From: a virus | Reading direction: 5' to 3' (one strand) | DNA length: 64,000 nucleotides | Virus record (IMG/VR): IMGVR_UViG_3300008120_000018 | Span: 43,195-107,194 of that record | Part shown: positions 1 through 64,000 of the stretch, piece by piece | Numbering within the stretch: the first letter of the stretch is position 1 | Layout of the letters: each line of letters begins with the position of its first letter | Program-made: the position numbers and the translations under genes | The notes under the pieces: model-generated | What the model saw: only the letters and a program-made list of their open reading frames with translations | Databases searched by the model: none | Told to the model about the DNA's origin: nothing

Positions 1-313
1 GAGATACACCGAGGTATTGGTCCATCACTATTATGCCTAGACTGGCTACTATACCACCAATTAGGCTGGTGATGCGTATTAACAGCGAAGCCGATGCGTC
101 GTACCCGCTAGTGGCGGTAACTACCCTCATACCAGTAAAGGCCGGGCTACTCATGCGGGCCTCACTGGTTATAGTTCCAATTATCACTATAGCTAATACG
201 CCCATTGCGTTATCGCCGCTAATAAGCGGCATAAGCGCCATCAACAGAATCTCGATACTCAGATATGGTATCAGAGATACTATGAGGGCCAGTGCCCCCA
301 ATACGATTGTCAT
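1..313 (-). CDS. Membrane protein, 3' end off window
   Basis: An open leftward frame starts at the ATG whose complement is at 311-313 and runs off the left edge after 104 codons. The visible part is rich in Ile, Leu, Val, Ala and Gly, with at least three stretches long enough to span a membrane, separated by short polar loops (for example around SGDNAM and SEARMSSP). This marks it as an integral membrane protein. It is the last visible gene of a leftward cluster with the two genes to its right. A rightward frame over the same DNA is its antisense shadow. I do not recognise the family. Confidence 0.6.
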   Translation of the reverse strand, partial: MTIVLGALALIVSLIPYLSIEILLMALMPLISGDNAMGVLAIVIIGTITSEARMSSPAFTGMRVVTATSGYDASASLLIRITSLIGGIVASLGIIVMDQYLGVS

Positions 314-323
314 GTGACTTACC

Positions 324-626
324 CTAAGGTAATGTTTTAAAGGTAACGTTAATTAACGTGCCGTTACTAACGTTACCCGTTACTTCTATAAACCTACCGC
401 TGCGTATTCTCCTAGCCAGGATAAGTAAACTGCACCTGCTAGTGCCCGCATCCTCGTATAGGAGGACGTAGGCATGATTGGGTAGGGTAGGGTTAGAGTA
501 TGTAGTGCTCTTAACCCAGGCTCTGGTTGTCACGTGGGCGCCATTATAGCGCCTTATATCACATAGCTCCACTGGTATGGGCGGGGGCCTTCTCCCTAGT
601 ATAAGGGCGAGTAGTGTATCTAGCAC
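324..626 (-). CDS. Unknown small protein, start uncertain
   Basis: A leftward frame of about 100 aa with a possible GTG start at 624-626. Its N-terminus overlaps the C-terminus of the upstream gene by 68 nt, so the true start may be a later GTG. No strong ribosome site decides it. The C-terminal half (RFIEVTGNVSNGTLINVTFK region) resembles a small beta-barrel. The upstream protein has a similar phrase (ERLNIQGRVVNGEFKGTY), so the two may be distant paralogues or two halves of one OB-like protein split by a frame change. Function unknown. Confidence 0.5.
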   Translation of the reverse strand: MLDTLLALILGRRPPPIPVELCDIRRYNGAHVTTRAWVKSTTYSNPTLPNHAYVLLYEDAGTSRCSLLILARRIRSGRFIEVTGNVSNGTLINVTFKTLP

Positions 627-1188
627 GTTTTATGGCCTCATTGAACTCGGTCTCGTTAACGAAGGTCATACTATACACTACACCTTGGTCCCATTCGATG
701 ATGGCGTATACGACACCGCCGTGTCGTAACGCATAATTGATGGCCCGCACGTCGAGCGCATCGACGCGTAGGCTGAGGTTACCTAACAGATAGTAACCAG
801 AATCAGGTTCGGTCTCTTGTAAGGGCTCCTCTATTCTGAGGAACCGCTTCTTAAGCCTAGGGTTGCTATCACTATCATAGTCTAGATAAGTACGGTTATA
901 GGTGCCCTTAAACTCACCATTCACTACTCTCCCTTGTATATTTAACCGCTCGCCTATCTCAGGCGGGGGCCCATCTAAGGGTATATATACATAACAGCCT
1001 CTCCTATTAGAGGCAAGTAGGGGATCGGTGGATGTGATTACCTTAACTCTATCTACTACCTTGTCATTATTAGCGCTACATATGGAAGGCGAGGCCTTCG
1101 ATAAGTTAGATCCTACGCCAGCGAATGCAGCTACGCCGAGTGCCATTATTGCACATATTATTAAGGCACTTAAGGGTTTTCTTCCCAT
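559..1188 (-). CDS. Secreted or membrane-anchored unknown protein
   Basis: Start placed at the ATG at 1186-1188 because GGAG lies 8 nt upstream; a GTG three codons earlier is less well spaced. The N-terminus (GRKPLSALIICAIMALGVAAFAG) is a typical signal peptide or single membrane anchor: two positive residues, a hydrophobic core, then small residues. The rest is predicted soluble, with an OB-like phrase near residues 95-120. The last 23 codons overlap the next gene in another frame. It probably acts in the host envelope or periplasm; no family is recognised. Confidence 0.65.
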   Translation of the reverse strand: MGRKPLSALIICAIMALGVAAFAGVGSNLSKASPSICSANNDKVVDRVKVITSTDPLLASNRRGCYVYIPLDGPPPEIGERLNIQGRVVNGEFKGTYNRTYLDYDSDSNPRLKKRFLRIEEPLQETEPDSGYYLLGNLSLRVDALDVRAINYALRHGGVVYAIIEWDQGVVYSMTFVNETEFNEAIKRARYTTRPYTREKAPAHTSGAM

Positions 1189-1355
1189 CTGCTGCACTCC
1201 TTAACAGAATATACTTCTTTATCCCATACCCAAGGAGGTACCTTCTCCAATTCGGACCGAACTACTGGAGTTCCCCAATAGTAATGCCCGTCAGAGAATT
1301 GACCCATACATGGATCTTGGTCATTACGACGGGCGCATGATAGGCAGAGGCTCAT
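1170..1355 (-). CDS. Small Cys-containing protein, 61 aa
   Basis: The start ATG at 1353-1355 is preceded by AGGGAG six nt upstream. The protein begins MSLCLSCARR, a CxxC knuckle, with further Cys at about 16 and 54, suggesting a small zinc-binding protein. It is Trp- and Pro-rich in the middle. Its end overlaps the start of the following leftward gene by about 19 nt, which fits translational coupling. Function unknown. Confidence 0.55.
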   Translation of the reverse strand: MSLCLSCARRNDQDPCMGQFSDGHYYWGTPVVRSELEKVPPWVWDKEVYSVKECSRWEENP

Positions 1356-1369
1356 TTTTTACTCCCTAA

Positions 1370-1687
1370 TTACTTCTTTAATTGGTTAAAAACAGCAATT
1401 TCTTCTTTTATACTTTCCTCTGTTCTTTGTGCAAGAACTTCTATTGCTTGAGGCAATAACTCAGTAATACACTTACAGGCCTTGTCATATCTTTTAACAC
1501 AAATCCAGTGGCCATAGTAACAGTTTTCAGGGTCTGTTACATATTTGACTGCAAAAAATAACCACTGGCAATTAGTGTAACTAATTTCTGCAACGAAACC
1601 GTACGAGAAATTATAAAAATCACACTCTCTTTTAGAGGCACCGAATACTTTTAAGACCTGGTTCTGAAACTCTTCAAATGATAGCAT
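1370..1687 (-). CDS. Unknown 105-aa protein, tandem copy 1
   Basis: A complete leftward frame of 105 aa beginning MLSFEEFQNQVLKVF. It is a clear tandem paralogue of the next gene: both share the first 15 residues, the YVTDPENC/YVTNPENC phrase and the EESIKEE C-terminal helix, and differ in the middle. The spacer after the start codon side (AACATCTCCTGTTGATAG) is also duplicated, with an AGGAGA ribosome site. Base composition is AT-rich compared with the phage core, so this looks like a recent accessory acquisition that duplicated. No family recognised; small paired proteins like this can be immunity or counter-defence proteins, but nothing visible proves it. Confidence 0.7.
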   Translation of the reverse strand: MLSFEEFQNQVLKVFGASKRECDFYNFSYGFVAEISYTNCQWLFFAVKYVTDPENCYYGHWICVKRYDKACKCITELLPQAIEVLAQRTEESIKEEIAVFNQLKK

Positions 1688-1738
1688 AACATCTCCTGTT
1701 GATAGATTAAATCTTGATTACTGATAGCTGATAACCAA

Positions 1739-2056
1739 TTACTCTTCTATTTTTTTAAAGATAGCATTTTCTTCCTTGATGCTTTCTTCTGTTTTTTGTG
1801 CAACAACTTTTATTGCTTGCATCAAAGAATCTGAAATGTTTCTGTAAGCTTTGTCGTATTCTTTTATAACGATCCAACGACCATAATTACAGTTTTCAGG
1901 GTTTGTTACATATCTGACTCTAAAGAATAAATAATGGCCATTGGTGTAATTAATTAATGCCGAGAAATAATAAGAAGAATCCCAAAACTCACATTCTTCT
2001 TTGGTGCATTTAAATACTTTTAAGACCTGGTTCTGAAACTCTTCAAATGATAGCAT
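1739..2056 (-). CDS. Unknown 105-aa protein, tandem copy 2
   Basis: Tandem paralogue of the gene at 1370-1687, same length and same N-terminus (MLSFEEFQNQVLKVF). The central part is diverged (Tyr- and Phe-rich), and the C-terminal helix EESIKEENAIFKKIEE is charged. The upstream leader, including AGGAGATGTT before the ATG, is nearly identical between copies, so the duplication unit is leader plus gene. A third copy of the first 30 or so nt of this gene survives at the start of the broken gene to the right. Function unknown. Confidence 0.7.
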   Translation of the reverse strand: MLSFEEFQNQVLKVFKCTKEECEFWDSSYYFSALINYTNGHYLFFRVRYVTNPENCNYGRWIVIKEYDKAYRNISDSLMQAIKVVAQKTEESIKEENAIFKKIEE

Positions 2057-2122
2057 AACATCTCCTGTTGATAGATTAAATCTTGATTACTGATAACTGA
2101 TTACTGATTGATTAATCACAAA

Positions 2123-2401
2123 CTATTCGAAAACCAATGCACCCAGAACCTCTGTCTCGGTCTTGGTTAAATTTATACAGACAATACTCTGGACCGGTGG
2201 CCCAATAACCGCACCGTAAACTCCCGCAATTGATCCACCTAGGGCTGCACCTCCTACCGTCACCACCATCAAGCGATCAGCTTTATCCCAAAATCGAGGG
2301 GAATCAGCGCCCTCGCGATCAAGGGGGATCCCCCCGGTATGACAACTATTTCTAAGGTGATGGCTGAAGGATTGCTTCCGAAACTCTTTAAATGGCAGCA
2401 T
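2123..2401 (-). pseudogene. Broken FGE/C-type-lectin gene fused to a duplicated 5' end
   Basis: The open frame begins MLPFKEFRKQ, matching the start of the 105-aa duplicates. From about codon 11 the DNA belongs to another family read in the wrong frame. In a neighbouring frame it gives SAITLEIVVIPGG, the hallmark start of FGE-sulfatase domains (compare ITLEMVAIPGG in the intact gene to the right). Near the 3' end another frame gives RWINCGSLRCGYWATGPE and ends CIGFRIVCD then a stop, the typical C-terminus of these proteins. Most of the domain between these two parts is deleted. It is therefore a frameshifted, deleted remnant, not a real 92-aa protein. Confidence 0.75.
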
Positions 2402-2427
2402 GATCTCTATTTAATATTGAAACTAAT

Positions 2428-2802
2428 CTAGGATACTTGTAAAAACAGACAACCTAGAATTACGCCTGTCTTTTTATCCCGAACTAGCGCGCCGGGGGCT
2501 AAACAGTCCACGCGACCTATCTTAGCGGCCGCGGCGGCCGCTAACCCAGATACAATGTAATAAACCCCTTCCTGGGGTTCTGGTAGTCCTTCGATCTCTC
2601 CGTAAGTGACGGACTCGATGGCAATACCATCGATCTCCCCCGCAGGGAAGTTGACCATTGAAACTCGTGCGAGAATCCCCGACGGAGGTATCTCTCTCAG
2701 AATTTCAACAGTTTCAGCAAGAAACTGTCTTCTATTGTCCTGTTCGACGCCCTCTCTAGAGACGAGGGTGATAGAGTGAGGGGTTGCGTTGATTAATGTC
2801 AT
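2428..2802 (-). CDS. Conserved small phage-type protein (INATPH family)
   Basis: A leftward frame of 124 aa starting MTLINATPHSITLVSREG. The opening (L-I-N-x-T-P-H), the phrase PPSGILARV and the GEIEGLPEPQEGVYYIVSGL segment match a small family I recall from phages and prophages, annotated only as hypothetical. C-terminal residues APGALVRDKKTGVILGC fit the family's final beta strands. A run of six Ala at residues 86-91 is encoded by a GC-rich near-palindrome. Its leader and first 25 codons are the source of the 5' end now found on the FGE gene to its right. Biochemical role unknown. Confidence 0.7.
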   Translation of the reverse strand: MTLINATPHSITLVSREGVEQDNRRQFLAETVEILREIPPSGILARVSMVNFPAGEIDGIAIESVTYGEIEGLPEPQEGVYYIVSGLAAAAAAKIGRVDCLAPGALVRDKKTGVILGCLFLQVS

Positions 2803-2890
2803 TTGTTCTCTCTGTAGTACGGTATATACGTCCTCTACTAGTAGAAGGGCTCAGCCGGCCTTATCAAAGGTCGGCTGATTACTATTCCAT
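2803..2890 (-). promoter_or_regulatory. Leader with hairpin, copy A
   Basis: Read leftward, this spacer has a GCCGACCT/GGCCGGC hairpin, a CGTATATACCG block and ACTACAGAGAGAA just before the ATG of the INATPH gene. The hairpin probably ends the FGE transcript and the rest is likely promoter and ribosome site. It is a diverged copy of the leader at 3765-3850. Confidence 0.55.
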
Positions 2891-2903
2891 CAAGGAAAAA
2901 GGG

Positions 2904-3764
2904 TTAGGGAGTTCTTCTGAATACGCAGACCACCCGAAAACCGCCATCGTTGCCGCAGACGTCGCGGCGGTTGCTGCTGCCGCGAATCGCGGAACGGCAG
3001 CTATCAGGATTGAAGCCCCAGGAACCGCCCCGCAGAGAAGAATGATTATCATCCTCATTTTCTATCCAAGCACTGCCATCCGTCGGCGCACCATCATAAT
3101 TATCATGCCAAGTATCGGCGCACCATTTCCAGACATTGCCATGCATATCGCACAGTCCGAAGGCATTGGGGGGAAATTGTCCCACGGGAGTCGTTTCTTC
3201 TCGATATTCTCCCTTCGGTTCTCCAGCGTAGGTATAGCTGGCACGGTAGTTAGCCAATTCCCCCGTAATGGTTTCCCCAAAGTGAAATGGGGGGGTGGTT
3301 CCAGCACGACAAGCGTATTCCCATTCCGCTTCACTCGGTAGTCGGTATTCCCTTCCCGTCAGTTTCGATAATCTCGCACAAAATTCAACGGCATCGTACC
3401 AGTTGACTTGTTCTACGGGGCGGCGATCACTATCGGGACGGTCTTTAAAATGGGCCGGGTTGAGATTAAGGTCTTGTTTAACTTTTAAATCTGTGCGAGA
3501 GGCAACCTCTTTCCACTGAGCCTGGGTGATGGGGTATTTACCCATGAAAAAGGTGGAGACAGTAACCTCATGTTGAGGGCGTTCATCATCGTAACTATCT
3601 TTCTCATTTGGCGATGAACCCATCAGGAAAGTTCCCCCCGGGATGGCAACCATTTCTAAGGTGATGCCATTGCCCAAATCTTCCCCGAAGGGTTGTTCTT
3701 TAAACTGTCTTCTATTCTGTTCGACGCCCTGTCTAGATATTATTGTGTGTGGTATAGCGTTCAT
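2904..3764 (-). CDS. FGE-sulfatase / C-type-lectin-fold protein, chimeric N-terminus
   Basis: 286 aa; start at the ATG at 3762-3764 behind GAAGGAA. Residues 1-21 (MNAIPHTIISRQGVEQNRRQ) copy the start of the neighbouring INATPH protein. From about 29 an FGE-sulfatase domain follows: ITLEMVAIPGGTFLMGS, QHEVTV, FFMGKYPITQAQW, PVEQVNWYDAVEFC, RLPSEAEWEYACRAG, DMHGNVWKWCADTWH, SLRGGSW, and a C-terminus CRSAIRG...GGFRVVC. Family members bind or modify protein or sugar partners; many are displayed ligand-binding proteins. The Cys pair of true formylglycine synthases is not in the usual arrangement, so a binding role is more likely than sulfatase activation. The C-terminus matches the variable region of diversity-generating retroelement targets, but no reverse transcriptase or template repeat is in the window. 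Confidence 0.85.
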   Translation of the reverse strand: MNAIPHTIISRQGVEQNRRQFKEQPFGEDLGNGITLEMVAIPGGTFLMGSSPNEKDSYDDERPQHEVTVSTFFMGKYPITQAQWKEVASRTDLKVKQDLNLNPAHFKDRPDSDRRPVEQVNWYDAVEFCARLSKLTGREYRLPSEAEWEYACRAGTTPPFHFGETITGELANYRASYTYAGEPKGEYREETTPVGQFPPNAFGLCDMHGNVWKWCADTWHDNYDGAPTDGSAWIENEDDNHSSLRGGSWGFNPDSCRSAIRGSSNRRDVCGNDGGFRVVCVFRRTP

Positions 3765-3850
3765 TTCCTTCTCTCTGTAGTAGAACGATATATACGCCTC
3801 TCTATTAATAGAGAGGCGTATATCAGCCGACCTCCGATAAGGTCGGCTAA
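3765..3850 (-). promoter_or_regulatory. Leader with two hairpins, copy B
   Basis: Read leftward: a GCCGACC/GGTCGGC hairpin just after the 232-aa gene (likely its terminator), a second perfect hairpin of ATACGCCTCTCT and AGAGAGGCGTAT, then CGTATATATCG and ACTACAGAGAGAAGGAA before the ATG. It is homologous to the leader at 2803-2890, so promoter and ribosome site were duplicated with the 5' end of the gene. Confidence 0.6.
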
Positions 3851-3853
3851 TTA

Positions 3854-4552
3854 CTAGTCCATAGGATTGGTGCTTGCGGCAGGGGTCGTCGCCGCCCACT
3901 CTGCATCGTTATTTGCAGCAGCGACAACAGCTTGTGCAGCTTGTGTTGCTTGTAGCCGAGCAGTGCGCTCTACTTGCCGGCGCTTCTGCCGAGCATTATT
4001 CTGAGACCGCGCCTTTGAGAACCAGTTATCCATCTCATTCTTTGAATCAAAGCCTCGGCCGCTAATGGAAGTATGATTGACCTCCATGCCTACCAAGGCC
4101 ATAGCGTAAAAGACAATGCTATTGACTTCCTCACCGTTTACGGTGAGTTCGGATAAGATGGGCTCCCCGACCTCGAAGAGAACGGATAAGCCCGCTCCTA
4201 CCATGCCTTCAGCGCCATCAGAGATAATCTCAAATTGGTCCGGTGTTACCCGGACTTCAACTGTCATATCAACAAGCTGGTCGTTAGCAATTGGGAAACC
4301 CTGGCGGGTAATATTGTTAGTCCGCGTGACTGTGCCTACTAGCCGGACGGTTCCGTCGGAGCATTCTTTGTTCCAAAAGCGTTCTGGAAGGAACTTAGTT
4401 GTAAACGCTATTGAGAAAAGCAGTTGCGCTTTGGATTCCTGTGGTTTAGGTTCTGCTACCGCTGCTTTGAATGCTTCTATAGGGGATAGAGTAGTAGTGG
4501 TTTTGGCGGTGGTTCCTGCGGTGGTTTTGGCGGTGCGTTGTGTTGTTCTCAT
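3854..4552 (-). CDS. Unknown 232-aa protein
   Basis: A leftward frame of 232 aa. The N-terminus is Thr-, Lys- and Arg-rich and low-complexity (TTQRTAKTTAGTTAKTTTT). The middle looks like a beta-rich domain (TVRLVGTVTRTNN, MTVEVRVTPDQFEII, SVLFEVGEPIL). The C-terminal 50 residues are a charged Ala/Gln/Arg helix (KARSQNNARQKRRQVERTARLQATQAAQA) likely to form a coiled coil. Composition resembles the phage core, unlike the AT-rich genes to its left. No family recognised; a nucleic-acid-binding or virion role is possible from the basic tails but is inference only. Confidence 0.65.
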   Translation of the reverse strand: MRTTQRTAKTTAGTTAKTTTTLSPIEAFKAAVAEPKPQESKAQLLFSIAFTTKFLPERFWNKECSDGTVRLVGTVTRTNNITRQGFPIANDQLVDMTVEVRVTPDQFEIISDGAEGMVGAGLSVLFEVGEPILSELTVNGEEVNSIVFYAMALVGMEVNHTSISGRGFDSKNEMDNWFSKARSQNNARQKRRQVERTARLQATQAAQAVVAAANNDAEWAATTPAASTNPMD

Positions 4553-4560
4553 GGCTAGCT

Positions 4561-4984
4561 AATAGGTAATAATGAGTAATTAGAGGTTATATCCCTCCGT
4601 TGGGGAGTGGTATCGACTACTTTCGCAGCTCGAGTACCATAGGCCCTCCCCAACGGAGTGGCTAGAGCAGCTAGTGCAGCTATAGTAGTTATCACGACTA
4701 GTGCGACACAAGCCCCTCTGTTGGGGAGTGGCACTGGCTACTTTCGCAGCTCGAGTACCATAAGCTCCTCCGTTGGGGAGTGGCTAGTATAGCTATGGTA
4801 GCTATCGCGACAATAGCTCTTCTGAAAGGGAGTGGCTAATGAAACTAACGCAGCTCTTGCTGGGTGCTTAGGGAGTACGCATAACAGATAGTTTATTGCC
4901 ACCGCTAATAGAGTTCGCCGTCACGGGCATAAGCCGCCGCTAGTAACATTCGCTGTCATGAGCAATATTAGATACTACCTATCA
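4561..4984. repeat. Gene-free repeat region
   Basis: No convincing gene here. Four copies of a 13-bp core CTCCGTTGGGGAG occur at about 4595-4608, 4647-4659 (inverted), 4715-4728 (one change) and 4768-4780. A 25-bp direct repeat (CTACTTTCGCAGCTCGAGTA and 5 more bases) lies at 4617-4641 and 4738-4762. A degenerate 35-bp tandem pair lies at 4898-4932 and 4933-4969. Each 13-bp core can fold as a short CTCC/GGAG hairpin. The region lies downstream of a hairpin/TAGTG unit, so it may be transcribed leftward as a structured leader of the 232-aa gene; an iteron-like binding region or origin is the other possibility. Confidence 0.6.
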
Positions 4985-4985
4985 T

Positions 4986-5034
4986 ATGGAGGGAAGAGCT
5001 CCACTAAAAGAAAAAGGGGCCAGGTGGCCCCCAG
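4986..5034 (-). promoter_or_regulatory. Hairpin-T-tract-TAGTG unit (1)
   Basis: Read leftward: GGGGGCCACCTGGCCCC hairpin, TTTTTC, TTTTAGTGGAGCTC, then CCCTCC. It follows the 1698-aa gene and so can serve as its terminator, and it opens onto the repeat region instead of onto a gene, unlike the other copies. Confidence 0.55.
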
Positions 5035-5056
5035 GGGTCATATGACCCCATTGTAA

Positions 5057-8000
5057 TTAGAAATCAGGATGATCTTCAGCTTCAGCGAGTTCTAGTTTAT
5101 AGTCGCCGAGGTCGAGATGTACAACAGTTGCGATTTCCAACAGCTGCTTAAGTTGAGGGTTCCTGACATAGTTAGAGAGTTGGAACTCACTTACCATGTC
5201 GAACACACTAACGGGGACGATATCATCAGCGCCATAACTGGCTGCGTCATCCTGGGTCATAGGAACCACAGGATCATGGCCCTGGCCAGTACGACGGAAG
5301 GCTCCGTATATGGCAGATGACATGATAAGGCTCTCGCGAGCGAAGTTGCCCCGTTCGAGAGCACCGTATGTGAGAGTACGGGCGCGGGCCTTTATAAGCT
5401 GGTAGATTACCGCGGGCTCCTTAGCCAGCTTAGCGGGCATAAGGTCAGCCATAGCCCGAGCAGGAGGTACACCACCTCCTTGGCGATCCGTATCCAAAAG
5501 CTTAGTGGAATTGGCAGAGTAGTATAACCCGTCCTGCGACGACTTATACATAGGTACGCCAGCAGCCCAGGCGCGGGCTGCTTGCACTAAAGTAGCCATG
5601 AAGATCTTAGCCTCAGGGGTATAGCCCCCGAGACCCATGCTTTCATAGACGAAACGCCAGGCGATAACACACGCTTTAAGTGCGTCGGTATCGACGCCGC
5701 TAGCACGGTACATACTATCCCAGGTTTGGAAGGCAAGTGCAGAACAGATACCATAGCCAACACCTACGGCTACTTTATAATGCGTGTGCACCTCAGCAGC
5801 GTCGCTGACGTACTTATCGACAGCGATAGCAGTAGCTACAGGCTTATCCCACTTAGTGAGGGATTTCTTGCCTATCTTATCTTCATAGCTCATGAAGGCG
5901 AAGAACGGCAGGTCATCTGCTTCGTAGCAGTAGAAGTAGCCGCCTATGCCCATGAGACTAGCATTGATAGTGAGGGCACTCTCAGCGTCGATACCGTATT
6001 TGTGAGCATTAATGCCGCCGCACTGGTCACCATCAGCATCGCCTTCGTTAACGGCGTGCCATAGGAGAGGGTTGACTGTGTAGTGTGCGACGAAGGCATC
6101 GGTAGTAGATAACTTAACGCGGCCGCATAGGACGAAGCCCATAGGAGTCCGTTGTATCCCAATAACCTGACCTTCTTCGATGCCAAGCATACGTACCATA
6201 GGGCAATTGGGGTGCATGAGAATTACAGGCACGCCATCAGCGCTATGGAGCAAGGGGCTATAGCTGGTCTTGACCTTACCAACGACCACATCGCCAGCGC
6301 GGGCCATACTCTTCATAATGCCTTTGGATTTAACCATGGTGTTACACCATGTGCGTAAACCGCGGCTGACCTTAGCGGTCATGGAGTAGATTTTACTATC
6401 CAAACCGCTTTGGTCTTCAATTCCTACATCAGTAACGTAGGCCAACAGTGTCAAGAGGTCTAGCATAATACCAGTAGCGGAGGCGCCAGAGAAGGTACCG
6501 AACGCGCTTAGGGCCTTACCATTGATATGAAGAGAGACTTCATTACCGTTATTCTGAGCAACGATATCCACTCCATCGGGGTAGACGGTAGCAAAACGAT
6601 CTAGCAGATTGCGGTCACTGCCAGGGGTGCTATCAGAAACATAGTTGTTAACTACGCCGATAATGTCCCGTAGATGGTCACGCCCCTCAGTAGTGCTGAT
6701 GTTAATACAAGCATCACATTCCTTAGATGTGATCATACTAACTATGGACATGACGTTATCGTATTTAACCTCCTCCATGAGCGCTTCGCCCCAACCGCGG
6801 TTCTGTAGAGCCACAATACCTATCTGCTCCATAGTCATTTTGGAGAATGCTACGGACTCACGAGGAGTGGCTATCTCGATATCGTATGGCAGATAGCCGT
6901 ATATAACCTCTACTGTTTCTTCGATACGGACGCTGGTATCGTCGATGTCGATTACCTTGATGTCATCGTTAGTTACTACGGAGGAGATGGAATCCCACAG
7001 GTCGCGGGCCATATCAAAGGAGATGACCTCTTTAACACTGGCTCCAGTATCATCAGTAGCCAGTTTGGCTTGAGCCCACTCAGTAAAGGTATTACTCTTA
7101 GTCATAAGATCAATAACTTCACCAGTATCATCGATGGTGAGAAGCGCACCTTCGGGAGTATAGGTGCAGCCCCCCTTCTCAATGGCGAACATCTCTATGA
7201 GCGCGGGCCATCCCTTGGTGGTCTCGTTATTTAGGATGATATCCCAGGGTTGAGATAGTCCCTCAACGTCATAGGGAAGAGTGGTAAGCTTCTTACCTAG
7301 ACCGCGGAGTTTGAGGGCTTGGTCGCGCCCCACCATCTCGGTCTCAAGTCGAATAGTGACGCTATCAGCGCGGCCCTCGACGCCATTACGCGTGACAGTC
7401 CCGCCTATTACGCGGATGTCCTGCGCGAATGTCTCGTTCTTCACTATGCAGTACTTGCCCTGCATAATGCTAATGATAGAGTTACCAGGAGCATAAACCT
7501 GGCCCTTCGCTTTCTCTATCTTGCCTTCGATGACTTCCATGAGTTTACTCGTGGGGTCATCTAGATCAGCAGCCATAAGAGCGCGAACTGAGCTAGGAAT
7601 ACGGAGTACGTGAAACTCCTTAGTAATGGTCTTCGGTACGGTGTATTCGAACTCAAGGTCGCGGCGTATAGCAGCAACACCACTGCCAAAGCCAAAGCGG
7701 CTATTGGTGAATGCGGTGCGTAGATAGAGGCCACCACCACAACTATAGTTACCATCACCTAAATCAACGCGAAGTAGACTATCACGACGATCTATAATCT
7801 CAGCACGAGTGTATTTACCCGAGCTAGGCGGACGGTTGTACACCTTAGTGGGCTTGCTAAAATCATGGATGGAGTATATCTTACTATCCTTAAGTCCGAG
7901 GAACATGGCCTTGGCACCCTTACCTACAGCGATCCATTTTGCATTGTATTTATCAGGTGCTGCTATGACATTGGCTTTGAGCGACAATTCAAGATCGCTG

Positions 8001-10153
8001 GGTGCGAGGCCAACGTTCTCCACTTGCAGGAAGGGGAAGGCCTTATCCCAAGGCTTGAACGCTACAGGACGGGACATACAGCGATTAATCTCAAATAGAG
8101 ATTGACCCTCTTTAGGCTGAGCGCCGTAGTTGATGTCCTCGCGCCACAGGTTAGTTACCTCATTGAGGATAGCACGCGCACCAGTGGCGTTATACGCTAC
8201 CTTCATACAGAGCGCCACAAGGGCTACACGACCACTGTAGTCTTTGCCTCCGACTTTAACGAGTTCATTAGCGATGCGACTCTGACGACCATCATTGACG
8301 CTACCTGTACTAAAGTTGAAAGTAGTGCTGCGGTTATTACCTTTGATAACCACACAGGGGCCCTCAACACTAACAGTACGATGCTGCTTGACACATAGAC
8401 AGCCTACAAGAGCGGCTAAATCGTCACCAGACCACGTGGCTAACTTAGTGAGGAAGTGCTCACTATACATGCTAACTAAGCATTCGGTCTTAGTAGTATA
8501 GGTATGCTTGTCGTCTTCATAGGGAATAGACTTAGTTACACCTAAGTTAATGACCTTAGGATTCATTTTAGAATCCGTGGTGTAAACAACCCGATGGTCT
8601 AGAAGCGCAAGGAACTTCTTACACATACGGTTGTAACCAGATACGACATAGAGAATCGGACCTTCAGGCAGAAGGTCGAAGTTATTAGCCCCAAACAAGC
8701 GGGTTAACTCTTTACGAGCTGCTGTGATGCGCGCCTCCTGCTTAGGAGACACGACTCCACCGAGAGTACTAGGGTCAGGAATTAACATCTCGATAATGCT
8801 CTTCATGGTAGTGCTAGTGTTGGTGGTATTGTTAGAGGAGCTATCACTCTCTAACCCCTTAGTAGGGGCTCCTATGTTAGAGAGCGGGTGGGTAGGAGTT
8901 ACTGCTGCGGGCGCCGCACCAATAAGACCATCAATTGCTTGAATGGTTAGCGCAACAGCATTATCGTTGTTGACACTATTGTTAAAGACAAATTCCCAGT
9001 CTAATAACGTATTAGTGTCATCATATCCAACGGCTTCAGCATATTCGCCATAGGTTTTATAATCGAGTACGCGATCATCGAGACCTACGACTTCACGACA
9101 AATCGCAGGATCTAAACTATCTACTACATCCATCCATATATCATCAGGACCAGGTGCCCCGCTTTCTACAAACGCGGTCATGAGGTAGTGAGTGCATAAG
9201 AGGCGGGCCACTAATGCCGGGTCGTACATAAGCAGAGCTGCTTCGTATTCGTCGTTCTCGTGTTCAGTACCTTCGTAGTAAGATTTAGTGTCATGCCATT
9301 GAGCCGAGCCCGCGCCAATAGCGGCCTCAGACACCAGAGCTATATCTAGGTCTTCAGTAAGACCTAGAGCTTGGCAGTGGTGGACAAGCTCGTGAGTTAT
9401 CGCGTATATATCTTCGAATGAAGGTACAGTAACGACATTGTCACAATAAGACGCTATGTCCCCTTGTACAAAGGTCACACCGCATAGTTTGCCTACGATT
9501 CTCATGCGGCAAGCCAGTACATCACTTGGTAATTCTGGTACTACAACGCTCATACAGCGTTTAACGCGTGCTGCTTTATCAGTAGCTTTAGCAGCTTTAG
9601 TTATCGCTAAAACGGCTTTAGCGTTTTTAGTTTTGTACTTCTTGCCTACACACGTGCGGCCGTTGCCGCGGTAGTTTACGCGGCCTTGGTCGAGGGCAGC
9701 GATAATACTATCAGCAGCATTATTTACGGTAGCAACGGCTTTAGCGCCGGTGCTAATAGAACGCGAGGGACGCGCAAATACTGCGCTGACAGCGCGCAGT
9801 ATAGGTTTGGCCTTACGTTGTCGTAAGACAAGTTTGTCTACGACGTTACGGTTACGTAATACGGGTTTGCGGGCGGCTGAAGCTGCGGCAGCTGCGGCAC
9901 GACGTAGCGCACGTCGTGCTGATTTTACAACGCAGGGACGTTGACTTTGAGGTAGAGAGCGGATGGGGCGGCCGGCTGACGCTATACGACGAGAGCGACG
10001 GCGTACTACGCGATTAGCGCGACGGCTCGCTATCTGCTGAGCGCGGCGACCAGGGCCTACACGTCGTGTAGTAGGAGCACCTGCGATGATAGCGACGCTG
10101 ATAGAGGCTACGAGAATATTGGATTGAAAGACGATAGAGTTGATGGTACTCAT
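5057..10153 (-). CDS. RNA-polymerase-like protein with HExxH domain, 1698 aa
   Basis: A single leftward frame. Residues 1-25 contain a hydrophobic stretch; about 28-200 is very rich in Arg, Ala and Lys, as in DNA-binding or propeptide segments. HELVHH at 254-259 with a Glu-rich EGTEHENDEYEA near 294-305 is a zincin metallopeptidase signature. Near the C-terminus, NPLLWHAVNEGDADGDQ (Asp 1372, 1374, 1376) aligns with the beta-prime active site phrase HPLVCTAFNADFDGDQ of RNA polymerases and is preceded by IGIQRTP, like the RAPTLHR element. About 90 residues later comes YKVAVGVGYGICSAL. These fit a single-chain two-barrel polymerase related to the YonO/crAss-like phage enzymes (family knowledge, recalled). 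It probably transcribes phage genes; catalysis is inferred. It is preceded by a hairpin/TAGTGG unit at 10154. An alternative is a polymerase-derived structural protein. Confidence 0.7.
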   Translation of the reverse strand: MSTINSIVFQSNILVASISVAIIAGAPTTRRVGPGRRAQQIASRRANRVVRRRSRRIASAGRPIRSLPQSQRPCVVKSARRALRRAAAAAASAARKPVLRNRNVVDKLVLRQRKAKPILRAVSAVFARPSRSISTGAKAVATVNNAADSIIAALDQGRVNYRGNGRTCVGKKYKTKNAKAVLAITKAAKATDKAARVKRCMSVVVPELPSDVLACRMRIVGKLCGVTFVQGDIASYCDNVVTVPSFEDIYAITHELVHHCQALGLTEDLDIALVSEAAIGAGSAQWHDTKSYYEGTEHENDEYEAALLMYDPALVARLLCTHYLMTAFVESGAPGPDDIWMDVVDSLDPAICREVVGLDDRVLDYKTYGEYAEAVGYDDTNTLLDWEFVFNNSVNNDNAVALTIQAIDGLIGAAPAAVTPTHPLSNIGAPTKGLESDSSSNNTTNTSTTMKSIIEMLIPDPSTLGGVVSPKQEARITAARKELTRLFGANNFDLLPEGPILYVVSGYNRMCKKFLALLDHRVVYTTDSKMNPKVINLGVTKSIPYEDDKHTYTTKTECLVSMYSEHFLTKLATWSGDDLAALVGCLCVKQHRTVSVEGPCVVIKGNNRSTTFNFSTGSVNDGRQSRIANELVKVGGKDYSGRVALVALCMKVAYNATGARAILNEVTNLWREDINYGAQPKEGQSLFEINRCMSRPVAFKPWDKAFPFLQVENVGLAPSDLELSLKANVIAAPDKYNAKWIAVGKGAKAMFLGLKDSKIYSIHDFSKPTKVYNRPPSSGKYTRAEIIDRRDSLLRVDLGDGNYSCGGGLYLRTAFTNSRFGFGSGVAAIRRDLEFEYTVPKTITKEFHVLRIPSSVRALMAADLDDPTSKLMEVIEGKIEKAKGQVYAPGNSIISIMQGKYCIVKNETFAQDIRVIGGTVTRNGVEGRADSVTIRLETEMVGRDQALKLRGLGKKLTTLPYDVEGLSQPWDIILNNETTKGWPALIEMFAIEKGGCTYTPEGALLTIDDTGEVIDLMTKSNTFTEWAQAKLATDDTGASVKEVISFDMARDLWDSISSVVTNDDIKVIDIDDTSVRIEETVEVIYGYLPYDIEIATPRESVAFSKMTMEQIGIVALQNRGWGEALMEEVKYDNVMSIVSMITSKECDACINISTTEGRDHLRDIIGVVNNYVSDSTPGSDRNLLDRFATVYPDGVDIVAQNNGNEVSLHINGKALSAFGTFSGASATGIMLDLLTLLAYVTDVGIEDQSGLDSKIYSMTAKVSRGLRTWCNTMVKSKGIMKSMARAGDVVVGKVKTSYSPLLHSADGVPVILMHPNCPMVRMLGIEEGQVIGIQRTPMGFVLCGRVKLSTTDAFVAHYTVNPLLWHAVNEGDADGDQCGGINAHKYGIDAESALTINASLMGIGGYFYCYEADDLPFFAFMSYEDKIGKKSLTKWDKPVATAIAVDKYVSDAAEVHTHYKVAVGVGYGICSALAFQTWDSMYRASGVDTDALKACVIAWRFVYESMGLGGYTPEAKIFMATLVQAARAWAAGVPMYKSSQDGLYYSANSTKLLDTDRQGGGVPPARAMADLMPAKLAKEPAVIYQLIKARARTLTYGALERGNFARESLIMSSAIYGAFRRTGQGHDPVVPMTQDDAASYGADDIVPVSVFDMVSEFQLSNYVRNPQLKQLLEIATVVHLDLGDYKLELAEAEDHPDF

Positions 10154-10209
10154 GGTTAGTGGTAATATAGGGCCACTAAAGGAAAAAGGGGCCCTGCTTG
10201 GGCCCCTTT
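10154..10209 (-). promoter_or_regulatory. Hairpin-T-tract-TAGTG unit (2)
   Basis: Read leftward: GGGGCCC AAGCA GGGCCCC hairpin, TTTTTCC, TTTAGTGGCCCTATATTACC, then the ATG of the 1698-aa gene. The perfect 7-bp stem plus T-run is a good intrinsic terminator for the gene at 10213; the TAGTGG/CTATATTA block matches the other units. The AGGAGG found in most units is missing here. Confidence 0.65.
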
Positions 10210-10212
10210 TTA

Positions 10213-10953
10213 TTAGTCAAGTAGATCGTTGATGTCGATGTCGACTGATAGGTCAGCCGGCACTTCCCAATCAGTAGCAGTATCATCAGATGCTACTACT
10301 GACTTAGCAACAGTACCTGGCTTAGATACTATTGCTGCAGTATCTCGTGCAGCCTTAGCAGCCTCCCGTTTGCGTTTGCGGGCGGCCGCTTTACTATGTA
10401 ACTGTTCCGTAGTTACCACGTTAGATTTTGCCGTTCCCTCAAACCCGTCTAGTATAGACGGGTCTATTTTCGGACGGACAACTTCCCGATGAAGTTGGAT
10501 TTCCGCACCTTCAAGGTGAAAGTACTGGGTTATTGTGCCCTTGTATTCCGTTTCGCGTCCAACGCGGAGGTCTTCCGCGCTGAAGCTAACTTTTACACAC
10601 CCCCACGAGCTGTCCCACCCGTCTTCAAAATCTGTAGATAACTCTACAGACATTATCACGTCATCGCTGGCGTCTCCGGAGAGAAGCTTTACAAACTCGG
10701 CTGTAGATAAGCTACGGCCATCGGAGGTAGTGAGAGGTACCTCTCCGTTTTTACTGGATATCAGCCGGAACTCCAGCCAGTAGCTAGACCCATCCAGGCG
10801 GCGCTTGATAGCGCCATTGTGCACGTAAGTAACAACGCCAGGCTTAGTGCTGGCAGAGCGACTTACGTTAAGGGTAAATACGTAGTTTTTGGAGTTGGTG
10901 GGTTGGTTAGAGGCTTGATTAGAGGCCTGGTTGTCGTTGTTGTTGTTTCTCAT
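10213..10953 (-). CDS. Unknown protein with acidic tail, possibly ssDNA-binding
   Basis: 246 aa; start chosen at the ATG at 10951-10953 (MRNNNND...) because the upstream frame extension crosses the shared regulatory unit. The N-terminal 22 residues are Asn/Gln-rich. The core (about 23-160) is beta-rich: YVFTLNVSRS, YWLEFRLISS, VIMSVELSTDFEDGW, VKVSFSAEDL, ITQYFHLEGAEIQL. A basic Ala/Lys/Arg helix (AAARKRKREAAKAARD) follows. The last residues, DLSVDIDINDLLD, are strongly acidic. A beta core with an acidic C-terminal tail is the layout of phage single-stranded DNA-binding proteins, but I see no diagnostic motif, so this is a guess. It lies just upstream of the polymerase-like gene in the same direction. 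Confidence 0.65.
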   Translation of the reverse strand: MRNNNNDNQASNQASNQPTNSKNYVFTLNVSRSASTKPGVVTYVHNGAIKRRLDGSSYWLEFRLISSKNGEVPLTTSDGRSLSTAEFVKLLSGDASDDVIMSVELSTDFEDGWDSSWGCVKVSFSAEDLRVGRETEYKGTITQYFHLEGAEIQLHREVVRPKIDPSILDGFEGTAKSNVVTTEQLHSKAAARKRKREAAKAARDTAAIVSKPGTVAKSVVASDDTATDWEVPADLSVDIDINDLLD

Positions 10954-11005
10954 TGTGTATACTTGGGTGTATAGGACTACTAAAAGAAAAGGGGCCAATT
11001 GCTGG
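10954..11005 (-). promoter_or_regulatory. Hairpin-T-tract-TAGTAG unit (3)
   Basis: Read leftward: GCCAGCAATTGGCCCC, TTTTC, TTTTAGTAGTCCTATACACCC, then the ATG at 10953. The hairpin arm is imperfect and no AGGAGG precedes the ATG, but the TAGTAG/TATA block is in the same place as in the other units. Confidence 0.5.
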
Positions 11006-11074
11006 CGTACTTAACGAACTCAGGTGCTGAACTTCATTCCTCTTCTTTTTAAGGCGCTATCATTTAAAGACGAG

Positions 11075-11114
11075 GGGCCCGCCTCTATCTTGAATAAGAA
11101 GTAGAGACGGGCCC
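11075..11114. terminator. 13-bp hairpin without T-run
   Basis: GGGCCCGCCTCTA pairs with TAGAGACGGGCCC across a 14-nt loop, with a single G-T pair. It lies downstream of the broken micro-gene at 11121. Neither strand has a clean T-run right after the stem, so a structural RNA or weak terminator is possible. Confidence 0.45.
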
Positions 11115-11120
11115 ATAGTA

Positions 11121-11228
11121 TTACCCTATTAGAGTAATAATCTCCAAATCACCATCTGGTGCAACATACCAGCGATGACCATTGAGGTCTAGATGACATG
11201 CCGGCCCATTTACAGACCGACGCTGAAT
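11121..11228 (-). pseudogene. Start-less paralogue of the 49-aa micro-protein
   Basis: Read leftward, this encodes a protein ending GHRWYVAPDGDLEIITLIG, nearly the same as the intact gene at 12074-12223 (GHRWYVLPDGDFEVITLID). The AGGAGGTAAAT ribosome site is kept, but about 39 bases including the ATG and first residues are deleted, leaving ATT as the only possible start three nt after AGGAGG. It is most simply a decayed duplicate. Expression from ATT cannot be excluded. Confidence 0.7.
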
Positions 11229-11252
11229 TTACCTCCTAGAATAAATGTTTAA

Positions 11253-12011
11253 TTATTCAGGTAAATCTACAGCGGGAGCCCAACCTGCTTCTAACATCGA
11301 CACGTAATCGATGTCGGGATGGTAGTCCCGTCCAACATAAACTCCTTTACCCCGCTGGTAGCGGCAGAGGGGTAATGGCACGTACTTAAGAGGCCGAATG
11401 AAGGCATAGTTACCCTCATTCCAGGTAGCCACCTCCCAGTAAGTAGCCCACTCAGGAACTACCTCCGTTGTGGGTACCTCTACTTCCCACACGGTCGTGA
11501 AGGCACGACCAGGATTGAGCTTGACCAGATCCTTTTCACAGATAATTAGCTCTCTTTTATTTTTCTCGTAGAAGACCTCTATACCTACCTTCTTGGCCAG
11601 AGAAGATATTGCACTCGCTAGACGAGGCGAACAGGGTAGCTTTAGGAAATAAGAGTTGGGATTGAAGTTCCACGTGTCACGACACTCCACCTTAATCGTG
11701 TCGGGACCTACCGCCAAAATGCGGTAGTTGAAGTTACCGATGGCCCCCTTTAAAGAAGACCACCAACCGTTTTCTATATTTATGTCCACGAAAGTAACTA
11801 GAGAGCGGCGGCTTACCCCTTCGTCCTTAAGACGAGCCTTGAGGTTTCGTATTACCGCATCGCGTGTCTCAGCGATGTCGGCTTCAGATAGAGTCGGGGG
11901 CTGGGAACCTCCCATGAAATAGTACGAGATGAACGCCCACGTCGTTGGGTGGACGTAGACGCCCGCTGCCTGTAATGCGGCGTAGATTGACGCTGCTAGG
12001 ATTTTATACAT
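11253..12011 (-). CDS. Unknown 252-aa protein
   Basis: Starts at the ATG at 12009-12011, preceded by CCCAGGAGGACAC, a strong ribosome site. The N-terminal 30 residues (ILAASIYAALQAAGVYVHPTTWAFISYYF) are hydrophobic and could be a membrane anchor. The rest mixes helices (RDAVIRNLKARLKDEG) and a Trp- and Tyr-rich beta region (TTVWEVEVPTTEVVPEWATYWEVATWNEG), ending in PDIDYVSMLEAGWAPAVDLPE. No catalytic motif is evident. It belongs to the leftward block in which every gene has its own hairpin/TAGTGA unit, so it is probably expressed separately from its neighbours. Confidence 0.65.
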   Translation of the reverse strand: MYKILAASIYAALQAAGVYVHPTTWAFISYYFMGGSQPPTLSEADIAETRDAVIRNLKARLKDEGVSRRSLVTFVDINIENGWWSSLKGAIGNFNYRILAVGPDTIKVECRDTWNFNPNSYFLKLPCSPRLASAISSLAKKVGIEVFYEKNKRELIICEKDLVKLNPGRAFTTVWEVEVPTTEVVPEWATYWEVATWNEGNYAFIRPLKYVPLPLCRYQRGKGVYVGRDYHPDIDYVSMLEAGWAPAVDLPE

Positions 12012-12058
12012 GTGTCCTCCTGGGACTAAAATTCACCAGAAGGAAAAAGGGGAGCTAT
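12012..12058 (-). promoter_or_regulatory. Hairpin-T-tract-TGGTGA unit (4)
   Basis: Read leftward: GGGGAGTATATAGCTCCCC hairpin, TTTTTCC, TTCTGGTGAATTTTAGTCCC, AGGAGG, ATG. The block from TTTTTCC to AGGAGGAC is almost identical to the unit at 16099, which precedes the 656-aa gene. Confidence 0.65.
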
Positions 12059-12073
12059 ATACTCCCCATAGTG

Positions 12074-12223
12074 TTAGTCTATTAGAGTGATGACCTCGAA
12101 GTCACCATCTGGTAGAACATACCAGCGGTGACCATCCAGGTCTAGATGACATGCTGGCCCATCTACGGACCGGAGTTGAATCGTTTGATGATTTAATTGA
12201 AGATAAGTGTGATAAGGGGACAT
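12074..12223 (-). CDS. Micro-protein, 49 aa
   Basis: Start ATG at 12221-12223 behind AGGAGGTAAATCC; 49 codons then TAA. The sequence contains QLRSVDGPACHLDLDGHRW and then YVLPDGDFEVITLID, a compact run of beta strands, Asp/Gly-rich turns and one Cys. A decayed paralogue lies at 11121-11228, and the conservation of the coding frame between the two copies supports a real gene. Function unknown. It is preceded by a hairpin/TAGTGA unit. Confidence 0.7.
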   Translation of the reverse strand: MSPYHTYLQLNHQTIQLRSVDGPACHLDLDGHRWYVLPDGDFEVITLID

Positions 12224-12278
12224 GGATTTACCTCCTAGAGTAAATATTCACTAGAAAGAAAAGGGGAGTGGGCCCTCC
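12224..12278 (-). promoter_or_regulatory. Hairpin-T-tract-TAGTGA unit (5)
   Basis: Read leftward: GGAGGGCCCACTCCCC, TTTTC, TTTCTAGTGAATATTTACTC, TAGGAGG, then ATG of the 49-aa gene. The stem is short and imperfect, while the TAGTGA and AGGAGG blocks are intact. Confidence 0.6.
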
Positions 12279-12284
12279 TGAGTA

Positions 12285-12353
12285 TTAATTGATTACATAG
12301 ATGCACTTAGCGTCTATGTAATCGAGTGAGTGGAACCACAGCCGTGACTCCAC
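12285..12353 (-). other. Short coding remnant sharing a C-terminal motif with the 656-aa protein
   Basis: A 22-codon frame with a possible GTG start but no clear ribosome site ends YIDAKCIYVIN. The 656-aa protein at 14128-16098 ends YTDAKRVYVISHN. The similarity and the position between two regulatory units suggest a leftover of a duplicated gene end. The DNA also forms an inverted repeat (GATTACATAGA and TCTATGTAATC). A standalone peptide is possible but weakly supported. Confidence 0.35.
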
Positions 12354-12432
12354 TCAGGTAGCGTAGGCATCCCATTTACTCTGAGGAGTATTCGATTAAT
12401 AGACTCCTCAGTAACTAGGACTTTATACCCTA

Positions 12433-12948
12433 TTACTTTAACCAGCTTAGATCTAGCTGGTAGTGAAAGAGCTTGTCACTCTTCTCTATTGTCTCAAACA
12501 TCTCATAGAGGCACTCCTCGAGATGATCTCGGTCCACCCGGCTAGTCAGGCCGAGCCCCTCCCAGGTAGGCTGAGGGGGTTTAATCTCCACCAAGCAGGT
12601 CTTGGCGATGCCAACAGCCAGACGAAGACTATCGGTACTATAAAGCTGGCCCAGCTTCTTATATACCGCCTCGGCATCGGTAGTAAGCTGAAGAGCCCAT
12701 AATTCCCCAGTATACTGGCAGACTATTACGTCCACCTTGTATACCCGGTCTAGGACTCCCCAATCATCAGTGGGGACGAGACGACGAAGGACACCGCCTC
12801 GGGAGTTGAGCTCTAGATGCTTATTCGCGAGCTCATGGGCGGCGTTATACAAGTAACCCTCCCCCCATACCTCACGGGGCTTGGGACATTTAAAACCTAA
12901 TTCTTCAATCACACGCAACACTACTTTCTCCATTTGTAGACCATTCAT
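12433..12948 (-). CDS. Unknown 171-aa protein, nuclease-fold-like features
   Basis: ATG at 12946-12948 with AGGAG upstream. The middle phrase YKVDVIVCQYTGELWALQLTTD (split here: YKVDVIV then GELWALQLTTD, residues about 70-92) has the Asp, then beta strand, then Gln/Thr arrangement seen in PD-(D/E)xK restriction-like folds, but the usual Glu-x-Lys is replaced by Gln-Leu-Thr. An inactive or variant nuclease fold is therefore only a guess. The N-terminus is helical and the C-terminus acidic and aromatic. It is one of the leftward genes with its own hairpin/TAGTAG unit. Confidence 0.6.
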   Translation of the reverse strand: MNGLQMEKVVLRVIEELGFKCPKPREVWGEGYLYNAAHELANKHLELNSRGGVLRRLVPTDDWGVLDRVYKVDVIVCQYTGELWALQLTTDAEAVYKKLGQLYSTDSLRLAVGIAKTCLVEIKPPQPTWEGLGLTSRVDRDHLEECLYEMFETIEKSDKLFHYQLDLSWLK

Positions 12949-13003
12949 GATGTACTCCTAGGATTATAAACTACTAGAAGGAAAAAGGGGCCTGCCCAGG
13001 CCC
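12949..13003 (-). promoter_or_regulatory. Hairpin-T-tract-TAGTAG unit (6)
   Basis: Read leftward: GGGGCCT GGGC AGGCCCC hairpin, TTTTTCC, TTCTAGTAGTTTATAATCC, TAGGAG, then ATG of the 171-aa gene. TTTATAAT is a good match to a bacterial -10 box, so host sigma-factor recognition is also possible. The hairpin and T-run end the gene at 13015. Confidence 0.65.
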
Positions 13004-13014
13004 CTTAACTACTA

Positions 13015-13146
13015 CTATTTGTCTACCTTACATAGTGAGGTAGGTAGAGGCCCATAACAGGCCTCATGGTATACTCCACCAATGATGGCACCGCATGTGC
13101 CAAGAATTACCGCAATAGCTGCTATGTAAGATAATGTGTATTTCAT
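13015..13146 (-). CDS. Membrane micro-protein, 43 aa (copy 1)
   Basis: ATG at 13144-13146 behind CTAGGAGGGATT. The protein is MKYTLSYIAAIAVILGTCGA, then IIGGVY and a short tail ending in CKVDK. The N-terminal hydrophobic helix with one or two basic residues in front suggests a single-pass membrane or secreted peptide; three Cys could form a disulfide outside the membrane. It is paralogous to the next gene, sharing C-x-A-IIGGVY, a Pro-Thr/Val-Thr-x-Cys phrase and the VDK end. Function unknown. Confidence 0.7.
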   Translation of the reverse strand: MKYTLSYIAAIAVILGTCGAIIGGVYHEACYGPLPTSLCKVDK

Positions 13147-13200
13147 AATCCCTCCTAGGGTTATAGATCACTAGAAGGAAAAAGGGGCCTGGGCAGGCCC
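13147..13200 (-). promoter_or_regulatory. Hairpin-T-tract-TAGTGA unit (7)
   Basis: Read leftward: GGGGCCT GCCC AGGCCCC hairpin, TTTTTCC, TTCTAGTGATCTATAACCC, TAGGAGG, ATG. This is the most typical copy of the unit and could serve as its reference. Confidence 0.7.
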
Positions 13201-13208
13201 CTTAACTA

Positions 13209-13343
13209 CTACTCTTTGTCTACCTCGCACGCCGTCACGGGGTAGTTACTGTGACAAATGCCTACGTATACTCCACCAATGATGGCAGAGCATGTTAGTA
13301 AAACGGCACTGACAGCAATAACAATTGATAGTTTAGTATTCAT
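13209..13343 (-). CDS. Membrane micro-protein, 44 aa (copy 2)
   Basis: ATG at 13341-13343 behind AAGGAGGGTATT. The protein starts MNTKLSIVIAVSAVLLTCSA, continues IIGGVYVGIC and ends CEVDKE. It has the same layout as the 43-aa neighbour (hydrophobic helix, IIGGVY, Cys, Val-Asp-Lys), so the two arose by tandem duplication and both kept open frames, which supports expression. It is probably a small inner-membrane or exported peptide; function unknown. Confidence 0.7.
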   Translation of the reverse strand: MNTKLSIVIAVSAVLLTCSAIIGGVYVGICHSNYPVTACEVDKE

Positions 13344-13397
13344 AATACCCTCCTTGGGTATAAAGATCACTAAAAGAAAAGGGGCTACGAGGCCCCT
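13344..13397 (-). promoter_or_regulatory. Hairpin-T-tract-TAGTGA unit (8)
   Basis: Read leftward: GGGGCC TCGTA GCCCC hairpin, TTTTC, TTTTAGTGATCTTTATACCC, AAGGAGGG, ATG of the 44-aa gene. Same order and spacing as the unit at 13147. Confidence 0.65.
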
Positions 13398-13424
13398 TTT
13401 CTTTTATTTCATGTCCAGATACTC

Positions 13425-13562
13425 CTAACGTACAGATGGTATGTTTTGACCGTCTCCACGGCTAGGTAATTGATTAGTTATTACCGGATTAGTTATTACC
13501 GTTATGAAGATGACGGGAATTATAACTATGGATACTACTAATGTTAATGCTAATGATTTCAT
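13425..13562 (-). CDS. Membrane micro-protein, 45 aa
   Basis: ATG at 13560-13562 behind GGGAGGGATT. The protein starts MKSLALTLVVSIVIIPVIFI, has a TVITNPVITNQ repeat-like phrase and a polar tail ending NIPSVR. One membrane helix is likely. It shows no clear sequence similarity to the two Cys-containing micro-proteins to its left but has the same size, membrane layout and regulatory unit. Function unknown. Confidence 0.65.
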   Translation of the reverse strand: MKSLALTLVVSIVIIPVIFITVITNPVITNQLPSRGDGQNIPSVR

Positions 13563-13615
13563 AATCCCTCCCGGGTTAATAGTTCAATGAAAGAAAAAGG
13601 GGCACTGTGCCCCTT
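13563..13615 (-). promoter_or_regulatory. Hairpin-T-tract-TTGA unit (9)
   Basis: Read leftward: AAGGGGC ACAGT GCCCCTT hairpin, TTTC, TTTCATTGAACTATTAACCC, GGGAGGG, ATG of the 45-aa gene. CATTGA replaces TAGTGA. The hairpin closely follows the anti-CRISPR-like gene and probably also ends it in the leftward direction of the next copy. Confidence 0.55.
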
Positions 13616-13622
13616 CTATCAA

Positions 13623-13946
13623 CTACTTAACAAGGATGTAGTTGATGTCGAACTGGAGTATATCCTCCTCCGTCCATCGTTCTCCTTCTGCCAACCGCCG
13701 AGGGCTGACAAATAAACATACAATATACTCGGCCCCTGGGGGCACCTGTACCCGATTCACGGGTACGGTTACTCCGAGACGGGCGGAGAGTAGCTCCGCC
13801 GTAGAGAGGTGCCCTATAGCACTTGTCCAGTCAGTAATGGAGAGGAGAGCGCGGGCCTCTTCCTCTGAAATACAAGTGCTGGTTATAACCCCACCTGGTG
13901 TGGTGGGGTACAAAGAATTGGGAAAAGAGTTCAAAACGTAAAGCAT
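13623..13946 (-). CDS. AcrIII-1 / DUF1874-family anti-CRISPR ring nuclease
   Basis: 107 aa; start at the ATG at 13944-13946 because AAGGAGG lies 6 nt upstream; an ATG nine codons earlier crosses the regulatory unit. The sequence matches the DUF1874 family (STIV B116, SIRV1 gp29, AcrIII-1) as I recall it: an N-terminal YVLNSFPNSL strand, SAIGHLSTAELLSARLG with the conserved His at residue 46, VNRVQV, and RRLAEGERWTEEDIL. Family members dimerise and rapidly cleave cyclic tetra-adenylate, the second messenger of type III CRISPR systems, which stops Csx1/Csm6-type effectors. Length and the key His agree with active members. It probably acts early in infection. Cyanobacteria often carry type III systems, which fits the presumed host. 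Confidence 0.88.
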   Translation of the reverse strand: MLYVLNSFPNSLYPTTPGGVITSTCISEEEARALLSITDWTSAIGHLSTAELLSARLGVTVPVNRVQVPPGAEYIVCLFVSPRRLAEGERWTEEDILQFDINYILVK

Positions 13947-14005
13947 AATCTCCTCCTTAGAGATAAGGTTCACTACGAGGAAAAAGGGACCCGAGGCCCC
14001 TCCTT
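13947..14005 (-). promoter_or_regulatory. Hairpin-T-tract-TAGTGA unit (10)
   Basis: Read leftward: GGGGCC TCG GGTCCC hairpin, TTTTTCC, TCGTAGTGAACCTTATCTC, TAAGGAGGAG, ATG of the anti-CRISPR-like gene. All blocks are present. Confidence 0.65.
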
Positions 14006-14030
14006 ATCTACTCTACTTATTTAGCTCCGC

Positions 14031-14129
14031 TCACTCACGGTGGAGCTTCGCTATTTCCTGCTTTATCTGTTCCATCTCGCGGCGTAAAGCCACGAGATTA
14101 ATAACAGGAGCGGGGAGGCGTTGTTGATC
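14031..14129 (-). other. Possible short coiled-coil frame after the 656-aa gene
   Basis: In the +1 frame just past the stop of the 656-aa gene, the DNA encodes DQQRLPAPVINLVALRREME followed by QIKQEIAKLHRE and TGA. It looks like protein (a charged helix), but has no ATG or ribosome site before the frame opens; an internal GTG or ATG would give a 12-16 aa peptide. It could be a +1 extension of the 656-aa protein or a remnant. Confidence 0.3.
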
Positions 14130-16098
14130 AGTTATGACTGATCACATAGACGCGCTTAGCATCCGTATACCCTTTGTAATCTTGTGGTAGAAGAGACCCT
14201 CCTACTTTAAGTACCTTGCCCCATGCGGCGAGGGCACCATAAAGATCCCCGTTTGCTCCGAGGAGCACCCGGTTGACGAAGGCACTATAGAGATCCCCAC
14301 TTTCTCCCATGATCACCCCTTCGATGAACCACATCTTAAGAATCTTCTGGGCTATCTCTTCGTAGAGAAGAATAACCGTGGGCTCTCGTTGCTCTAGCCC
14401 AAGTGCTTCGCAATTGTCGAAGCACAAATCCCCGGACTTGTTAATCCAGGTCCAGGACTGGGCTATTATGGTTCCTATATCATCTTCAAATACGAGGAAT
14501 CCAGAATTGGGCTTTTCTTGCCCATACCAAGCGCAGGCCCCCCCATCTCCGTCTGGGTGCTGACAACAGTTGGTATATTCACCGAGGAAGAGCCCTCGCG
14601 TATCCTCCCGGGGGAGGAAGTACGCCCGTATTCCATCCCGGGTTGCACTAATCCCCGGGAGGAAGTTGGGTTGTTGTAGGGAACGTATAAAACGCCCCTC
14701 GTAGTACTCGAAATCCCGGGTAGATACGCCCCAATTGGCGCACTCAAAAGCAAACTCTTGGTGCTTAATATTTGTGTACTTACGTACTTTACATGCCGTC
14801 ACTAGTTGACGGAATGGCAGAGAGCGCTCCTCTGTATTTAGTTTGTGCCAGACTCGGCATATTAAGCCGAGTTCAGAAACTGAGGTAGAGCGCTGGCGTA
14901 GGCGCTCCCCCTGTGCGAATAGAAACTCGCTCAATCCCTGCCCGCCGAGGGGTAACCAGTAGGTGGCGTCATGCTCGCTGTAGCCGAGCTTGGCCATCTT
15001 ACTGAGCCACTCCTCAGAGCGGCCTCCAAAAGTAACCACCAATGGGACAATGTACTCTAGAGGATTCTCACGTAGCAATAGCTTATTAGCTGCTGTTACC
15101 TTCAAGGTAGGTATATGCCCGCCCTCCCCAAATATAGTTTCTTCGTTTTCTTTAAAGGCCTTGAGCAGAGGGCGCTCAATAGCACAACTAAGTTCCCCGT
15201 ACAATTTACGGAGGGCTAGGCGCTTGTGCCCATTAAGCCACAGGTACTGAGCTATGGCCGTGCGCCCCAAGTGGCACACCTCATTAAAGCGCTGCCAGAA
15301 CGCATTAACGCGTTCGGTACGGGAACGGCGGCGTGCCCGATCCCATTGTTTCCCCTCCTCTTTCCAGATGACCCCAGCAAGGGCTCGGAGGTCTGGGCGG
15401 GACTTGTACAGAGTTCCCAGCCGTACAGCCAGAGACTTAGGAATCTCTGTATTGTACTTCCACACGCTCGCAGCTGGGATTAGATCCCAGACGTTACCAA
15501 TGCGGGTGGAAACAGGCATACGAACTAGTACACGCTTAACCCAAATGGGTAAGCGGTTATAGTTCGGGGTGCATGCTACTGCCAATACCGTACTGTGGTC
15601 TGGTTGGTAACCAGAGTTCCATACCCGCCCAGGGGCGCGGACACCCTCCCATAGAGGGAGAAAGCGCTTTACTTCCCACCAGTGTTTAACACCTAGATCT
15701 ACTAGGCGTTCAGCTAACTGAGGAGTTCTTAGCTCCTCGAACCAAATTCCCTCTTTCTCGTAGGGGAGTTTAATACCTTCGTTTAAATGAAGGTATCGGA
15801 TAAGGCGGAGGCGCACTTTATTTGCTTCCTTTGCCTCCTCCAAGGCTACTTCTCGGGTGATGACCCGAGAGATAATCCAGCGCTGGGAGCTAGATAGACT
15901 ATTCCACTCCTCCCATTCACTCCAGGGAGTGAATGGATTGAGTTCCAGCCACTCCCGGAACTCAAGTAAAACGTTATAAAGAGAGAAGTAGTAGGGAGCG
16001 GGGTCAGCTCCCAACTCAGCTCCCAACTCCCACTCAAAGGAGTAGGCAAGCTGAATACGGCCCGCTTTGGTTTTGGCAGATTTGATAAACTTAGACAT
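14128..16098 (-). CDS. Unknown 656-aa protein, PcfJ-like C-terminal part
   Basis: Start ATG at 16096-16098 behind CCCAGGAGGACAATTCT. The first 430 residues are helical, Trp- and Arg-rich, with no family I can name. Around residues 480-580 the phrase FLGEYTNCCQHPDG, then CAWYGQEKPNSGFLVFED, IIAQSWTW and CFDNCEAL resembles a domain found in phage and plasmid proteins (PcfJ-like as I recall), with paired Cys and Trp positions conserved. The C-terminus ends DAKRVYVISHN. It is the first gene of the leftward block, next to the divergent repeat region, so it is likely expressed early. Function is unknown; replication or DNA handling is only a guess. Confidence 0.65.
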   Translation of the reverse strand: MSKFIKSAKTKAGRIQLAYSFEWELGAELGADPAPYYFSLYNVLLEFREWLELNPFTPWSEWEEWNSLSSSQRWIISRVITREVALEEAKEANKVRLRLIRYLHLNEGIKLPYEKEGIWFEELRTPQLAERLVDLGVKHWWEVKRFLPLWEGVRAPGRVWNSGYQPDHSTVLAVACTPNYNRLPIWVKRVLVRMPVSTRIGNVWDLIPAASVWKYNTEIPKSLAVRLGTLYKSRPDLRALAGVIWKEEGKQWDRARRRSRTERVNAFWQRFNEVCHLGRTAIAQYLWLNGHKRLALRKLYGELSCAIERPLLKAFKENEETIFGEGGHIPTLKVTAANKLLLRENPLEYIVPLVVTFGGRSEEWLSKMAKLGYSEHDATYWLPLGGQGLSEFLFAQGERLRQRSTSVSELGLICRVWHKLNTEERSLPFRQLVTACKVRKYTNIKHQEFAFECANWGVSTRDFEYYEGRFIRSLQQPNFLPGISATRDGIRAYFLPREDTRGLFLGEYTNCCQHPDGDGGACAWYGQEKPNSGFLVFEDDIGTIIAQSWTWINKSGDLCFDNCEALGLEQREPTVILLYEEIAQKILKMWFIEGVIMGESGDLYSAFVNRVLLGANGDLYGALAAWGKVLKVGGSLLPQDYKGYTDAKRVYVISHN

Positions 16099-16156
16099 AG
16101 AATTGTCCTCCTGGGACTAAAATTCACCAGAAGGAAAAAGGGGCCCGCAGGCCCTA
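16099..16156 (-). promoter_or_regulatory. Hairpin-T-tract-TGGTGA unit (11)
   Basis: Read leftward: GGGCC TGCG GGCCCC hairpin, TTTTTCC, TTCTGGTGAATTTTAGTCCC, AGGAGG, ATG of the 656-aa gene. No leftward gene lies to its right, so here the hairpin cannot be the terminator of a preceding gene; this suggests the whole unit has a role at the 5' end of the message. Confidence 0.65.
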
Positions 16157-16249
16157 TTATTAATGCTATACCATCATCTACTTGAAGCAAATGATATCAA
16201 TACCCAAGAGGATCGAGCATCCCTATATTAGTTGGAATGGATAACCTCT

Positions 16250-16429
16250 GGGTGGGGGAGGGGGTATACCCTATAATACACCAAAATACCGCCAGCAAAT
16301 ATCGAGAATCTAAGAGCTCTAGGTATTAATACGTATATAGTTTAATACCGCCAGCAGGAGGGTGGGGGAGGGGGTATACCCTATAATACACCAAAATACC
16401 GCCAGCAAATATCGAGAATCTAAGAGCTC
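16250..16429. repeat. Perfect 70-bp direct repeat pair
   Basis: Copies at 16250-16319 and 16360-16429 are identical over 70 bp, from GGGTGGGGGAGGGGGTATAC to TAAGAGCTC, with a 40-bp spacer. Each copy has CCCTATAATACACC (TATAAT at 16272 and 16382) and ACCGCCAGCA; the spacer has a further ACCGCCAGCAGGAG at about 16348-16360. The repeat sits between the leftward and rightward blocks, so it probably holds tandem rightward promoters or protein-binding sites, or part of an origin. Around it (16157-16484) there is no gene. Confidence 0.7.
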
Positions 16430-16484
16430 AGTAATAAGCTGTAGAGGTATGGCAGTATGGAGCAGTTATATAGGAGGTAATGAT

Positions 16485-17111
16485 ATGTTAAAGGACATCA
16501 AAGGAACAGTGAAGATAGAGGACCTAAGTGAAGAGCAAATAAGAGAATTACAGAGGAGGCTAGGGATACAGCAGACAGGAATAATGGGGCCAATGACGAG
16601 GAAGGCCTGGGAGGACTGGAAGAGGAGTAAGGGTATGGGGGAACCGGGGTTAATAGGGCCGGGTTCTATAGGTCTATTACTAGAGGAGATAGACTGGACG
16701 GATATGACGAGTAAGGTAAGCAAGTACTTTACTGTGGGAGAGGTAACGAAGCGGCAGGCGGCGCGCATACCAACGAGTAAGGTCATCCAGGACAATATAG
16801 TGAGACTAGCTAAGGAGTTAGATAAGGTAAGGGAGGAGTGGGGTAAGCCCATTATAGTAACGAGTTGGTATAGGCCCCTCGCGATTAACAGGGCAGTAGG
16901 AGGAGTGGATAATAGTCAGCATATAGAGGGGTTAGCGGTAGACATAGTGCCCATAGACCCCGTCGAACTAATCGAGTTCGAGAGGTGGTTAGACGAACAT
17001 TGGTACGGTCCGCTGGGGTGGGGGGCCCAGAGTGGGAGGGGCTTCACGCACCTAGGGTTAACGAAAGGGTGGAGAGCAGGAGGAAAGAAGGGGCCCCGCT
17101 GGAGATACTAA
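16485..17111 (+). CDS. Peptidoglycan-binding M15-type peptidase (endolysin)
   Basis: 208 aa; the start at 16485 is chosen because TAGGAGGT lies 7 nt upstream; the frame extends further but crosses the 70-bp repeat. Residues about 10-60 are a peptidoglycan-binding repeat (LSEEQIRELQRRLG, GIMGPMTRKAW, LIGPGS). The C-terminal domain has the M15/VanY-like metal site: SWYRPLAINRAVGG, SQHIEGLAVDI (His, Asp) and FTHLGL (His). Such enzymes cut peptide cross-links in the cell wall. No signal peptide, so it needs a holin or acts from the virion. It is followed by a GH19 enzyme with a paralogous binding domain, forming a lysis pair. Confidence 0.88.
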   Translation: MLKDIKGTVKIEDLSEEQIRELQRRLGIQQTGIMGPMTRKAWEDWKRSKGMGEPGLIGPGSIGLLLEEIDWTDMTSKVSKYFTVGEVTKRQAARIPTSKVIQDNIVRLAKELDKVREEWGKPIIVTSWYRPLAINRAVGGVDNSQHIEGLAVDIVPIDPVELIEFERWLDEHWYGPLGWGAQSGRGFTHLGLTKGWRAGGKKGPRWRY

Positions 17112-17168
17112 TGCCTACCCCTCCCCACACAAGACAAGGAGCATTAGCATACTGATACAAATAGAAGT

Positions 17169-17924
17169 ATGCTAAGAAACATTGATAGAGCAATGCGGCT
17201 GCAAGAGTTAAATAGTCAGCAGGTGCGGGAGCTACAACAGGAGCTAGGTGGTTTAGTAGTAGATGGAGTAATGGGGCCGAGGACAGAGGCTAGGTGGAAG
17301 GAGTGGAAGAAGGCAAATAATCAAGCAGAGCCCAACCTAATAGGACCAGGCTCTGTGCGTCTATTACTATCAGATGAGGAAGTAATGACGAGAGGAGAGT
17401 ACGATCTAGCGTTAGCCCCCGCCTCTAAGAAAGATAGGGATCGATACTACAGGCCTCTAATGGCAGCGATGGAGGAGTGTAATATAAAGGGGCCCGCGCG
17501 TATGGGGATGTTCTTAGCTCAGCTGATGCACGAGTCGGGGAACCTACGTTACGATGAGGAGATATGGGGGCCCACACCAATACAGAGGGGATACGAGGGC
17601 AGGAGAGACCTCGGTAATATAAAGGTAGGAGATGGGCGAAGATTCAGGGGTAGAGGTTTATTTCAGTTAACGGGCCGGGCCAATTACCAAAACATGGGGA
17701 ATATGCTAGGGCTACCGCTAGTAGATAACCCAGAACTAGCAAGGGAGCCCGTCAACTCAGCACGCATAGCGGCGCACTACTGGAGAACACGGGGGCTAAA
17801 TGAAATAGCAGACAAGAATGATATAAACGCATTCAGGCAGGTAACACGACGTATCAATGGCGGGCTGATAGGGTTATCAGATAGACTAGAGCATTGGAAA
17901 AGAATACAGGCGGTGCTGACATGA
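17169..17924 (+). CDS. Peptidoglycan-binding GH19-type endolysin
   Basis: 251 aa. Residues 10-70 repeat the peptidoglycan-binding layout of the preceding protein (LNSQQVRELQQELG, GVMGPRTEARW, LIGPGSVRLLL). The C-terminal domain is glycoside hydrolase family 19: MGMFLAQLMHESGNL with the catalytic-type Glu after His, the second acidic phrase, RGRGLFQLTGRANY, NPELAREPVNSARIAAHYW and the closing RRINGG. Members cut beta-1,4 links in chitin or, in phages, peptidoglycan. The stop overlaps the next start (ATGA), indicating translational coupling. Confidence 0.88.
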   Translation: MLRNIDRAMRLQELNSQQVRELQQELGGLVVDGVMGPRTEARWKEWKKANNQAEPNLIGPGSVRLLLSDEEVMTRGEYDLALAPASKKDRDRYYRPLMAAMEECNIKGPARMGMFLAQLMHESGNLRYDEEIWGPTPIQRGYEGRRDLGNIKVGDGRRFRGRGLFQLTGRANYQNMGNMLGLPLVDNPELAREPVNSARIAAHYWRTRGLNEIADKNDINAFRQVTRRINGGLIGLSDRLEHWKRIQAVLT

Positions 17925-18331
17925 TAACAGGAAGGTTCCGTATATATCCGAGTAGAGACAACTATATGTTAGAGGAAGACGGTCACTACTATGAGGCCCG
18001 CATTCACGACACTGTGGGATCTCTACTATTATGGGGGCACCAGAAGAGAGAGGGGCATACAGTAGACTATAAGGCCATAGTAATACCAGACGATAATATA
18101 AATGAGGACGGCCATATACATAGTAGAGTGGGATGGGTAGGGTTATGTCTTCCCTACCTAGATGCCGGTATAATAGCGCACGAGGCCCTACACATAGCCA
18201 CATCATATCTGAGACTGAAGGGTCTACTTAAACTAGGAGAAGATATAGATGATGATGAAGAGACATTAGCGTATACGTTAGGTACGGTAATGAGCCAGAT
18301 AGGGGCGTATATACACAAGAGATACAGATAG
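17921..18331 (+). CDS. Small zincin-like metallopeptidase
   Basis: 136 aa, starting at the ATG that overlaps the GH19 stop. The motif IIAHEALHIATSY near residues 79-91 is a zinc-binding HExxH, followed after about 25 residues by DDDEETLAYTLG, where a Glu could be the third ligand, as in minimal zincins (SprT- or phage-type). The N-terminal half is beta-rich. Lying inside the lysis cassette it may process a lysis or host protein; the substrate is unknown. Confidence 0.65.
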   Translation: MITGRFRIYPSRDNYMLEEDGHYYEARIHDTVGSLLLWGHQKREGHTVDYKAIVIPDDNINEDGHIHSRVGWVGLCLPYLDAGIIAHEALHIATSYLRLKGLLKLGEDIDDDEETLAYTLGTVMSQIGAYIHKRYR

Positions 18332-18402
18332 TATTGGCAGAGGCGGCCCCGCAAATTTATTGTAGTTCCTCTGTAATTTAATTATTTAATTAGGAGTAAT
18401 TT

Positions 18403-19329
18403 ATGACGTTACCTATTGTCGGCTCGAGATACGGATTTGCCACTTATGGTTGGCGTACATCTGAGGTTGGCGGAGCATATTTTAATATGCCTGATTTTCT
18501 TTTATTCCTGGATGCTATTGGTATCACCTCGACGCATCGATTTGTCAGTGCAGATGGGACGCTAATTAATCTTCGATTCCCAGAGGTTGATACTGACTTA
18601 ATCCAGTTGGGAAATGTAACTGAAAGTTCTAGCGATGGGAGGTATCGGGTGTCGATGGTACGTGCTAATAATAATGTTGGAACTAACCCATTTTTCTGGT
18701 CGCTTTTGGCGCATACCTATGCCACAAGAACCCAGCTTAATGACACAAGATCTACAGTAGTAGGTACGTTTGGCGCAGTCTCAGGATACTTATACGCCTG
18801 TGCCGATGATATGGGGATTGCTATGTTCGCGGCGACTAATACCGGATTATCTACATATAGTGGCCAAACATCTTTTCACTATTTTGGACACTGCGGGGAT
18901 CCAGCATCCGTAGCTTATTTTGGCAATAATGACCGCTATCCACTGGACTATGTTGCAGTTGGATCTGGCGGTGATTTTAGAAGAATTAAGGAGATAGCAT
19001 TACCTGGAACACCAGGGGGCATACAATCCCCTCAACCTGTGGTAGTTATTGGATCTATTAATTGCGTCAATCCTACTCCTGGTGCCAATAGTACTGATCT
19101 TATGTTTAGGGACAACGGTCCCTCAGACTATGGGACTAATTATCCCCTAGGAAGAGCCAGACCCTTTTTATTATTTATTAACCAAAATCTAGCAGTGAAT
19201 AGTCTAGTAAGGGTTCTAAACGAAGAAGAACCGACACCAGAAGATCACTTTCACATAGTAGTTAGTAGTGTTACTGGTGGCGGCAGCATATTAATGCCAA
19301 TTATTACTGAAAATTACACCTTGCCATAG
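18403..19329 (+). CDS. Fibre- or receptor-related virion protein
   Basis: 308 aa, ATG behind TTAGGAGTAATTT. Beta-rich, Gly/Asn/Thr-rich and without membrane segments. It shares a chain of phrases with the late protein at 59693-60508: YACADDMGI/YMCASNAGL, YPLDYVAVG/YPLDLHCIV, ARPFLLF/AQPFLVW and GGGSILM/GSGSILM. The two are therefore paralogues. The partner follows the baseplate/tail-fibre genes, so both are probably fibre tips or adaptors for host recognition. Codon use is more AT-rich than in the adjacent lysis genes, suggesting recent exchange, which is common in host-range genes. Confidence 0.6.
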   Translation: MTLPIVGSRYGFATYGWRTSEVGGAYFNMPDFLLFLDAIGITSTHRFVSADGTLINLRFPEVDTDLIQLGNVTESSSDGRYRVSMVRANNNVGTNPFFWSLLAHTYATRTQLNDTRSTVVGTFGAVSGYLYACADDMGIAMFAATNTGLSTYSGQTSFHYFGHCGDPASVAYFGNNDRYPLDYVAVGSGGDFRRIKEIALPGTPGGIQSPQPVVVIGSINCVNPTPGANSTDLMFRDNGPSDYGTNYPLGRARPFLLFINQNLAVNSLVRVLNEEEPTPEDHFHIVVSSVTGGGSILMPIITENYTLP

Positions 19330-19381
19330 CAGATTGATTGAGGGCGCAACACTTAACCTTCTCAAAGTCAATCAATACTAA

Positions 19382-20101
19382 TTAGTCTTGAGTTAGGTAT
19401 GGCTTTGAAACAAGTGTCTTAAGTTTGTTGAATACCTGTATTTTATGGGCTACGCCGTGTACCGGTATGACTATGTTCTTACCTGTATTACCATTACATT
19501 TAAGGCACGCGCTACACTGAGTCTCGTTAACTGAATAGAGACAAGCCTGCTCTCCCCTAATAGGTAGCTCACCATCTATAGCAACCCGATAGGTAGCCCA
19601 ACCCATAGAGTGGGCCAGCTTTAAATCCTCATATGACTCTACACTAGCATGGAGATAGTTGCGCCACTCAGGGTCACAATCACGCCATCGATGAGTATAA
19701 CCAGTCCATCCCGGTGCCTTATTAATTAGAGGTAGCCAAGCAGAGAGGGGCACCATAGCTGGATCGCCATAGGCTCCCAAGCGCAGGGGGAATGGTAGTG
19801 TAGTGTTCTTCCAGGTATCGAGATCACCACGTTCCCACATACGCCATAGGTTATTAGAGGCCCGCGGATCCACATAACACACCCGTTTCCGCAGAGGACA
19901 ATCACCGCATATACTACTATCAGCACCAGACTGTATATTAGATATAGGCGAGCCCTCCTGACGCAGGATATATGTCTGTATCATAAAGCCCGTCTTACGG
20001 TTCATACTGGGGCGCTGGAATCCACTGGCGAGAACTACTATAGGTTGACTGTCCCAGAGAGAAGGACCACTCCATATAACGAGGGTACTACTTTTATACA
20101 T
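19382..20101 (-). CDS. Conserved phage-type protein, Cys-rich, unknown role
   Basis: 239 aa on the opposite strand to its neighbours. Sequence phrases such as CGDCPLRKRVCYVDP, PFPLRLGAYGDPAMVP, GWTGYTHRWRDC and ACLYSVNETQCSACLKCNG are recurrent in phage proteins of unknown function, as I recall. Four Cys in the first cluster and four in the last suggest iron-sulfur or zinc binding. Its convergent end with the fibre-like gene is flanked by an ATTGATTGA/TCAATCAAT inverted repeat (about 19333-19378) that may stop transcription. I cannot assign a reaction. Confidence 0.6.
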   Translation of the reverse strand: MYKSSTLVIWSGPSLWDSQPIVVLASGFQRPSMNRKTGFMIQTYILRQEGSPISNIQSGADSSICGDCPLRKRVCYVDPRASNNLWRMWERGDLDTWKNTTLPFPLRLGAYGDPAMVPLSAWLPLINKAPGWTGYTHRWRDCDPEWRNYLHASVESYEDLKLAHSMGWATYRVAIDGELPIRGEQACLYSVNETQCSACLKCNGNTGKNIVIPVHGVAHKIQVFNKLKTLVSKPYLTQD

Positions 20102-20128
20102 AGAATATAGTCTAGAATGGATTGAGGT

Positions 20129-20491
20129 ATGGTATTATCATTGAAAAATATGCACACACAACTCGAAGATTGTGCTAGTCAACTACTAGTAGCAGCAGTA
20201 ATCAAGAGAGATGAGGAGGCCACTGAGGCTATTCTAGATGTCATCGCCCTATTATTCAGCGAGGCCGAGCAGGTAGAAGCAGCTCATATGGCTTACAATA
20301 GCCTAGATGAGAGTGGATGTGACTGGCTTCAGGAGCAGATAGAATTGCTAGACTGCCCCTCAGCCGAGGTTAATCAGAAGGACTTGATGCAAGCACTAGA
20401 AGACGAGGGTATCTTTGTAACAGAGCAGGCCCTAGAACACACGTACGGTAAGTCGGAGCATGATGATGAAACTAATACGATTCTTAAGTAG
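20129..20491 (+). CDS. Unknown acidic helical protein, 120 aa
   Basis: ATG with weak spacing to an AGGTA upstream. The protein is acidic and mostly helical (CASQLLVAAVIKRDEEATEA, FSEAEQVEAAHMAY, KDLMQALEDEGIFVTEQALE). No motif recognised. It opens the small-gene run that leads to the PAAR protein and overlaps the next gene slightly, as in a compact operon. Confidence 0.55.
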   Translation: MVLSLKNMHTQLEDCASQLLVAAVIKRDEEATEAILDVIALLFSEAEQVEAAHMAYNSLDESGCDWLQEQIELLDCPSAEVNQKDLMQALEDEGIFVTEQALEHTYGKSEHDDETNTILK

Positions 20492-20741
20492 TTTACTAGC
20501 TCTAGTACGCCTACTGAGTCGAGCTCATCTTACATGGGCCGGCCCGTATCTCACAGTAGACTATGAGGGAGTGATAATCCGCGTAGGTCAGGGGGAGTTG
20601 AGTATAGATACCAGTAATCATATGATGATTAACTGCAATCACAAGGAGGATAGTAGACCAGATGTTTCCAGCGTGCAGGATAGGAGATATGGTGAGGAGC
20701 ATATGCCCCAGGATACCCGACGGGCCTTTCTACACAGGTAG
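20466..20741 (+). CDS. Small unknown protein upstream of the PAAR gene
   Basis: Three consecutive ATGs at 20460-20468; the third is given as start, though any could serve. About 91 aa with a hydrophobic N-terminus (LIRFLSSLLALVRLLSRA) and then a beta-like segment (YLTVDYEGVIIRVGQGELSI, INCNHKED). It overlaps the previous gene by about 26 nt and the PAAR gene by 80 nt, so its C-terminus may not be real and the gene is less certain than its neighbours. It is included because it fills a coding-like gap. Confidence 0.4.
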   Translation: MKLIRFLSSLLALVRLLSRAHLTWAGPYLTVDYEGVIIRVGQGELSIDTSNHMMINCNHKEDSRPDVSSVQDRRYGEEHMPQDTRRAFLHR

Positions 20742-20919
20742 TCCTGATACTATGATTAATGGTAGACCCGCCATACGAATAGGGGACATGTCAGTGCCGG
20801 GCCCTGCTATCACTGGTAGCCCGCGCACATTTATTAATGGCATACCCGCCGTGAGTATTATAGATAACGTCTTCTGTGGCGTTATAATAACAGGTAGCGA
20901 GGACACCTTCATAGACTAA
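20662..20919 (+). CDS. PAAR-domain spike-tip protein
   Basis: 85 aa, ATG preceded by AAGGAGG. The whole protein is PAAR repeats: ACRIGDMVRSICPRI, FYTGSPDTMINGRPAIRIGD, AITGSPRTFINGIPAVSIID, IITGSEDTF. PAAR proteins form the sharp metal-binding cone at the tip of contractile-tail spikes and type VI secretion tubes. It would cap the spike encoded at 48051. Its stop overlaps the next start (TAATG). Confidence 0.85.
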   Translation: MFPACRIGDMVRSICPRIPDGPFYTGSPDTMINGRPAIRIGDMSVPGPAITGSPRTFINGIPAVSIIDNVFCGVIITGSEDTFID

Positions 20920-21827
20920 TGCTTACATTTAATAGAGATCCACAACCTGCCACCATAAGCGCACCCCCCACTACTACTAATGCCGTCATACAACAGTTCA
21001 ATAGTGAATTGGAGGAGGAATGGGTAGTAGGAGAGCAGCAGGTTACCACACAGGAGGCCCGCGTGTATAGTCGACGATATCACGAGATACGCTTCAACGA
21101 AACAGATCTCGTACGATTAGATATGGTCAGCCTGGGTCAATATTCTAGTATGTATGAGGCAGATCACTACTACAGACTCATACGCCCCTTCTACGAGGAC
21201 GTATACTCTGGCTCAGTGTCTAATCCCTATAATATGGGCCCGCCCAGTGATAGTGATTTCCTGCAGTGGCAGAAGCGTATTAATACGTATAGGCAGGAGA
21301 AGCACTATAAACCTAAGTGTGTGGATACGCTGGTATGGCAGCGTCCCGCTGATTGGCCATCACTAGGAGAGGATCAAGAGCAGGGTACCCTTCCTACTAC
21401 ACCCTATGTACTACCTCTAATCAATGTAGGTAAGAGGGTGGCCGCCCGTGTAGTCGTAGATCCCCCTGTATCTCACACGGTAGAGATACTACAGACTCCT
21501 GATGGGCCGGCCCAGGTAGTCAGTGGTATATTCTTATTGCACTGGCCTATTATACGTATTAAACTACTAGAATTATCACTAGAGGCTCCCTCTACCGTAA
21601 CCGTGGAGTTCTGGGGAGAGTATCTATTCTCTCGCTTCAGTCCCGAGATAAATCACTCAGGAGAGAGCGATATACTACAGCACCCCGTAGGCTCTAGTCT
21701 AGAGACCAGATTATTACCCCCCAATAGGAGCGGTATGCCGCAGAACTTCTGGAATAACGGTGGGGATACAGCCCCATTAGTAGATGATTACTGGGCTCGC
21801 CAGGGGAATGGATCATGGACAAGCTAA
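20919..21827 (+). CDS. Unknown virion-type protein, 302 aa
   Basis: Start overlaps the PAAR stop. The sequence is Tyr- and Pro-rich with many acidic and aromatic residues (HYYRLIRPFYEDVYSG, GPPSDSDFLQWQKRINTYRQ) and a beta-rich C-terminal half (RVAARVVVDPPVSHTVEIL, LHWPIIRIKLLELSL, STVTVEFWGEYLFSRF). There is no membrane segment or known motif. Position between the PAAR gene and other small genes suggests a tail or baseplate component. Confidence 0.6.
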   Translation: MLTFNRDPQPATISAPPTTTNAVIQQFNSELEEEWVVGEQQVTTQEARVYSRRYHEIRFNETDLVRLDMVSLGQYSSMYEADHYYRLIRPFYEDVYSGSVSNPYNMGPPSDSDFLQWQKRINTYRQEKHYKPKCVDTLVWQRPADWPSLGEDQEQGTLPTTPYVLPLINVGKRVAARVVVDPPVSHTVEILQTPDGPAQVVSGIFLLHWPIIRIKLLELSLEAPSTVTVEFWGEYLFSRFSPEINHSGESDILQHPVGSSLETRLLPPNRSGMPQNFWNNGGDTAPLVDDYWARQGNGSWTS

Positions 21828-22063
21828 TACTACTAGATAAGCTAGCGCCACTAGATAAGGTGAAGTTAGAGGAGTTGGAGCCAGAGGACATGTGCCAGCT
21901 CCTACATTTATATTACCTAGATACACCAACTGATATAGATATCCTTAGGATTAGAATAAGTAAGAGATTACTACGTGGAGTTAACCGTACCTATCTTCAG
22001 CACCTTAAGCTACTATATGTTTACTTAGGACACTACCTTAAGAAATCAGGAGTTATACGTTGA
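21815..22063 (+). CDS. Unknown small protein, 82 aa
   Basis: Overlaps the previous gene by 13 nt. Leu-, Lys- and Asp-rich with a repeated LDKL phrase at the N-terminus (MDKLILLDKLAPLDKVKLEE) and a helical C-terminus (LQHLKLLYVYLGHYLKKSG). No family recognised. Confidence 0.5.
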   Translation: MDKLILLDKLAPLDKVKLEELEPEDMCQLLHLYYLDTPTDIDILRIRISKRLLRGVNRTYLQHLKLLYVYLGHYLKKSGVIR

Positions 22064-22314
22064 TTTATATATCAATTACATTCTCACAGCATCAGTCCCT
22101 TGATTGGTCACATACAGTAGGAGAGGATGCCTTTGGCTGGCTACAGACAGCGGGGGAGGATAATATTATAGTAGAGAAGTTAGAACCATACGAGGCAGTA
22201 CTAGCTATAGAAGATGATATAGCGGATAATATAGGATATATATGCGCCATGCTAATAGAGTACGGCGTAGTAGAATTTAATGTTCACGTAAGTCCTACTC
22301 AATTAGCATGGTAA
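22060..22314 (+). CDS. Unknown small protein, 84 aa
   Basis: Uses a TTG start that overlaps the previous stop (TTGA). An acidic alpha/beta protein: MIYISITFSQHQSLDW, AVLAIEDDIADNIGYICAML. Function unknown; probably translated by coupling within the cluster. Confidence 0.5.
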   Translation: MIYISITFSQHQSLDWSHTVGEDAFGWLQTAGEDNIIVEKLEPYEAVLAIEDDIADNIGYICAMLIEYGVVEFNVHVSPTQLAW

Positions 22315-22583
22315 CACTCTCAGACTACAAACTCACATACGAGATAACATCACTACCGACTATAATATTCGCTGGGATGACCGCGGCGGATGAGCCATTT
22401 CACTTCACTCGCTTTGAGGTGCCCCCCATTAATGGTCCTATCGAGTGCCGCTTTTCACTATTCGATAAGTCAGGTAATTTAATAGAGTTATCTAATCAAT
22501 ATGTGCACAGTACTACGCTAGTGGCTACCTGCAATATAGTGCCACTGCGTATGATAGAGAAGCTAGTTAAACCAGATCCATAG
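22308..22583 (+). CDS. Unknown small beta-rich protein, 91 aa
   Basis: ATG overlaps the end of the previous frame. The protein resembles a single beta-sandwich domain (YKLTYEITSLPTIIFAG, FTRFEVPPINGPIECRFSLF). Its last 17 nt overlap the end of the convergent 3562-aa gene, so the two opposing messages share DNA. Function unknown. Confidence 0.5.
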   Translation: MVTLSDYKLTYEITSLPTIIFAGMTAADEPFHFTRFEVPPINGPIECRFSLFDKSGNLIELSNQYVHSTTLVATCNIVPLRMIEKLVKPDP

Positions 22584-25500
22584 AGTAACTCTCACTCTCA
22601 TCTCGATAGGCCATACTATTAGGACGATCTACTGTTAGGTCGCTCATGTAGAGGGCGTCATAGGTGTCGTATTCATCACCATTGAATATAGTTTGTACGA
22701 AGAACTCAACAGGGGAGCCCGTGTCATCTACGACCTCGGTTTCAGCATTATCCTCTCGTTCCATGCGAGCTCGATTCATACCTTCTTGAGTAGCGCGTAT
22801 ACCAGCACTAACAGCGTCTAGAGCCGCGGGGGCTACACTACGCTGCATACTGACCTCTAACCCACGATGAAGTAACTTATTTACGAAGCCTGCTGATACG
22901 AGACTCAATGCCCCCGTGATGACGTTGCTAGCTACATTACGCAGGCCCGCGAATGGGTCAGAGTCTATTGTGGGCGCCTTACCGAGTGTCTTCTCTACGA
23001 ATGGGTTGATAATATAGCGGCCTGCGAGTTGAGCTGTTGCGCCAAAGGCTATCTCCTGTGCTAGTAGCATACCGACACCAATTGTATAGTCCTCGTGTAG
23101 TTGACCTGCTAGGCGGCCCTTGAATCCCATACTCATCAGAGTACCTGCAGCGAAACGTCCCATCTGGTTACCTGCTGGGGCGCTTACGTAGGCCATAGCG
23201 CCTAGCATATTACCCATAGTCTGCTGCATTGCCTCGGGGCGGGCTCCGCCACTACTAATCATATCTCCTGCCAGTGCCATTAGGGGGAATAGAAGTACAT
23301 CCATTAGATTACCGGCAGTATTGTTAAGAATAGGTAGATCATCTGCTACGCGTAAGAGGGGGCGGTCTGGTCGCGGGCGAGGGTCTAGTGGGTCTACATC
23401 AGGGGGTGAGCCGGCCAGTAGATAGTCGCGCCGACGAGCTGATAACTCCTTAGCTCTATCTGGGGCGACCCCCATATCCTGTAGCAGTTTTATATAGCGC
23501 GTATCGACGTCACGGCTCTCATAATCTCGTAGCTCCTCTACTAGTCTATCGGCTGTATCTACCTGCTGACCTAGTGCTGTAGCGCGAACATAAGTAACTA
23601 ATCGACTAGTGGCTGTCTCATCTGTGAGAACTGTCTTCTGAATAAATTCTGCTATCTCCTTATCAGCTGGGCTAGGGGTACCGCTATTGAGTAACACACT
23701 AAAGATATCTGCTATTTCATAGCGCTTACCATCAGCGTGAGTGAAGGTATCCATAAGAGACTCGAGGGCCCGTGTTACCTGCTCAGGCTCGTTTATCTTC
23801 CCGGCTGATACAGCCTGTAACAGTGATCTAACTAGCGGACTAGCTCCTGAGCCAGTAAGGTCACCAGCGGTAGTAATCAGATCCTGACCGAGTACATCCT
23901 CTAGTTGTCCTCCGTATAGTGTGGAGCGGGTACTATCATTAATAGCGAAGCGCAGTAGTTTACTGCCATCAGTATTAGCCCAGAGTGATGCACTCTCCCT
24001 ACTACGTAGGAAGTTCATAGCTAATATACGCTTAGTATCCGTACCCATATCCTGGAAGCGCTTATCTCCTATTACATCACGAGTGAAGTTCTGGAACTCT
24101 TCTACTTCTATCTCCATCTCGGTGAGGCCATTAGTGATGCCGCCTGCTATGAGAGTATCTATCTGAGCGGCCCGCGCGGGCTCACTATTTATGTAGGTCT
24201 CTACACTCTCTGCTAGGCCTCTACCAGAGCTAATGGGGTTACCTGCCTTATCGGTTGGCATAGCCCGCTCGAAGGCGAATACAGCCGTCATACCTACTAG
24301 GTCCTGACGTAGTTGATAACTGGCTATGAGGGCGCGGCTATGAGTACCTATTTCATCTCCTCGCAGTACGCTCAATCGACGAGATAAATCTAACTGCTCA
24401 GTTTCTCCAATGGATAGCTTAGTCAGCAGATCATTAATCTTAGAGTCCTGGGCATCATTAGTAGCTGATGCCAGTAATTCTTTATGAGCCCCTATATACG
24501 CATCTAACTTGAATAGAGGAGTTATAGATGGTAGTAGTCTACTCATATCATCTACTACACGCTGGCGCTCCACATCATCGACAGCATCTACAAAGCGCTT
24601 ATGGTACTGCGATAAGTTCTCTAGGAACTCAGCACCCCCCATCTTAGGCTTAATAGCGTCCCGCAGCATTTGCTGTATCTCTTGTAGGAATGTGCCTACC
24701 TCGCCTACCTCTGTTCTACTCTGGCGGGCCAGTCTCTGTATATCCACTATCTTACTATCGGCCTCTAGGTTAACATCACTCGCGCTCATGCCTCCTGCCA
24801 TACCCTGATCGATTAGTATACGACGCATGTCATCCTGTAGGGCCGAGCTATTCTCTAGTGCGTGAGACACAGCCATGATGGGGGAGCGCTCGTATAGCAT
24901 ACCCACGGTAGTGTTATACGTCTTACCGAGGATTACACTACCTGCCTGGCCCAGTACCTTCTGCATCATATCGAATTGGCCGCCGCTCATGACACTACCA
25001 TCAGCGCGCTTCATGTACTTGCTGAGATTATCGCGGGCATTAACAGCAGTTAGTTTATGCAGGAAGTCATAGGCCTTCTCTTCCTGATCATTACCTGTAG
25101 CGCTCAGGATATCATGTAGACTAGCCCGCACGAATGGCCCCGTATCAGGGTTATTAACAAGATCGGTTAGTATGTTCTGATCCGTAGAGGTAGATAATCT
25201 ATTGACTATATCAACTGCACTATCAGTTCTGCTCTGCTGTATTAATTCTAATAAGGGCTCATGGGCCGGCTGTATACGCGCGTATACGTCCTCCATCATA
25301 CCGAAGAGACCGCGGGACTGTTCTACTAATACCAGGGCATGTTCTATACCTCGCTGTTCCAGCATACCCTTATCTAATTTCATATAGCCCGCTACCCAGC
25401 TATACACTGAGTCGGTATACTCATTCCAATTAGCATTAGTGGCTACCTGCTGTATAGTATCCAGTAGAGCACTGGCACGCATATCTAGGTCATTAGCTTG

Positions 25501-28500
25501 CTTCTCTAGAATGGTGCGCTTAGCGGGATCAGCAGCCTGAGATGCCATCTCCCGCCGCTCCTTAGCGCGTTCCAGCATATCATCACGCTGCAACTTCATC
25601 TGAGAGTAATTGAAGAATATAGCGCTGAAGGTATCCCCGTCGAAGTCCCCTAGGTTACTAGTTATAAAGCTGATGGGATTAAGTAGAGTCAACGACTTAT
25701 TACGAGTATCATCAAAGAAGTTAAAGCCACTGCCAGTTAGGTCCCGGTATATGTTATTGATACTATTGAGCGTATCTAAGCCGAACACCAGCTTATCGAG
25801 ATGGGTGTTCCCAGGAGGCGGGCTACGTTGAATCCAGGCTCTTGTTAACTCTAGCTCAGTGAAGAACATACTCATATCAGCCTGTAGAGTACTATTCATT
25901 ATGAGTAATGAATCGCGCGCCGCACGATTAGCCATTACTGTATCTAGTTCCACTGCATAGGCAGCGTTTGCATCACTTACCAGCTTCCTATACTGAGCTA
26001 TGAGAGCTACACCTCTATTATGTAAATCAGTGCCCCGCGGGCTCTTACCTTCTAAATACGTATCTACAGCAGAGGTCACGGCATTAATAGTTCTCTCTAG
26101 ACTATCTAGTCTAGTAGAGAATGTATTCAGCATCTCAGCACCATCCTTACCACGCGTATCGCTGAAGAAGGATAGGTCTATGGGATTCTTACGTATACGG
26201 CCCTGTAGTAGATCCAGGTTATCAAACCTATTACCTAATGCATTAGTGTCAATGTAGATCCGCATATTATCAGGTATGATAGAGCGGGACGGGCCCTGAC
26301 TACCTATCATGAGCCCAGAGATAATAACAGGTAAGTGACCCAGATCTCTATACTTATGAGTTTTAGCTCCAGGCAGAGATTCTAATATTGTTCCCATCTC
26401 GGCTTCACCTAGAGTAGATATTAGAGAATCCCCGCTACCGCTGAATTTCATGCTACTGAATCTATCCATCTCAACTTTAATTTCTATCTCTAGTTGAGCG
26501 TATTCAGCTGCCTGTGAATCAGGAGCCAGTTTTCTTATACCGGCTGCTTTGCTCTGGAAGTTCTTACTTTTATCTACTACTGTCTCTAGCCCATACATAC
26601 CCGCTATACTGAGACCCTCAGTTATAGCGTATATCTGCTGTTGTATTAACCTGCGACCAATTCTCTTATCACCTGACTGGCTAATAACAGACAGGTTATT
26701 CTTAAGATGGTCCCCTAATCTACTAAGTATCTCCTCTCGTGTCTGACTACCTCGCGTACCAAAGCGCTCCATAGTGGCCTCTGCTAGTACGGCGCCGCGC
26801 ACAGGTACATACCAGCTAGCGGCCCCTACACCAGTAGTACCTGTCACACCTATCTTATTACCAGTGATAGACTGCAGATATGCACTCGCCAGGTCATTAT
26901 AAACGCGGGCCTCATAAGTGTTATTGAGTTCCTGGAACCGAGTCAACTCCTGTATCTGGAAGTCACTGAGGCCCTCTAGTTCAACAGTAGTCCTCGAGCC
27001 AGACTCAATGGCCACCTTCTCGAAGATATCGCGTACTGCACTACCGGGGGCCAGCATAATCCACTTATCTACCGTAGCAGCGGCTATCTCATTCTCGTGG
27101 CTACCGAACTGGATACCTGCTATCCTCACGTCCTCAGGACTCAAGATAAATCCCCTATCCTTAATAGTTGTATTGAATACAACGTTATTCCCCTCTATAC
27201 GGAAGGAGGGGAACTCATAGGCTATACGACGAAGACCCTTCTGGCCCATTGACTGCACGGTAGCTTCAGTAGCCTCTACACCCAGTACCTTATCCCCTGC
27301 TAGACGCCAGCGAGACGCATGGGCATATACATCATTCTTCAGGACACGAAGTGACTGGCGCACTACATTACGCAGAGTATCTCTATCGGTCCCAGCAGGT
27401 TGCCCCATCCATGTAGCTATCTCATCAAGTATAGTATGAGTAACATTAGTAGTATCGAGGCCCGACCCTCTAGTATATGACACCATGTCAGTATCACTGG
27501 CACTCTCGAGTAGAGACAATGCAGTGTGGAACTGCCTGTATCGTTCGCGTAGATTAGTTATATCACTTAATGGGGCCCGCGCATCGTTATATGCTCCTAG
27601 TAGTATCTCTCCCAACGTAGAGTTAGCGTGGAAGTCCAGACTAGCCAGGTCATACATAGGGATATCATCCACCGCTATTTTATTGGGGTCTGCCCCTATG
27701 GCCATCTTCATGACGCCAAGGATAGCCCTACGCATACTATCAACACTACCATCACGCTTGAATTTATCCACGTTAGCCATGAAGGGACTAGATACTATAT
27801 GCTGCATTTCTAGTTGCGCAGTGTCCTTACTACTCAATGGCACCTTAGAGCTACTACCCATCACGGCATTATATAGCACTACATAGCGAGAGTAATTACT
27901 CAATCTATCGAGCATAACGGCCACGTTCTCCTGGCCTACGCTTATCTCATCTGCCTGCGTAACACCTGCTATAGCGCTCATAGCCGCATACGCATGACGA
28001 GATATACTATCGCTACCAGTCACTGGCGTAGTCTTGAGCTCTAGGGTATTATTAAGTGACATGAGCTGCATCATAATCTCTAGATTACCGGCTATAGCAG
28101 CACGCTCAAAGCCGCGACCCATAGCCCCAGTATCTACATAACCCCTGCGCGCTGCATCTGCTGCATCTACTATCAGACCTACCTTATTAGATAGTGCCCC
28201 GCTACTAGTTCCACTGCGCAGGGCCATCATTATCTCTGATATATCAATGGCCCCTAGAACAGGACTCTGTAGTCTATTAATAGCACCATCACCCCCGCGT
28301 ACTAGCTTCTTACCTATTTCGAGATGAGGGGGGCCATCTCCTAGTTTATCATTCCGCATAAGTTCCAGCATAGTAGACATATAGAGGTCACGATAGTAAT
28401 TACCGAGCCGCCCCTGCGCTGCCAACTGCGCTATCTCTATATGGACACTGTCTATATTAATATTGCTGCTATTACTAAAGAGACGCGAATCAGTTATGGA

Positions 28501-31500
28501 AAGGAGAGCGGCCGCTATCTGCTGATCATTCCGTTCTAGTACCCCCCGACGGAATAGCTCCCCGCCATTATAGGTAAGTAGAGTAGCCCCGTGGTTGAAT
28601 GCGTAGCTCTTCAGGTTAGTGGGGCTGATTATATACTGGATGTCCTCTATCTCGAGGGCACTATGATAGCCCCCCTGCTGTATAGTGGGGAACACCTCAC
28701 TACGCATAACGTCCTCGCTCAGGAACACAGGGACTATCTTAGCCAGACCGCGCTCTGCCTCTACCCTTCGAGAGCCACCCTCAAGTAGAGTGCGTAGGAA
28801 TTGTATCTGCACCTGCACCTCATTAGTAGCATCGCTACCAGTCAGCCTACTGACCTGTAGTAGCTGCTCAATAGCGTACTCGCCTCGTATACCAGCTGCG
28901 GCACTAGTAGCCATAGCGGCCCCCATATTAGGATTACGGGATGTACTCTCTATCTGGTCTAGGAATACACGCATCTCACTACGACTAGTGATAGCCTGCT
29001 TACGGCGCCCCTCTCTATCTAGTAGATAGTAGCGCTGCTCTCTCTCATCGAATACAATACGGTCATCGCTACTCACCAGTATATTATCGAATGTCCAATC
29101 CCGCCCTAGTAGACTAGCCTTACTACTCTTAGTAGCCTGATCTAGGAAGCCGCGTCTTACCCTATGTAGAGGGTTAGCATACGCGTAGTCACTATAGGCT
29201 CCCTCCAGTGCCATAATCATAACAGTAGGACGGGCCTGTCCAGAGCCTATCAATCCCCGCTCTCTACTAGCGAATAGCTGAGATTGCACTATAGTGGCGC
29301 GGAATAACTCGGCCAGTACGCTATCATCCTCAGTGGGTATATCCTCACTATCGATACCCAGGCGGTCGGCCAATTCATACCGTATAGCCTCTAATTCTAC
29401 AGCTGCCTCACTACTCATAAAGCGAGATATTCTACCACTGAATATAGCACCATAGCGATAGCTATCATCTACGATACTACTATCTAGTCCACGTGCCTCT
29501 AACCCGGCGCGCAGGTCAGCTAGGTATGCGTCCTGATACATGCTGCCCTGCAGTACATCTACATCGCTACCTCCGTAACGGGCTTGATACCTAACGGGGG
29601 TCAACTCAGGTATGACCCTACCGGTATCAGTGGGACTAACTAACTCCAGCACCCGGGTATAACCCTCGCTTATATCCATGAGCGGGCGCATACCAATCAC
29701 GTTCTTGAGACGCTGAGGCACCTGATCCGGCTTATTAGGATCAAAGAAGAACCGGAGTAGATTATCGCCGCGGGCATCGAACTCTGCTTCTAGCAGGGAG
29801 CGGTCTATGCCCAAATGGCTCACTGCCTTCATGTATTCACTCAGCTCATCTCGTCGTATGATATCTCCCACACCAGTACTGCGTATGATGGATAGGTCGA
29901 AGACCTCACTGGCAGTGGCACGGCGAGATAGAGGTAGCACATTATTATAACCAGTAAAGTACTGGCTCTCATCAGTAGCCGTAGGGCCTGCATTACCTTC
30001 AGCAACTCGTACAAAGAGAAAGTCATCGCCTACACCAAGATCAGATACCGGACCTACAGGCAGTGGGCTGGCAGTATAAGCAAAGGCACTCAGGTTACTA
30101 AAGGTAGTCTCATTAGCCTTAATACGACGTAGTGCGGCATTAACTATAGATATACCAGCGGGCTGCCTATCCTGACCAAAACCGTAGGCTAGTAAGCGAT
30201 TACTTGCTTGTGTAGAACCATAATTACGAGCCTGTGTAGGGGTAAGGAACGCGGCGAATGCACTATCATGTATCTCCTTTAACCTCTCGCGCGCATCAGT
30301 CTTATAGCGACTATCATTCTGGGATTCGATAAACTTGAATAACACATCAGCGAACATAGGGCCCTGATCCATAATCTCATATAGCTTATTAGCAGCAAGA
30401 TTAAGGGCCCCTCTGCGGTGTGCCTCTAGGTCTATTATGGGCTGGCCTCTTTCATCTGCAGACCGCGCATAGGTAAGAAATATGTTAGATAGTTCCTCGA
30501 AGGCCACTCTACGGCGGCTATCAATACGAGATATACCCGCTAGGTCTCGTATACGATCTAGATCGGGGTCACTAGAGTAAAACAAGGAGGTCAGGTTACT
30601 GAGGCCCTGCTGTACTCTACTAGTACCCTCGTCCGTGGTTAGGTCAAGACCACTCACGCCCAATAGCTTCTCGAAGAAGTTCATGGCACTCTGATACTGA
30701 GCGCCAGGGTCGCGCTGTACGGCTTGGGCAGCGCGTATATTATCAGGGCTATAGTACCTCTGGTACTCTATAAGTGGGGCCCGCACTAAACGAGTAGTCT
30801 CACTCTCTAACGCAATAGAGCTCATGAGACCCACTACTACATCCAGTGGATTAAGGCGCAGGCGTCTACGGGGATCCAGACCCACACCAAGACCATCACG
30901 TTCTATAGCCAGCTCCATACGCATTGTGCCAGTATTGAACAGCTCAGCTGACTCTATCTGACGACCCCCGCTTATATCTATGAAGGCGGCGGGCCCCTGT
31001 CCACTAGCGTTCTTATAGGCACCCCATCTATATACACGCTGAGTAGGTAGGCCCTTATTGAGCGTTAGAGTAGCGCCCTCTAGGTTAAGACCATCGTAGT
31101 CTCGCTGTACGCCTATGACCTCAGAGCCTACAGCCGCGTTAACTCTCTCTATTTCGTTGATTAGGTCCAGTATGGCTCCTCTATCTACTCTATTACCGTA
31201 CATAGACCTACGGTCCCGTTCACTATAATGAGTCTCACCTATTCGTTGTATTCCCAGGGAGCTCTGTAATTTATAGAAGGCCCGCGCGTATTCTCTATTC
31301 TCCTCATTACGCTCCTCATTAGAGAGACTGAGAGGGCTTGTACCCCCCACCCTATCGTAAATTATATTGATCTCCTGGTTAACGAATTGGCGGCTCAGGG
31401 GATCATCATTATCTGCCAGAGAATTAAGACCATAGTTACTAGATCCCTGGCTACCACCCAGGATATCGAAGGCCTGGCGATTGTTTATATTCTGCATGTC

Positions 31501-33255
31501 AGGCCCGGCCCCTTGATTTATGGCGTCATTCTCGTAGGTCGCCAGATATGCCTTAACGTGGCTGCGCGGTACTGCAGTCGGCTCTATATTACCGCTAGCT
31601 ATAGCTAATAGTTGTCGGGCCATACGCTGCTGGCCTTCGAGATCTCCACTATAGAAGCCATACGTGCTCAGCACGTTAGCCATATCACTAACATCAGTGC
31701 CCCGGCTCTCCTTAATCCAGCGGGCCACGTCATAATTAGATTGAGATAACTCAGCAGCTAGTTTCTGGTTGCTTAGTAGTAAGCGGCTCATAGGGTCCTG
31801 CACATCCTCTCGATAGGTATGTACATCTACTCCTATACGAGCGCGACCCTCTATAACCAAATCTAATACATTAGCCTGGAGCTTAGAGTATTCCTGCTCT
31901 CTGGCTTGCATGTATGCCTGGTAACCCGATAGTGTTCTCTCGTGCTCAGGATTCTCTCCCATCTCTCCCTTAAGCTGGCTTGCCATTAGGGTCTTATCGT
32001 GTTTGAGTAGGAACACCTGATTGAGTACCATATAGAGGCGGCCCGTCTTACCATCGATAGTAGGCCTATTAATGAGCTCACCTACATGGCGGCGTAGAGC
32101 AGTATTAATATCACCAGCACCGCCTATACTATCCTGCCCCGTGAATAGAACTCTATCGCCACCATCTAATCTATCCATAACATCACGAGCCTGTAGGTAT
32201 AACTTATCGGCCCGCGTTATGGTGTCAGGCAGTATACCCCTATCGGCATCCTGTATTTGGCTATAGGTCAGGTTAGTGCGTATAGTCCGCGTGAACTCTA
32301 CATTAGAGCCCGCCTGTTCTAGCGATTGTCCTAGTGGCCGCGTCACGTTCATCGTACCTATGAGAGCGGACCTATCACTAACGAAGAACTTAGGGTGATT
32401 ACGTCTATCAGCCCATTGGATATCTATATCTACATCAGTCCCGAAGCGGTCCCGTAGATAGGACAGCCGCTTATAAAACATAATGTTGGGGCCCAGGATA
32501 TCATAATTCTTACGAGAGTCCCCATCAGTCTCAGATGGGGCAGCCATACGAACTACCACACGACCACCCTGGCCACTACCAGCTATCCTCTCTACAGCTT
32601 CACCCACCATATCTATAGCGCGCTCATTCTGGAACTGATAAATATCTATACGCAGTTCTCTCTCTGCTGTATCTACTAGCGCGGCAATAGGTAGTAAGCC
32701 GGGCCGTACATTATAACCATCATCAGATAGTAGATCCAACATGCTAGAACGATTCTCTAGTAGTAGGCGGCGTTCATCGTCTATGCCCTCTAGGTTAGAC
32801 CGCATAGTGAGCTGATCTCGCTGGGCCATCCAATTAAGCATATCATCAGTCTGGGTACGGGCAGGAGTAGCTGTACCCCCCATACCTGCTATGTATTCGA
32901 AGTACTCCTGACGAGCGGGGCCCTCTATACTATCCCATAGACTCGAGATAGCAGCTCGACTACTACTAGTATCAACTACCCTATCATAGAAGGCATCAGC
33001 TAGCACCATCTCCATAGAGGCGTCGGTACCAGGTGGTATAAAGTTAGGGTCCATTAATACTTCTAGAGGATTGTAGCCCTGTAATAATCTACTGCGCGTA
33101 TCCTCAGGAATACGGTAGAGGGCATTCCAACGAGCACTGTCATTAAATCGATTACTAGAGAATAGTGAGCTATTGATATCCATCAGTAGAGTACAAAACC
33201 TATTAAATAGAGCTATAGCTGAAAAACTGCCTACTTTAGCGGGCAGTGGCCTCAT
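22567..33255 (-). CDS. Giant 3562-aa protein: PLD-like N-terminus and RNA-polymerase-like DFDGD motif
   Basis: One open leftward frame of 10.7 kb. Near residues 200-320 there is a phospholipase-D-like half-domain: IDIYQFQNERAID, GRVVVRM, then HPKFFVSDRSALIGTMN (His287, Lys289, Asp294, Gly300, Asn303) and SNVE. A second weaker copy, KHDKTLMAS, lies at 418-426 with Asp replaced. Much of the middle is helical. At 2525-2545, LNPISFITSNLGDFDGDTF gives the DxDGD catalytic loop (Asp 2537, 2539, 2541) of RNA polymerases, followed about 200 residues later by SVILGKTYNTTVGML. The C-terminus (about 3260-3450) has Ala/Gly/Met-rich hydrophobic segments. By family knowledge this resembles crAss-like virion polymerases, or a tape measure carrying one. 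The start may instead be the Met at codon 26. A purely structural role remains possible. Confidence 0.7.
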   Translation of the reverse strand: MRPLPAKVGSFSAIALFNRFCTLLMDINSSLFSSNRFNDSARWNALYRIPEDTRSRLLQGYNPLEVLMDPNFIPPGTDASMEMVLADAFYDRVVDTSSSRAAISSLWDSIEGPARQEYFEYIAGMGGTATPARTQTDDMLNWMAQRDQLTMRSNLEGIDDERRLLLENRSSMLDLLSDDGYNVRPGLLPIAALVDTAERELRIDIYQFQNERAIDMVGEAVERIAGSGQGGRVVVRMAAPSETDGDSRKNYDILGPNIMFYKRLSYLRDRFGTDVDIDIQWADRRNHPKFFVSDRSALIGTMNVTRPLGQSLEQAGSNVEFTRTIRTNLTYSQIQDADRGILPDTITRADKLYLQARDVMDRLDGGDRVLFTGQDSIGGAGDINTALRRHVGELINRPTIDGKTGRLYMVLNQVFLLKHDKTLMASQLKGEMGENPEHERTLSGYQAYMQAREQEYSKLQANVLDLVIEGRARIGVDVHTYREDVQDPMSRLLLSNQKLAAELSQSNYDVARWIKESRGTDVSDMANVLSTYGFYSGDLEGQQRMARQLLAIASGNIEPTAVPRSHVKAYLATYENDAINQGAGPDMQNINNRQAFDILGGSQGSSNYGLNSLADNDDPLSRQFVNQEINIIYDRVGGTSPLSLSNEERNEENREYARAFYKLQSSLGIQRIGETHYSERDRRSMYGNRVDRGAILDLINEIERVNAAVGSEVIGVQRDYDGLNLEGATLTLNKGLPTQRVYRWGAYKNASGQGPAAFIDISGGRQIESAELFNTGTMRMELAIERDGLGVGLDPRRRLRLNPLDVVVGLMSSIALESETTRLVRAPLIEYQRYYSPDNIRAAQAVQRDPGAQYQSAMNFFEKLLGVSGLDLTTDEGTSRVQQGLSNLTSLFYSSDPDLDRIRDLAGISRIDSRRRVAFEELSNIFLTYARSADERGQPIIDLEAHRRGALNLAANKLYEIMDQGPMFADVLFKFIESQNDSRYKTDARERLKEIHDSAFAAFLTPTQARNYGSTQASNRLLAYGFGQDRQPAGISIVNAALRRIKANETTFSNLSAFAYTASPLPVGPVSDLGVGDDFLFVRVAEGNAGPTATDESQYFTGYNNVLPLSRRATASEVFDLSIIRSTGVGDIIRRDELSEYMKAVSHLGIDRSLLEAEFDARGDNLLRFFFDPNKPDQVPQRLKNVIGMRPLMDISEGYTRVLELVSPTDTGRVIPELTPVRYQARYGGSDVDVLQGSMYQDAYLADLRAGLEARGLDSSIVDDSYRYGAIFSGRISRFMSSEAAVELEAIRYELADRLGIDSEDIPTEDDSVLAELFRATIVQSQLFASRERGLIGSGQARPTVMIMALEGAYSDYAYANPLHRVRRGFLDQATKSSKASLLGRDWTFDNILVSSDDRIVFDEREQRYYLLDREGRRKQAITSRSEMRVFLDQIESTSRNPNMGAAMATSAAAGIRGEYAIEQLLQVSRLTGSDATNEVQVQIQFLRTLLEGGSRRVEAERGLAKIVPVFLSEDVMRSEVFPTIQQGGYHSALEIEDIQYIISPTNLKSYAFNHGATLLTYNGGELFRRGVLERNDQQIAAALLSITDSRLFSNSSNINIDSVHIEIAQLAAQGRLGNYYRDLYMSTMLELMRNDKLGDGPPHLEIGKKLVRGGDGAINRLQSPVLGAIDISEIMMALRSGTSSGALSNKVGLIVDAADAARRGYVDTGAMGRGFERAAIAGNLEIMMQLMSLNNTLELKTTPVTGSDSISRHAYAAMSAIAGVTQADEISVGQENVAVMLDRLSNYSRYVVLYNAVMGSSSKVPLSSKDTAQLEMQHIVSSPFMANVDKFKRDGSVDSMRRAILGVMKMAIGADPNKIAVDDIPMYDLASLDFHANSTLGEILLGAYNDARAPLSDITNLRERYRQFHTALSLLESASDTDMVSYTRGSGLDTTNVTHTILDEIATWMGQPAGTDRDTLRNVVRQSLRVLKNDVYAHASRWRLAGDKVLGVEATEATVQSMGQKGLRRIAYEFPSFRIEGNNVVFNTTIKDRGFILSPEDVRIAGIQFGSHENEIAAATVDKWIMLAPGSAVRDIFEKVAIESGSRTTVELEGLSDFQIQELTRFQELNNTYEARVYNDLASAYLQSITGNKIGVTGTTGVGAASWYVPVRGAVLAEATMERFGTRGSQTREEILSRLGDHLKNNLSVISQSGDKRIGRRLIQQQIYAITEGLSIAGMYGLETVVDKSKNFQSKAAGIRKLAPDSQAAEYAQLEIEIKVEMDRFSSMKFSGSGDSLISTLGEAEMGTILESLPGAKTHKYRDLGHLPVIISGLMIGSQGPSRSIIPDNMRIYIDTNALGNRFDNLDLLQGRIRKNPIDLSFFSDTRGKDGAEMLNTFSTRLDSLERTINAVTSAVDTYLEGKSPRGTDLHNRGVALIAQYRKLVSDANAAYAVELDTVMANRAARDSLLIMNSTLQADMSMFFTELELTRAWIQRSPPPGNTHLDKLVFGLDTLNSINNIYRDLTGSGFNFFDDTRNKSLTLLNPISFITSNLGDFDGDTFSAIFFNYSQMKLQRDDMLERAKERREMASQAADPAKRTILEKQANDLDMRASALLDTIQQVATNANWNEYTDSVYSWVAGYMKLDKGMLEQRGIEHALVLVEQSRGLFGMMEDVYARIQPAHEPLLELIQQSRTDSAVDIVNRLSTSTDQNILTDLVNNPDTGPFVRASLHDILSATGNDQEEKAYDFLHKLTAVNARDNLSKYMKRADGSVMSGGQFDMMQKVLGQAGSVILGKTYNTTVGMLYERSPIMAVSHALENSSALQDDMRRILIDQGMAGGMSASDVNLEADSKIVDIQRLARQSRTEVGEVGTFLQEIQQMLRDAIKPKMGGAEFLENLSQYHKRFVDAVDDVERQRVVDDMSRLLPSITPLFKLDAYIGAHKELLASATNDAQDSKINDLLTKLSIGETEQLDLSRRLSVLRGDEIGTHSRALIASYQLRQDLVGMTAVFAFERAMPTDKAGNPISSGRGLAESVETYINSEPARAAQIDTLIAGGITNGLTEMEIEVEEFQNFTRDVIGDKRFQDMGTDTKRILAMNFLRSRESASLWANTDGSKLLRFAINDSTRSTLYGGQLEDVLGQDLITTAGDLTGSGASPLVRSLLQAVSAGKINEPEQVTRALESLMDTFTHADGKRYEIADIFSVLLNSGTPSPADKEIAEFIQKTVLTDETATSRLVTYVRATALGQQVDTADRLVEELRDYESRDVDTRYIKLLQDMGVAPDRAKELSARRRDYLLAGSPPDVDPLDPRPRPDRPLLRVADDLPILNNTAGNLMDVLLFPLMALAGDMISSGGARPEAMQQTMGNMLGAMAYVSAPAGNQMGRFAAGTLMSMGFKGRLAGQLHEDYTIGVGMLLAQEIAFGATAQLAGRYIINPFVEKTLGKAPTIDSDPFAGLRNVASNVITGALSLVSAGFVNKLLHRGLEVSMQRSVAPAALDAVSAGIRATQEGMNRARMEREDNAETEVVDDTGSPVEFFVQTIFNGDEYDTYDALYMSDLTVDRPNSMAYRDESESYSMDLV

Positions 33256-33311
33256 AGGATTATATCAATCAGCTTATCTGATATCTTATAGCACATACAT
33301 GGAGAGACGTT
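33256..33311. promoter_or_regulatory. Divergent spacer between giant gene and late operon
   Basis: A 56-bp AT-rich spacer with CTTATCTGATATCTTATAGC. It must carry the start signals of the giant gene on one side and of the late operon on the other. GAGAG lies just before the ATG at 33312. No clear consensus promoter stands out. Confidence 0.4.
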
Positions 33312-33674
33312 ATGCACACTATCACATTACCGAAGGGCCAGTTTGAAGTTAGCTTTAAGCCGCCCCTGGTTTACGACCGCCGCGAGATGATCAAGCACTA
33401 TAATAAGGAGTGCGGCCTATTACCTGAAGAAGTACTAGCTATCCGTTGTATTGTTAACATCAATGGCCGGGTCCTGGATAGCGATGCCTACGACTACGAA
33501 CCCGATGGTATCACCGACGACTGGTGTGTCGAGGACCAACAATACTTCATGGAGTTATTCAGTACCCTATATCTCATTGACGATAAAGGGCGCGAGAAGG
33601 CCCAAGCGGAGGCAAAAAAGCTTATGGGTGTTTCCACGCGAGCTACGACTACAAAATCGAAGCAAGTCACCTAA
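33312..33674 (+). CDS. Tail-assembly-chaperone-like protein, short form
   Basis: 120 aa: MHTITLPKGQFEVSFKPPLV, then LLPEEVLAIRCIVNINGRVL and an acidic C-terminus. The small size, acidic ends, a conserved slippery site near the 3' end and a long open -1 frame behind it match the G/GT-type tail assembly chaperones of lambda, Mu and many other tailed phages. Those proteins coat the tape measure during tail building. The -1 product is listed separately. It lies next to the giant gene, in the position that normally precedes a tape measure gene. Confidence 0.75.
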   Translation: MHTITLPKGQFEVSFKPPLVYDRREMIKHYNKECGLLPEEVLAIRCIVNINGRVLDSDAYDYEPDGITDDWCVEDQQYFMELFSTLYLIDDKGREKAQAEAKKLMGVSTRATTTKSKQVT

Positions 33675-34105
33675 ACCTTCATCTAACGTACTTCCACCTA
33701 ATAAACACTGAGTTATTCTGTAAGAATGCTGCGCTCCAGCGTATAGCCGACCCTCTGCTACAAATTGCTGGCAGTATATTCCCTAGTGCTAGGTTTATAG
33801 TATCGCCGCCACCTGACCCCTATCTACCCGTTATTAAACATAACTATGTGGTTCGGGTGGCGCAGAACTATACCAAGTACTATCAACTAGAGAAGTGGGT
33901 TATAATAGCTAGCGTCACTGGTATAGGATTGCAGGAGTTCATTCAGCAAGACGAATATATGCAGGAGGCCGCTTATCAAGCGGCGTCTAACTATATTCAG
34001 AATCAGAATAAGAAACAACAGCAATCCCTAGAAGAAATGACTAAATCTTTAGAGAATATGAACTCTAACCCACTATCTGAAATTAAGAAACCCTCATTCT
34101 GGTGA
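33312..34105 (+). CDS. -1 frameshift product (GT-like), about 264 aa
   Basis: The first 103 codons are shared with the short form. At 33614-33620 the message reads A AAA AAG in the zero frame, a canonical -1 slippery heptamer, and the next codon in the -1 frame is GCT at 33620. The -1 frame is then open for 161 more codons to the TGA at 34103-34105: AYGCFHASYDYKIEASHLNL, ALQRIADPLLQIAGSIFP, YLEKWVIIASVTG and a Gln/Asn-rich tail. No ATG or ribosome site opens this frame upstream; the only initiators are GTG codons at 33848 or later, which would discard half of a coding-like region. So the downstream part is best read as the chaperone's frameshift extension, not as a separate gene. Confidence 0.8.
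33614..33620 (+). other. Slippery heptamer for -1 frameshifting
   Basis: A AAA AAG, phased with the reading frame (codons GCA AAA AAG at 33612-33620). It is the same heptamer used in E. coli dnaX. Both overlapping frames are coding-like around it. No strong downstream hairpin is obvious within 40 nt. Confidence 0.85.
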
Positions 34106-35442
34106 ATATGGAAGTACGTAATGCCACCACGCCAGCAATACGCCGGCGCACTATCTACGCTATGGAGCACCTAGGCCTAGCCACTAGTTATCTATCTGAG
34201 GATGGTGGCTATAAACGAGCAGGCAAGCCTACCTACCAGCAGCTGAGTGCCTGGGATGAGGCAGCGCAGGCGGAGCCTATCATAGCGCAGGGCCTCGACT
34301 CTATAGCGCTAAGCGTGCTTAATAAAGTCGGGCCCTATCAACACGGGGATAAACGCATTAAGAAATTCATAGATGACCAACTACGCAATAGAGCCAAGAC
34401 ATGGATATCTCATTGCGTGAAGTCTATCATGACGTATGGTTTCAGCCTAAGCGAGCAGATATACGCCCACGGCGAGCGTGATAGTATGCCGGCTACGGTA
34501 TTAGACGACATAGTTAATTATCACCCACTACAGGTCATGCTCATCACTAACGACAATGGCCGTATAGTAGATGGTGATACAGTAACAGCTAGTCAATACA
34601 AGTCGGGCTACTGGGTGCCTCTGCCTCCCTATAGAATAGGAGACCCCCCTAAGAGAGTAGATGTGGTAGGTAGTCATGTACGGCTCCCTAGTCACAAACG
34701 GCTATTCATTAACTACAACACTAAGGGTAATAATCCCTGGGGTACCAGTTGCCTCACTAGCGTGCTAGACTACTCTATCTTTAAGCGAGCCTTTCGAGAT
34801 ATGATGCTCATAGCTCTAGACCGCTATGGTACCCCTCTCATATACGTAATAGTGCCACCCGGTAATACGGGCGTAGTAGAGGAGGCCCCCGATGGTACAG
34901 AGATAACCACTACTATAGCAGAGCAGGCAGAGGACGCACTCCGTCGTTTAAGCACCGACTCTGGTTTAGTATTAACACAGCTCAGTAAGGAGCAGCCGGT
35001 ACAGGTGGGGGCCCTAACTACAGGTAATAACTTCAGCGACTCATTCGAAAGAGCCGTATCACTCTGCGATAACAATATGCTAATGGGTATGGGTATCCCC
35101 AACCTACTGGTGCAAAATAGAGAGGCTACCTTTGGTACAGGCCGGGCCAGTGAGATTCAACTAGAGCTCTTCGATGGTAAGATCAACAGTATATTCGATA
35201 CAGTGATACACGCCTTCACTGAGCAGGTCATAGGCAACCTAATCAGGTTGAACTTCGACCCCACACTATACCCACTGGCCAGCAACACAGGCTATATAAC
35301 TCGTTTACCAGGGAGGGCCACTGATCTAGCAGCATTGATAGATGCCATTAAGCAGATGCACGACATGGGCTTCCTAGTAGATGGAGATAAGGATCACATA
35401 CGTTCCATTACTGGATTACCCGATGCCATTAGCTCTACCTAG
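34102..35442 (+). CDS. Portal protein, Mu gp29-like (DUF935)
   Basis: 446 aa. The start is a GTG that overlaps the frameshift gene's stop; an ATG two codons later is an alternative. Features of Mu-gp29-like portals: N-terminal recognition region, RAKTWISHCVKSIMTYGFSL, NYHPLQVMLI with a trailing NDNGRIVDGD, HKRLFINYN with NPWGTSCL, IALDRYGTPLIYVIVPPG, LSTDSGLVLTQLS, RATDLAALIDAIKQMHDMG. Portals form the 12-fold DNA channel of the head and bind terminase. Here it begins the head-gene run, followed by a Mu-I-like protease and the capsid gene, so the head module is Mu-like. No terminase is in the window. Confidence 0.85.
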   Translation: MNMEVRNATTPAIRRRTIYAMEHLGLATSYLSEDGGYKRAGKPTYQQLSAWDEAAQAEPIIAQGLDSIALSVLNKVGPYQHGDKRIKKFIDDQLRNRAKTWISHCVKSIMTYGFSLSEQIYAHGERDSMPATVLDDIVNYHPLQVMLITNDNGRIVDGDTVTASQYKSGYWVPLPPYRIGDPPKRVDVVGSHVRLPSHKRLFINYNTKGNNPWGTSCLTSVLDYSIFKRAFRDMMLIALDRYGTPLIYVIVPPGNTGVVEEAPDGTEITTTIAEQAEDALRRLSTDSGLVLTQLSKEQPVQVGALTTGNNFSDSFERAVSLCDNNMLMGMGIPNLLVQNREATFGTGRASEIQLELFDGKINSIFDTVIHAFTEQVIGNLIRLNFDPTLYPLASNTGYITRLPGRATDLAALIDAIKQMHDMGFLVDGDKDHIRSITGLPDAISST

Positions 35443-35833
35443 GCTTTACGCGATGACGTAGTTCGTTCTGCCGCGCTCGGTATGCTAGGTGCCAGTCTCG
35501 CAGTATGAGATGTTTACAGTAACCTCGCTGAGGGCAACTACAGTCTGTGCCATGTATTTGATAAATATTACCACGAGGTGACTCTACTATCTCACCTCCC
35601 TCAACTGCAGTATAAGTATAGCCCTCAGTTAGCATACGGCCGGCCAGGTAATTATAGTATGTAGACTCGAGCGTACCTTGTAGTAGGGAAGTTATATCTA
35701 TCTTATAGGGCTTGGTACTCAACCCCTCATCGAGGTTGAAGACCAGAGAGGTATCCTTAATAGTCGCATTACGAATACGGCGAACGAGAAGTCGCTCTAG
35801 AGCTTCTAAAGCCAATAATCTTTCTAATTGCAT
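35435..35833 (-). CDS. SWIM zinc-finger protein, antisense inside head operon
   Basis: 132 aa; start at 35833 with AGGTAGGAAAT upstream; an in-frame extension reaching into the protease gene is not needed. The C-terminus has DCSCPQRGYCKHLIL, the CxCx(n)CxH SWIM zinc-finger motif, which binds DNA or proteins, for example in transposases and ATPases. It is on the opposite strand between the portal and protease, with its stop overlapping the portal stop by 8 nt. It may be a moron-type inserted gene with its own promoter. Confidence 0.75.
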   Translation of the reverse strand: MQLERLLALEALERLLVRRIRNATIKDTSLVFNLDEGLSTKPYKIDITSLLQGTLESTYYNYLAGRMLTEGYTYTAVEGGEIVESPRGNIYQIHGTDCSCPQRGYCKHLILRDWHLAYRARQNELRHRVKPR

Positions 35834-35870
35834 ATTTCCTACCTTTAGTGATGTTAGTTGATACAGGCTA

Positions 35871-37244
35871 ATGGAGCCACCAGCAATTACGCTTATGCCC
35901 GAGACTATTGATACCTCTATTGTAGAGGATAATTTAAGTATAGATAGCTCTACCTTTGAGATATCAGGACCCCCGCCTAGCGCAGCCGAAGCCCCATTGG
36001 TTGAGACTACGCTTATCGAGATTGAAGCGGCCAAAGAGTGCACTGATGACTTCTGTCCAGTCAACATAGAGCATAACGGACCCAGATTATTCAGCTCAGC
36101 TGCCGTAGGAGACGCCAGTATAGAGTTACTAAAGGGTAAACTAAGAGTACCGCAGGCCAAGATAGGCACCTGGAAGCATAACATCTACGGTGAGGTAACC
36201 TTCACCATGGAGAAATTCACAGAAGCCATTACTAACTTCGAGAATGATGTACTAGGCTTTGAGCCATACCTTACATTCGGCCACCCTATTGAGAGCTCCG
36301 ACGTTAATAGCTACGATGAGTTCATAGAGACTGCAGAAGCACTTGATGGTCAGCGTAAGCGTGGGGACCTCGAGCAGTTACGCATTGAGGGCGACATGCT
36401 GGTGGGATACTACACACCTAAGTCAGAAGCCTACGATGCAGTTAGCAAGGGAGAGTACGAATACAGCTCAGGTGAATTTCTGACTAATTTCACTGATAAG
36501 AAAACAGGAGTTAATCGAGGAACTGTATTAGTTAGAACTGCGTTAACTAATGCCCCATTTATTCCTCATAGAGAGAAGGTAGTGGCACTTAGCCAGAGCC
36601 CACAAACAATAGCCGGAGCAGTGTTTAAATTAAGCGCAGTTATACCTGAACAAACAATTTCTAATCAAACAACTATGTCGGATGAGACTATTATGGAAAC
36701 TCCCGAGACCGAGATCGAGACCGTCCCGGCAATGGAGCCCTCACTAGCAGTGGCTAAAGATACCCTTGAGAGCATGCGCCTTAGTCTAGAGGCAGTATAC
36801 GAAGAGAAGCTAGCAGCTATGACTAAGGCTCAGTCTGATGTAATAGCTACCCTCACTAGACAGTTAGAGACTATCGAGGAGAAGCTATCGATGACCCAAT
36901 CTGTAGCTCAGGCCTATTCTACTGAGGTGAGTGTTAGGGAGAAGGCCACCCGTGCTAAGCGCTTACAAAACAGAGGCGTACCCCCTGCGTTAATTGAGCG
37001 TTTCAGTTTATTAGCCGATGCACTCCACGGTGGTTCTCGTGTTATCAAGCTCTCTACAGAGGCTGGCGGCGAGCGCGATGTAACCGATGAATTAGAAGAG
37101 CTATTAAATATTGCTGTTAACAGTAAGCCCGTAGAAGTACAACAGTATGGCCAGAGTGCAGCCACCCGCCCATCTGGTCTAGAAGCCCAGCTCCGCGAGC
37201 TAGCCCAGAAGAACTGGGATTCAGCTAAGAAATCCAAGGTCTAG
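35871..37244 (+). CDS. Prohead protease/scaffold fusion, Mu gpI-like
   Basis: 457 aa. Residues about 85-245 resemble the Mu-I-type protease: KHNIYGEVTFTMEKFTEAIT, FEPYLTFGHP, LEQLRIEGDMLVGYY, GEYEYSSGEFLTNF and GTVLVRTALTNAPFIP. The C-terminal 180 residues are a charged coiled coil (ESMRLSLEAVYEEKLAAMT, LTRQLETIEEKLSMTQSVAQ) typical of scaffold, then an Ala/Gln-rich tail. Such proteins guide capsid assembly and then cut themselves and the scaffold. The Mu gene I (protease) and Z (scaffold) arrangement may be overlapped in the same frame here. It directly precedes the capsid gene. Confidence 0.8.
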   Translation: MEPPAITLMPETIDTSIVEDNLSIDSSTFEISGPPPSAAEAPLVETTLIEIEAAKECTDDFCPVNIEHNGPRLFSSAAVGDASIELLKGKLRVPQAKIGTWKHNIYGEVTFTMEKFTEAITNFENDVLGFEPYLTFGHPIESSDVNSYDEFIETAEALDGQRKRGDLEQLRIEGDMLVGYYTPKSEAYDAVSKGEYEYSSGEFLTNFTDKKTGVNRGTVLVRTALTNAPFIPHREKVVALSQSPQTIAGAVFKLSAVIPEQTISNQTTMSDETIMETPETEIETVPAMEPSLAVAKDTLESMRLSLEAVYEEKLAAMTKAQSDVIATLTRQLETIEEKLSMTQSVAQAYSTEVSVREKATRAKRLQNRGVPPALIERFSLLADALHGGSRVIKLSTEAGGERDVTDELEELLNIAVNSKPVEVQQYGQSAATRPSGLEAQLRELAQKNWDSAKKSKV

Positions 37245-37270
37245 TCCTAATTTACTAACTTCCCACTAAT

Positions 37271-38584
37271 ATGGCAGATATTCCGAGCCCCAACTTTCAA
37301 GCGCTTATCAGCAGCCCCTACTTAGTAGATAACACTACGTTCCCTCGGGAGCCTGTATACACTGAGTTAGCCCGCTCTATTCTCGCTAAGTTACCTGCGA
37401 CCCCTCTCAGCACTGTATTCCCCGATGAGACTATTGCTGAGCGCATTGTCATTGCTGAACACGTCATCGAAGGCGTCGATACTATTTTCCCTGTGGTTGA
37501 ATGGGGTGCACCTGACCTATTCGTTGATGACGATGGCTATACAGTGTATCGCCAATCCTACCAACCCCTTCCTATCCGTCAATCGATGTACATGAGTTAT
37601 GCCCAACTCAATAACACTGTGAGAGAGGGTACTACTAATGAACGCGCTACTGCTGCTGAACAGATTGAGAAAAAACTCACCCGTCAAATGCAGAAGCATC
37701 AATTAACCTGGAACGTGTTCCAGGCTGCTATGATGCTCGGCGGCATCAATTACACTGATCCTCGTTCTGGAGTTCGTGTTAAGGCCCCTGCGTACATCCC
37801 CGCGCGTAACTTCTTTAACTTCAACACTACCCAAGGTTACCGTGGCCGTAATGAGGCCCGTTTATTCCGTAACCTCGTTGATTTAAACGCAGGCGGTACT
37901 CCCAGTTCAGGCATCCCTATCACTGATCCTCAGTTTGCTCTCTCTAACTTTGCACGTCGACTAAACCGTTGGTTTAGGGATACCAATAAATCGGATATCA
38001 CCGATATGTATATGGGTCCCGAGATGCGCGACGTTATCCTCATGTGTGAAGAAGCTCGTCTCGCACAAGGCGGTATTATCCCTAGGCTCGGCGCAGTGTT
38101 TGGAGACAGCACAATTGACTCCAGCGGTAGTGGTGGGTCCTTTGGCCCTCTCCCTCCTGGTGGATTAGGAACTGGCATGGGCCTAGTATTAGGTACCCGC
38201 GGCGAGATCCTCTCTATTGCGGGAATCAACGTTCACGTAGTAGATACTATCTACAAGGACCCAGTTGATGGCGTTGAGAAGCGCGTATGGCCTAAGAACA
38301 AAATTGTAGCTGTCAGCTTCCGCGATAGCAATGGTAACGTAGAAGCACCGGGTAGAACTCAGTATTGCTCTAGTGAAAACAGCATTGATAGCCCCGGCTT
38401 ATGGACTCGTACTGTTACTGATGTTCCTCCTCCGGCAGCACCTGGTATCGCGGTTCAGATGGGTAATGCAGGTCTTCCCTACTTCAAGTTCCCCTATCGC
38501 GTCTGCCATGTAACTCCCTGTACCGTACAGCAAATCAATGAGCGTCTAGGTATCCAAGGAGACCTATTCTTCCCTGGTTTATAA
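37271..38584 (+). CDS. Major capsid protein
   Basis: 437 aa. It follows the protease/scaffold in the standard position for a capsid gene. The protein has an N-terminal extension (ALISSPYLVDNTTFPREPVY), a VFPVVEWGAPDLFVDDDGYT phrase and an AEQIEKKLTRQMQKHQLTWN spine-like helix, then a Gly/Pro-rich loop region (SSGSGGSFGPLPPGGLGTGM) and a final beta region. These fit an HK97-fold protein of the Mu-like type. Codon use is biased to C-ending codons, as in other highly made proteins (also the next gene and the sheath), which supports an abundant product. Not confirmed by similarity search. Confidence 0.75.
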   Translation: MADIPSPNFQALISSPYLVDNTTFPREPVYTELARSILAKLPATPLSTVFPDETIAERIVIAEHVIEGVDTIFPVVEWGAPDLFVDDDGYTVYRQSYQPLPIRQSMYMSYAQLNNTVREGTTNERATAAEQIEKKLTRQMQKHQLTWNVFQAAMMLGGINYTDPRSGVRVKAPAYIPARNFFNFNTTQGYRGRNEARLFRNLVDLNAGGTPSSGIPITDPQFALSNFARRLNRWFRDTNKSDITDMYMGPEMRDVILMCEEARLAQGGIIPRLGAVFGDSTIDSSGSGGSFGPLPPGGLGTGMGLVLGTRGEILSIAGINVHVVDTIYKDPVDGVEKRVWPKNKIVAVSFRDSNGNVEAPGRTQYCSSENSIDSPGLWTRTVTDVPPPAAPGIAVQMGNAGLPYFKFPYRVCHVTPCTVQQINERLGIQGDLFFPGL

Positions 38585-38612
38585 TTCCTCACCCCCCACA
38601 TATCTTTAAACT

Positions 38613-39719
38613 ATGTCTATCCACAACGTTTGGCAGGCTCTCCCTGGAGCGCGTAAGCCGATCTACGATACGCTGTATGTGTTGGGTGGGGTAACTACCA
38701 CCCCCACCGCAGCTGTACAGGCCTCTCCTAACGAGGACACGATTAACTTCACTGGTGGAACCATCGAGTTCGATGGTATCCCTATTTCTCTCAATGGCTT
38801 ATCTCTTGATTTCGGCGCTCTTGGTTCTCTTGTAGCAGAGGGACAGCGCTTTGTAATTAGCGCAGTACCTAGTTACTTAGAGCCGGCTGATAAAACTGCT
38901 GCTGTCACCGCTGGCGTCAATTACTTCGTTAACTACGATGCTAATCTTGAGGCCTACGCTGAGGTATTCATCAGCCCCGCTGCCGAGGCTGCTGTAGCTG
39001 CTCTTGGTGGTATCGATAATGTGCGTAACCGCGTATTCAAGGGATCGGCTAGCGCAGCTGATATTGTAGCCTTCAACAATTACGAAGAAGAGCGCGCTAA
39101 GAGTACCAGCCGTCCTTATGCTCCTTATCCTCTCGTTCCTTCTGGCGTGCGCCTAGTTCTCAAGGAAGTAATTCCCCAGACCAATGCAGCATCCCAGAAT
39201 CTCTTAGAGAACATCACCTCTACTGGATTTCTCGAGTTGAGCGCTCAGGTACCTGAGTTCCCTGCAGTCCGTAAGGTATTTACTAAGGCCGAGGCTGTAG
39301 CTCGCTACAACACTGTTGGTAAATCCTTCTTAATTAAGCCCGGCACTGCGTTCCATTATGCTAACGTTGGCAACGCTAACTCTGGTACCGCGGGCACCGC
39401 GGTTGCTGACATCAGTAACATCAACGCTGCCTCTGGTACTCACGTCTCTGTGTTTGAGTATTACATGCCCAGCACTACTGCGTCTGCTCAGACTGGTAGC
39501 GAACCAGCTATCCAGCGCGTATTAACTCGTTCTGACTCTGCATTACTAGGCCGTATCAATCCTATCTACTTAGCAAATGAGGCTCCTATGCGTAAGGTCG
39601 GAAAACCAGGTGACTCTCGCCTGACTAAATGGGCTGATCCCACTGACCTAGTTGAAGTGACTGTAGGCCCATCTGATGCTCTCACTATCTCCCGCACTAT
39701 CTACAGAAGCCTAGTCTAG
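38613..39719 (+). CDS. Abundant structural protein, probably head-associated
   Basis: 368 aa, with the same C-biased codon use as the capsid gene. Gly/Ala/Ser/Thr-rich and mostly beta: EDTINFTGGTIEFDGIPISL, GQRFVISAVPSYLEP, FHYANVGNANSGTAG. No transmembrane segment. It lies right after the capsid gene, where decoration, cement or minor capsid proteins are often found. A hairpin at 39734-39767 closes this part of the operon. No family recognised. Confidence 0.65.
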   Translation: MSIHNVWQALPGARKPIYDTLYVLGGVTTTPTAAVQASPNEDTINFTGGTIEFDGIPISLNGLSLDFGALGSLVAEGQRFVISAVPSYLEPADKTAAVTAGVNYFVNYDANLEAYAEVFISPAAEAAVAALGGIDNVRNRVFKGSASAADIVAFNNYEEERAKSTSRPYAPYPLVPSGVRLVLKEVIPQTNAASQNLLENITSTGFLELSAQVPEFPAVRKVFTKAEAVARYNTVGKSFLIKPGTAFHYANVGNANSGTAGTAVADISNINAASGTHVSVFEYYMPSTTASAQTGSEPAIQRVLTRSDSALLGRINPIYLANEAPMRKVGKPGDSRLTKWADPTDLVEVTVGPSDALTISRTIYRSLV

Positions 39720-39733
39720 TAGTGCGATGCCTA

Positions 39734-39767
39734 TATAAAACGCTAGGAGAAATCCTAGCGTTTTATA
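39734..39767 (+). terminator. 15-bp perfect hairpin with GAAA loop
   Basis: TATAAAACGCTAGGA pairs with TCCTAGCGTTTTATA around a GAAA loop. The right arm itself contains a TTTT tract, so it can act as a terminator in both directions. It lies right after the abundant protein gene at 38613-39719 and could limit read-through from the capsid genes. Confidence 0.75.
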
Positions 39768-39812
39768 TTATGGAATGTGTTAAATTGTATATGATATCCA
39801 TTTTCCAAATAT

Positions 39813-40445
39813 ATGACTACATTAGTACTGACCATCCTAAGTCCTTTTGACTATGAGTTCGGGGGCAAAAGTCGCGCTTACTTCACAGGAGATAGACCTC
39901 ACTTTGACCTTAATGATGTACAGGCGAAAGAGGAGCTCAAGTTTCTAGTTAGCCCGCAGTCTATTCATCTGGATTACTTCTATCTCGATGAGTATCAACA
40001 GGGCTATAAGGAATTAATGGATGAAGTAAACCGCGAGGGCGCTAACTACGATTACATTGAAGGCGAGGTTACCCACGGCGTCTCTACTCAAGAAGAGAGT
40101 GTTATCAGTTACGAAGTATATGATATCCCGGTGGGTTTACCGGGAGAGCCTCTAGTACCTATTGAAGAGAAGGCTCCTGAGTTAGGAGAGTCTGGTATGC
40201 CTCCCGTAGAGCCTGAGATTTACGATGAGGATGATGACGAGACTACGGTATTCCTGACAGCAGATGGAAAGGAAATTGAGGTTAGCACCGTTAATAGCCC
40301 TACCTTCATTAATGCTGCTAATTTAGATAGACGAGCCCAATTAGAAAAACTGACATCTGACAAAATCAAGGATATAGCTGTAGAAAAGGGTATTCGTTTC
40401 ATAGGTAAGGCGCGTACTATTGATGCTCTAATGAACCTTGAGTAA
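39813..40445 (+). CDS. Acidic protein with HeH/SAP-like C-terminus, 210 aa
   Basis: Acidic protein with a Glu/Asp-rich, proline-containing centre (VPIEEKAPELGESGMPPVEP, IYDEDDDETTVF). The last 40 residues (RAQLEKLTSDKIKDIAVEKG followed by IRFIGKARTIDALMNLE) form the helix-extended-helix seen in HeH/SAP or LEM-like small DNA- or protein-binding domains of phage head-closure proteins. The role is inferred from position between the capsid and neck genes. Confidence 0.55.
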   Translation: MTTLVLTILSPFDYEFGGKSRAYFTGDRPHFDLNDVQAKEELKFLVSPQSIHLDYFYLDEYQQGYKELMDEVNREGANYDYIEGEVTHGVSTQEESVISYEVYDIPVGLPGEPLVPIEEKAPELGESGMPPVEPEIYDEDDDETTVFLTADGKEIEVSTVNSPTFINAANLDRRAQLEKLTSDKIKDIAVEKGIRFIGKARTIDALMNLE

Positions 40446-40457
40446 CCGGAGGTTACA

Positions 40458-42335
40458 TTGAACAGTTTTGGCCAGAGTGGTCCCATCCGCACCTATATAG
40501 AGACTAACCGCGAGGCATTCCTTGATATGGTAGTCTCTCACAGTGTTCTATTATCAGCCTATAGACGACGGCAGGATGAGGTAGTGGCTGTAGCGCTGCA
40601 ACAGGCCTATCCGCGCATGGGCTTGATACTGAGCGCAGCCCGCGCTCTGGATAACACGTATCTATTCGGCGATACATATCCCATAGTATTCCAGCGAGTA
40701 GTCGAGATACTCAGCGATTCTAGCGGCCCATTCCAAGAGGGTCTACTGGCCATAGCAGCTACTCTCACTGCTAGTCGTCTAATAGCCTCCATTCCTATTG
40801 ATGCTAATGTTAAGAATATAACGCTAGCGGAGAATTTAGAGAAGGCGGCTATAACCGATCTAGAGCGTATCATAACTCTCTATAAGGATGGTTTAGTATC
40901 AGGAGACGGGGCACGTGAGCTAGATACTGATAAGGAGCGTACTCTCTACTTTGCACTTAACCTCAACCTAGACTCACTATCCTATACTGACTTCACATCT
41001 ATCAATCTAGATACGAGCCGGCCCAACTCACCAGTACGACAGTTAGAGACACTACATATAGATAGCGATAACTATAGCTATGTATATCTCTACTTATCTA
41101 ATAAAACGGGCCCCACCGATGGATACGTAGTAAGTAACTCTAGTGCAGTAGAAGTCATAGTGCCTATGGTAGATGGCTATACTATTCACGACGTCATATC
41201 TAGTGTTACTATGGCTATTAATAATGCTACGCTAGGCGCACTAGACTGCACCAACCTATTGGTGGGCCCTAATAGTAAGAGGCCCCGCTCTGTGCAACTA
41301 GACATAGATAGTAAGAGTTATTTCCCGAATGAATTACCTAAGCGCACGAGGGCCTCTGTATGGTTCGAGACGGTAGGTATGAGCCTGGGAGTACGGCGCC
41401 ACGATGCTACTATTGGTAAAGAGCTGGTGATAATGTCGGCCCATACTATAGCGCTAAGCGCTATATTACCAGGCTATCTAGGCGGGTGGACCGCAGGCTC
41501 TACATACGCTATTGGTAATGTAGTCAGATATAATGGCCTATTCTACCGAGCGCTAGTAGCAGGTCTAAATACAGCTCCTCCCAGTGCACAGTGGGAAGTT
41601 GTTACTATAACACCTGCCACGGCTATAACGGCCCGTACCTCTAGTGAGTATCACATCCCAGGGCTACTCCATAGTACGGGACCCGACTTTAGTTCTATGG
41701 GGGAATGGGGGAGTCGTTCTCTTATACTCGAGGTCAAGGAGGGCAATTATAAGGCTATGGAGCCCACACCGACTACCGATTATGAGCTCAATACGTTTTA
41801 CTTCAGAACTACGGGCCCCTTAGAAGGAACCGTACGGCTTCGTATTAGTAGTAGTCAGCCTACGGAAGAAAGTTATACATTCTTAGATACGGACGATACA
41901 TTACTCATAGAGGTAAATGGTTTAACACCTATGGCACTAGTAGAGTCTCTACTACAGGCTACATACTCTATAAGCCCTTACACTGGGGTACTAGGCGCTA
42001 TACATATTGATAGAGATGGCGTGCCGGGCATAACCTTCACGTCTTTCAGAGAGTCAGCTCTTGAGATAAGAGAGATAATCGATCTACTAGCAGGAGATGA
42101 TGGCTTCCCTAGCAAACTCGAGGTAGGAGTAGGGGATGAGGTAGCCAATAGATCAGCTTATACAACAAACCCCCGCTCTCTAATTATAATGGCTAAGAAG
42201 CAGGATAACTTGAATGAGAATAGGGCCGCCATACTAGACCCTAATAAGAAGAGCGGTAAGGTAGTTAGAGTAACTACAGGAGATATGAGCCCGCGCCTCC
42301 AGGATGTATTTGACCGTCTCAGGAGACTAAAATGA
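40458..42335 (+). CDS. Large virion protein with carbohydrate-binding-like module
   Basis: 625 aa with a TTG start; CGGAGGT lies 8 nt upstream. The N-terminal 180 residues are helical (SVLLSAYRRRQDEVVAVALQ). Around residues 340-380 is GWTAGSTYAIGNVVRYNGLF then YRALVAG...AQWE, the repeating W-x-x-x-x-x-Y-x-x-G-x-x-V pattern of CBM5/12-like carbohydrate-binding modules. The rest is beta-rich. It lies between the head and neck genes and the sheath. It may be a decorating or neck-associated protein that binds surface sugars. The Mu-like module has no direct counterpart I can name. Confidence 0.6.
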   Translation: MNSFGQSGPIRTYIETNREAFLDMVVSHSVLLSAYRRRQDEVVAVALQQAYPRMGLILSAARALDNTYLFGDTYPIVFQRVVEILSDSSGPFQEGLLAIAATLTASRLIASIPIDANVKNITLAENLEKAAITDLERIITLYKDGLVSGDGARELDTDKERTLYFALNLNLDSLSYTDFTSINLDTSRPNSPVRQLETLHIDSDNYSYVYLYLSNKTGPTDGYVVSNSSAVEVIVPMVDGYTIHDVISSVTMAINNATLGALDCTNLLVGPNSKRPRSVQLDIDSKSYFPNELPKRTRASVWFETVGMSLGVRRHDATIGKELVIMSAHTIALSAILPGYLGGWTAGSTYAIGNVVRYNGLFYRALVAGLNTAPPSAQWEVVTITPATAITARTSSEYHIPGLLHSTGPDFSSMGEWGSRSLILEVKEGNYKAMEPTPTTDYELNTFYFRTTGPLEGTVRLRISSSQPTEESYTFLDTDDTLLIEVNGLTPMALVESLLQATYSISPYTGVLGAIHIDRDGVPGITFTSFRESALEIREIIDLLAGDDGFPSKLEVGVGDEVANRSAYTTNPRSLIIMAKKQDNLNENRAAILDPNKKSGKVVRVTTGDMSPRLQDVFDRLRRLK

Positions 42336-43030
42336 CAGATCTCAGGATAGAGAACTCACTATACGACATCAGCCGTCGTCTATTCACATATTTATCTAAT
42401 CACCCTCTACTCTACTACCCATTAGTAAAGCACCCTGTCACTGGAGACGTAGTGAATATAGAGTACTGGAGACAGGCAGCGGGACTAGCTACACAGCCGG
42501 GCCTCATTTGTTCTATATTCCCTAATAACGAATCGGAGACTAGCACCCCTCATAGCTCTATAGGTTATGAGGTTAGTAGTGTATATAAACCCCATACTAT
42601 GGGAGGAATGGGGGGCTATGAACAGGCCTGCTTTAACTTCATAATACGGTTCTCTATGCAAGAGGTTAGCTTCGATGATCTTGATATAGAAGAGTGTCCT
42701 ATACTTATAACTGATAATTTAGAGCCGCGCCTGCAAGAACCCATAGTATCTACTGCTAGGCTGGCTATTAGTCCTCCACTAGCTATTATCAGTAACTACA
42801 TGGAGCTAACGCGCCTTGCATTATACGATAATGAACACAGCGTAGCGCTACCAGGCGATAATATACAGGTATTGAGTAGTAATTACTCAACTAGTAAATG
42901 GGAGGACAGTGGTAACGTTTACTTTCATCAGGGTAGTCTATTAATAGCTCTAGATAGTTACGTCAGCAAGGGCTGGCGGGATAGATTAAGACAACCCCTA
43001 GAGAGATTTATCATATTAGGTCCTACTTGA
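42332..43030 (+). CDS. Neck or head-completion protein, probable
   Basis: 232 aa; start overlaps the previous stop (ATGA). Mixed alpha/beta protein (SLYDISRRLFTYLSNHPLLY, ACFNFIIRFSMQEVSF, LIALDSYVSKGWRDRL). No motif. The position just before the tail sheath and tube genes suggests a tail terminator or neck protein, but this is only position-based. Confidence 0.5.
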   Translation: MTDLRIENSLYDISRRLFTYLSNHPLLYYPLVKHPVTGDVVNIEYWRQAAGLATQPGLICSIFPNNESETSTPHSSIGYEVSSVYKPHTMGGMGGYEQACFNFIIRFSMQEVSFDDLDIEECPILITDNLEPRLQEPIVSTARLAISPPLAIISNYMELTRLALYDNEHSVALPGDNIQVLSSNYSTSKWEDSGNVYFHQGSLLIALDSYVSKGWRDRLRQPLERFIILGPT

Positions 43031-43081
43031 GTCTATCTAATAACTGATAAGACTACTAAGTCCCTATGGATATATAGATAA

Positions 43082-45406
43082 ATGGCTCGCGCCCCCTTTA
43101 TAGAATTTCAAGATAGCAATGTAGGTTTAGCCTTGCCGCGGCCGAACGTATTGAATCGGATTGCCATCATAGACCGATTTAATCGAGGGCCGGCTAACCT
43201 CCTGACCTACATTGGTAACTTCTCAGACTTTGCGAATCGCTATGGCTCCGACACTAGTCCAGGTTCATTACAATACCAGGTTGTATATGATCAATTCACT
43301 AATCCAGATGATGCTAACATTGCCCTAGTACGAGTTACTGGTCGGGGCCGCCCTGCTTCTGCGTCCCTCACATTCTCTGGTGTAGCGGGAGTTAATAACA
43401 CTCTCAATATCCACACCAATTTCGTGGGAGAGGTCATTGCTCGCGAGGATGGAGCCGCTGATATAGTGTGGCCTATGCTCACTAATACTACCGTAGCGCC
43501 TGTAGTCAATAATAAAGAAACGGTAACTGCAGAGGGCCCGTATACTGGTTCTACCAGTGGCCGATACTTCCTTCGTGTTGATGATGTCGATGCTGGTGTA
43601 GCTACTATTAAATGGCAGTTTGTACCACTGGGTCAGAATCCACTTAACTGGGCGGCTGTCACTACGGATATTGATGTTAATATCGCTGCTGGTGTAGATA
43701 GTTCTAGTAACATTCTCATTTCACTAATTAGTAGTAACATCAGAGTTCGCTTCGGCACTGTAGCCGGTGCGGCCCTCAATCTAGTAGAAGGTAATAGCTG
43801 GAGTATTAGAGTTAATAAATATGTAGTCCCTGTGCCTATCTCTAGTGGCGACCTACCTAACCAGATTGTCACTAGTCTGATCAGTGCCTCTGTAGGTGTG
43901 GAGCCTTTTGGTGAGATTACTCGTAATGTTGAGGACAACGGAGTAGTCATTCAATTAGAGCCCTCCCTCACTGGTTCTATCAGCAATCGCTTCTCGTTCT
44001 ACGTAACGACAAACGATAACACTGCTAATAGAGGTTTTACCGCTAGTCCTGCATTAGTCACTACTATTCCGGATCCCGTTACTCATTTCACTTCGTTCCA
44101 GGGCGGATTGGATGGTCCTCGTAGTGCATTCCGTGATTTCTATACCTTCAATGGTACCCCTCTCCTACGCCTCCAAGCAGTCAGTGAGGGTAGCTGGGGT
44201 AATCAAGTTACGGTTAGTATCTATCCTGTGAGTAATAGCGAGTTTCGCCTTACTGTACGAGACCTAAGTGGTAGTGCCTTCGACCCACCTCTCGCTGATG
44301 AAGTTTACACTGTTAAGCTGGAGGATACAAACGAATCAGGTGAATTAAATGCACTCCTCGATTCGAAGTTTATCCGAGGCTTCTTCTTACCTAAGTCCAT
44401 CGACTCGATTAATTACGACGCCGCTCTAGTACGTCAGTCACCGCTGAGAGTAGCCCCGCCCGACGAGAGTGAGACTGATGTTGAGAACCCTACCCACGTG
44501 GATTTCTATGGTCCTAATGTGTTAGTGAATGTGACACTAGAGAATGGCTACGACGGGCCTCCTGTAACTAATGATGACTATGTCAGCATCATCCGTACTC
44601 TAGAGAACCAACCTGTGCATATTCTTCTAGTGGGCACTACTAACGTAGGTGTTCAGCAGGCTCTTATTACTGAAGCCGAACGTGCTCGTGATAGTGATGG
44701 CCTTCGTATTGCAGTATTAGCTGCTCCTCCGCGCACTACCCCTTCTCTGGCCGCCAATATTACACGTGGATTCAACTCCACCCGTGCGGTTATGGTGGCA
44801 GGCTGGTTTACGTACGCTGGCCAACCTAATAGTAGTCGCTATGGTGTGCCTGGTGCTGCTGTTTACGCAGGTAAATTAGCTGCTATTGACTTCTTCGTCA
44901 GTCCCGCAGCGCGGTCTCTTGTCGGGCCCCTCTTTAACATCATAGAGTCTGATACGGATAACTATGCTAGCCGCAGCAATCAGGACATTTATTCAGCTGC
45001 GCGGTTAGAGGTACTGACTCTGGATACAGTTGATCGTACCTACCGCTTTGCTAGTGGTGTTACACTATCTACTGATCCTGCATGGGAGCGTATATACTTA
45101 CGCCGGGCTCACGACGTTGTTAGGCAAGGGGCGCACGCTATCCTACGGAATTATGTGGCTATGCCTAATAGTCGTTTAGTCCGTAATCAGATAGCCGCCG
45201 CTCTTAATGCCTTTATGGGCGAGCTCAAGCGGAATGGCAGCATTGTTAGCTTCCGGCCTGCCATTATCGATAGCAACAATAATAGCGCAGCGTCTTACTT
45301 TAGCCGCGAACTATACGTTAGTTTACAATTCCAGCCCCTTTATAGCGCGGATTATATCTACGTGACGATTAGCCGCGACACAGAATCCAGTCCCTTAGGC
45401 GAGTAA
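43082..45406 (+). CDS. Contractile tail sheath protein
   Basis: 774 aa. The N-terminus (APFIEFQDSNVGLALPRPNV, RFNRGPANLLTYIGNFSDFA) is the typical sheath opening, and the C-terminal half holds the conserved core: YVSIIRTLENQPVHILLVGT, AERARDSDGLRIAVLAAPP, GAAVYAGKLAAIDFFVSPAA, RRAHDVVRQGAHAILRNYV, AALNAFMGELKRNGSI and the closing YIYVTISRDT strand. The middle third is an insertion of beta domains, making it larger than the 400-500 residues of simple sheaths. It is followed directly by the tube gene. The sheath contracts to drive the tube through the host envelope. Confidence 0.88.
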   Translation: MARAPFIEFQDSNVGLALPRPNVLNRIAIIDRFNRGPANLLTYIGNFSDFANRYGSDTSPGSLQYQVVYDQFTNPDDANIALVRVTGRGRPASASLTFSGVAGVNNTLNIHTNFVGEVIAREDGAADIVWPMLTNTTVAPVVNNKETVTAEGPYTGSTSGRYFLRVDDVDAGVATIKWQFVPLGQNPLNWAAVTTDIDVNIAAGVDSSSNILISLISSNIRVRFGTVAGAALNLVEGNSWSIRVNKYVVPVPISSGDLPNQIVTSLISASVGVEPFGEITRNVEDNGVVIQLEPSLTGSISNRFSFYVTTNDNTANRGFTASPALVTTIPDPVTHFTSFQGGLDGPRSAFRDFYTFNGTPLLRLQAVSEGSWGNQVTVSIYPVSNSEFRLTVRDLSGSAFDPPLADEVYTVKLEDTNESGELNALLDSKFIRGFFLPKSIDSINYDAALVRQSPLRVAPPDESETDVENPTHVDFYGPNVLVNVTLENGYDGPPVTNDDYVSIIRTLENQPVHILLVGTTNVGVQQALITEAERARDSDGLRIAVLAAPPRTTPSLAANITRGFNSTRAVMVAGWFTYAGQPNSSRYGVPGAAVYAGKLAAIDFFVSPAARSLVGPLFNIIESDTDNYASRSNQDIYSAARLEVLTLDTVDRTYRFASGVTLSTDPAWERIYLRRAHDVVRQGAHAILRNYVAMPNSRLVRNQIAAALNAFMGELKRNGSIVSFRPAIIDSNNNSAASYFSRELYVSLQFQPLYSADYIYVTISRDTESSPLGE

Positions 45407-45410
45407 TATA

Positions 45411-46121
45411 ATGTCATCTAAAGATGCTCTTTTCCTCACTCCTGCTGTCAATAACTTTGGTCTCGATCCCTTTAGTGGGTTTGACTTCGAGGTCTGGGTT
45501 AATGACACTAGTAGCGGACAGATTGCCTGGTTCGGTAAGTTCCAGTCCCTGACGCTCAGTATTAGAAATTCAACTGAGACCTATTTAGAATTAGGCCAAC
45601 GCGTACCTGTCTATCTAGACGGGGAATTTAACATCGCGTGGGTACTAGAACAAGGTTTAGTTGATGGTGAATTTATGGGCCGCACGTTCGGCACTAATGA
45701 AATTGGTCGTGATCAAGTACTAGGTCGGAGCCCCCGGTTCCAGATTACCTTCGATGCTAATGCAGCTGAGTTAGTATCTTCACCCCTAACTCGTAGTGGA
45801 ACAGATAGCCGTAGATTAGGATCCCTTGACTTCTGGAATATCGATTCTAATGTCGATAACCAGAGTGGCATTGAGTTCCCTTCTAATAGTGCTGCTAGTC
45901 GTAATCGTAGGGCGAAATTCAGATATGAAATAACTAGATGCAAGGTAGATAACTACAGCGTCGGCTTCATGCCTGGTCGACGCGTACCTGCACAACGTTG
46001 GGAGGGTGTAGCTGAAGGTATTCGGTATATTCCTGAATCTGTTCAGCAGTTCAAAAACAATACTCGTCCTATATCTGTGGGAAGCTCTTCTTCATCGTTT
46101 GGGAATAGTATTACACAATAA
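45411..46121 (+). CDS. Tail tube protein
   Basis: 236 aa, following the sheath with a 4-nt gap. Beta-rich with the tube-type layout: FDFEVWVNDTSSGQIAWFGK, LTLSIRNSTETYLELGQRVP, YLDGEFNIAWVLEQGLVDG, and a strand region ending in a disordered Ser tail (VGSSSSSFGNSITQ). T4 gp19-like tubes have this pattern of short beta-sandwich rings. Followed by a strong terminator at 46143-46172. Confidence 0.8.
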   Translation: MSSKDALFLTPAVNNFGLDPFSGFDFEVWVNDTSSGQIAWFGKFQSLTLSIRNSTETYLELGQRVPVYLDGEFNIAWVLEQGLVDGEFMGRTFGTNEIGRDQVLGRSPRFQITFDANAAELVSSPLTRSGTDSRRLGSLDFWNIDSNVDNQSGIEFPSNSAASRNRRAKFRYEITRCKVDNYSVGFMPGRRVPAQRWEGVAEGIRYIPESVQQFKNNTRPISVGSSSSSFGNSITQ

Positions 46122-46142
46122 TCCCACATTCTCTCCGCTCAT

Positions 46143-46172
46143 GGGACTCAGGATTTCCTGAGTCCCTTTTTT
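46143..46172 (+). terminator. Intrinsic terminator after the tube gene
   Basis: GGGACTCAGG pairs with CCTGAGTCCC around a short loop, followed by six T. It is a textbook rho-independent terminator and separates the sheath/tube pair from the hub/baseplate genes. Confidence 0.9.
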
Positions 46173-46179
46173 ATTAATT

Positions 46180-48051
46180 ATGCGTCCTAAGACACCTGCT
46201 GCAGTAATAACGCTGGCCACAGCTGTTAGTGATATACAACCTATATTATTTGGCACTCAGATATGCGCTACTGATATAAACAAGAGTCGCTGGACTGTAC
46301 GCGCCGTAGATGTTATAATCAATGCCGATAACTGGAATATAAATAGAGCTCGCGTAACGCTAACCGTACCAGATGCACCAGGATTACTACCAGCGCTACC
46401 TGATGTTAGTAAGTACAGGGGCGGGCGCTACCCCTACCTCAGCGAGGAGGATGAGATTCGAATTTACATGGGGATGGTAGGGTCAGATAAGCAGGTACTG
46501 GATATCAGTAATCTATCTGATATACCATTTCCTATACCAGATACAGATATGAAACCGAAGGAGGGCGCTACTCTATTCCCTGTATTCTGGGGCTTCATTG
46601 AGAAGGTAGAGGTAACGGCTGATGCTAATACAGGTGTGCAGGTAGTGCTATCGTGTCAAGATCGTATGAGGCTACTACACAACACACGTGTTCTATCTAA
46701 CCCAGATACCTTATTCAGTGCCCCCACACCAGAACAGAAGGGCGATAGAGCCCTCATACTGCGTAAGATACTGAACTTTGCAGTAGGTTACTCCCCTATT
46801 GAAACAGAGAGCGGCCCGCAGGTAGCCAGCTGCTGGAAGGAGTTCAAGGAGGGTATGACTGTACGCGGCTACGACATAGGAGCAGATGGTAAGATAGAAT
46901 ACTTATTCGCTAATAAACTAATAGCCGGAGATGCGAGTAATTCTGAGGTTAAGATTATACAGGACATGAATAAGCTTACGCCAGGCGAAGAGCTAGTAGA
47001 TGCGCCGCGTTGGACACGGGCTGCTATGTTCACGCCTATGAGCCCAGGAGGTAACCCCCGTACTCATATATGGTTACAGCGCCCGCCTATCGAGCAGGGA
47101 CAGAACCGCGGGGTATTCAACTTCATTAATGAGAGCCCCGCTGATATAATACAAGCAGCGTTTCTACTCAAGGAGGAGCGCGTAGTAGACGCCTCATTCA
47201 GCCATATCAATGGTGATTTTATAATAGCGCCTAATAGCGGCGATACTAGTGGCTTCCAAGATCCCAATAGGCTGTATAGAACCTATTTCTTCCGCAGCCT
47301 ACCGGCGGGTCTTAACATATGTCCTGATGAGAGACAGCGCATACTCTCCATGCGGGTAGTAAGTAGTAGTATAGCCACAACTAACCGCTTTATAGTAACT
47401 GATGATGGAGGTAATGGCGCATCTGATTCATTCAATGATGCCATCGAGGTTACATTACAGGCCACGCCCTATAAGTACGCTAATAGAAATCCTCCTATTG
47501 CATGTAGGGCCACTGTCGTTGAGGATAAGAACCTAAGCGCCTATACTGACGCAGGCATCAGTAAAGAGACAGGGGCTTTATTAGTTGGTTTAGGTATGGC
47601 CCGCCGTACCAGTAGAGATATTAGCACGATACAAATCACGATAGTAGGGGACCCCACCTGGTATCCGAATGAGATGTTTCAAGTGTATAATACATTGATA
47701 CACGATAGGCAGATTATATCAGCATATGATTCTATAGCAGAGGAGAGTGCTATGCACGCTACTAAGAAGGAGTTGAGTAATCTATCAGCGCGCATGCGAG
47801 AGCACGTAGCAAGTAGCCCCTCGGCGCGGGCCGTGCCCTTTCCTGATGGCAGTGATATACTAACACGGTACGTAGGTGCCCACGTCAATGCCACTGATGA
47901 TAACTATGCTGATCCTAATAGTGGCCGCATAGTCAGCAATGTAGACGCTAATCTAGCTAACGCGGTACTACCGAAGTACAAGGTACGCTCGATTCGTCAT
48001 AAGTTAACACACAGAGATTACACTACTACTATTCAAGGAAGCGCTGATTAA
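46180..48051 (+). CDS. Baseplate hub protein, gp27/gpD-like
   Basis: 623 aa. Early strands DVIINADNWNINRARVTLTV and the FWGFIEKVEVTADANTGVQV phrase, followed by VVLSCQDRMRLL, fit the tail hub or late-control-D-type proteins that join the tube to the spike. The middle has mixed regions with KLTPGEELVDAPRW and PADIIQAAFLL; the C-terminal part includes STIQITIVGDPTWYPNEMFQ. The gene precedes and touches (TAATG) the spike gene, as expected for hub and spike. Confidence 0.75.
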   Translation: MRPKTPAAVITLATAVSDIQPILFGTQICATDINKSRWTVRAVDVIINADNWNINRARVTLTVPDAPGLLPALPDVSKYRGGRYPYLSEEDEIRIYMGMVGSDKQVLDISNLSDIPFPIPDTDMKPKEGATLFPVFWGFIEKVEVTADANTGVQVVLSCQDRMRLLHNTRVLSNPDTLFSAPTPEQKGDRALILRKILNFAVGYSPIETESGPQVASCWKEFKEGMTVRGYDIGADGKIEYLFANKLIAGDASNSEVKIIQDMNKLTPGEELVDAPRWTRAAMFTPMSPGGNPRTHIWLQRPPIEQGQNRGVFNFINESPADIIQAAFLLKEERVVDASFSHINGDFIIAPNSGDTSGFQDPNRLYRTYFFRSLPAGLNICPDERQRILSMRVVSSSIATTNRFIVTDDGGNGASDSFNDAIEVTLQATPYKYANRNPPIACRATVVEDKNLSAYTDAGISKETGALLVGLGMARRTSRDISTIQITIVGDPTWYPNEMFQVYNTLIHDRQIISAYDSIAEESAMHATKKELSNLSARMREHVASSPSARAVPFPDGSDILTRYVGAHVNATDDNYADPNSGRIVSNVDANLANAVLPKYKVRSIRHKLTHRDYTTTIQGSAD

Positions 48052-49616
48052 TGTTTGCTAATAATAATGGTGGCCTATACTCTGAGCCCTATTCCCATAA
48101 GTACAGTAAGAGCCAGTGGGGCATACAGCGCGGCATAGTCCATAATATCACTAGGGAGGGCCGCCTAGGTAATTTCTGCTCGGTGCGCCTATTGAAGGGT
48201 ATGATCCTGGATAACGTTAGGATGAGCGGCCCCTTTGGTCATAATGGGCTAGGCGTATACAACCCACTCGAGATAGGACAGCCAGTCCTAGTGGGCTTCA
48301 ATGATGGGAAGATGGAGGATGCCTTCATCATAGGCGGATATACATCAGAGGGTAACTACGATAAGTTATACGTAGATGGTGATTTACAGAAGCCTAATCA
48401 GCGCGGCCCCGAGGGTCAGACATTCAACCAACCACTAGGGCATCCTAATCGCATAACGCAGCCCAATGCCTTCTTCCACGTAACAGGCATCAATTCACTA
48501 GATACGGCGTATGATAGCCCTGATTACGGTTCACTAGCAGAGGCCTATGATAGACAACCCCGCCCCGGTGTTATAGAGATACGCAATGACGAAGGCACCC
48601 GCTCTCTCTATACAAGCGGAGAGAATATACTATTCAGTGATAGTAACATCTACCTGGTAGCTAACGGCGACCGCCGCAGCAGTGTCAATCACCTCCTGCA
48701 GCTATCAGCACGACACTGCGCCCGGGCGGATGGACTAGAGAGAATGCAGGGTATCAAGCCTACATCGGCTACCACGAAGTCACTGCCTAGCGGCATAACA
48801 CCTATGGTAACGGGGCAGGAGGAGGAGTCTGTATCTACGACTACTGCTATAACAGTTTCCTATCGTATACAAGAGGAGAGGCGGTTATGTCAGGCCTACC
48901 TAGAGGCTAGCCGCCAGAATTTACAACGACAGGCTGAGGGCATAGCGCGCGTTGAGGATAGTGCACAAGACATACCTACACAGAGGGAGCCTGAGGTATC
49001 TGATACATATAATGAAAGCCGTAAGAATGATAAGGACTGGCAGAGTGCTACTAATAAGGAGCCTACTCGCTGGTTCATAACAGCCGGCCACCGCGACGGT
49101 GTATCAGGTACTAGTGGAGCTGCTGGCACACCTCTACCCCAGGCCCCAGGTCAGTCGGCGGAGAGTTGGATGAATGAACAGGTTGTCAAGATAATGGAAA
49201 GACTAGCCCCCTCTTACGGTCTCCAACTATCTATATTCTTACCACCAATAGGTACCTCCTGGCAATCAGTGTTAGATAGAGCCGTGCAGGAGAAGGCCAA
49301 TGGCGCGGGTGTTCTAGAGATACACTTCGACGCAGGTGCGGCAGGAGAGTATAGGGGTTCCACTGGCGTCATACCTAGCCGTAAGGAAATACTACCATAC
49401 GAGGATAGACTAGCTCAAACATTTGGCGCCTTCACCAGAAATCACCGCAACGGCTTATACGGGCCCAATAGAGGAGTACCGCTAGTTGAGGTAGGAATAT
49501 TAAATGCGCAGGTAGAGGCTCTAATGAGAGGAAATGATACAGCAGCACAAAATGCCTATTTTGAAGAGAAGGCCCGTGCTGTTTTACAATCCCTGAAGGG
49601 GGGGGCACCAATATAA
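48051..49616 (+). CDS. Spike protein with OB domain and amidase_3 domain
   Basis: 521 aa. Residues 20-115 form a gp5/VgrG-like OB domain: RGIVHNITREGRLGNFCSV, GHNGLGVYNPLEIGQPVLVG, DAFIIGGYTSEGNYDKLY. The middle is a linker and the C-terminal 170 residues are an N-acetylmuramoyl-L-alanine amidase of the amidase_3 type: TAGHRDGVSG (His), VLEIHFDAG (Glu then His) and GVPLVEVGILN (Glu), matching the zinc and catalytic layout of that family. It would cut amide links in the cell wall as the spike passes through. A spike-enzyme fusion like this parallels T4 gp5 but with an amidase rather than a lysozyme. Confidence 0.85.
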   Translation: MFANNNGGLYSEPYSHKYSKSQWGIQRGIVHNITREGRLGNFCSVRLLKGMILDNVRMSGPFGHNGLGVYNPLEIGQPVLVGFNDGKMEDAFIIGGYTSEGNYDKLYVDGDLQKPNQRGPEGQTFNQPLGHPNRITQPNAFFHVTGINSLDTAYDSPDYGSLAEAYDRQPRPGVIEIRNDEGTRSLYTSGENILFSDSNIYLVANGDRRSSVNHLLQLSARHCARADGLERMQGIKPTSATTKSLPSGITPMVTGQEEESVSTTTAITVSYRIQEERRLCQAYLEASRQNLQRQAEGIARVEDSAQDIPTQREPEVSDTYNESRKNDKDWQSATNKEPTRWFITAGHRDGVSGTSGAAGTPLPQAPGQSAESWMNEQVVKIMERLAPSYGLQLSIFLPPIGTSWQSVLDRAVQEKANGAGVLEIHFDAGAAGEYRGSTGVIPSRKEILPYEDRLAQTFGAFTRNHRNGLYGPNRGVPLVEVGILNAQVEALMRGNDTAAQNAYFEEKARAVLQSLKGGAPI

Positions 49617-50794
49617 TGTGGAATAGAGAGAATCTACAACCTCTACTGAATAGGCCTGAGTTTAGGGCCCTCCTGGATGTAATCAGTGATGAACAATTTG
49701 AGGGGGCCGACTACAATACACTATATGGTGGATCTACATTCAGTAGTTACGAGGACCACCCCCGCCAGAGATTTCCAATAGGAAATAATGGGAACTACAC
49801 CACGGCCGCAGGTAGATACCAAATCTTAGATGTGACGTGGGATGGTATTAATAGAGAGACTGGAGGAATGCTATCTGACTTCAGCCCTCTGAATCAGGAT
49901 CTAGCCGTATTATATTTAATACTCGATGAGACTGGTACTACGGTAGAAGAGGTCATGAGTGGTGACATACTAAGCTACTATAATAAGCTACAGAAACAAT
50001 GGACTAGTCTACCGGGGGCCTCTGAAGCACGAGGTGGAGAGAATACGCTAGATACTCTATATAAGCAATATCTAGCCTATAGGCGAGGACAGGGCCCGGC
50101 ACCATCTACCTTGAGTGGTGGTGGGAGTAATGCCCCCACCATACCGGGCGATAGTGCTTATTCTAATGAACAGTTAGAGGGTATAGATGGATTTGTTAAT
50201 GCTACATTCAATCGTACAGGAGAGTTCAAGTGGCCCTATAACCAACGCGATGCCATTATCCATACAGGTTCCGTACCTCAGGTTAATAGAGCTATGACTA
50301 ATAATTCTCTATCCTATGGAGCAGGAGCCCCCGGGTTTCAGTTCAATGAGGTAAGCGCATCAGCAGGTCAGGTAATGCCTGGTAGTCCAGGCTCTGGGGG
50401 TGGCATAGTACCCTCTAAGGGACCTCTGACTAGTGGGTTTGGCTGGCGTTGGGGTAGGATGCACAACGGTATAGATATAGGGGCTCCAATAGGCACACCT
50501 ATATTAGCCACTATGACAGGCAAGGTGATATCAGTCGGATTCGAGAATAATGGATTTGGTAATATAGTTAGACTAGAACACGTAGGGGGCAATCAGAGTT
50601 GGTACGCGCATATGAGCAAGTTTGCTGTTAAATTGGGAGACGTAGTACAACAAGGACAAGTAATAGGTGAAGTAGGTAATACTGGCCGTAGCACTGGTCC
50701 TCATCTTCACTTTGAGTGGAGAGTAAGATCTGGTATAGGTGGGGGTCTGAATGCAGTAGACCCGCGCCTTACCGTATTAAAGGGATTAATATAG
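49616..50794 (+). CDS. GH104-like muramidase and M23 endopeptidase fusion
   Basis: 392 aa; ATG overlaps the previous stop (TAATG). Residues 5-160 resemble the GH104 (lambda R-type) lytic transglycosylase: RALLDVISDEQFEGADYNTL, YGGSTFSSYEDHPRQRF, TTAAGRYQILDVTWDG, LSDFSPLNQDLAVLYLI, KQWTSLPGASEARG. The C-terminal M23 peptidase has HNGIDIGAPIGTPILA (His and Asp), SWYAHMS and GPHLHFEW, i.e. all the zinc ligands. Together they would cut glycan and peptide parts of the wall. It lies in the baseplate cluster, so it is probably a virion-associated lysin used at entry. Confidence 0.88.
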   Translation: MWNRENLQPLLNRPEFRALLDVISDEQFEGADYNTLYGGSTFSSYEDHPRQRFPIGNNGNYTTAAGRYQILDVTWDGINRETGGMLSDFSPLNQDLAVLYLILDETGTTVEEVMSGDILSYYNKLQKQWTSLPGASEARGGENTLDTLYKQYLAYRRGQGPAPSTLSGGGSNAPTIPGDSAYSNEQLEGIDGFVNATFNRTGEFKWPYNQRDAIIHTGSVPQVNRAMTNNSLSYGAGAPGFQFNEVSASAGQVMPGSPGSGGGIVPSKGPLTSGFGWRWGRMHNGIDIGAPIGTPILATMTGKVISVGFENNGFGNIVRLEHVGGNQSWYAHMSKFAVKLGDVVQQGQVIGEVGNTGRSTGPHLHFEWRVRSGIGGGLNAVDPRLTVLKGLI

Positions 50795-50798
50795 ACTA

Positions 50799-51311
50799 AT
50801 GAGAACTACTAGTAGGGATGGGGATGAACTAGAGAGAGCTATAGCCCGCGCGGGCGGTATTAACACTCACGTAAATCAATTCAGGCTCCTAACACAATAT
50901 ACGTACGATGCGGATACCCGTGATGCGCGCGCGGGCTACGCACTAATAGTAATACTACCCAGGCCCTATTGGTTAGATGCTGTATGGCTACTGAGCGGTA
51001 TAGAGTTAGTTAGTAGCCCCCGTCGTATGATGCCGGGCCAGGTACTAGCGCTGAATGCAGCTACTATAGGTGTAAGACTGCCGCAGGCCATACAGATGCG
51101 AGTTGATAGTAGAGAGAGGCCCAACGTAAACGCCGAGGGTCTCGAGGTGCTAATAAGAAAGCGAATGCCTGATACACCACTAATTAACAACTTTATGATG
51201 CTAGCTAACTCGGCTAATAAACCGCTAGTGGCAGCTCAACTAGCGCGCTGGTTCGGCTACTCGGAGGAGTCAGTGCAAAGTATAGTAGGAGCAGTATATC
51301 GTGCTAATTAA
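50799..51311 (+). CDS. Unknown baseplate-region protein, 170 aa
   Basis: Alpha/beta protein with an Arg-rich start (RTTSRDGDELERAIARAGG), AGYALIVILPRPYWLDAVWL and a basic C-terminus (LVAAQLARWFGYSEESVQS). No family recognised. Only 4 nt follow the previous gene, and the next gene overlaps it, so it is part of the baseplate operon. Confidence 0.55.
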   Translation: MRTTSRDGDELERAIARAGGINTHVNQFRLLTQYTYDADTRDARAGYALIVILPRPYWLDAVWLLSGIELVSSPRRMMPGQVLALNAATIGVRLPQAIQMRVDSRERPNVNAEGLEVLIRKRMPDTPLINNFMMLANSANKPLVAAQLARWFGYSEESVQSIVGAVYRAN

Positions 51312-52395
51312 CCTAGAGGCCGTACCTCAATTACCCGGGGCTAATACAGATGCCGTAACACGCATAGATGAAGCGGCTATTAATAATCTATCTATTCTGA
51401 TAGCCGGCTCTCACGAGAGACTAGCCAGTATCATGCGTAAGGTGCCGGCCCCTCGTACCCGTCCTACGTGGAGAGATATAACTCGCTCTCTAGAGGAGCA
51501 GCTCATACTGTTACTATCACTACCTACCTCGAGTAATCTGGACTACACGGTCATTACGCAGCACGCAGATAGATACAGGCGTATAGCGGAGAGGCCTAAT
51601 TGGCTACCACCCAATGACTATAGTGAAACACTACTACTAACTGATAGGCGAGTATGGGGGACCTCTGCTAGTAGCATAGGCTATTACCTACTACTGGGGG
51701 GCTATAGAATGCACTATGCCAGCCCCTGTCGTCTAGTATATGAAGCCACTCGTACTCTATGGAGCATGCAGCCCAATTGGAAGGAGTATTACGCAACGCT
51801 AGGAGCAGAGGAACCACTAGATAGCCACCGTTTCTTCAAGGCATTTCTATGCCAACCCACTGGTATAACTCGCGTAGCCGGCTTCCTGAACGCCATACAG
51901 AATATGGAGGCTCCCTATCTAGAACGCTACTGGGTGGTGCCAGGCGGGCCGGATCTACTATGGGATCTATGGCACGGACAGATAGACCCAGCGTTATTTA
52001 ATCTCTATGAGGACCTAAGCCAGGATCCACCAGATGAGTTACGAGAGTGGTTGATACCTACAGAGCCCGGCCTACTACGGCAGGTAAGCAGCAGTATCAT
52101 AACTTCATTACCGTATCCAGGTGGCCTCAATACGCACCTAGTGACTATGGCAGCATACACGACCAACCTGGCTTACATACATGCTTATAACTCTCCTCGA
52201 CCCGATGTAGAGGTATATGTTCTCGCTGATGATGCAGAAAGAACACGCCTAGGACGGGTACGTAATCTACTATATACCGCCTCGCAGTATTTGCGGCGGT
52301 CTACGCTAGATCACTGGATAATAATGGGCAATAACCTAGCAGCCATATCTGAAATAGATAATCAACGAGGAGCCATACAGGATATAGACCTATGA
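51301..52395 (+). CDS. Unknown baseplate-region protein, 364 aa
   Basis: GTG start overlapping the previous gene's end by 11 nt. Trp-, Tyr- and Leu-rich, helical overall (LASIMRKVPAPRTRPTWRDI, YRIAERPNWLPPNDYSETLL, RFFKAFLCQPTGITRV). No recognised motif. Its stop overlaps the next gene's ATG. Position suggests a tail or baseplate part. Confidence 0.55.
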   Translation: MLINLEAVPQLPGANTDAVTRIDEAAINNLSILIAGSHERLASIMRKVPAPRTRPTWRDITRSLEEQLILLLSLPTSSNLDYTVITQHADRYRRIAERPNWLPPNDYSETLLLTDRRVWGTSASSIGYYLLLGGYRMHYASPCRLVYEATRTLWSMQPNWKEYYATLGAEEPLDSHRFFKAFLCQPTGITRVAGFLNAIQNMEAPYLERYWVVPGGPDLLWDLWHGQIDPALFNLYEDLSQDPPDELREWLIPTEPGLLRQVSSSIITSLPYPGGLNTHLVTMAAYTTNLAYIHAYNSPRPDVEVYVLADDAERTRLGRVRNLLYTASQYLRRSTLDHWIIMGNNLAAISEIDNQRGAIQDIDL

Positions 52396-55300
52396 GTAAA
52401 ATAGAAGATCAACTACTGAAAGGAGATCTAGAAGCGGGCCGCAACACTCCTACGCTGGGACCTGCGCTCAATGATCTCAATGAGGTATCTAAGAACACAG
52501 CATACCAACAAGCAACACAGACACTAGGGCAGGCAACGGCATCTACCACTCCGTTCGAACCTCGCCGCATCAGCTCTCAGATTATAGTAGAGCCCGTGCG
52601 GGCAGTAGAGGGGCTATTAGAATTAAGAGACATGAACCTACAGGCCAACCAGGTTCTGCGGGAGGGCATAGCGCCTAATACAGAACAAAATATTAATGCT
52701 GCAGGTACGGCAGTTAATGGTAATACTGAGCAATCACTAGATGGAATCCGTAAGCTCAAGGAGAGCTCACTCCTTAGCGATAGAGCAGAGCTAACTGATA
52801 TAAGTCAGGGCAATGTCAATATTGCCCCTGCCAATAGACTCACGCAGGTAGCTAATAACATACAGCTTGTGAGTGATACTAATATCATGCAACGGGCCCC
52901 CTTCATGCAGTCCGTCACCGACAACTATGTAGTGCAGTCCGGGAACTCCATTAATCACATTAGCGACCACCACTACGCAATGGGTAAGGATAGTACTCGA
53001 ATTATAGAGGGGGACGACTTACAGCGCTCAGGTAATAGACTACGCGTATCAGATAGAAGTGAGACAGTAGCCCAAGTAGATAAGGCTACGGCCCTAGGCG
53101 AGATGGAGCGGGTCTCTACTGATTACAAGAGTTATGCTACTACACACACTAGCACATCATTAAACGAAATGAAGCTCTATAGCTACGGCGAGATGGTAGC
53201 AAGAGCCACTAACGTAGATCTAATAGCAGCCGCATCACCTATAGGATCAGAGGCTGCAGACGATAAAGAGGAGCCAGCTGAGATACCAGTGGGCCGCGTT
53301 AATATATACTCATCGGTACCAGGAGGCGGTCTATCAGGTATGACCTTCAGTCCTGAAGGTATGAACTCCTATGCACTGAAGAGTGCCTTCCAGGGCATAA
53401 CTCACAATCATATAACTGCGGGGCCCAGCATATTCCAGGGCGCGGGTGCTGTATTCTCCCTAAGCGGAGTTATGACTCTCAATACACTACCGGTTATACC
53501 TGATGAGATAGAGTTAAACGTCGATCTCATTCCGCACATACCAGAGTTCCCTAAACTACCTGATTTACCTAATGGATGCGGGGCCATACTTGAAAATACA
53601 AATACTCCTGATGAACCAACTCAGTCTGATATAGAGCAGTCTGATCCAGATGGTGACCAAGTACCCACCGAGCCTAATGACTCTACCACTACGCCAGACG
53701 CCACTACGCCAGACGCCACTACGCCAGACGCCACTACGCCAGGAGGCGATGCTATAGGCTCACTAGGAGAGGATATACAGCGCTCTATATCAGCCTATAA
53801 GGCAGCTCCTAAGAACCCAGGTAAGGAGAACATAGCTAAGAGCGCTACTGATACAGCTAAGAATCCACCAGCGTTGGCAGCAGTAGAGCCGGCCGCAGTA
53901 TCATCAGTAGCCAGTGATGTATATCTAGAGCGAGAGGGTGAAACGGTAGAAGAGTTGACTATATCTATCAATACACCCCTTATAGATATAGCGGGGGACG
54001 TGCAACTAGATGTACAGGAGGTAGGAGAGGGTCTACAACAATTGGGGCTCAGTGTATCTGCCTCTCAGGTAACCACTCTAGTCAATCAGGTACTAACTAC
54101 CAGTAGAAATAATAGTATAGATCCCATAGCCATGTTAGAGGGCGGGACCAGTCAGGATCTAGTGCCCGCAGAATTGAAGCAATTGTTTCTTGATTCTCCT
54201 TCACTCAAAACTTATATAATCAATGAGGTTAAGGACGCCCTATCGCTATTATCTATTGGTCTCCTAGAACTAAGTGATCTAGACAGCACGGCCCGCGGGC
54301 TAAGAATAAGTGATAACTCAACAGATCTAGCGCGGGTATACTCCTTAGTATCACCTGCATTAGACCGGCTATACAAAAGCACAGGTCTTAGCCAATACGT
54401 AGACACCACTCAACTAGCGCAGCTGGGAACCTCACTATTAAATGGCCAGAAGCTAAATGAGAAGACTATAGAGGCCCTAGTACTTAACTCCGTTAGTCGT
54501 AACCTGAGTAGAACACTGGGTGTGAATGGAGCAGCCTTATCCAATAATGTATATAATTTAGCTAAACGACTGGCCAATGGCGAAGTCGTAGACGTTAATA
54601 AGGAGATAACCTCTCTCATGAGTTCATTAGGCACTACACTGAACTCTGATTTACTAAAAGATGCTGTGCACTATAAACAACTAGGAGAGAGTATATATAA
54701 AAGTGCCGCTACACTAGCCAACAGTATTTCCACCGGGGACATAGGTAGTATCATACGCGGTGATAGCATCAAACCCCTACTATCAGGAGGGCTAAACCAA
54801 ATCATAGGTGAGAATAATACAGCTCTCATCAGGGCAGCAACTGATATAGGTCGCACCGGACTAGCCCTAGGTAAGTCACTGGCATTAATGCCCAGTGTCA
54901 TAGGCGCGCTAAGCGGTAGCCCTATCCAAAAAATAGTGCAACTAATAGATATAATCTCTTGTCTAAATATCATAGATCAGGCCCGCGACCTAATCACCGC
55001 CGTAGGTAATATCAATACACAGCCTAATAGTAGTCGACCGGGCCGCTCTGGTACTACTGATACACTAGACACACTGGATACTATATCTCTATTACCGCGT
55101 CTAACTCAGTATAACAATACTGTAATTGATCTATACGATAACGGAGATGAGGAGTTAAGGCAAGAGATCATCGAATTACTTGAGGGGCCTATTGATGGCG
55201 AGGATCCTGTAACTCCCCGAGAGCCATTACCTACTACAGTAGAGCTCCTGGAGGGCAGCTGGAGACTAGAGCTAGATGAGAGCTTCCAACTGCCGCGTCT

Positions 55301-55679
55301 CACACTAGCTCTAGCAGATATACAAATATTATCAATCAATACTAAATTAACGTGGGGCCTAACTAATCCATTATTGTTCTATACTCAGCCAGAGTTACTA
55401 CCCGGTAGAGAGGACGACTTACAAATAATAGTAGATAGCTGGACATACGATAATAGTACTCTATACCCACTGCAAATTGATAATAGCTATACATCCTCAG
55501 TGCTAACCTACAGGATAACTGACTATGATTGGGAGACTAATGTAGGCCATGCTATATATGATGGTCAGTATAGTTATCTCCGTCTCATCGATGATAGAGG
55601 TACTATATACACTATACCCAGTACTGCTATCGGAGGCCGCCTCATTCCCTTCATCTCATCATCGTACCTAGTGAAATAA
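52392..55679 (+). CDS. Large baseplate-region protein with Pro-Asp-Ala-Thr repeats
   Basis: 1095 aa. N-terminal 270 residues are polar and helix/coil-rich with repeated Asn/Gln/Ser segments. Residues about 432-452 contain TTPDATTPDATTPDATTPGG, a four-copy repeat of Pro-Asp-Ala-Thr-Thr (15-bp DNA repeats at 53686-53745). The rest includes long stretches rich in Ser, Asn and Leu (LSLLSIGLLELSDLDSTARG, LARVYSLVSPALDRLYKSTG). The size could suggest a tape measure, but it sits after the hub, not before it, and lacks the usual position next to a chaperone. It is most likely a large baseplate or tail-tip protein; no family recognised. Confidence 0.6.
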   Translation: MSKIEDQLLKGDLEAGRNTPTLGPALNDLNEVSKNTAYQQATQTLGQATASTTPFEPRRISSQIIVEPVRAVEGLLELRDMNLQANQVLREGIAPNTEQNINAAGTAVNGNTEQSLDGIRKLKESSLLSDRAELTDISQGNVNIAPANRLTQVANNIQLVSDTNIMQRAPFMQSVTDNYVVQSGNSINHISDHHYAMGKDSTRIIEGDDLQRSGNRLRVSDRSETVAQVDKATALGEMERVSTDYKSYATTHTSTSLNEMKLYSYGEMVARATNVDLIAAASPIGSEAADDKEEPAEIPVGRVNIYSSVPGGGLSGMTFSPEGMNSYALKSAFQGITHNHITAGPSIFQGAGAVFSLSGVMTLNTLPVIPDEIELNVDLIPHIPEFPKLPDLPNGCGAILENTNTPDEPTQSDIEQSDPDGDQVPTEPNDSTTTPDATTPDATTPDATTPGGDAIGSLGEDIQRSISAYKAAPKNPGKENIAKSATDTAKNPPALAAVEPAAVSSVASDVYLEREGETVEELTISINTPLIDIAGDVQLDVQEVGEGLQQLGLSVSASQVTTLVNQVLTTSRNNSIDPIAMLEGGTSQDLVPAELKQLFLDSPSLKTYIINEVKDALSLLSIGLLELSDLDSTARGLRISDNSTDLARVYSLVSPALDRLYKSTGLSQYVDTTQLAQLGTSLLNGQKLNEKTIEALVLNSVSRNLSRTLGVNGAALSNNVYNLAKRLANGEVVDVNKEITSLMSSLGTTLNSDLLKDAVHYKQLGESIYKSAATLANSISTGDIGSIIRGDSIKPLLSGGLNQIIGENNTALIRAATDIGRTGLALGKSLALMPSVIGALSGSPIQKIVQLIDIISCLNIIDQARDLITAVGNINTQPNSSRPGRSGTTDTLDTLDTISLLPRLTQYNNTVIDLYDNGDEELRQEIIELLEGPIDGEDPVTPREPLPTTVELLEGSWRLELDESFQLPRLTLALADIQILSINTKLTWGLTNPLLFYTQPELLPGREDDLQIIVDSWTYDNSTLYPLQIDNSYTSSVLTYRITDYDWETNVGHAIYDGQYSYLRLIDDRGTIYTIPSTAIGGRLIPFISSSYLVK
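53686..53745 (+). repeat. Four 15-bp tandem repeats inside gene
   Basis: CCACTACGCCAGACG repeats at 53686, 53701, 53716 and, with two changes, 53731. It encodes a Pro-Asp-Ala-Thr-Thr linker. Such exact repeats expand or shrink by slippage, so copy number may vary between isolates. Confidence 0.9.
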
Positions 55680-56029
55680 TGGTAACACCAATAGACGCCC
55701 CACAAGTCATACGCTACGGCATAGCGGTATACGCGCCCCCTCTACTTAACGTAGATAGCCTGACGCTCGAGATTCTCTATAGTGAAAGCCCCAACCCCCG
55801 CCTTATACCCCGCTCTACTAGTACGCGCCTATGGAAACGAGAGAGTGAGCAAGGGGAGAGGGGCACCCTATTCCTATGGAAGAAGGATAATCAATTAACT
55901 CGAGGCTACTATACACTTATATTAGAGGCAAATAATAGACGAGGCTACTGTTCTATTGCGTTAACGGCGCCCACCGACTACTGGATAGTAGGGCTACCCT
56001 ATAGTATTTATCCCCCTATAGCTTTATAA
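55679..56029 (+). CDS. Unknown small protein, 116 aa
   Basis: ATG overlaps the previous stop. Beta-rich: IRYGIAVYAPPLLNVDSLTL, LFLWKKDNQLTRGYYTLIL, YWIVGLPYSIYP. Resembles an immunoglobulin-like or small baseplate domain in composition. Only 2 nt separate it from the gp25-like gene. Confidence 0.5.
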   Translation: MVTPIDAPQVIRYGIAVYAPPLLNVDSLTLEILYSESPNPRLIPRSTSTRLWKRESEQGERGTLFLWKKDNQLTRGYYTLILEANNRRGYCSIALTAPTDYWIVGLPYSIYPPIAL

Positions 56030-56031
56030 AT

Positions 56032-56409
56032 GTGGATATAGCGACGAGAGACGGAGATATACTCCTCAGCACAACTGGCGATCTAATGCTAGTAGACGAA
56101 AGAGACTATCTAGTAAGGCGGGCTCTGGAGATTCCATTGGGTCACGTAGCTATATGGGTACCTGGTACTAGCGACTTCCGATTAGTTGATGCTGACGTGG
56201 GGAATGCCCTTTATAATTATCTATCTGATCCCCTCAATCTTGACTGGGTAGGTAGGGCTGATATAGCTATAGCCAACGCTCTACGTGCCTTACCATCTGT
56301 GTATAGTGTACGCGATGTAGATATCCAGGTAACAGGCCCGCGCGAGGTACGCATTAACGTTGTGTATAATGATAACCGCTCTCTCACAACTACATTGACG
56401 CCTTCGTAA
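56032..56409 (+). CDS. Baseplate wedge protein, gp25-like
   Basis: 125 aa with a GTG start. The family pattern is clear: short N-terminal strand ATRDGDILLSTTGDLMLVDE, the helix RDYLVRRALEIPLGHVAIWV and the final strand region ATANALRALPSVYSVRDVD-like segment VRDVDIQVTGPREVRINVVY. Gp25-type proteins join the baseplate wedge to the sheath and start contraction. The J-like gene follows, as in other contractile phages. Confidence 0.8.
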   Translation: MDIATRDGDILLSTTGDLMLVDERDYLVRRALEIPLGHVAIWVPGTSDFRLVDADVGNALYNYLSDPLNLDWVGRADIAIANALRALPSVYSVRDVDIQVTGPREVRINVVYNDNRSLTTTLTPS

Positions 56410-56475
56410 GCGCTCTCTAGAGCGAGTTCCAATTAATCTTAAGCCTTATTAGGGGCAGACATAACAGGTATTTTT

Positions 56476-57456
56476 ATGAATCTAAACACTATATTAAGTA
56501 CCATCCAGCAAAAACTGCAGGGGACAATACTAAATGGTACCATCAGTCCACTCAGTAATCTCTACTTCCTACTACGAGCTATAGCTGCCTGTATAGTAGA
56601 TTTATACGAGGAGACACGGCCCGTTACTATAATGGATGCCACCGATGTAGAGTTAGATGCGATGGCCCTATTATACGGGATAATTAGAAAGGAGGGCACA
56701 CCAGCTAATGGCTACGCACTAGTGCTGGGCCCGGTACCAAAGGGCACTGTTATGCTGACACCTGATAATGTAACTATTATTCTAAATGAGGCCATAAACA
56801 ATAGTGGTGAGACACGCGTAGCTGTAACAGTAGGGAAGCCAGGTGAGGCTGTCATACCAGCTGGCACCCCACTGCGCGATCCCGTAACGGGTGCTACTGG
56901 CGTAGTGGGTCTATATAGAAACCCGTTCAATGAGGCCGTAGGTGATATCGTAAATGGCACTGATAGAGAGAGTGACGATGATTTACGCATACGCGTCCTT
57001 GAATACCTAGACTTATCAGATAGCAGTAGTCTATCAGCTCTACGCGCGACTATAATTAACGAGATAAATACACTCAGCCGAATAGTCATAGTTGATTCTG
57101 ACCCCACGCCCGGTTATATAACTGTTTATACCGACGCGAGCGATGAGCGCACATTATTTCAGATAAGTAAGGTTATAGAGAATAATAAGGCAGTAGGCAT
57201 CGGGTTCAGGGTCAGGACACTACGACCATTCCCGTATAATGTACGTGTGGCCGTAGCAGGTAATGTCAACGCGGGTCTAGTTATAAGACAATACTTCAGA
57301 AACCTAGCCCCTCTCACTAGCCCATCAGCGAGAGGTATAGGTCTTGCTCTAGTAAATTCAGGGGCCAGCTCAGCCCGAGTGCTGAGTACATTACCACTCG
57401 CACCAGTTGATACTATGCCAGTCCTAGAGAGTGTAGAGGTGGTTCCAATTGGTTAA
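56476..57456 (+). CDS. Baseplate J-like protein
   Basis: 326 aa. Helical N-terminus (LLRAIAACIVDLYEETRPVT, DATDVELDAMALLYGI), a repeated beta region (PKGTVMLTPDNVTIILNEAI, AVTVGKPGEAVIPAGTPL), then GTDRESDDDLRIRVLEYLDL, a strong J-like marker, and the C-terminal YITVYTDASDERTLFQISKV. P2 gpJ/Mu gp47-like proteins form the wedge arm to which tail fibres attach. It lies between the gp25-like and fibre genes. Confidence 0.85.
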   Translation: MNLNTILSTIQQKLQGTILNGTISPLSNLYFLLRAIAACIVDLYEETRPVTIMDATDVELDAMALLYGIIRKEGTPANGYALVLGPVPKGTVMLTPDNVTIILNEAINNSGETRVAVTVGKPGEAVIPAGTPLRDPVTGATGVVGLYRNPFNEAVGDIVNGTDRESDDDLRIRVLEYLDLSDSSSLSALRATIINEINTLSRIVIVDSDPTPGYITVYTDASDERTLFQISKVIENNKAVGIGFRVRTLRPFPYNVRVAVAGNVNAGLVIRQYFRNLAPLTSPSARGIGLALVNSGASSARVLSTLPLAPVDTMPVLESVEVVPIG

Positions 57457-59662
57457 TTATCGTTATAGGTTATCACGACTACTAATCCCGGGGGGCATAC
57501 CTGATCCTGAGATAGGAGAGGTAGAGCTATTCCTGGCTAGTGATAGAGAGGGCTATGTTAATAATATAGACCTACCCCCGGATCCCAATTGTCTAGAGAT
57601 CAACTGTACCTCTACGCAATGCGTAGAGCGGATAGGTATATGGAGCAATCAGGCACTAGGCCCGCTGGGTACAGAAGGTTTCTTCCCAGCAGGTAAACCT
57701 TTCTTCATAGCAGGTGAACCTGATGATGAGAGTAGAATTACTGTAATCAACGTGGGTGTAGTGTGTCCCCTCACTGGCACACCGGGGCGCTCCAATTACG
57801 CTCTCTATCCACAGAAGCAAGGTACTCTTGAGCTAACTACACCCCTCATACCAGGTCTGCCGTACGCTGAGGTAGTGCGCGTTAGTCCAACGGCAGGAGA
57901 GTTCCTATTACGCTACTACAAGACACAGGGCCTTCCTCACACGCAGCTAGGCATAGCGCGCTCTCTAGCGAATCAGACGATAGATACTGAGGAGTTAGCG
58001 TGGACTATCATAGGTATGGTAGGAGCATCTATACGGCCAGACGCTAATGTAATATACCGCAGTTCTGAAATAGACACGACAGTCAGCGAATACATTAGAC
58101 GGGCATGCACGGGCCTACTAGAACTAATGGATCCCGGCAGTCTACCGGGCAGACGAGGGAGCATCCCTCGCTTTGTGTATAGCCTGAGCTCTGAGGCCGA
58201 TATATACGGCCCCGAGGCAGAGAAACTACAGGCATTAACTGAGATACACGTAGTAGAGAACTGCAGCGATTGTATAGAAGTGGGCCCCAATAATAAACGC
58301 GTATCTCGAGAGGTACGGGATAGATCGTGCGCTGCTGTATTGCTAGCGCTCTGCATCGCAGGCTACGAAGAGGAAGTCACTCCACTAGCAGAGTATCTAG
58401 TGAGTCGTATAGATAACCGCGGTAGAATGATTACTGGTTGGACGGACGCACGCCCTCTAAGCACGTCACTTAGCATAGATAGTCCTACAGCTAGTGGTAC
58501 GATAACAGCGGCCCTAGCTATATTGGCCTATAGTCGTGTAGATAGATCATACCTACCCCATGCTCATAGATTAATAGAGAGTGCGCGCCTCTACTATTAC
58601 ACATCCTCCTGGGGCACCGATGCTATAGATATAACACTAGGGGCCCTTATAAGCCGCGTGCTAGTTGACTACGCTGATACACCTAGCCAGGCGCGGGCGA
58701 GCCTCAGTAATGTAATAGGACAGGCAAGTACAGTGAGTCCTACATTCCTAGCACTCCAACTAGAGTTAGTAGGAGATGTTAATTTAAATACTACATACCG
58801 CTCTATATTAGATAATGACCCTACACTAGAGTGTGGATTATCACTAGCTAGAGAGCTATCCAGCACCTCATTCCTAGGAGTACTAGATGAACTGGGCCCT
58901 GTGTATAGGAACTATCTCTATCGTATAGATAAGACAATGTCGCGCGTAAGAGGGGCTCTACCTACAGACTTCGGCCTATTCAGTAAAACAGCCATTAGAT
59001 CGGGTAATCTAGGACGCATACTAGAGGCCCTAGTACCCTCAATTAGTGCGGCGTATAATAAGCCACTAGTAGTACCTCCGGCCCCGACTAGGGTCCCTGC
59101 GACTATATCGGGTATTCTCAACTGGTTAACAGGATTAGGGTATCAAGAAGTATATGTTACAGAGGCGTGGAGAGAGGCACTGCACGTAGTTGGTAATCTA
59201 CCTACTTACGGTGACACCACCCTAGGCACAGGACTACTAGGTATGCCCCGCCCATCAGCGCGCGTAGGAGTACTAGGACGATGGGAAGAGAGAATTAATC
59301 CTGCTCCTGGCGGCGTGCTGGTTATACGAGAGGGTAATATACTGGGGACTGGCACTATAGATGATATACCAGCAGCAGGCGCGCTAGTCCCAGATGACGA
59401 GGAGTGTAATATCTGTTACTGGTTTGGTATTTGTGAGGCACCAGAGCCATATGGCTGTCTCGCAGGTCAATTTGACTTCTGTCCATTTGAACTCTTGTTT
59501 ATATATTGCCCTGGGGTTTTACCCAATAGGCCAGTAAAAATCATTGAAGTCAATCAATCTGCTGTATATTGTCCTGGGGTTTTACCTGATAGACCAGCAA
59601 AAATTATTGAAGTCAATCAATCTGCTGTATATTGTCCTGGGGTTTTACCTGATAGGGCATAA
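57449..59662 (+). CDS. Tail-fibre or adhesin protein with C-terminal repeats, 737 aa
   Basis: TTG start overlapping the J-like stop. The N-terminal part is a beta-rich adaptor region. The middle (about 190-500) is a helical repeat-like region (DRSCAAVLLALCIAGYEEEV, TITAALAILAYSRVDRSYLP, SWGTDAIDITLGALI) of the type seen in alpha/alpha-toroid enzymes, but no catalytic residues can be named. Near the end is a Cys-rich stretch (CNICYWFGICEAPEPYGC). The last 50 residues contain two and a half tandem copies of 21 residues (YCPGVLPDRPAKIIEVNQSA). Those repeats use AT-rich codons, unlike the rest. Position after the J-like protein supports a fibre/adhesin role. Confidence 0.65.
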   Translation: MVNYRYRLSRLLIPGGIPDPEIGEVELFLASDREGYVNNIDLPPDPNCLEINCTSTQCVERIGIWSNQALGPLGTEGFFPAGKPFFIAGEPDDESRITVINVGVVCPLTGTPGRSNYALYPQKQGTLELTTPLIPGLPYAEVVRVSPTAGEFLLRYYKTQGLPHTQLGIARSLANQTIDTEELAWTIIGMVGASIRPDANVIYRSSEIDTTVSEYIRRACTGLLELMDPGSLPGRRGSIPRFVYSLSSEADIYGPEAEKLQALTEIHVVENCSDCIEVGPNNKRVSREVRDRSCAAVLLALCIAGYEEEVTPLAEYLVSRIDNRGRMITGWTDARPLSTSLSIDSPTASGTITAALAILAYSRVDRSYLPHAHRLIESARLYYYTSSWGTDAIDITLGALISRVLVDYADTPSQARASLSNVIGQASTVSPTFLALQLELVGDVNLNTTYRSILDNDPTLECGLSLARELSSTSFLGVLDELGPVYRNYLYRIDKTMSRVRGALPTDFGLFSKTAIRSGNLGRILEALVPSISAAYNKPLVVPPAPTRVPATISGILNWLTGLGYQEVYVTEAWREALHVVGNLPTYGDTTLGTGLLGMPRPSARVGVLGRWEERINPAPGGVLVIREGNILGTGTIDDIPAAGALVPDDEECNICYWFGICEAPEPYGCLAGQFDFCPFELLFIYCPGVLPNRPVKIIEVNQSAVYCPGVLPDRPAKIIEVNQSAVYCPGVLPDRA
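59508..59662 (+). repeat. Two and a half 63-bp tandem repeats
   Basis: A 63-bp unit starting TATATTGTCCTGGGGTTTTA is repeated about 2.5 times with few changes at the 3' end of the 737-aa gene. Each unit gives 21 residues. The last copy ends with the stop codon. The base composition is AT-rich, as in the flanking accessory DNA. Confidence 0.9.
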
Positions 59663-59692
59663 AAGATTTGTATTCTGTTCTACGTACTTATA

Positions 59693-60508
59693 ATGATTAC
59701 TCCAATAAACACAAAAGATGGTATTACATACTTTGGTTATAAATCAGGCCTCAGTCCTGGTATAGATATCACGCGTTCTCAGTTAGTAGAGTTTCTAGAC
59801 ACAGCGCTAGGTGCTGCTAATAATGAAGTATTACCTAATGTTATAGGGTTTCACGCGCGTATACCCTCCCGAGAGCTTATAACTGGAGTCGTTACAACTA
59901 CTGCTAGTGATGGTAGGACTCGTGTGGTATTCGACAATAATTTACGCATAACAGGGGTATATCCTCACAATGAGGCTACGCCGGGCCCATTTGTTCCTGT
60001 GCAGAACCCATATGTCATACCTAACCTGACAGATGAGCGAGTTGTATATATGTGTGCCTCTAATGCGGGTCTAGGTATACTACAGATACGTCTGAACTCA
60101 GGTGTACCAGACCAGAACGGCTATGTGTTTAATTATATAGGTTATTCGACTGAGGCATACAATGTTAACTACCCACTGGATCTGCACTGTATAGTGTCGT
60201 ATAAGATAGGGGACTCTACTGACAATGGTGTATTCGGTATAACTAATAATACCAGTACTACAGCCCGCACTATAACCCCCAGGCCTAATGTGAGTTGTAG
60301 GGAGAATCGAGCAAAGCCAACTAGTGACGTAGTCCTCAATGAATCTATTAAGGCGCAGCCATTTCTAGTATGGTTGGATAGGCCGCTGGCAATTGGAGGC
60401 GTAGCGAGCATAGTAGGTAATTCACATGGGTTATATATAAGTTGTGGTCGTCTAGGCTCCGGCAGTATACTGATGAGAGTAATAGGGCAGAATATAGTAT
60501 ATTGCTAA
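59693..60508 (+). CDS. Fibre-related protein, paralogue of 18403 gene
   Basis: 271 aa. Beta-rich, Asn/Gly/Thr-rich. Shares four spaced phrases with the protein at 18403-19329 (VYMCASNAGL, YPLDLHCIV, AQPFLVWLDRPLA and GSGSILMRVI), so the two are distant paralogues. It follows the fibre gene, so it is probably a fibre tip, chaperone or adaptor. It is the last intact gene of the late block; the DNA after its stop contains coding-like fragments cut off by AT-rich sequence. Confidence 0.65.
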   Translation: MITPINTKDGITYFGYKSGLSPGIDITRSQLVEFLDTALGAANNEVLPNVIGFHARIPSRELITGVVTTTASDGRTRVVFDNNLRITGVYPHNEATPGPFVPVQNPYVIPNLTDERVVYMCASNAGLGILQIRLNSGVPDQNGYVFNYIGYSTEAYNVNYPLDLHCIVSYKIGDSTDNGVFGITNNTSTTARTITPRPNVSCRENRAKPTSDVVLNESIKAQPFLVWLDRPLAIGGVASIVGNSHGLYISCGRLGSGSILMRVIGQNIVYC

Positions 60509-60668
60509 CACCTGCGTATAGTTCTGACGCTGTATCTATTAAAACTGTACAAATACCAAACTCAGGTCTCCCGTGATATCACTCAGGACAACAACTGAAC
60601 AAATAACACCGGGCATACAGGATACAATGAGTTATCCCGGCGATACTCTATTAGATGTAAATAGCTAG
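60502..60668 (+). pseudogene. Truncated next late gene
   Basis: A TTG frame at 60502-60576 (LTPAYSSDAVSIKTVQIPNS then GLP) ends where a GTG frame at 60573-60668 (ISLRTTTEQITPGIQDTMSY) begins, both coding-like and of phage composition. The second stops right where the AT-rich flank begins (60675). This reads like the start of a further late gene interrupted by insertion or deletion; two short peptides are less likely. Confidence 0.45.
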
Positions 60669-60674
60669 AGATAA

Positions 60675-60830
60675 TTAATTACACATATTTAACCACCTCT
60701 TGCTTATTCTAAGTTCTTCATTTGTTGCCATTGTTTTAAGTGTCTGTAACCCCTGTTGTTTTAATAAAGTTTAAAATAGTCTCCATTATCTTTGTCGTTT
60801 CTGGAATCATAATATTGAACTCTTCTGCTG
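60675..60830 (-). pseudogene. Remnants of duplicated AT-rich genes
   Basis: Read leftward there is first a fragment NIMIPETTKIMETILNFIKT followed by a stop, homologous to the C-terminus of the gene at 62002-62415 (NILIPEATKIMKTILGFIKT). Then comes a truncated frame starting MATNEELRISKRW at 60731, matching only the start of the 61665 gene. The same gene order as 62415-61665 is therefore repeated in a decayed form. Confidence 0.65.
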
Positions 60831-61232
60831 TTATTGTTGTAGTGTCACCTCGGTTTGTATTTCATGTTCAATAAATGAAAGGATATTAATCATGATTCGT
60901 GTTCCTTTTTCACGCCATAAGCTTAGTTCTTTACATTGACATATTCCATCTCCTTTGAACAAAATTTTATTATTTTTTTCTTGGTTTACCCATACTGTAA
61001 AAACTCCTTCCCACGCTAAACGATCTATAATGCAATAACCTTTTATTAAGTCAACTTGCAAATTACTCGGATCGTGACTAATAATGTCTATGTATATTTC
61101 TATAAAAGCTTTACATCCATAAATACACGGTTCCCCATTTTGTCCAGTCCATTTATCATCATCCCATCTTAATTCGGGATAATTTTCTTGACAAAAATAT
61201 AGTATTTTCGTGGTTACTTCTGCTATGTTCAT
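60831..61232 (-). CDS. Unknown protein, FCxxxYPxLxW family (copy 1)
   Basis: 133 aa. Starts MNIAEVTTKILYFCQENYPE with a LRW next, the same pattern as the next gene and that at 62429 (I-x-x-FC-x-x-x-YP-x-L-x-W). It ends with LWREKGTRIMINILSFIEHE, almost identical to the neighbour's end. AT-rich codon use sets it apart from the phage core. The start overlaps the upstream gene's stop (ATGA-like). Function unknown. Confidence 0.7.
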   Translation of the reverse strand: MNIAEVTTKILYFCQENYPELRWDDDKWTGQNGEPCIYGCKAFIEIYIDIISHDPSNLQVDLIKGYCIIDRLAWEGVFTVWVNQEKNNKILFKGDGICQCKELSLWREKGTRIMINILSFIEHEIQTEVTLQQ

Positions 61233-61654
61233 AGTGTTACCTCGGTTTGTATTTCAGTTTCGATAAATGAAAGAATGTTAATCATAATTTGTGTTCCTTT
61301 TTCACGCCATAGATTTAGTTCTTCATGTTTAGCAGTCCCACTTTTCTTGAATGAGATTTTACTGTTTTTTCTATCATTTATCCATATAAGAAAACTTCCT
61401 TCCCAATCTAGATTAGAGATAGTAGTTCGACCATCTATATAATTTCTAAAATCACTAGGTGAACCGTCACTGCTATAAGAGTTGTTGCTATTGACCTTTA
61501 TATCTATTTGTATTCCATTTATAGAATTAAGAATAGAGTGATACCCGTAAATCATGTCTTGAGTTTTAGTTAAAGACGTAAGTGACCACTTTAGCTCTGG
61601 GTAAGTTTTTTGGCAGAAATTAAATATTTTTTGGGATGCTTCTTGTTTGTTCAT
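61229..61654 (-). CDS. Unknown protein, FCxxxYPxLxW family (copy 2)
   Basis: 141 aa: MNKQEASQKIFNFCQKTYPE and then LKW. The C-terminal 35 residues (LNLWREKGTQIMINILSFIE) are nearly identical to those of the gene at 60831, while the middle is diverged and Ser/Asn-rich. Tandem duplication followed by rapid divergence in the centre is evident. Function unknown. Confidence 0.7.
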   Translation of the reverse strand: MNKQEASQKIFNFCQKTYPELKWSLTSLTKTQDMIYGYHSILNSINGIQIDIKVNSNNSYSSDGSPSDFRNYIDGRTTISNLDWEGSFLIWINDRKNSKISFKKSGTAKHEELNLWREKGTQIMINILSFIETEIQTEVTL

Positions 61655-61664
61655 TGTTATTACC

Positions 61665-61997
61665 TTAAATACAAATAACTAGATCACCGACACAAACATT
61701 GATAAATTTCTCGCAATTGTATCGAGAATTATTGCAAGCTTGAATAATAGAGGTATTTTCCTCAACAGAAATAACCATTCCTGACCCTTTATAAAGAATA
61801 CGATGACCAATGAAGTCTCTAGTTATTGGGTCGTATATTGGCTTGTTTGTAATTGAATAAACCAAGTGAGAGGCATCTATTCGGATACGATTTAATTCAC
61901 CACGGTTTATTACTACTTTAAAATCATCGATAACTTCAATTACCTTAGCTGGATACGTTCCTTTAGGCGGAAGTCCTAGATCTTTATCTGTTGCCAT
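61665..61997 (-). CDS. Unknown protein, 110 aa
   Basis: Start at the ATG at 61995-61997 (MATDKDLGLPPKGTYPAKVI), since the upstream in-frame extension overlaps the previous gene. It is beta-rich (FKVVINRGELNRIRID, RILYKGSGMVISVEEN) with three Cys near the end. AT-rich. A truncated copy of its start is found at 60731. No family recognised. Confidence 0.6.
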   Translation of the reverse strand: MATDKDLGLPPKGTYPAKVIEVIDDFKVVINRGELNRIRIDASHLVYSITNKPIYDPITRDFIGHRILYKGSGMVISVEENTSIIQACNNSRYNCEKFINVCVGDLVICI

Positions 61998-62001
61998 TGT
62001 T

Positions 62002-62415
62002 TTAAGTGTATGTAGCCTCAATTGTTTTAATAAAGCCTAAAATAGTCTTCATTATCTTTGTTGCTTCTGGAATTAAGATATTTAAGTTTTCGTTAATCCC
62101 CTCACTTTTTGGCTCTTTTTTAATCGAATCTATCTCAACCCAATCATGCCCAGTGGCTGTCCCCTCTACCCTAACTACTAAAGTTTTAGATGATTTGGAA
62201 CGATACTCAACCCAAACATCGTATCTTCCTTCTAGCTCGTTTGGATAGAGAATATTGATAGAGCCTTCTAATACTAAATCTGTGAAGACATCTATTTGCC
62301 TTAGCTTAAGAGTCCATTTTGAGTAATCAGCCATTTTATAAGTATTATCACAAAAAACTCCGATTTGTTTTAATGCTTCTATCATTTTGTAAGCATCTAT
62401 TTCCCATGTGTCCAT
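62002..62415 (-). CDS. Unknown protein, 137 aa
   Basis: Starts MDTWEIDAYKMIEALKQIGV followed by FC and ends NILIPEATKIMKTILGFIKT. It is probably a distant member of the FCxxxYP family around it, because it has the same layout: N-terminal helix with FC, central beta strands (GSINILYPNELEGRYDVWVEY), C-terminal ILxFI helix. A fragment of it recurs at 60742-60838. Function unknown. Confidence 0.65.
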   Translation of the reverse strand: MDTWEIDAYKMIEALKQIGVFCDNTYKMADYSKWTLKLRQIDVFTDLVLEGSINILYPNELEGRYDVWVEYRSKSSKTLVVRVEGTATGHDWVEIDSIKKEPKSEGINENLNILIPEATKIMKTILGFIKTIEATYT

Positions 62416-62428
62416 CTGTTACTCCTAT

Positions 62429-62791
62429 CTATTCTTGAATTTCATCAAGGATGAAGTTAAAAATATCTAGCACTATTTTTCGGGTTTCTCTGTATTTGTT
62501 GTTAAAATAATCACGTTTTGACTTTCTAATATAATCAAAGAATATTTTATTTTCATAAGAACGGTTATTGTCTCTATCGTCAGGGTTTATCCATAATTCA
62601 AATCCGCCCACATCATACGCTCCGCATGAAACACGCTTAAGCAGTCCATCCAGAAAAACCTCTATTATTAATTCATCAGGAAAAAGTGGACACTGAATTG
62701 TATTATTTTCAGAGTCAAGATTCCATCTTAAATTTGGATAACTTCTGTGACAGAATTCAAATATTTTCTCTGTTACTTGTTTTATGTCCAT
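62429..62791 (-). CDS. Unknown protein, FCxxxYPxLxW family (copy 3)
   Basis: 120 aa: MDIKQVTEKIFEFCHRSYPN then LRW, central strands (LFPDELIIEVFLDGLLKRVS), and the C-terminal KIVLDIFNFILDEIQE helix. It is the third clear paralogue of the family with a diverged centre. Ribosome site AGGAGTAACAA is just upstream of its ATG. Function unknown. Confidence 0.7.
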   Translation of the reverse strand: MDIKQVTEKIFEFCHRSYPNLRWNLDSENNTIQCPLFPDELIIEVFLDGLLKRVSCGAYDVGGFELWINPDDRDNNRSYENKIFFDYIRKSKRDYFNNKYRETRKIVLDIFNFILDEIQE

Positions 62792-62816
62792 TTGTTACTC
62801 CTGTTGGGTGAAATTA

Positions 62817-62969
62817 TTAGGAAATACCTACTGTTTCCTCTACTACGATGCTATGGTGCCCGCTGCGACTTAGAGCTTCTAAGTAAGCCATTAGTCGGCT
62901 TTCGTGCATAGATGTTCTAATTCTGCAAGGCTTATTTTTTTTATCTATTGTCCTGATTCTGTATCTCAT
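62817..62969 (-). CDS. Small basic protein, 50 aa
   Basis: Start at 62969 (MRYRIRTIDKKNKPCRIRTS) because GGAG precedes it and its ATG overlaps the stop of the broken gene to its right. The protein is basic with a helical centre (RLMAYLEALSRSGHHSIVVE). Size and composition suggest a small regulatory protein; nothing proves it. Confidence 0.6.
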   Translation of the reverse strand: MRYRIRTIDKKNKPCRIRTSMHESRLMAYLEALSRSGHHSIVVEETVGIS

Positions 62970-63126
62970 TGTCTCCAATCCTTTAGGTGTTTTTTGCAAT
63001 AATCTAAATATGCTTTGAGTCTATTAGCAGACTCTTGTTCTTCCGTTCCTTTGACAAGTCCTTTGTTCTTATCAAATCAGTATGACATTGATAAGTTTTT
63101 CCACACTTTTTAGTTTCTTTTTCCAT
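62966..63126 (-). pseudogene. Frameshifted small gene
   Basis: From the ATG at 63124-63126 the frame starts MEKETKKCGKTYQCHT, and the continuation in another frame, FDKNKGLVKGTEEQESANRL then KAYLDYCKKHLKDWRQ, runs up to a TGA overlapping the next ATG. Both halves look like protein, and a stop lies at the junction, so one or two bases have been lost. Original length would be about 53 aa. Confidence 0.6.
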
Positions 63127-63136
63127 AATTACACTT

Positions 63137-63301
63137 TCATTTGTTGTCTAAACAGTACCGTATGATAGACCTTAAATTAGCCTTATAGTCTTTATGAGAA
63201 TCTATAAATTCTAGCGATAAAGCCGTTGAAACTACTATATAAACTAGAATAGTTATACGAAAGATTATACTCCATAGTCGCTTTTTTGAATTTGTCATCA
63301 T
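63137..63301 (-). CDS. Small membrane protein, 54 aa
   Basis: Two ATGs at the start (63301 and 63298). Sequence MMTNSKKRLWSIIFRITILV, continuing YIVVSTALSLEF, gives one membrane helix with a basic N-terminal side, followed by a polar C-terminus with one Cys. No AGGAGG is obvious upstream. Function unknown. Confidence 0.5.
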   Translation of the reverse strand: MMTNSKKRLWSIIFRITILVYIVVSTALSLEFIDSHKDYKANLRSIIRYCLDNK

Positions 63302-63308
63302 TCTGTAC

Positions 63309-63499
63309 CTACACCTCTATTTTTTCAAGTCCACGTTGTTCTAGAATTTTATTATACTCTTTAATTTTTGAGTATAAAGCGTTACGTTTTTGTGTACATT
63401 TTCCCCAGCTTCTTGTTTAGCATTTTTATATTGTCCTGCGTAAAAATTAACATAATATCTAATTGTAGTAGTGTCCATGTTTGCTGCAACAAGCTTCAT
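63309..63499 (-). pseudogene. Frameshifted small gene
   Basis: ATG at 63497-63499 behind AAGGAGAAAATT. The frame starts MKLVAANMDTTTIRYYVNFY, then a one-base difference near GGGGAAAA moves the coding frame to SWGKCTQKRNALYSKIKEYN then KILEQRGLEKIEV with a stop at 63309. The two halves would form one protein of about 62 aa. Confidence 0.6.
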
Positions 63500-63542
63500 A
63501 ATTTTCTCCTTGATTTATTATTGTTTTTAACTGATAACTAAA

Positions 63543-63797
63543 TCAATTAATTGTCCACCTTGCCTGAACGTCATATATATAAAGTGGGTCAGGATCATCT
63601 GGTGGTTCATACATTTTATTATAAGCGTCCTCAATGTTGACATCATTAATATCTTCCGCTAAACGGTTAATCAAAATAGCAGCCATGTTTTCAGCTTCCT
63701 CTTTGCTTAATTGAACATCTGACTTACTCCAATAATCAGTTTCATACTCAAGAATGCACTTAACTAATTCATTAACACTATCTTGCAATTTACTCAT
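63543..63797 (-). CDS. Unknown acidic small protein, 84 aa
   Basis: Starts behind AAGGAGGAAATT at 63797. MSKLQDSVNELVKCILEYET, then KEEAENMAAILINRLAEDIN and a Pro/Asp-rich tail (MYEPPDDPDPLYIYD). Helical and acidic. Function unknown. Confidence 0.65.
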   Translation of the reverse strand: MSKLQDSVNELVKCILEYETDYWSKSDVQLSKEEAENMAAILINRLAEDINDVNIEDAYNKMYEPPDDPDPLYIYDVQARWTIN

Positions 63798-63826
63798 AAT
63801 TTCCTCCTTGATTCATTACTTAAATC

Positions 63827-64000
63827 TTACATTATTTTACTAGAATTGTCAAAAACCGGATTTAGTATGACTCCATCACTATCAAAAACTGTTCCAATAG
63901 TAGCAAGAGACGAAGTGACTAATCGGAGTAACTTGTCTTTTGTCTCTGCCAAATTCTTATCTTCTGTATTGCGCTGTAAACTTTGAGTATTATAAATTTT
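63827..64000 (-). CDS. Unknown protein, 5' end off window
   Basis: An open leftward frame enters from the right edge and ends in TAA at 63827-63829. It carries 57 residues: AETKDKLLRLVTSSLATIGT, then VFDSDGVILNPVFD. AT-rich, as in the rest of the right flank. Not recognised. Confidence 0.55.
   Translation of the reverse strand, partial: KIYNTQSLQRNTEDKNLAETKDKLLRLVTSSLATIGTVFDSDGVILNPVFDNSSKIM

Follow-up and report, generated by a model that had tools for sequence, protein, structure and literature searches.

Does the giant protein encoded close to the portal gene of this phage transcribe the phage genome, and does it travel inside the virion to do so? The window analysed here, meaning the whole stretch of 64,000 nucleotides, carries a frame of 3562 aa at positions 22567..33255. 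A preliminary description, which gave no strand for this frame, had read in it a nuclease- or lipase-like head, an RNA-polymerase core and hydrophobic segments near the C-terminus, in a phage with a contractile tail. According to the ORF list the frame is real, begins with ATG and lies on the minus strand, as do all features of gp080 and gp064 given below. The motif positions were also correct (HPKFFVSD from residue 287, GTMN at 300-303, DFDGD at 2537-2541, and an NP ten residues before DFDGD), and the presence of a tail sheath gene agrees with a contractile phage.

The gene corresponds to gp080 of Microcystis phage Ma-LMM01, which has a contractile tail (MaLMM01_gp080, phrog_31006), and was found at 95-99% identity in nine phage records, representing seven distinct phages. 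It is annotated in Ma-LMM01 as "hypothetical protein", and its PHROG is listed as function unknown. Outside the Ma-LMM01 species group nine homologues were located; they come from a Microcoleus phage and from uncultured contigs, the longest of 252 kb, and have 15.2-26.7% identity to gp080 (L206 and L207 were left out of the comparisons). Family members range in length from 3562 to >4600 aa, in part by insertions within the core. Two scans of genome contigs revealed no relatives in bacterial and archaeal genomes, and no plasmid relatives of the Microcoleus homologue were found. Whole-protein searches of Pfam, PDB and PHROGs recovered the PHROG of gp080 itself and, beyond that, no more than two PDB entries (E 1.6 and 2.1). 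Comparison of the window with Ma-LMM01 gives a dN/dS of 0.10 for the gene, a sign of purifying selection, and the ratio for residues 1700-2900 (0.056) is the lowest among its large regions.

On its motifs, the head of the protein is well supported as a PLD-type domain (residues ~170-640; 31336..32748), as the preliminary description had supposed. The first HKD motif, HPKFFVSD...GTMN (residues 287-303; 32347..32397), has H, K, G and N invariant in the eight aligned N-terminal regions, and the second, HVKAYLATYE (566-575) ... GSSN (604-607) at 31435..31560, has H, K, S and N invariant, so that the HKD core (H, K and final Asn) of each is complete in 8/8. With an E limit of 1, Pfam PLDc_2 matched seven of the eight homologous segments, the lowest E being 6.2e-8; the window's gp080 alone matched only Pfam PLDc, at 0.02, below its cut-off. 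Across the eight rows 48/348 columns of this region are invariant, the highest share of any gp080 region. Homologue L220 stands outside that alignment, its HKD motifs not aligning with the others, and has PLDc_2 at 4.9e-5 on its own; a pattern search missed motif 2 in L218 and L219, though H and K align there. The family resembles PLD superfamily (HKD) enzymes in its two HKD motifs with GSxN. It differs in that the acid of motif 2 is not conserved, and in that a phage protein here joins the domain to a polymerase-like core; the acid of motif 1 is D in six of the eight sequences, E in L215 and N in L216.

The polymerase-like core is centred on GDFDGD (residues 2536-2541; 25633..25650), a candidate metal-binding catalytic loop (DPBB-A). 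Conservation of DFDGD in homologues was one of two tests that the preliminary description had set for itself, and the outcome was favourable: D, D, G and D are invariant in all ten sequences of the family, the middle residue being F or Y. Ahead of the loop lies RSPP (2477-2480; 25816..25827), whose R2477 and P2480 are likewise invariant (10/10), with an insertion between the two in L220; known polymerases have R[NSRI]P at a like place. Further elements were assigned by resemblance or analogy. SSKVPLSSK (27826..27852) would be the first barrel's lysine loop (DPBB-B), where K1804 is kept in nine of ten sequences and K1810 in six at the exact column; K1989 is kept in all ten, but L220 is poorly aligned there. 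ILGKTYN (2775-2781; 24913..24933; L, G, Y and N invariant in 10/10) may form a bridge-helix segment, and QQMLRDAIKPK (2861-2871; 24643..24675; Q2862, L, R, D, K and K invariant in 10/10) a trigger-loop or post-bridge element.

A D.DGD motif in a single gp080 sequence proves little, because 0.12 such motifs are expected by composition alone in a protein of this length. Invariance of all four residues, when only 35 of the 1112 fully occupied columns of the ten-sequence alignment are invariant, carries the motif beyond chance. That count of 35 is blind to the N-terminal half, which one row (P0002) lacks; in the nine rows that reach it, invariant columns number 26/401 in residues 2301-2920, 15/279 in the PLD region, 14/698 in 641-1599, 9/373 in 1600-2300 and 0/308 in 2921-3562. 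Conservation is highest in two stretches, the head domain and residues 2301-2920; the latter contains the DFDGD loop, and its invariants include R2477, P2480, D2537, D2539, G2540, D2541, Y2780, N2781, R2865, D2866, K2869 and K2871. Residues 2510-2560 show no amino-acid change between the window and Ma-LMM01. Against a polymerase we counted a further conserved block around residues 1175-1555; the loop flanks also bear little resemblance to those of known loops (best p for the family 0.037; for gp080 by itself 0.07-0.80).

Comparisons of fold and profile gave this reading less. An AlphaFold model of residues 1685-2884 (1200 aa) had a mean pLDDT of 35 with an alignment of six rows, three of them near-identical to the query, assembled before six new homologues were added. 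A model with homologue L213 as query (1192 aa) reached 44 with nine diverged rows, P0002 being left out and only the C-terminal part of L220 used. Both were mostly helical, and we counted them neither way because their confidence was too poor, also as regards the double-psi barrels that the preliminary description expected around the loop. Against six known polymerase profiles (gp96, gp64, YonO, crAss, RpoB and RpoC; YonO built from 21/61 sequences, crAss from 48/78) the gp080 family gave Prob <=0.2 in 18/18 comparisons, and <=0.5 with a four-row profile. None of its best stretches fell on the DxDGD loop; by contrast, that loop is where the best stretches, though weak, of the pairs g96-gp66, g96-RpoC and g64-gp66 lie. 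These off-loop stretches, together with the regional recount of invariants, lowered our estimate for a polymerase. Searches of PDB and Pfam with gp080 returned no polymerase match, and, with an E limit of 10, the polymerase families PF00562 and PF00623 matched nothing in the record but did match 14/14 control genomes. Of the core first claimed, then, the R..P ... GD[FY]DGD arrangement stands in 10/10 sequences; a confident fold and a profile match did not emerge.

Such results would suit a protein of another kind: gp080 as a PLD-bearing entry or structural protein, its DxDGD serving some other metal-dependent or structural role, with a second giant protein, gp064, as the sole RNA polymerase of the phage. 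The partial conservation of the first-barrel lysines and the helical, low-confidence models fit this alternative as well as the missing profile, PDB and Pfam links do. Opposed to it are the acidic triad and R..P, invariant and ordered as in polymerases, and the hydrophobic strand that follows the loop. The profile method is also insensitive here, since known polymerase families mostly miss one another by it (Prob does not exceed 3 in 12 of 13 pairs; only one stands out). We consider this alternative unlikely, though it is the strongest of those weighed. A role of gp080 as an RNA polymerase is supported, not proven, and polymerase fold and activity are probable.

Single-chain enzymes comparable to the candidate are known. 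One is gp66 of the crAss-like phage phi14:2, a large two-barrel enzyme of the virion that consists of one chain and has a DxDxD loop (DFDID); gp080 would resemble it in plan and does not match it in sequence. The virion of phi14:2 is podovirus-type, and we know of no PLD head on gp66. Another is YonO from Bacillus phage SPbeta, which has been reported to be a single-chain polymerase (PMC5467207). It is a two-barrel enzyme with the loop DNDGD; it differs from gp080 in its size (839 aa) and in having no giant fusion. The closest parallel is Thermus phage P23-45, whose virion RNA polymerase is the N-terminal part of the tape measure gp96, a giant virion protein that was recognised as an RNA polymerase by its conserved DFDGD alone (PMC10770324). 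As described there, gp96 shares with gp080 a giant single chain, a conserved DFDGD preceded by R-x-P, an absence of sequence matches to other polymerases, a membrane domain elsewhere in the chain and a second polymerase in the genome (here the candidate gp064); the same paper states that many viral genomes encode two RNA polymerases (PMC10770324). gp080 departs from gp96 in the position of its loop (residue 2537 of 3562) and in the PLD domain joined to its N-terminal end; its phage, which has a contractile tail, infects cyanobacteria, and for gp080 a tape-measure role is only a rival reading. The earlier statement that such a protein had not been described in a contractile phage fits the literature searched, a scope that leaves aside Supplementary Data 4 of the viral RNA polymerase survey (PMC10770324), which might list these proteins.

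The second giant gene of the window, gp064 (MaLMM01_gp064 family, phrog_30979; 1698 aa; 5057..10153), is a candidate for a second two-barrel RNA polymerase on the strength of its motifs and profile, and its proposal as such is new here. Its putative catalytic barrel, VPVILMHP ... QRTP ... GDADGD (6026..6232), aligns to P23-45 gp96; the DxDGD loop is accompanied by R-x-P, and GD[ATSG]DGD occurs in all gp064 homologues read. A candidate DPBB-B lysine loop, LKLRGLGKK (7289..7315), has K.RGLG.K invariant in the three aligned sequences, and the pattern is absent from loci L221-L226 (from three contigs). The gp064 family matches gp96 by profile; gp080 does not. With L224 as master, hhalign gave Prob 49.7 and E 1.7e-4 over 77 columns, the whole stretch matching gp96 710-788. 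With the window's own protein (P0005) as master it gave Prob 15.2 and E 1.7e-3, the first half of the barrel matching gp96 710-744. Both matches fall on the catalytic barrel; reversed controls gave E 0.43 and 0.76, and the yardstick of gp96 against gp64, P23-45's own second polymerase, gave Prob 43.4 and E 2.4e-4. An hmmsearch of the PDB with the A7 profile of gp064 found no polymerase. Genes of the gp064 type are present in the window, seven Microcystis phages, My-WqHQDG, the contig of L015 and three of six further gp080-carrying contigs. When gp064 and gp080 profiles were compared, the best stretch was the DxDGD loop in 6/6 pairings, at a Prob of only 0.2-0.3.

The explanation we prefer, by a slight balance, is a PLD-headed, virion-carried gp080 polymerase paired with gp064. 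The phospholipase-D-superfamily domain would head a single-chain giant enzyme, the region to about residue 2950 would hold an RNA polymerase core of the two-barrel, DFDGD type that has diverged far from known ones, and hydrophobic segments would end the chain. Most likely a few copies per virion would enter the cell together with the DNA. During entry the HKD domain would act on lipid or nucleic acid, and the polymerase would begin transcribing the phage genome ahead of the host enzyme or alongside it. The two proteins would then form a virion/non-virion polymerase pair, as in P23-45 and phiKZ-like phages. The C-terminal hydrophobicity noted earlier amounts to one clear stretch in a Kyte-Doolittle scan (residues 3317-3336; 23248..23307), and a like segment lies near the C-terminus in all five family members scanned of the ten, the window's included. 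The gene is separated from the portal gene by two small genes, away from the tail genes; we counted against the preferred explanation that its strand is opposite to that of the head-tail genes. The literature searched yielded no proteome of these virions, and packaging of gp080 in the virion is about an even call.

Which of the two giants sits in the virion, and in what order events follow, we infer. The roles could be reversed, with gp064 as the virion polymerase and gp080 acting elsewhere. The head of gp064 is very basic (49 R+K against 6 D+E in 220 residues) and the protein carries a zincin-like HExxH motif (HELVHH, residues 254-258; 9380..9394), a combination that would fit a DNA-bound internal protein processed during maturation; in the Microcoleus homologue the motif reads HELFHY with a sub-threshold Pfam Peptidase_M78, and the window's gp064 had no Pfam hit. 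Moreover, gp064 falls outside the early genes gp054-gp063 as named in PMC5780444. On the other hand, it adjoins the early cluster and not the head-tail genes, and it is gp080 that lies near the portal gene and has a membrane-type C-terminus; neither point is decisive, and we judge the reversal improbable.

The preferred assignment bears on how these phages are thought to be transcribed. The close relative MaMV-DH01 was stated to lack an RNA polymerase (PMC9927357), and the published Ma-LMM01 transcriptome recorded only SigA-like promoters, called every phase host-dependent (host sigma-70) and left open the origin of its three temporal classes (PMC5780444). We counted this SigA-only pattern against a gp080 polymerase; if gp080 is ejected as a polymerase and gp064 joins it, early cyanophage transcription would not be purely driven by host SigA as published. 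One or two phage polymerases, if real, would bear directly on how the temporal classes arise in Ma-LMM01, a cultured lytic phage of toxic Microcystis, in hosts that are bloom-forming cyanobacteria. A 42-bp repeat array before the Ma-LMM01 early genes was considered as a landmark of early transcription and dropped, as Tandem Repeats Finder found none at a like place in the window. More broadly, and tentatively enough that we hold it somewhat below even, a broad group of tailed phages, from those of Microcystis to uncultured ones of 252 kb, may eject a chain of the 400-kDa class whose HKD head acts at entry, on membrane or nucleic acid, and whose core represents a two-barrel RNA polymerase lineage that is new and diverged separately, paired with gp064 as a second such polymerase. 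If true, the joining of a PLD enzyme to a polymerase within a single giant chain, kept in distant phages, would be a new coupling of DNA entry to transcription.

A doubtful further role for gp080 is that of tape measure, an RNA polymerase-tape measure fusion as in P23-45 but in a contractile tail. Besides that precedent, the plus-strand tail genes of the window include no frame >1100 aa. The gene itself, however, lies outside the tail genes on the opposite strand, family length varies from 3562 to >4600 aa partly through core insertions, and other candidates exist in a 1095-aa protein at 52392-55679 and in Ma-LMM01 gp120 (2898 aa, with hydrophobic stretches by eye). Very improbable, finally, is that DFDGD is a chance match or an EF-hand-type calcium loop: the expectation of 0.12 motifs per protein of this size is answered by four of four residues invariant in 10/10 sequences, and at the position after DFDGD where an EF-hand loop needs Gly, all ten sequences have T, N, S, P or Q.

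The 107-kb IMG/VR record of which the window is part is close to Microcystis phage Ma-LMM01 (Fukuivirus; host M. aeruginosa NIES-298), and the giant frame at 33255 to 22567 on the minus strand (3562 aa) is the counterpart of MaLMM01_gp080, referred to here as gp080. The protein was found at 95-99% identity in nine phage records representing seven distinct phages, where it is annotated as hypothetical; PHROGs placed it solely in a family of unknown function. Its neighbourhood is that of a contractile phage, with a Mu-like portal, tail sheath, and baseplate genes located rightward on the plus strand. A small PAAR-like repeat protein, recognized by eye at 20662-20919 (plus strand), could form the tip of the contractile tail's spike, and a 625-aa protein encoded within the structural gene region (40458-42335, plus strand) carries a CBM_5_12 chitin-binding-type module at a sub-threshold E of 2e-5.

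Distant homologues were first observed in Microcoleus phage My-WqHQDG (local alignments at 25-27%) and in two metagenomic contigs, L014 and L015. A search with an alignment of gp080 residues 2510-2890 matched 13 loci among 141 stretches. Six of these loci had not been seen before and were more diverged: L213 (on a 252-kb contig), L215, L216, L218, L219, and L220 (on a 217-kb contig). Their frames measured 3722-4652 aa; those of L215 and L220 run off the 5' end of the locus, and that of L219 runs off the 3' end. In a joint alignment, identity of the nine homologues to gp080 ranged from 15.2% (L220) to 26.7% (L213). The preliminary description had reported a giant protein combining a PLD-like and a DFDGD motif; the frame proved real and conserved, with nine distant homologues and D.DGD invariant in all ten sequences.

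In the ten-row alignment, 35 of 1112 fully filled columns were invariant, including all four of D.DGD, a count that covers residues from about 1600 on because one row (P0002) is without the N-terminal half. With that row left out, 66 of 2087 columns were invariant across nine rows: 2 of 28 at residues 1-169, 15 of 279 at 170-640 (the PLD region), 14 of 698 at 641-1599, 9 of 373 at 1600-2300, 26 of 401 at 2301-2920, and 0 of 308 at 2921-3562. Based on these counts, conservation among the large regions is highest in the PLD region and in the stretch holding the DxDGD loop. Invariant residues at 2301-2920 include R2477, P2480, N2500, L2535, D2537, D2539, G2540, and D2541, followed by L2776, G2777, Y2780, N2781, Q2862, L2864, R2865, D2866, K2869, and K2871; K1989 and its neighbours need caution, since L220 is aligned with little certainty N-terminal to residue ~2300. 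Between the window and Ma-LMM01, dN/dS was 0.103 overall, 0.153 in the PLD region, 0.133 at 641-1700, 0.056 at 1700-2900, and 0.080 at 2900-3562, with no amino-acid changes at residues 2510-2560. Another block of conservation, with stretches such as QRLKN..G.R and P.NLKS, is located at residues ~1175-1555 (window ~28590-29735, minus strand), after the PLD domain and ahead of the polymerase-like core.

The head of gp080 is almost certainly a PLD domain. It contains two HKD motifs, at residues 287-303 (HPKFFVSD...GTMN) and 566-607 (HVKAYLATYE...GSSN), and in eight homologous segments the H, K, and final Asn of both were invariant. At the acid position of the first motif, L215 has E and L216 has N; the acid of the second was not conserved. 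At E up to 1, Pfam gave PLDc_2 in seven of the eight segments (best E 6.2e-8) and PLDc in six. The window's own segment, taken alone, reached no better than 0.02 for PLDc, under the Pfam cut-off. L220, which stands outside the eight-segment alignment, has HSKSFAVLD...GSAN and a PLDc_2 match of 4.9e-5, likewise under the cut-off. The substrate may be either lipid or nucleic acid; the PDB gave a very weak match (E 0.81), to a virion nicking-joining enzyme, which was given no evidential weight.

The core of gp080 is predicted, with somewhat better than even confidence, to be a two-barrel RNA polymerase. In the family an R..P motif is followed by GD[FY]DGD and a hydrophobic strand (TFSAIFF; YTFIFS), an order that resembles the known two-barrel loops of RpoC, the Thermus phage P23-45 polymerases gp96 (RNPVMG...VDFDGDTLVVL) and gp64 (RRPDL...ADYDGDIGYVF), and the SPbeta single-chain polymerase YonO (RSPHL...FDNDGDKALII). 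When the loop flanks were shuffled, excluding the five residues of the motif itself, the ten-sequence family gave p values of 0.039 against RpoC, 0.037 against gp66 (the virion polymerase of crAss-like phi14:2), 0.057 against YonO, 0.10 against gp96, 0.13 against TSP4, and 0.75 against gp64; gp080 alone gave 0.07-0.80. Known pairs fell below 0.02 in 7 of 15 cases (one, gp96-TSP4, within a single family), and YonO pairs at 0.07-0.33; gp080 therefore stands no closer than YonO to the known enzymes. Profile-profile comparison matched the family to no known polymerase (Prob 0.2 or less in 18 of 18 comparisons; at best 0.5 with a four-row profile), and no best stretch fell on the loop, unlike the weak known pairs gp96-gp66, gp96-RpoC, and gp64-gp66, where it did. 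With settings unchanged, a single pair among 13 known-family pairs stood out (gp96-gp64, Prob 43.4; next 3.0), in line with the statement in PMC10770324 that many polymerase families have little in common beyond the DxDxD region. Two AlphaFold models of family members were unusable (mean pLDDT 35.2 and 43.6). By analogy, K1804/K1810, ILGKTYN, and QQMLRDAIKPK are candidates for polymerase-element roles.

When Ma-LMM01 was scanned in all six frames, as four pieces and with a minimum frame length of 60 aa, just two proteins contained D.DGD: gp080 and gp064. The window's gp064 (5057-10153, minus strand; 1698 aa) has GDADGD and RTP motifs, carries VPVILMHPNCPMVRMLGIEEGQVIGIQRTP...NEGDADGDQ, and begins with a very basic head (49 R+K against 6 D+E in 220 residues) containing the HExxH motif HELVHH. 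Relatives were found at 17 viral loci of Microcystis type, in My-WqHQDG (a 3410-aa protein; 25.8% over 278 aa, E 2e-13), and, as a 3253-3260-aa frame, on the L015 contig. Such genes occurred in three of the six contigs with new gp080 relatives (G003, G005, G006); no match was seen in the other three, which may be fragments. All relatives read have GD[ATSG]DGD, with R-T-P or R-I-P as the R-x-P motif. The Microcoleus-phage relative (P0006, L041 322-10554) has a NADAR domain inserted in its C-terminal part (residues 2963-3094, Pfam 3.3e-20).

With the relative from G003 (L224) as master, hhalign aligned 77 columns including DFDGD with gp96 (Prob 49.7, E 1.7e-4), a score similar to that between P23-45's own two polymerases. 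With the window's gp064 as master, the alignment to gp96 spanned 37 columns preceding the loop (Prob 15.2, E 1.7e-3), and reversed controls gave E of 0.43 and 0.76. The other five reference profiles were unmatched (Prob no higher than 0.6 in 10 of 12 comparisons), and hmmsearch of the gp064 profile against the PDB matched no polymerase. In all six pairings of gp080 with gp064 profiles, the best stretch fell on the loop (Prob 0.2-0.3). Judged by sequence, gp064 is very probably a two-barrel RNA polymerase, and as a candidate it has stronger profile evidence than gp080.

PMC5780444 describes gp054-gp063 as the early genes of Ma-LMM01 and SigA-like motifs for every class, and concludes that transcription depends on host sigma-70; PMC9927357 states that MaMV-DH01 is without an RNA polymerase. 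The predicted polymerases conflict with both accounts, neither of which excludes enzymes without detectable similarity. In searches of openly licensed PMC papers, we found none naming gp080 or gp064 as a polymerase. In Ma-LMM01, gp064 adjoins the early cluster, separated from it by 6.7 perfect 42-bp repeats (43271-43551; L013 8272-8552); no such array was found at the corresponding place in the window.

The virion enzyme of P23-45 makes pre-early transcripts, including one for the second polymerase, according to PMC10770324. Beyond the existence of conserved domains, we infer each step for gp080 by analogy: it would be ejected into the cell and begin transcribing the incoming DNA, with its C-terminal hydrophobic segments (present in all five family members scanned) seated in the envelope, and the HKD domain would either assist at the membrane or have nucleic acid as its target. 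We consider the chances that gp080 is packaged in the virion to be evenly balanced; gp064 might be packaged instead.

Another giant protein, Ma-LMM01 gp120 (L021 32718-41414; 2898 aa), follows the terminase and is a candidate tape measure or ejection protein. By eye it has several hydrophobic stretches and, near the N-terminus, degenerate HKD-like stretches (HSKLELIT, HYNKHLF); Pfam gave no match. Elsewhere in the window, a protein at 2904-3899 (minus strand) resembles, by eye, a formylglycine-generating (SUMF1-type) enzyme. Runs of short, seemingly paralogous genes of unknown function, also recognized by eye, occur at 60831-62791 and 1370-2056 (both minus strand), the genes including two of the 'MLSFEEFQNQVLKVF' kind. 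A 737-aa protein at 57449-59662 (plus strand) ends in short direct protein repeats, YCPGVLPxRPxKIIEVNQSAV.

Follow-up and report, generated by a model that had tools for sequence, protein, structure and literature searches.

We analyzed a window of 64,000 nucleotides taken from a virus contig of 107,194 bases. Megablast and gene order placed the window in Fukuivirus, the Ma-LMM01-like myophages of the bloom-forming cyanobacterium Microcystis: the nine public phage records matched by positions 33200-35500, at 96-97%, all belong to the Ma-LMM01 group, and the genes around the gp81 homologue follow the gp80-gp94 order of LMM01 (L051 in this analysis). The close relatives comprised 14 Fukuivirus sequences, corresponding to 10 distinct haplotypes. 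More distant relatives were the Microcoleus phage My-WqHQDG (L004), retrieved by tblastn with gp81 (36%), and two contigs added by IMG/VR scans (L019 and L027). Scans of viral contigs by portal and chaperone returned these same two groups only (Fukuivirus and the Microcoleus phage group), and a scan of a genome collection found no gp81 relatives in bacterial genomes. The locus contains the following features.

22567-33255, - strand: gp80, 3,562 aa, divergent neighbour of gp81, containing DFDGD; its homologue adjoins the gp81 homologue in L004 and L027
33301-33304, + strand: GGAG, a Shine-Dalgarno-like sequence 7 nt 5' of the gp81 ATG
33312-33674, + strand: zero-frame ORF, homologue of LMM01 gp81, with an ATG start and 120 aa, the putative G-like short product; homologues in nine public phage records, the Microcoleus phage and IMG/VR contigs
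33587-34105, + strand: -1 open frame, stop to stop
33614-33620, + strand: slippery heptamer A_AAA_AAG across codons 102-103; L027 has it at the homologous codon (5336-5342), where L004 (8328) and L019 (5354) have A_AAG_GAG
33620-34105, + strand: -1 extension of 161 codons (33620-34102) and a TGA stop (34103-34105), giving a predicted long product of 103 + 161 = 264 aa; homologous extension in the Microcoleus phage (BLASTP E 1e-9)
33624-33682, + strand: possible downstream stem, 33624-33633 with 33673-33682 and an inner helix of 33638-33648 with 33657-33667; weak and without covariation
33857-34105, + strand: portion of the extension that public records give as a gene of its own with a GTG start (LMM01 gp82), a start that we judge not to be real
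34102-35442, + strand: portal protein gene (Portal_Mu profile, E 1.9e-26), whose start overlaps or abuts the stop of the extension

The slip site and -1 frame of gp81

The earlier note had described a 120-aa frame that passes A AAA AAG in phase, with the shift at residue 103, followed by a -1 frame that stays open for 161 codons and has no start codon in its first half. Each of these points was borne out. The zero frame of gp81 reads GAG GCA AAA AAG CTT ATG across the site, where AAA is codon 102 and AAG is codon 103, and the -1 frame runs to 34105. Because the first ATG, GTG or TTG in that frame is GTG 33848, 76 of the 161 extension codons stand upstream of any usual start. The + strand of the window holds a single copy of the heptamer and the other strand three, and the copy in gp81 is the sole in-phase one among the 18,017 codons of the large ORFs in the window. 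When all in-phase heptamers of the X_XXY_YYZ type were considered (58 in the window), 56 led into a -1 frame no longer than 23 codons; besides the gp81 heptamer, just one has a long -1 frame, a G run at a gene end that overlaps the next gene.

Conservation of the heptamer in relatives, which the earlier note had named as a check, was found in all 14 Fukuivirus sequences (10 of 10 haplotypes) and, at exactly the homologous codon, in L027 (GCA AAA AAG CTC ATG), whose protein is only about 35% identical. At this codon L004 and L019 have GCA AAG GAG and thus A_AAG. L004 has no other Z_ZZN tetramer in its 36-codon overlap; the overlap of L019 contains one additional Z_ZZN site, G_GGA. A_AAG is an established minimal -1 shift site in bacteria, and A_AAA_AAG, which is also the dnaX site, was the most shift-prone among the sites compared in E. 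coli (PMC5009743). The apparent turnover between A_AAA_AAG and A_AAG at one fixed codon offers a natural test of sufficiency in cyanobacteria.

Selection on the -1 frame was assessed upstream of its first start codon. Within Fukuivirus, pN/pS over 33675-33847 was 0.31 in the -1 frame, compared with about 1 in each of the other two, on the basis of only eight changes. Between L027 and either L004 or L019, the stretch from the zero-frame stop to the first start gave pN/pS of 0.20-0.31 in the -1 frame versus 0.82-4.5 in the other two, and between L004 and L019 all nine changes in the same stretch were synonymous in the -1 frame. Judged by these substitution patterns, the -1 extension shows amino-acid constraint 5' of any usable start codon.

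From the slip site, from a -1 frame that is open and under selection, and from the deep conservation of both, we infer that gp81 very likely contains a programmed -1 frameshifting site that yields products of 120 and 264 residues. Most ribosomes would make the short form and stop at 33672, and a minority would slip back by one base on A_AAA_AAG, where both tRNAs would re-pair with AAA_AAA, to produce a long form made of residues 1-103 and 161 residues of the -1 frame. The predicted fusion junction is ...AEAKKAYGCFHASYDYK..., with the tryptic peptide AYGCFHASYDYK, and the predicted C-terminal peptide of the short form is LMGVSTR.

Two sequences near the site were considered as stimulators. The stem of 33624-33633 with 33673-33682 starts 3 nt past the slip site and can form in most Fukuivirus sequences; its energy relative to shuffled sequences corresponds to a z-score of about -2 in LMM01 and L008 and of -0.8 in the window, and no compensatory changes were found in its pairs among the Fukuivirus sequences. 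Because the z-scores are weak and covariation is lacking, we treat the stem as an unproven stimulator. GGAGG stands one base 5' of the heptamer in Fukuivirus and is absent in the Microcoleus group. A Shine-Dalgarno stimulator of -1 frameshifting usually lies farther from the slip site than one base, and GGAGG was rejected in this role for being too close to the heptamer and absent in the Microcoleus group.

Elsewhere in the window, an eight-G run (49598-49605) lies a few codons 5' of the stop of gp94 (48051-49616), and the -1 frame there is open straight into the next gene, which encodes a metallo-endopeptidase. This run is probably a chance occurrence, since it is not conserved in LMM01 (GGGAGGAAC).

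Predicted fold and role of the gp81 products

The earlier note had called gp81 a tail-assembly chaperone, a claim that predicted folds support and sequence families do not. Scans of gp81 and its extension against Pfam, NCBIfam and PHROG gave no informative match, and searches of PDB with gp81, by sequence and by fold, matched nothing. An hhalign comparison with the T4 gp26 family, using a profile built from seven phages, gave no match, with a probability of 5% over 24 columns. By sequence, gp81 belongs to none of the known chaperone families tested.

The window protein and its L027 homologue were modelled with AlphaFold2 at moderate confidence (pLDDT 65.5 and 70.8, respectively), and both models consist of a beta-hairpin followed by helices. 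In Foldseek searches against BFVD the E values were weak, the best being 0.007, with no match below 0.001. Among hits with functional names, 11 of 13 for the window protein and all 17 in the top 50 for the L027 homologue were tail-related, namely tail-assembly or tape-measure chaperones, T4-like baseplate hub proteins (gp26-type) and baseplate or tail assembly proteins; these counts were taken from printed names, and the two models are related, so that the searches are not independent. No head or portal protein appeared among the functionally named neighbours. These predicted folds suggest that gp81 is likely to be a tail-assembly chaperone.

The gp81 cassette lies directly 5' of the portal gene, an unusual locus, and the order gp81-extension-portal is common to both phage groups. 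This conserved order, together with the absence of support from sequence families, speaks for an alternative in which the frameshift is real but the pair works in the assembly of the head or portal, or in some other step. We consider this alternative unlikely, however, because the named structural neighbours are nearly all chaperones of the tail or tape measure, gp26-type proteins or baseplate proteins, and because a -1 frameshifted pair of such size among late structural genes is typical of tail chaperones (PMC5009743). Taken together, gp81 is probably a frameshifted tail-assembly chaperone gene of the lambda G/GT type, and Fukuivirus thereby gains a candidate tail chaperone whose sequence family is recognised by no library.

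If the gp81 products act as those of lambda do, their common N-terminal part would form a coat on the tape measure protein, tail-tube subunits would be recruited through the C-terminal part of the long form, and both forms would leave before the virion is completed. Client binding, product ratio and departure are proposed here by analogy.

The extension in public records

The earlier note had also foreseen that a standard gene caller would place a false GTG-started gene at 33848. Such a gene does stand in public records, with its start at 33857 instead: the equivalent of GTG 33857 is the annotated start in LMM01 gp82, MaMV-DH01, DL01, CH01 and CH02. In the RefSeq record of MaMV-DC the extension carries no gene at all, and in the public Microcoleus phage record a gene was started at TTG 8490.

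These annotations agree with a reading in which the -1 frame is a separate gene, begun at GTG 33848 or 33857 or at a non-standard codon and expressed with no frameshifting, and AUA, AUU and CUG codons are indeed present upstream. Nevertheless, purifying selection acts in the -1 frame 5' of these starts, and the slip site is conserved at one codon. The position of the first start, by contrast, is not conserved among relatives: it is GTG 33848 in the window, TTG 8490 in L004 and a GTG 135 codons into the extension in L027, whose first 135 codons contain no ATG, GTG or TTG. Neither GTG 33848 nor GTG 33857 is preceded by a Shine-Dalgarno-like sequence, as is also the case for many genes of this phage. 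We thus regard a separate gene as very improbable, and the GTG start of LMM01 gp82 and the TTG 8490 start of the Microcoleus phage are best read as gene-caller artefacts.

Even less probable is that the -1 frame is fed by transcriptional slippage on the A run and not by ribosomal slippage; six A residues followed by G could in principle let a polymerase add a base, but the run has only six A, and two relatives have just three. Split ORFs usually point to a sequencing error or a decayed gene; this reading, with practically no remaining probability, is refuted by the relatives, which show the same arrangement in nine isolate records and in several metagenome contigs of independent origin, both frames being under selection.

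Frameshifting in gp81 went without mention in the papers on PRFect (PMC10885494), the Ma-LMM01 transcriptome (PMC5780444) and MaMV-DH01 (PMC9927357). The kind of gene is well known, and this case is new to the annotated records and the papers searched. With programmed frameshifting as the preferred reading, this well-studied group of cyanophages receives a corrected gene model at a locus where the public records read show the gene split or missing.

Neighbouring genes and known systems

The neighbours of the gp81 cassette are the portal gene and gp80. The portal protein is labelled 'tail protein' in the RefSeq records of LMM01 and MaMV-DC. gp80 and the cassette stay adjacent in both phage groups, with their relative orientation inverted between the Microcystis phages and the Microcoleus group (same orientation in L004 and L027). 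Candidates for the tape measure protein are gp80 and LMM01 gp120, which has 2,898 aa and several hydrophobic segments. Elsewhere in LMM01, gp108 and gp109 (L051 6055-12643) lie in tandem and both match phrog_877 and DUF4815; they are possibly a duplicated long baseplate or tail protein.

gp80 carries the motif NLGDFDGD at 25633-25647 (residue 2537), which is kept in L004 and reads LLDYDGD in L027. The N-terminal part of gp80 includes HPKFFVSDRSALIGTMN, a match to HxKx4D, the motif of phospholipase D-type enzymes. In Thermus phage P23-45 the virion RNA polymerase is fused to a giant tape measure protein that carries DFDGD (PMC10770324), and by analogy gp80 is possibly a virion RNA polymerase or a polymerase fused to a tape measure protein.

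A second large ORF, for a hypothetical protein of 1,698 aa (5057-10153, - strand), contains RTP...NEGDADGD with the motif at 6026-6040, which resembles the DxDGD active site of two-barrel RNA polymerases. The region around the motif is 26% identical (E 7e-19) to a 2,470-aa Microcoleus phage protein that carries RTP...NNGDTDGD. The DxDGD-type motif is kept in IMG/VR relatives, with GDGDGD in one, and searches of PDB and Pfam with the 1,698-aa protein gave no match. This ORF had been considered as the tape measure gene by its length and was dropped from that role once the DxDGD motif was found.

A more tentative proposal, which we think unlikely, is that the client of the chaperone would be gp80, which would be a tape measure protein carrying a fused, virion-injected two-barrel RNA polymerase of the P23-45 kind, and that the chaperone gene would have stayed adjacent after an inversion of the giant gene. 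If gp80 were P23-45-like, the usual pairing of chaperone and tape measure would hold here. In that case the 1,698-aa gene would encode a second polymerase of the phage, one of the non-virion kind, against the published view in which MaMV-DH01, of the same group, is stated to have no RNA polymerase (PMC9927357). With gp80 as its giant neighbour, the locus allows a test of whether an RNA polymerase is fused to a tape measure protein. The likeness to P23-45 lies in the combination of a giant DFDGD gene with a second protein bearing a DxDGD-type motif; the differences are that there is no sequence match, that the gp80 motif stands far from the N-terminus and that the tape measure role of gp80 is putative.

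Vladimirov et al. reportedly identified tail assembly chaperones of T4-like phages in 2022, which we take to be gp26 and gp51 in T4, and T4-like chaperones are reported to work without frameshifting. Several of the best structural neighbours of gp81 are of the T4-like gp26 type, whereas gp81 lacks the Cys motifs of gp26 and its profile failed to match that of gp26.

Compared with the lambda G/GT class (PMC5009743), gp81 differs in having no family match, in lying directly 5' of the portal gene and in having only a candidate tape measure gene (gp80) beside it. It shares with that class a slippery heptamer near the 3' end of a short ORF and an extension that has no start of its own, and its A_AAA_AAG is the classic -1 site of E. 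coli.
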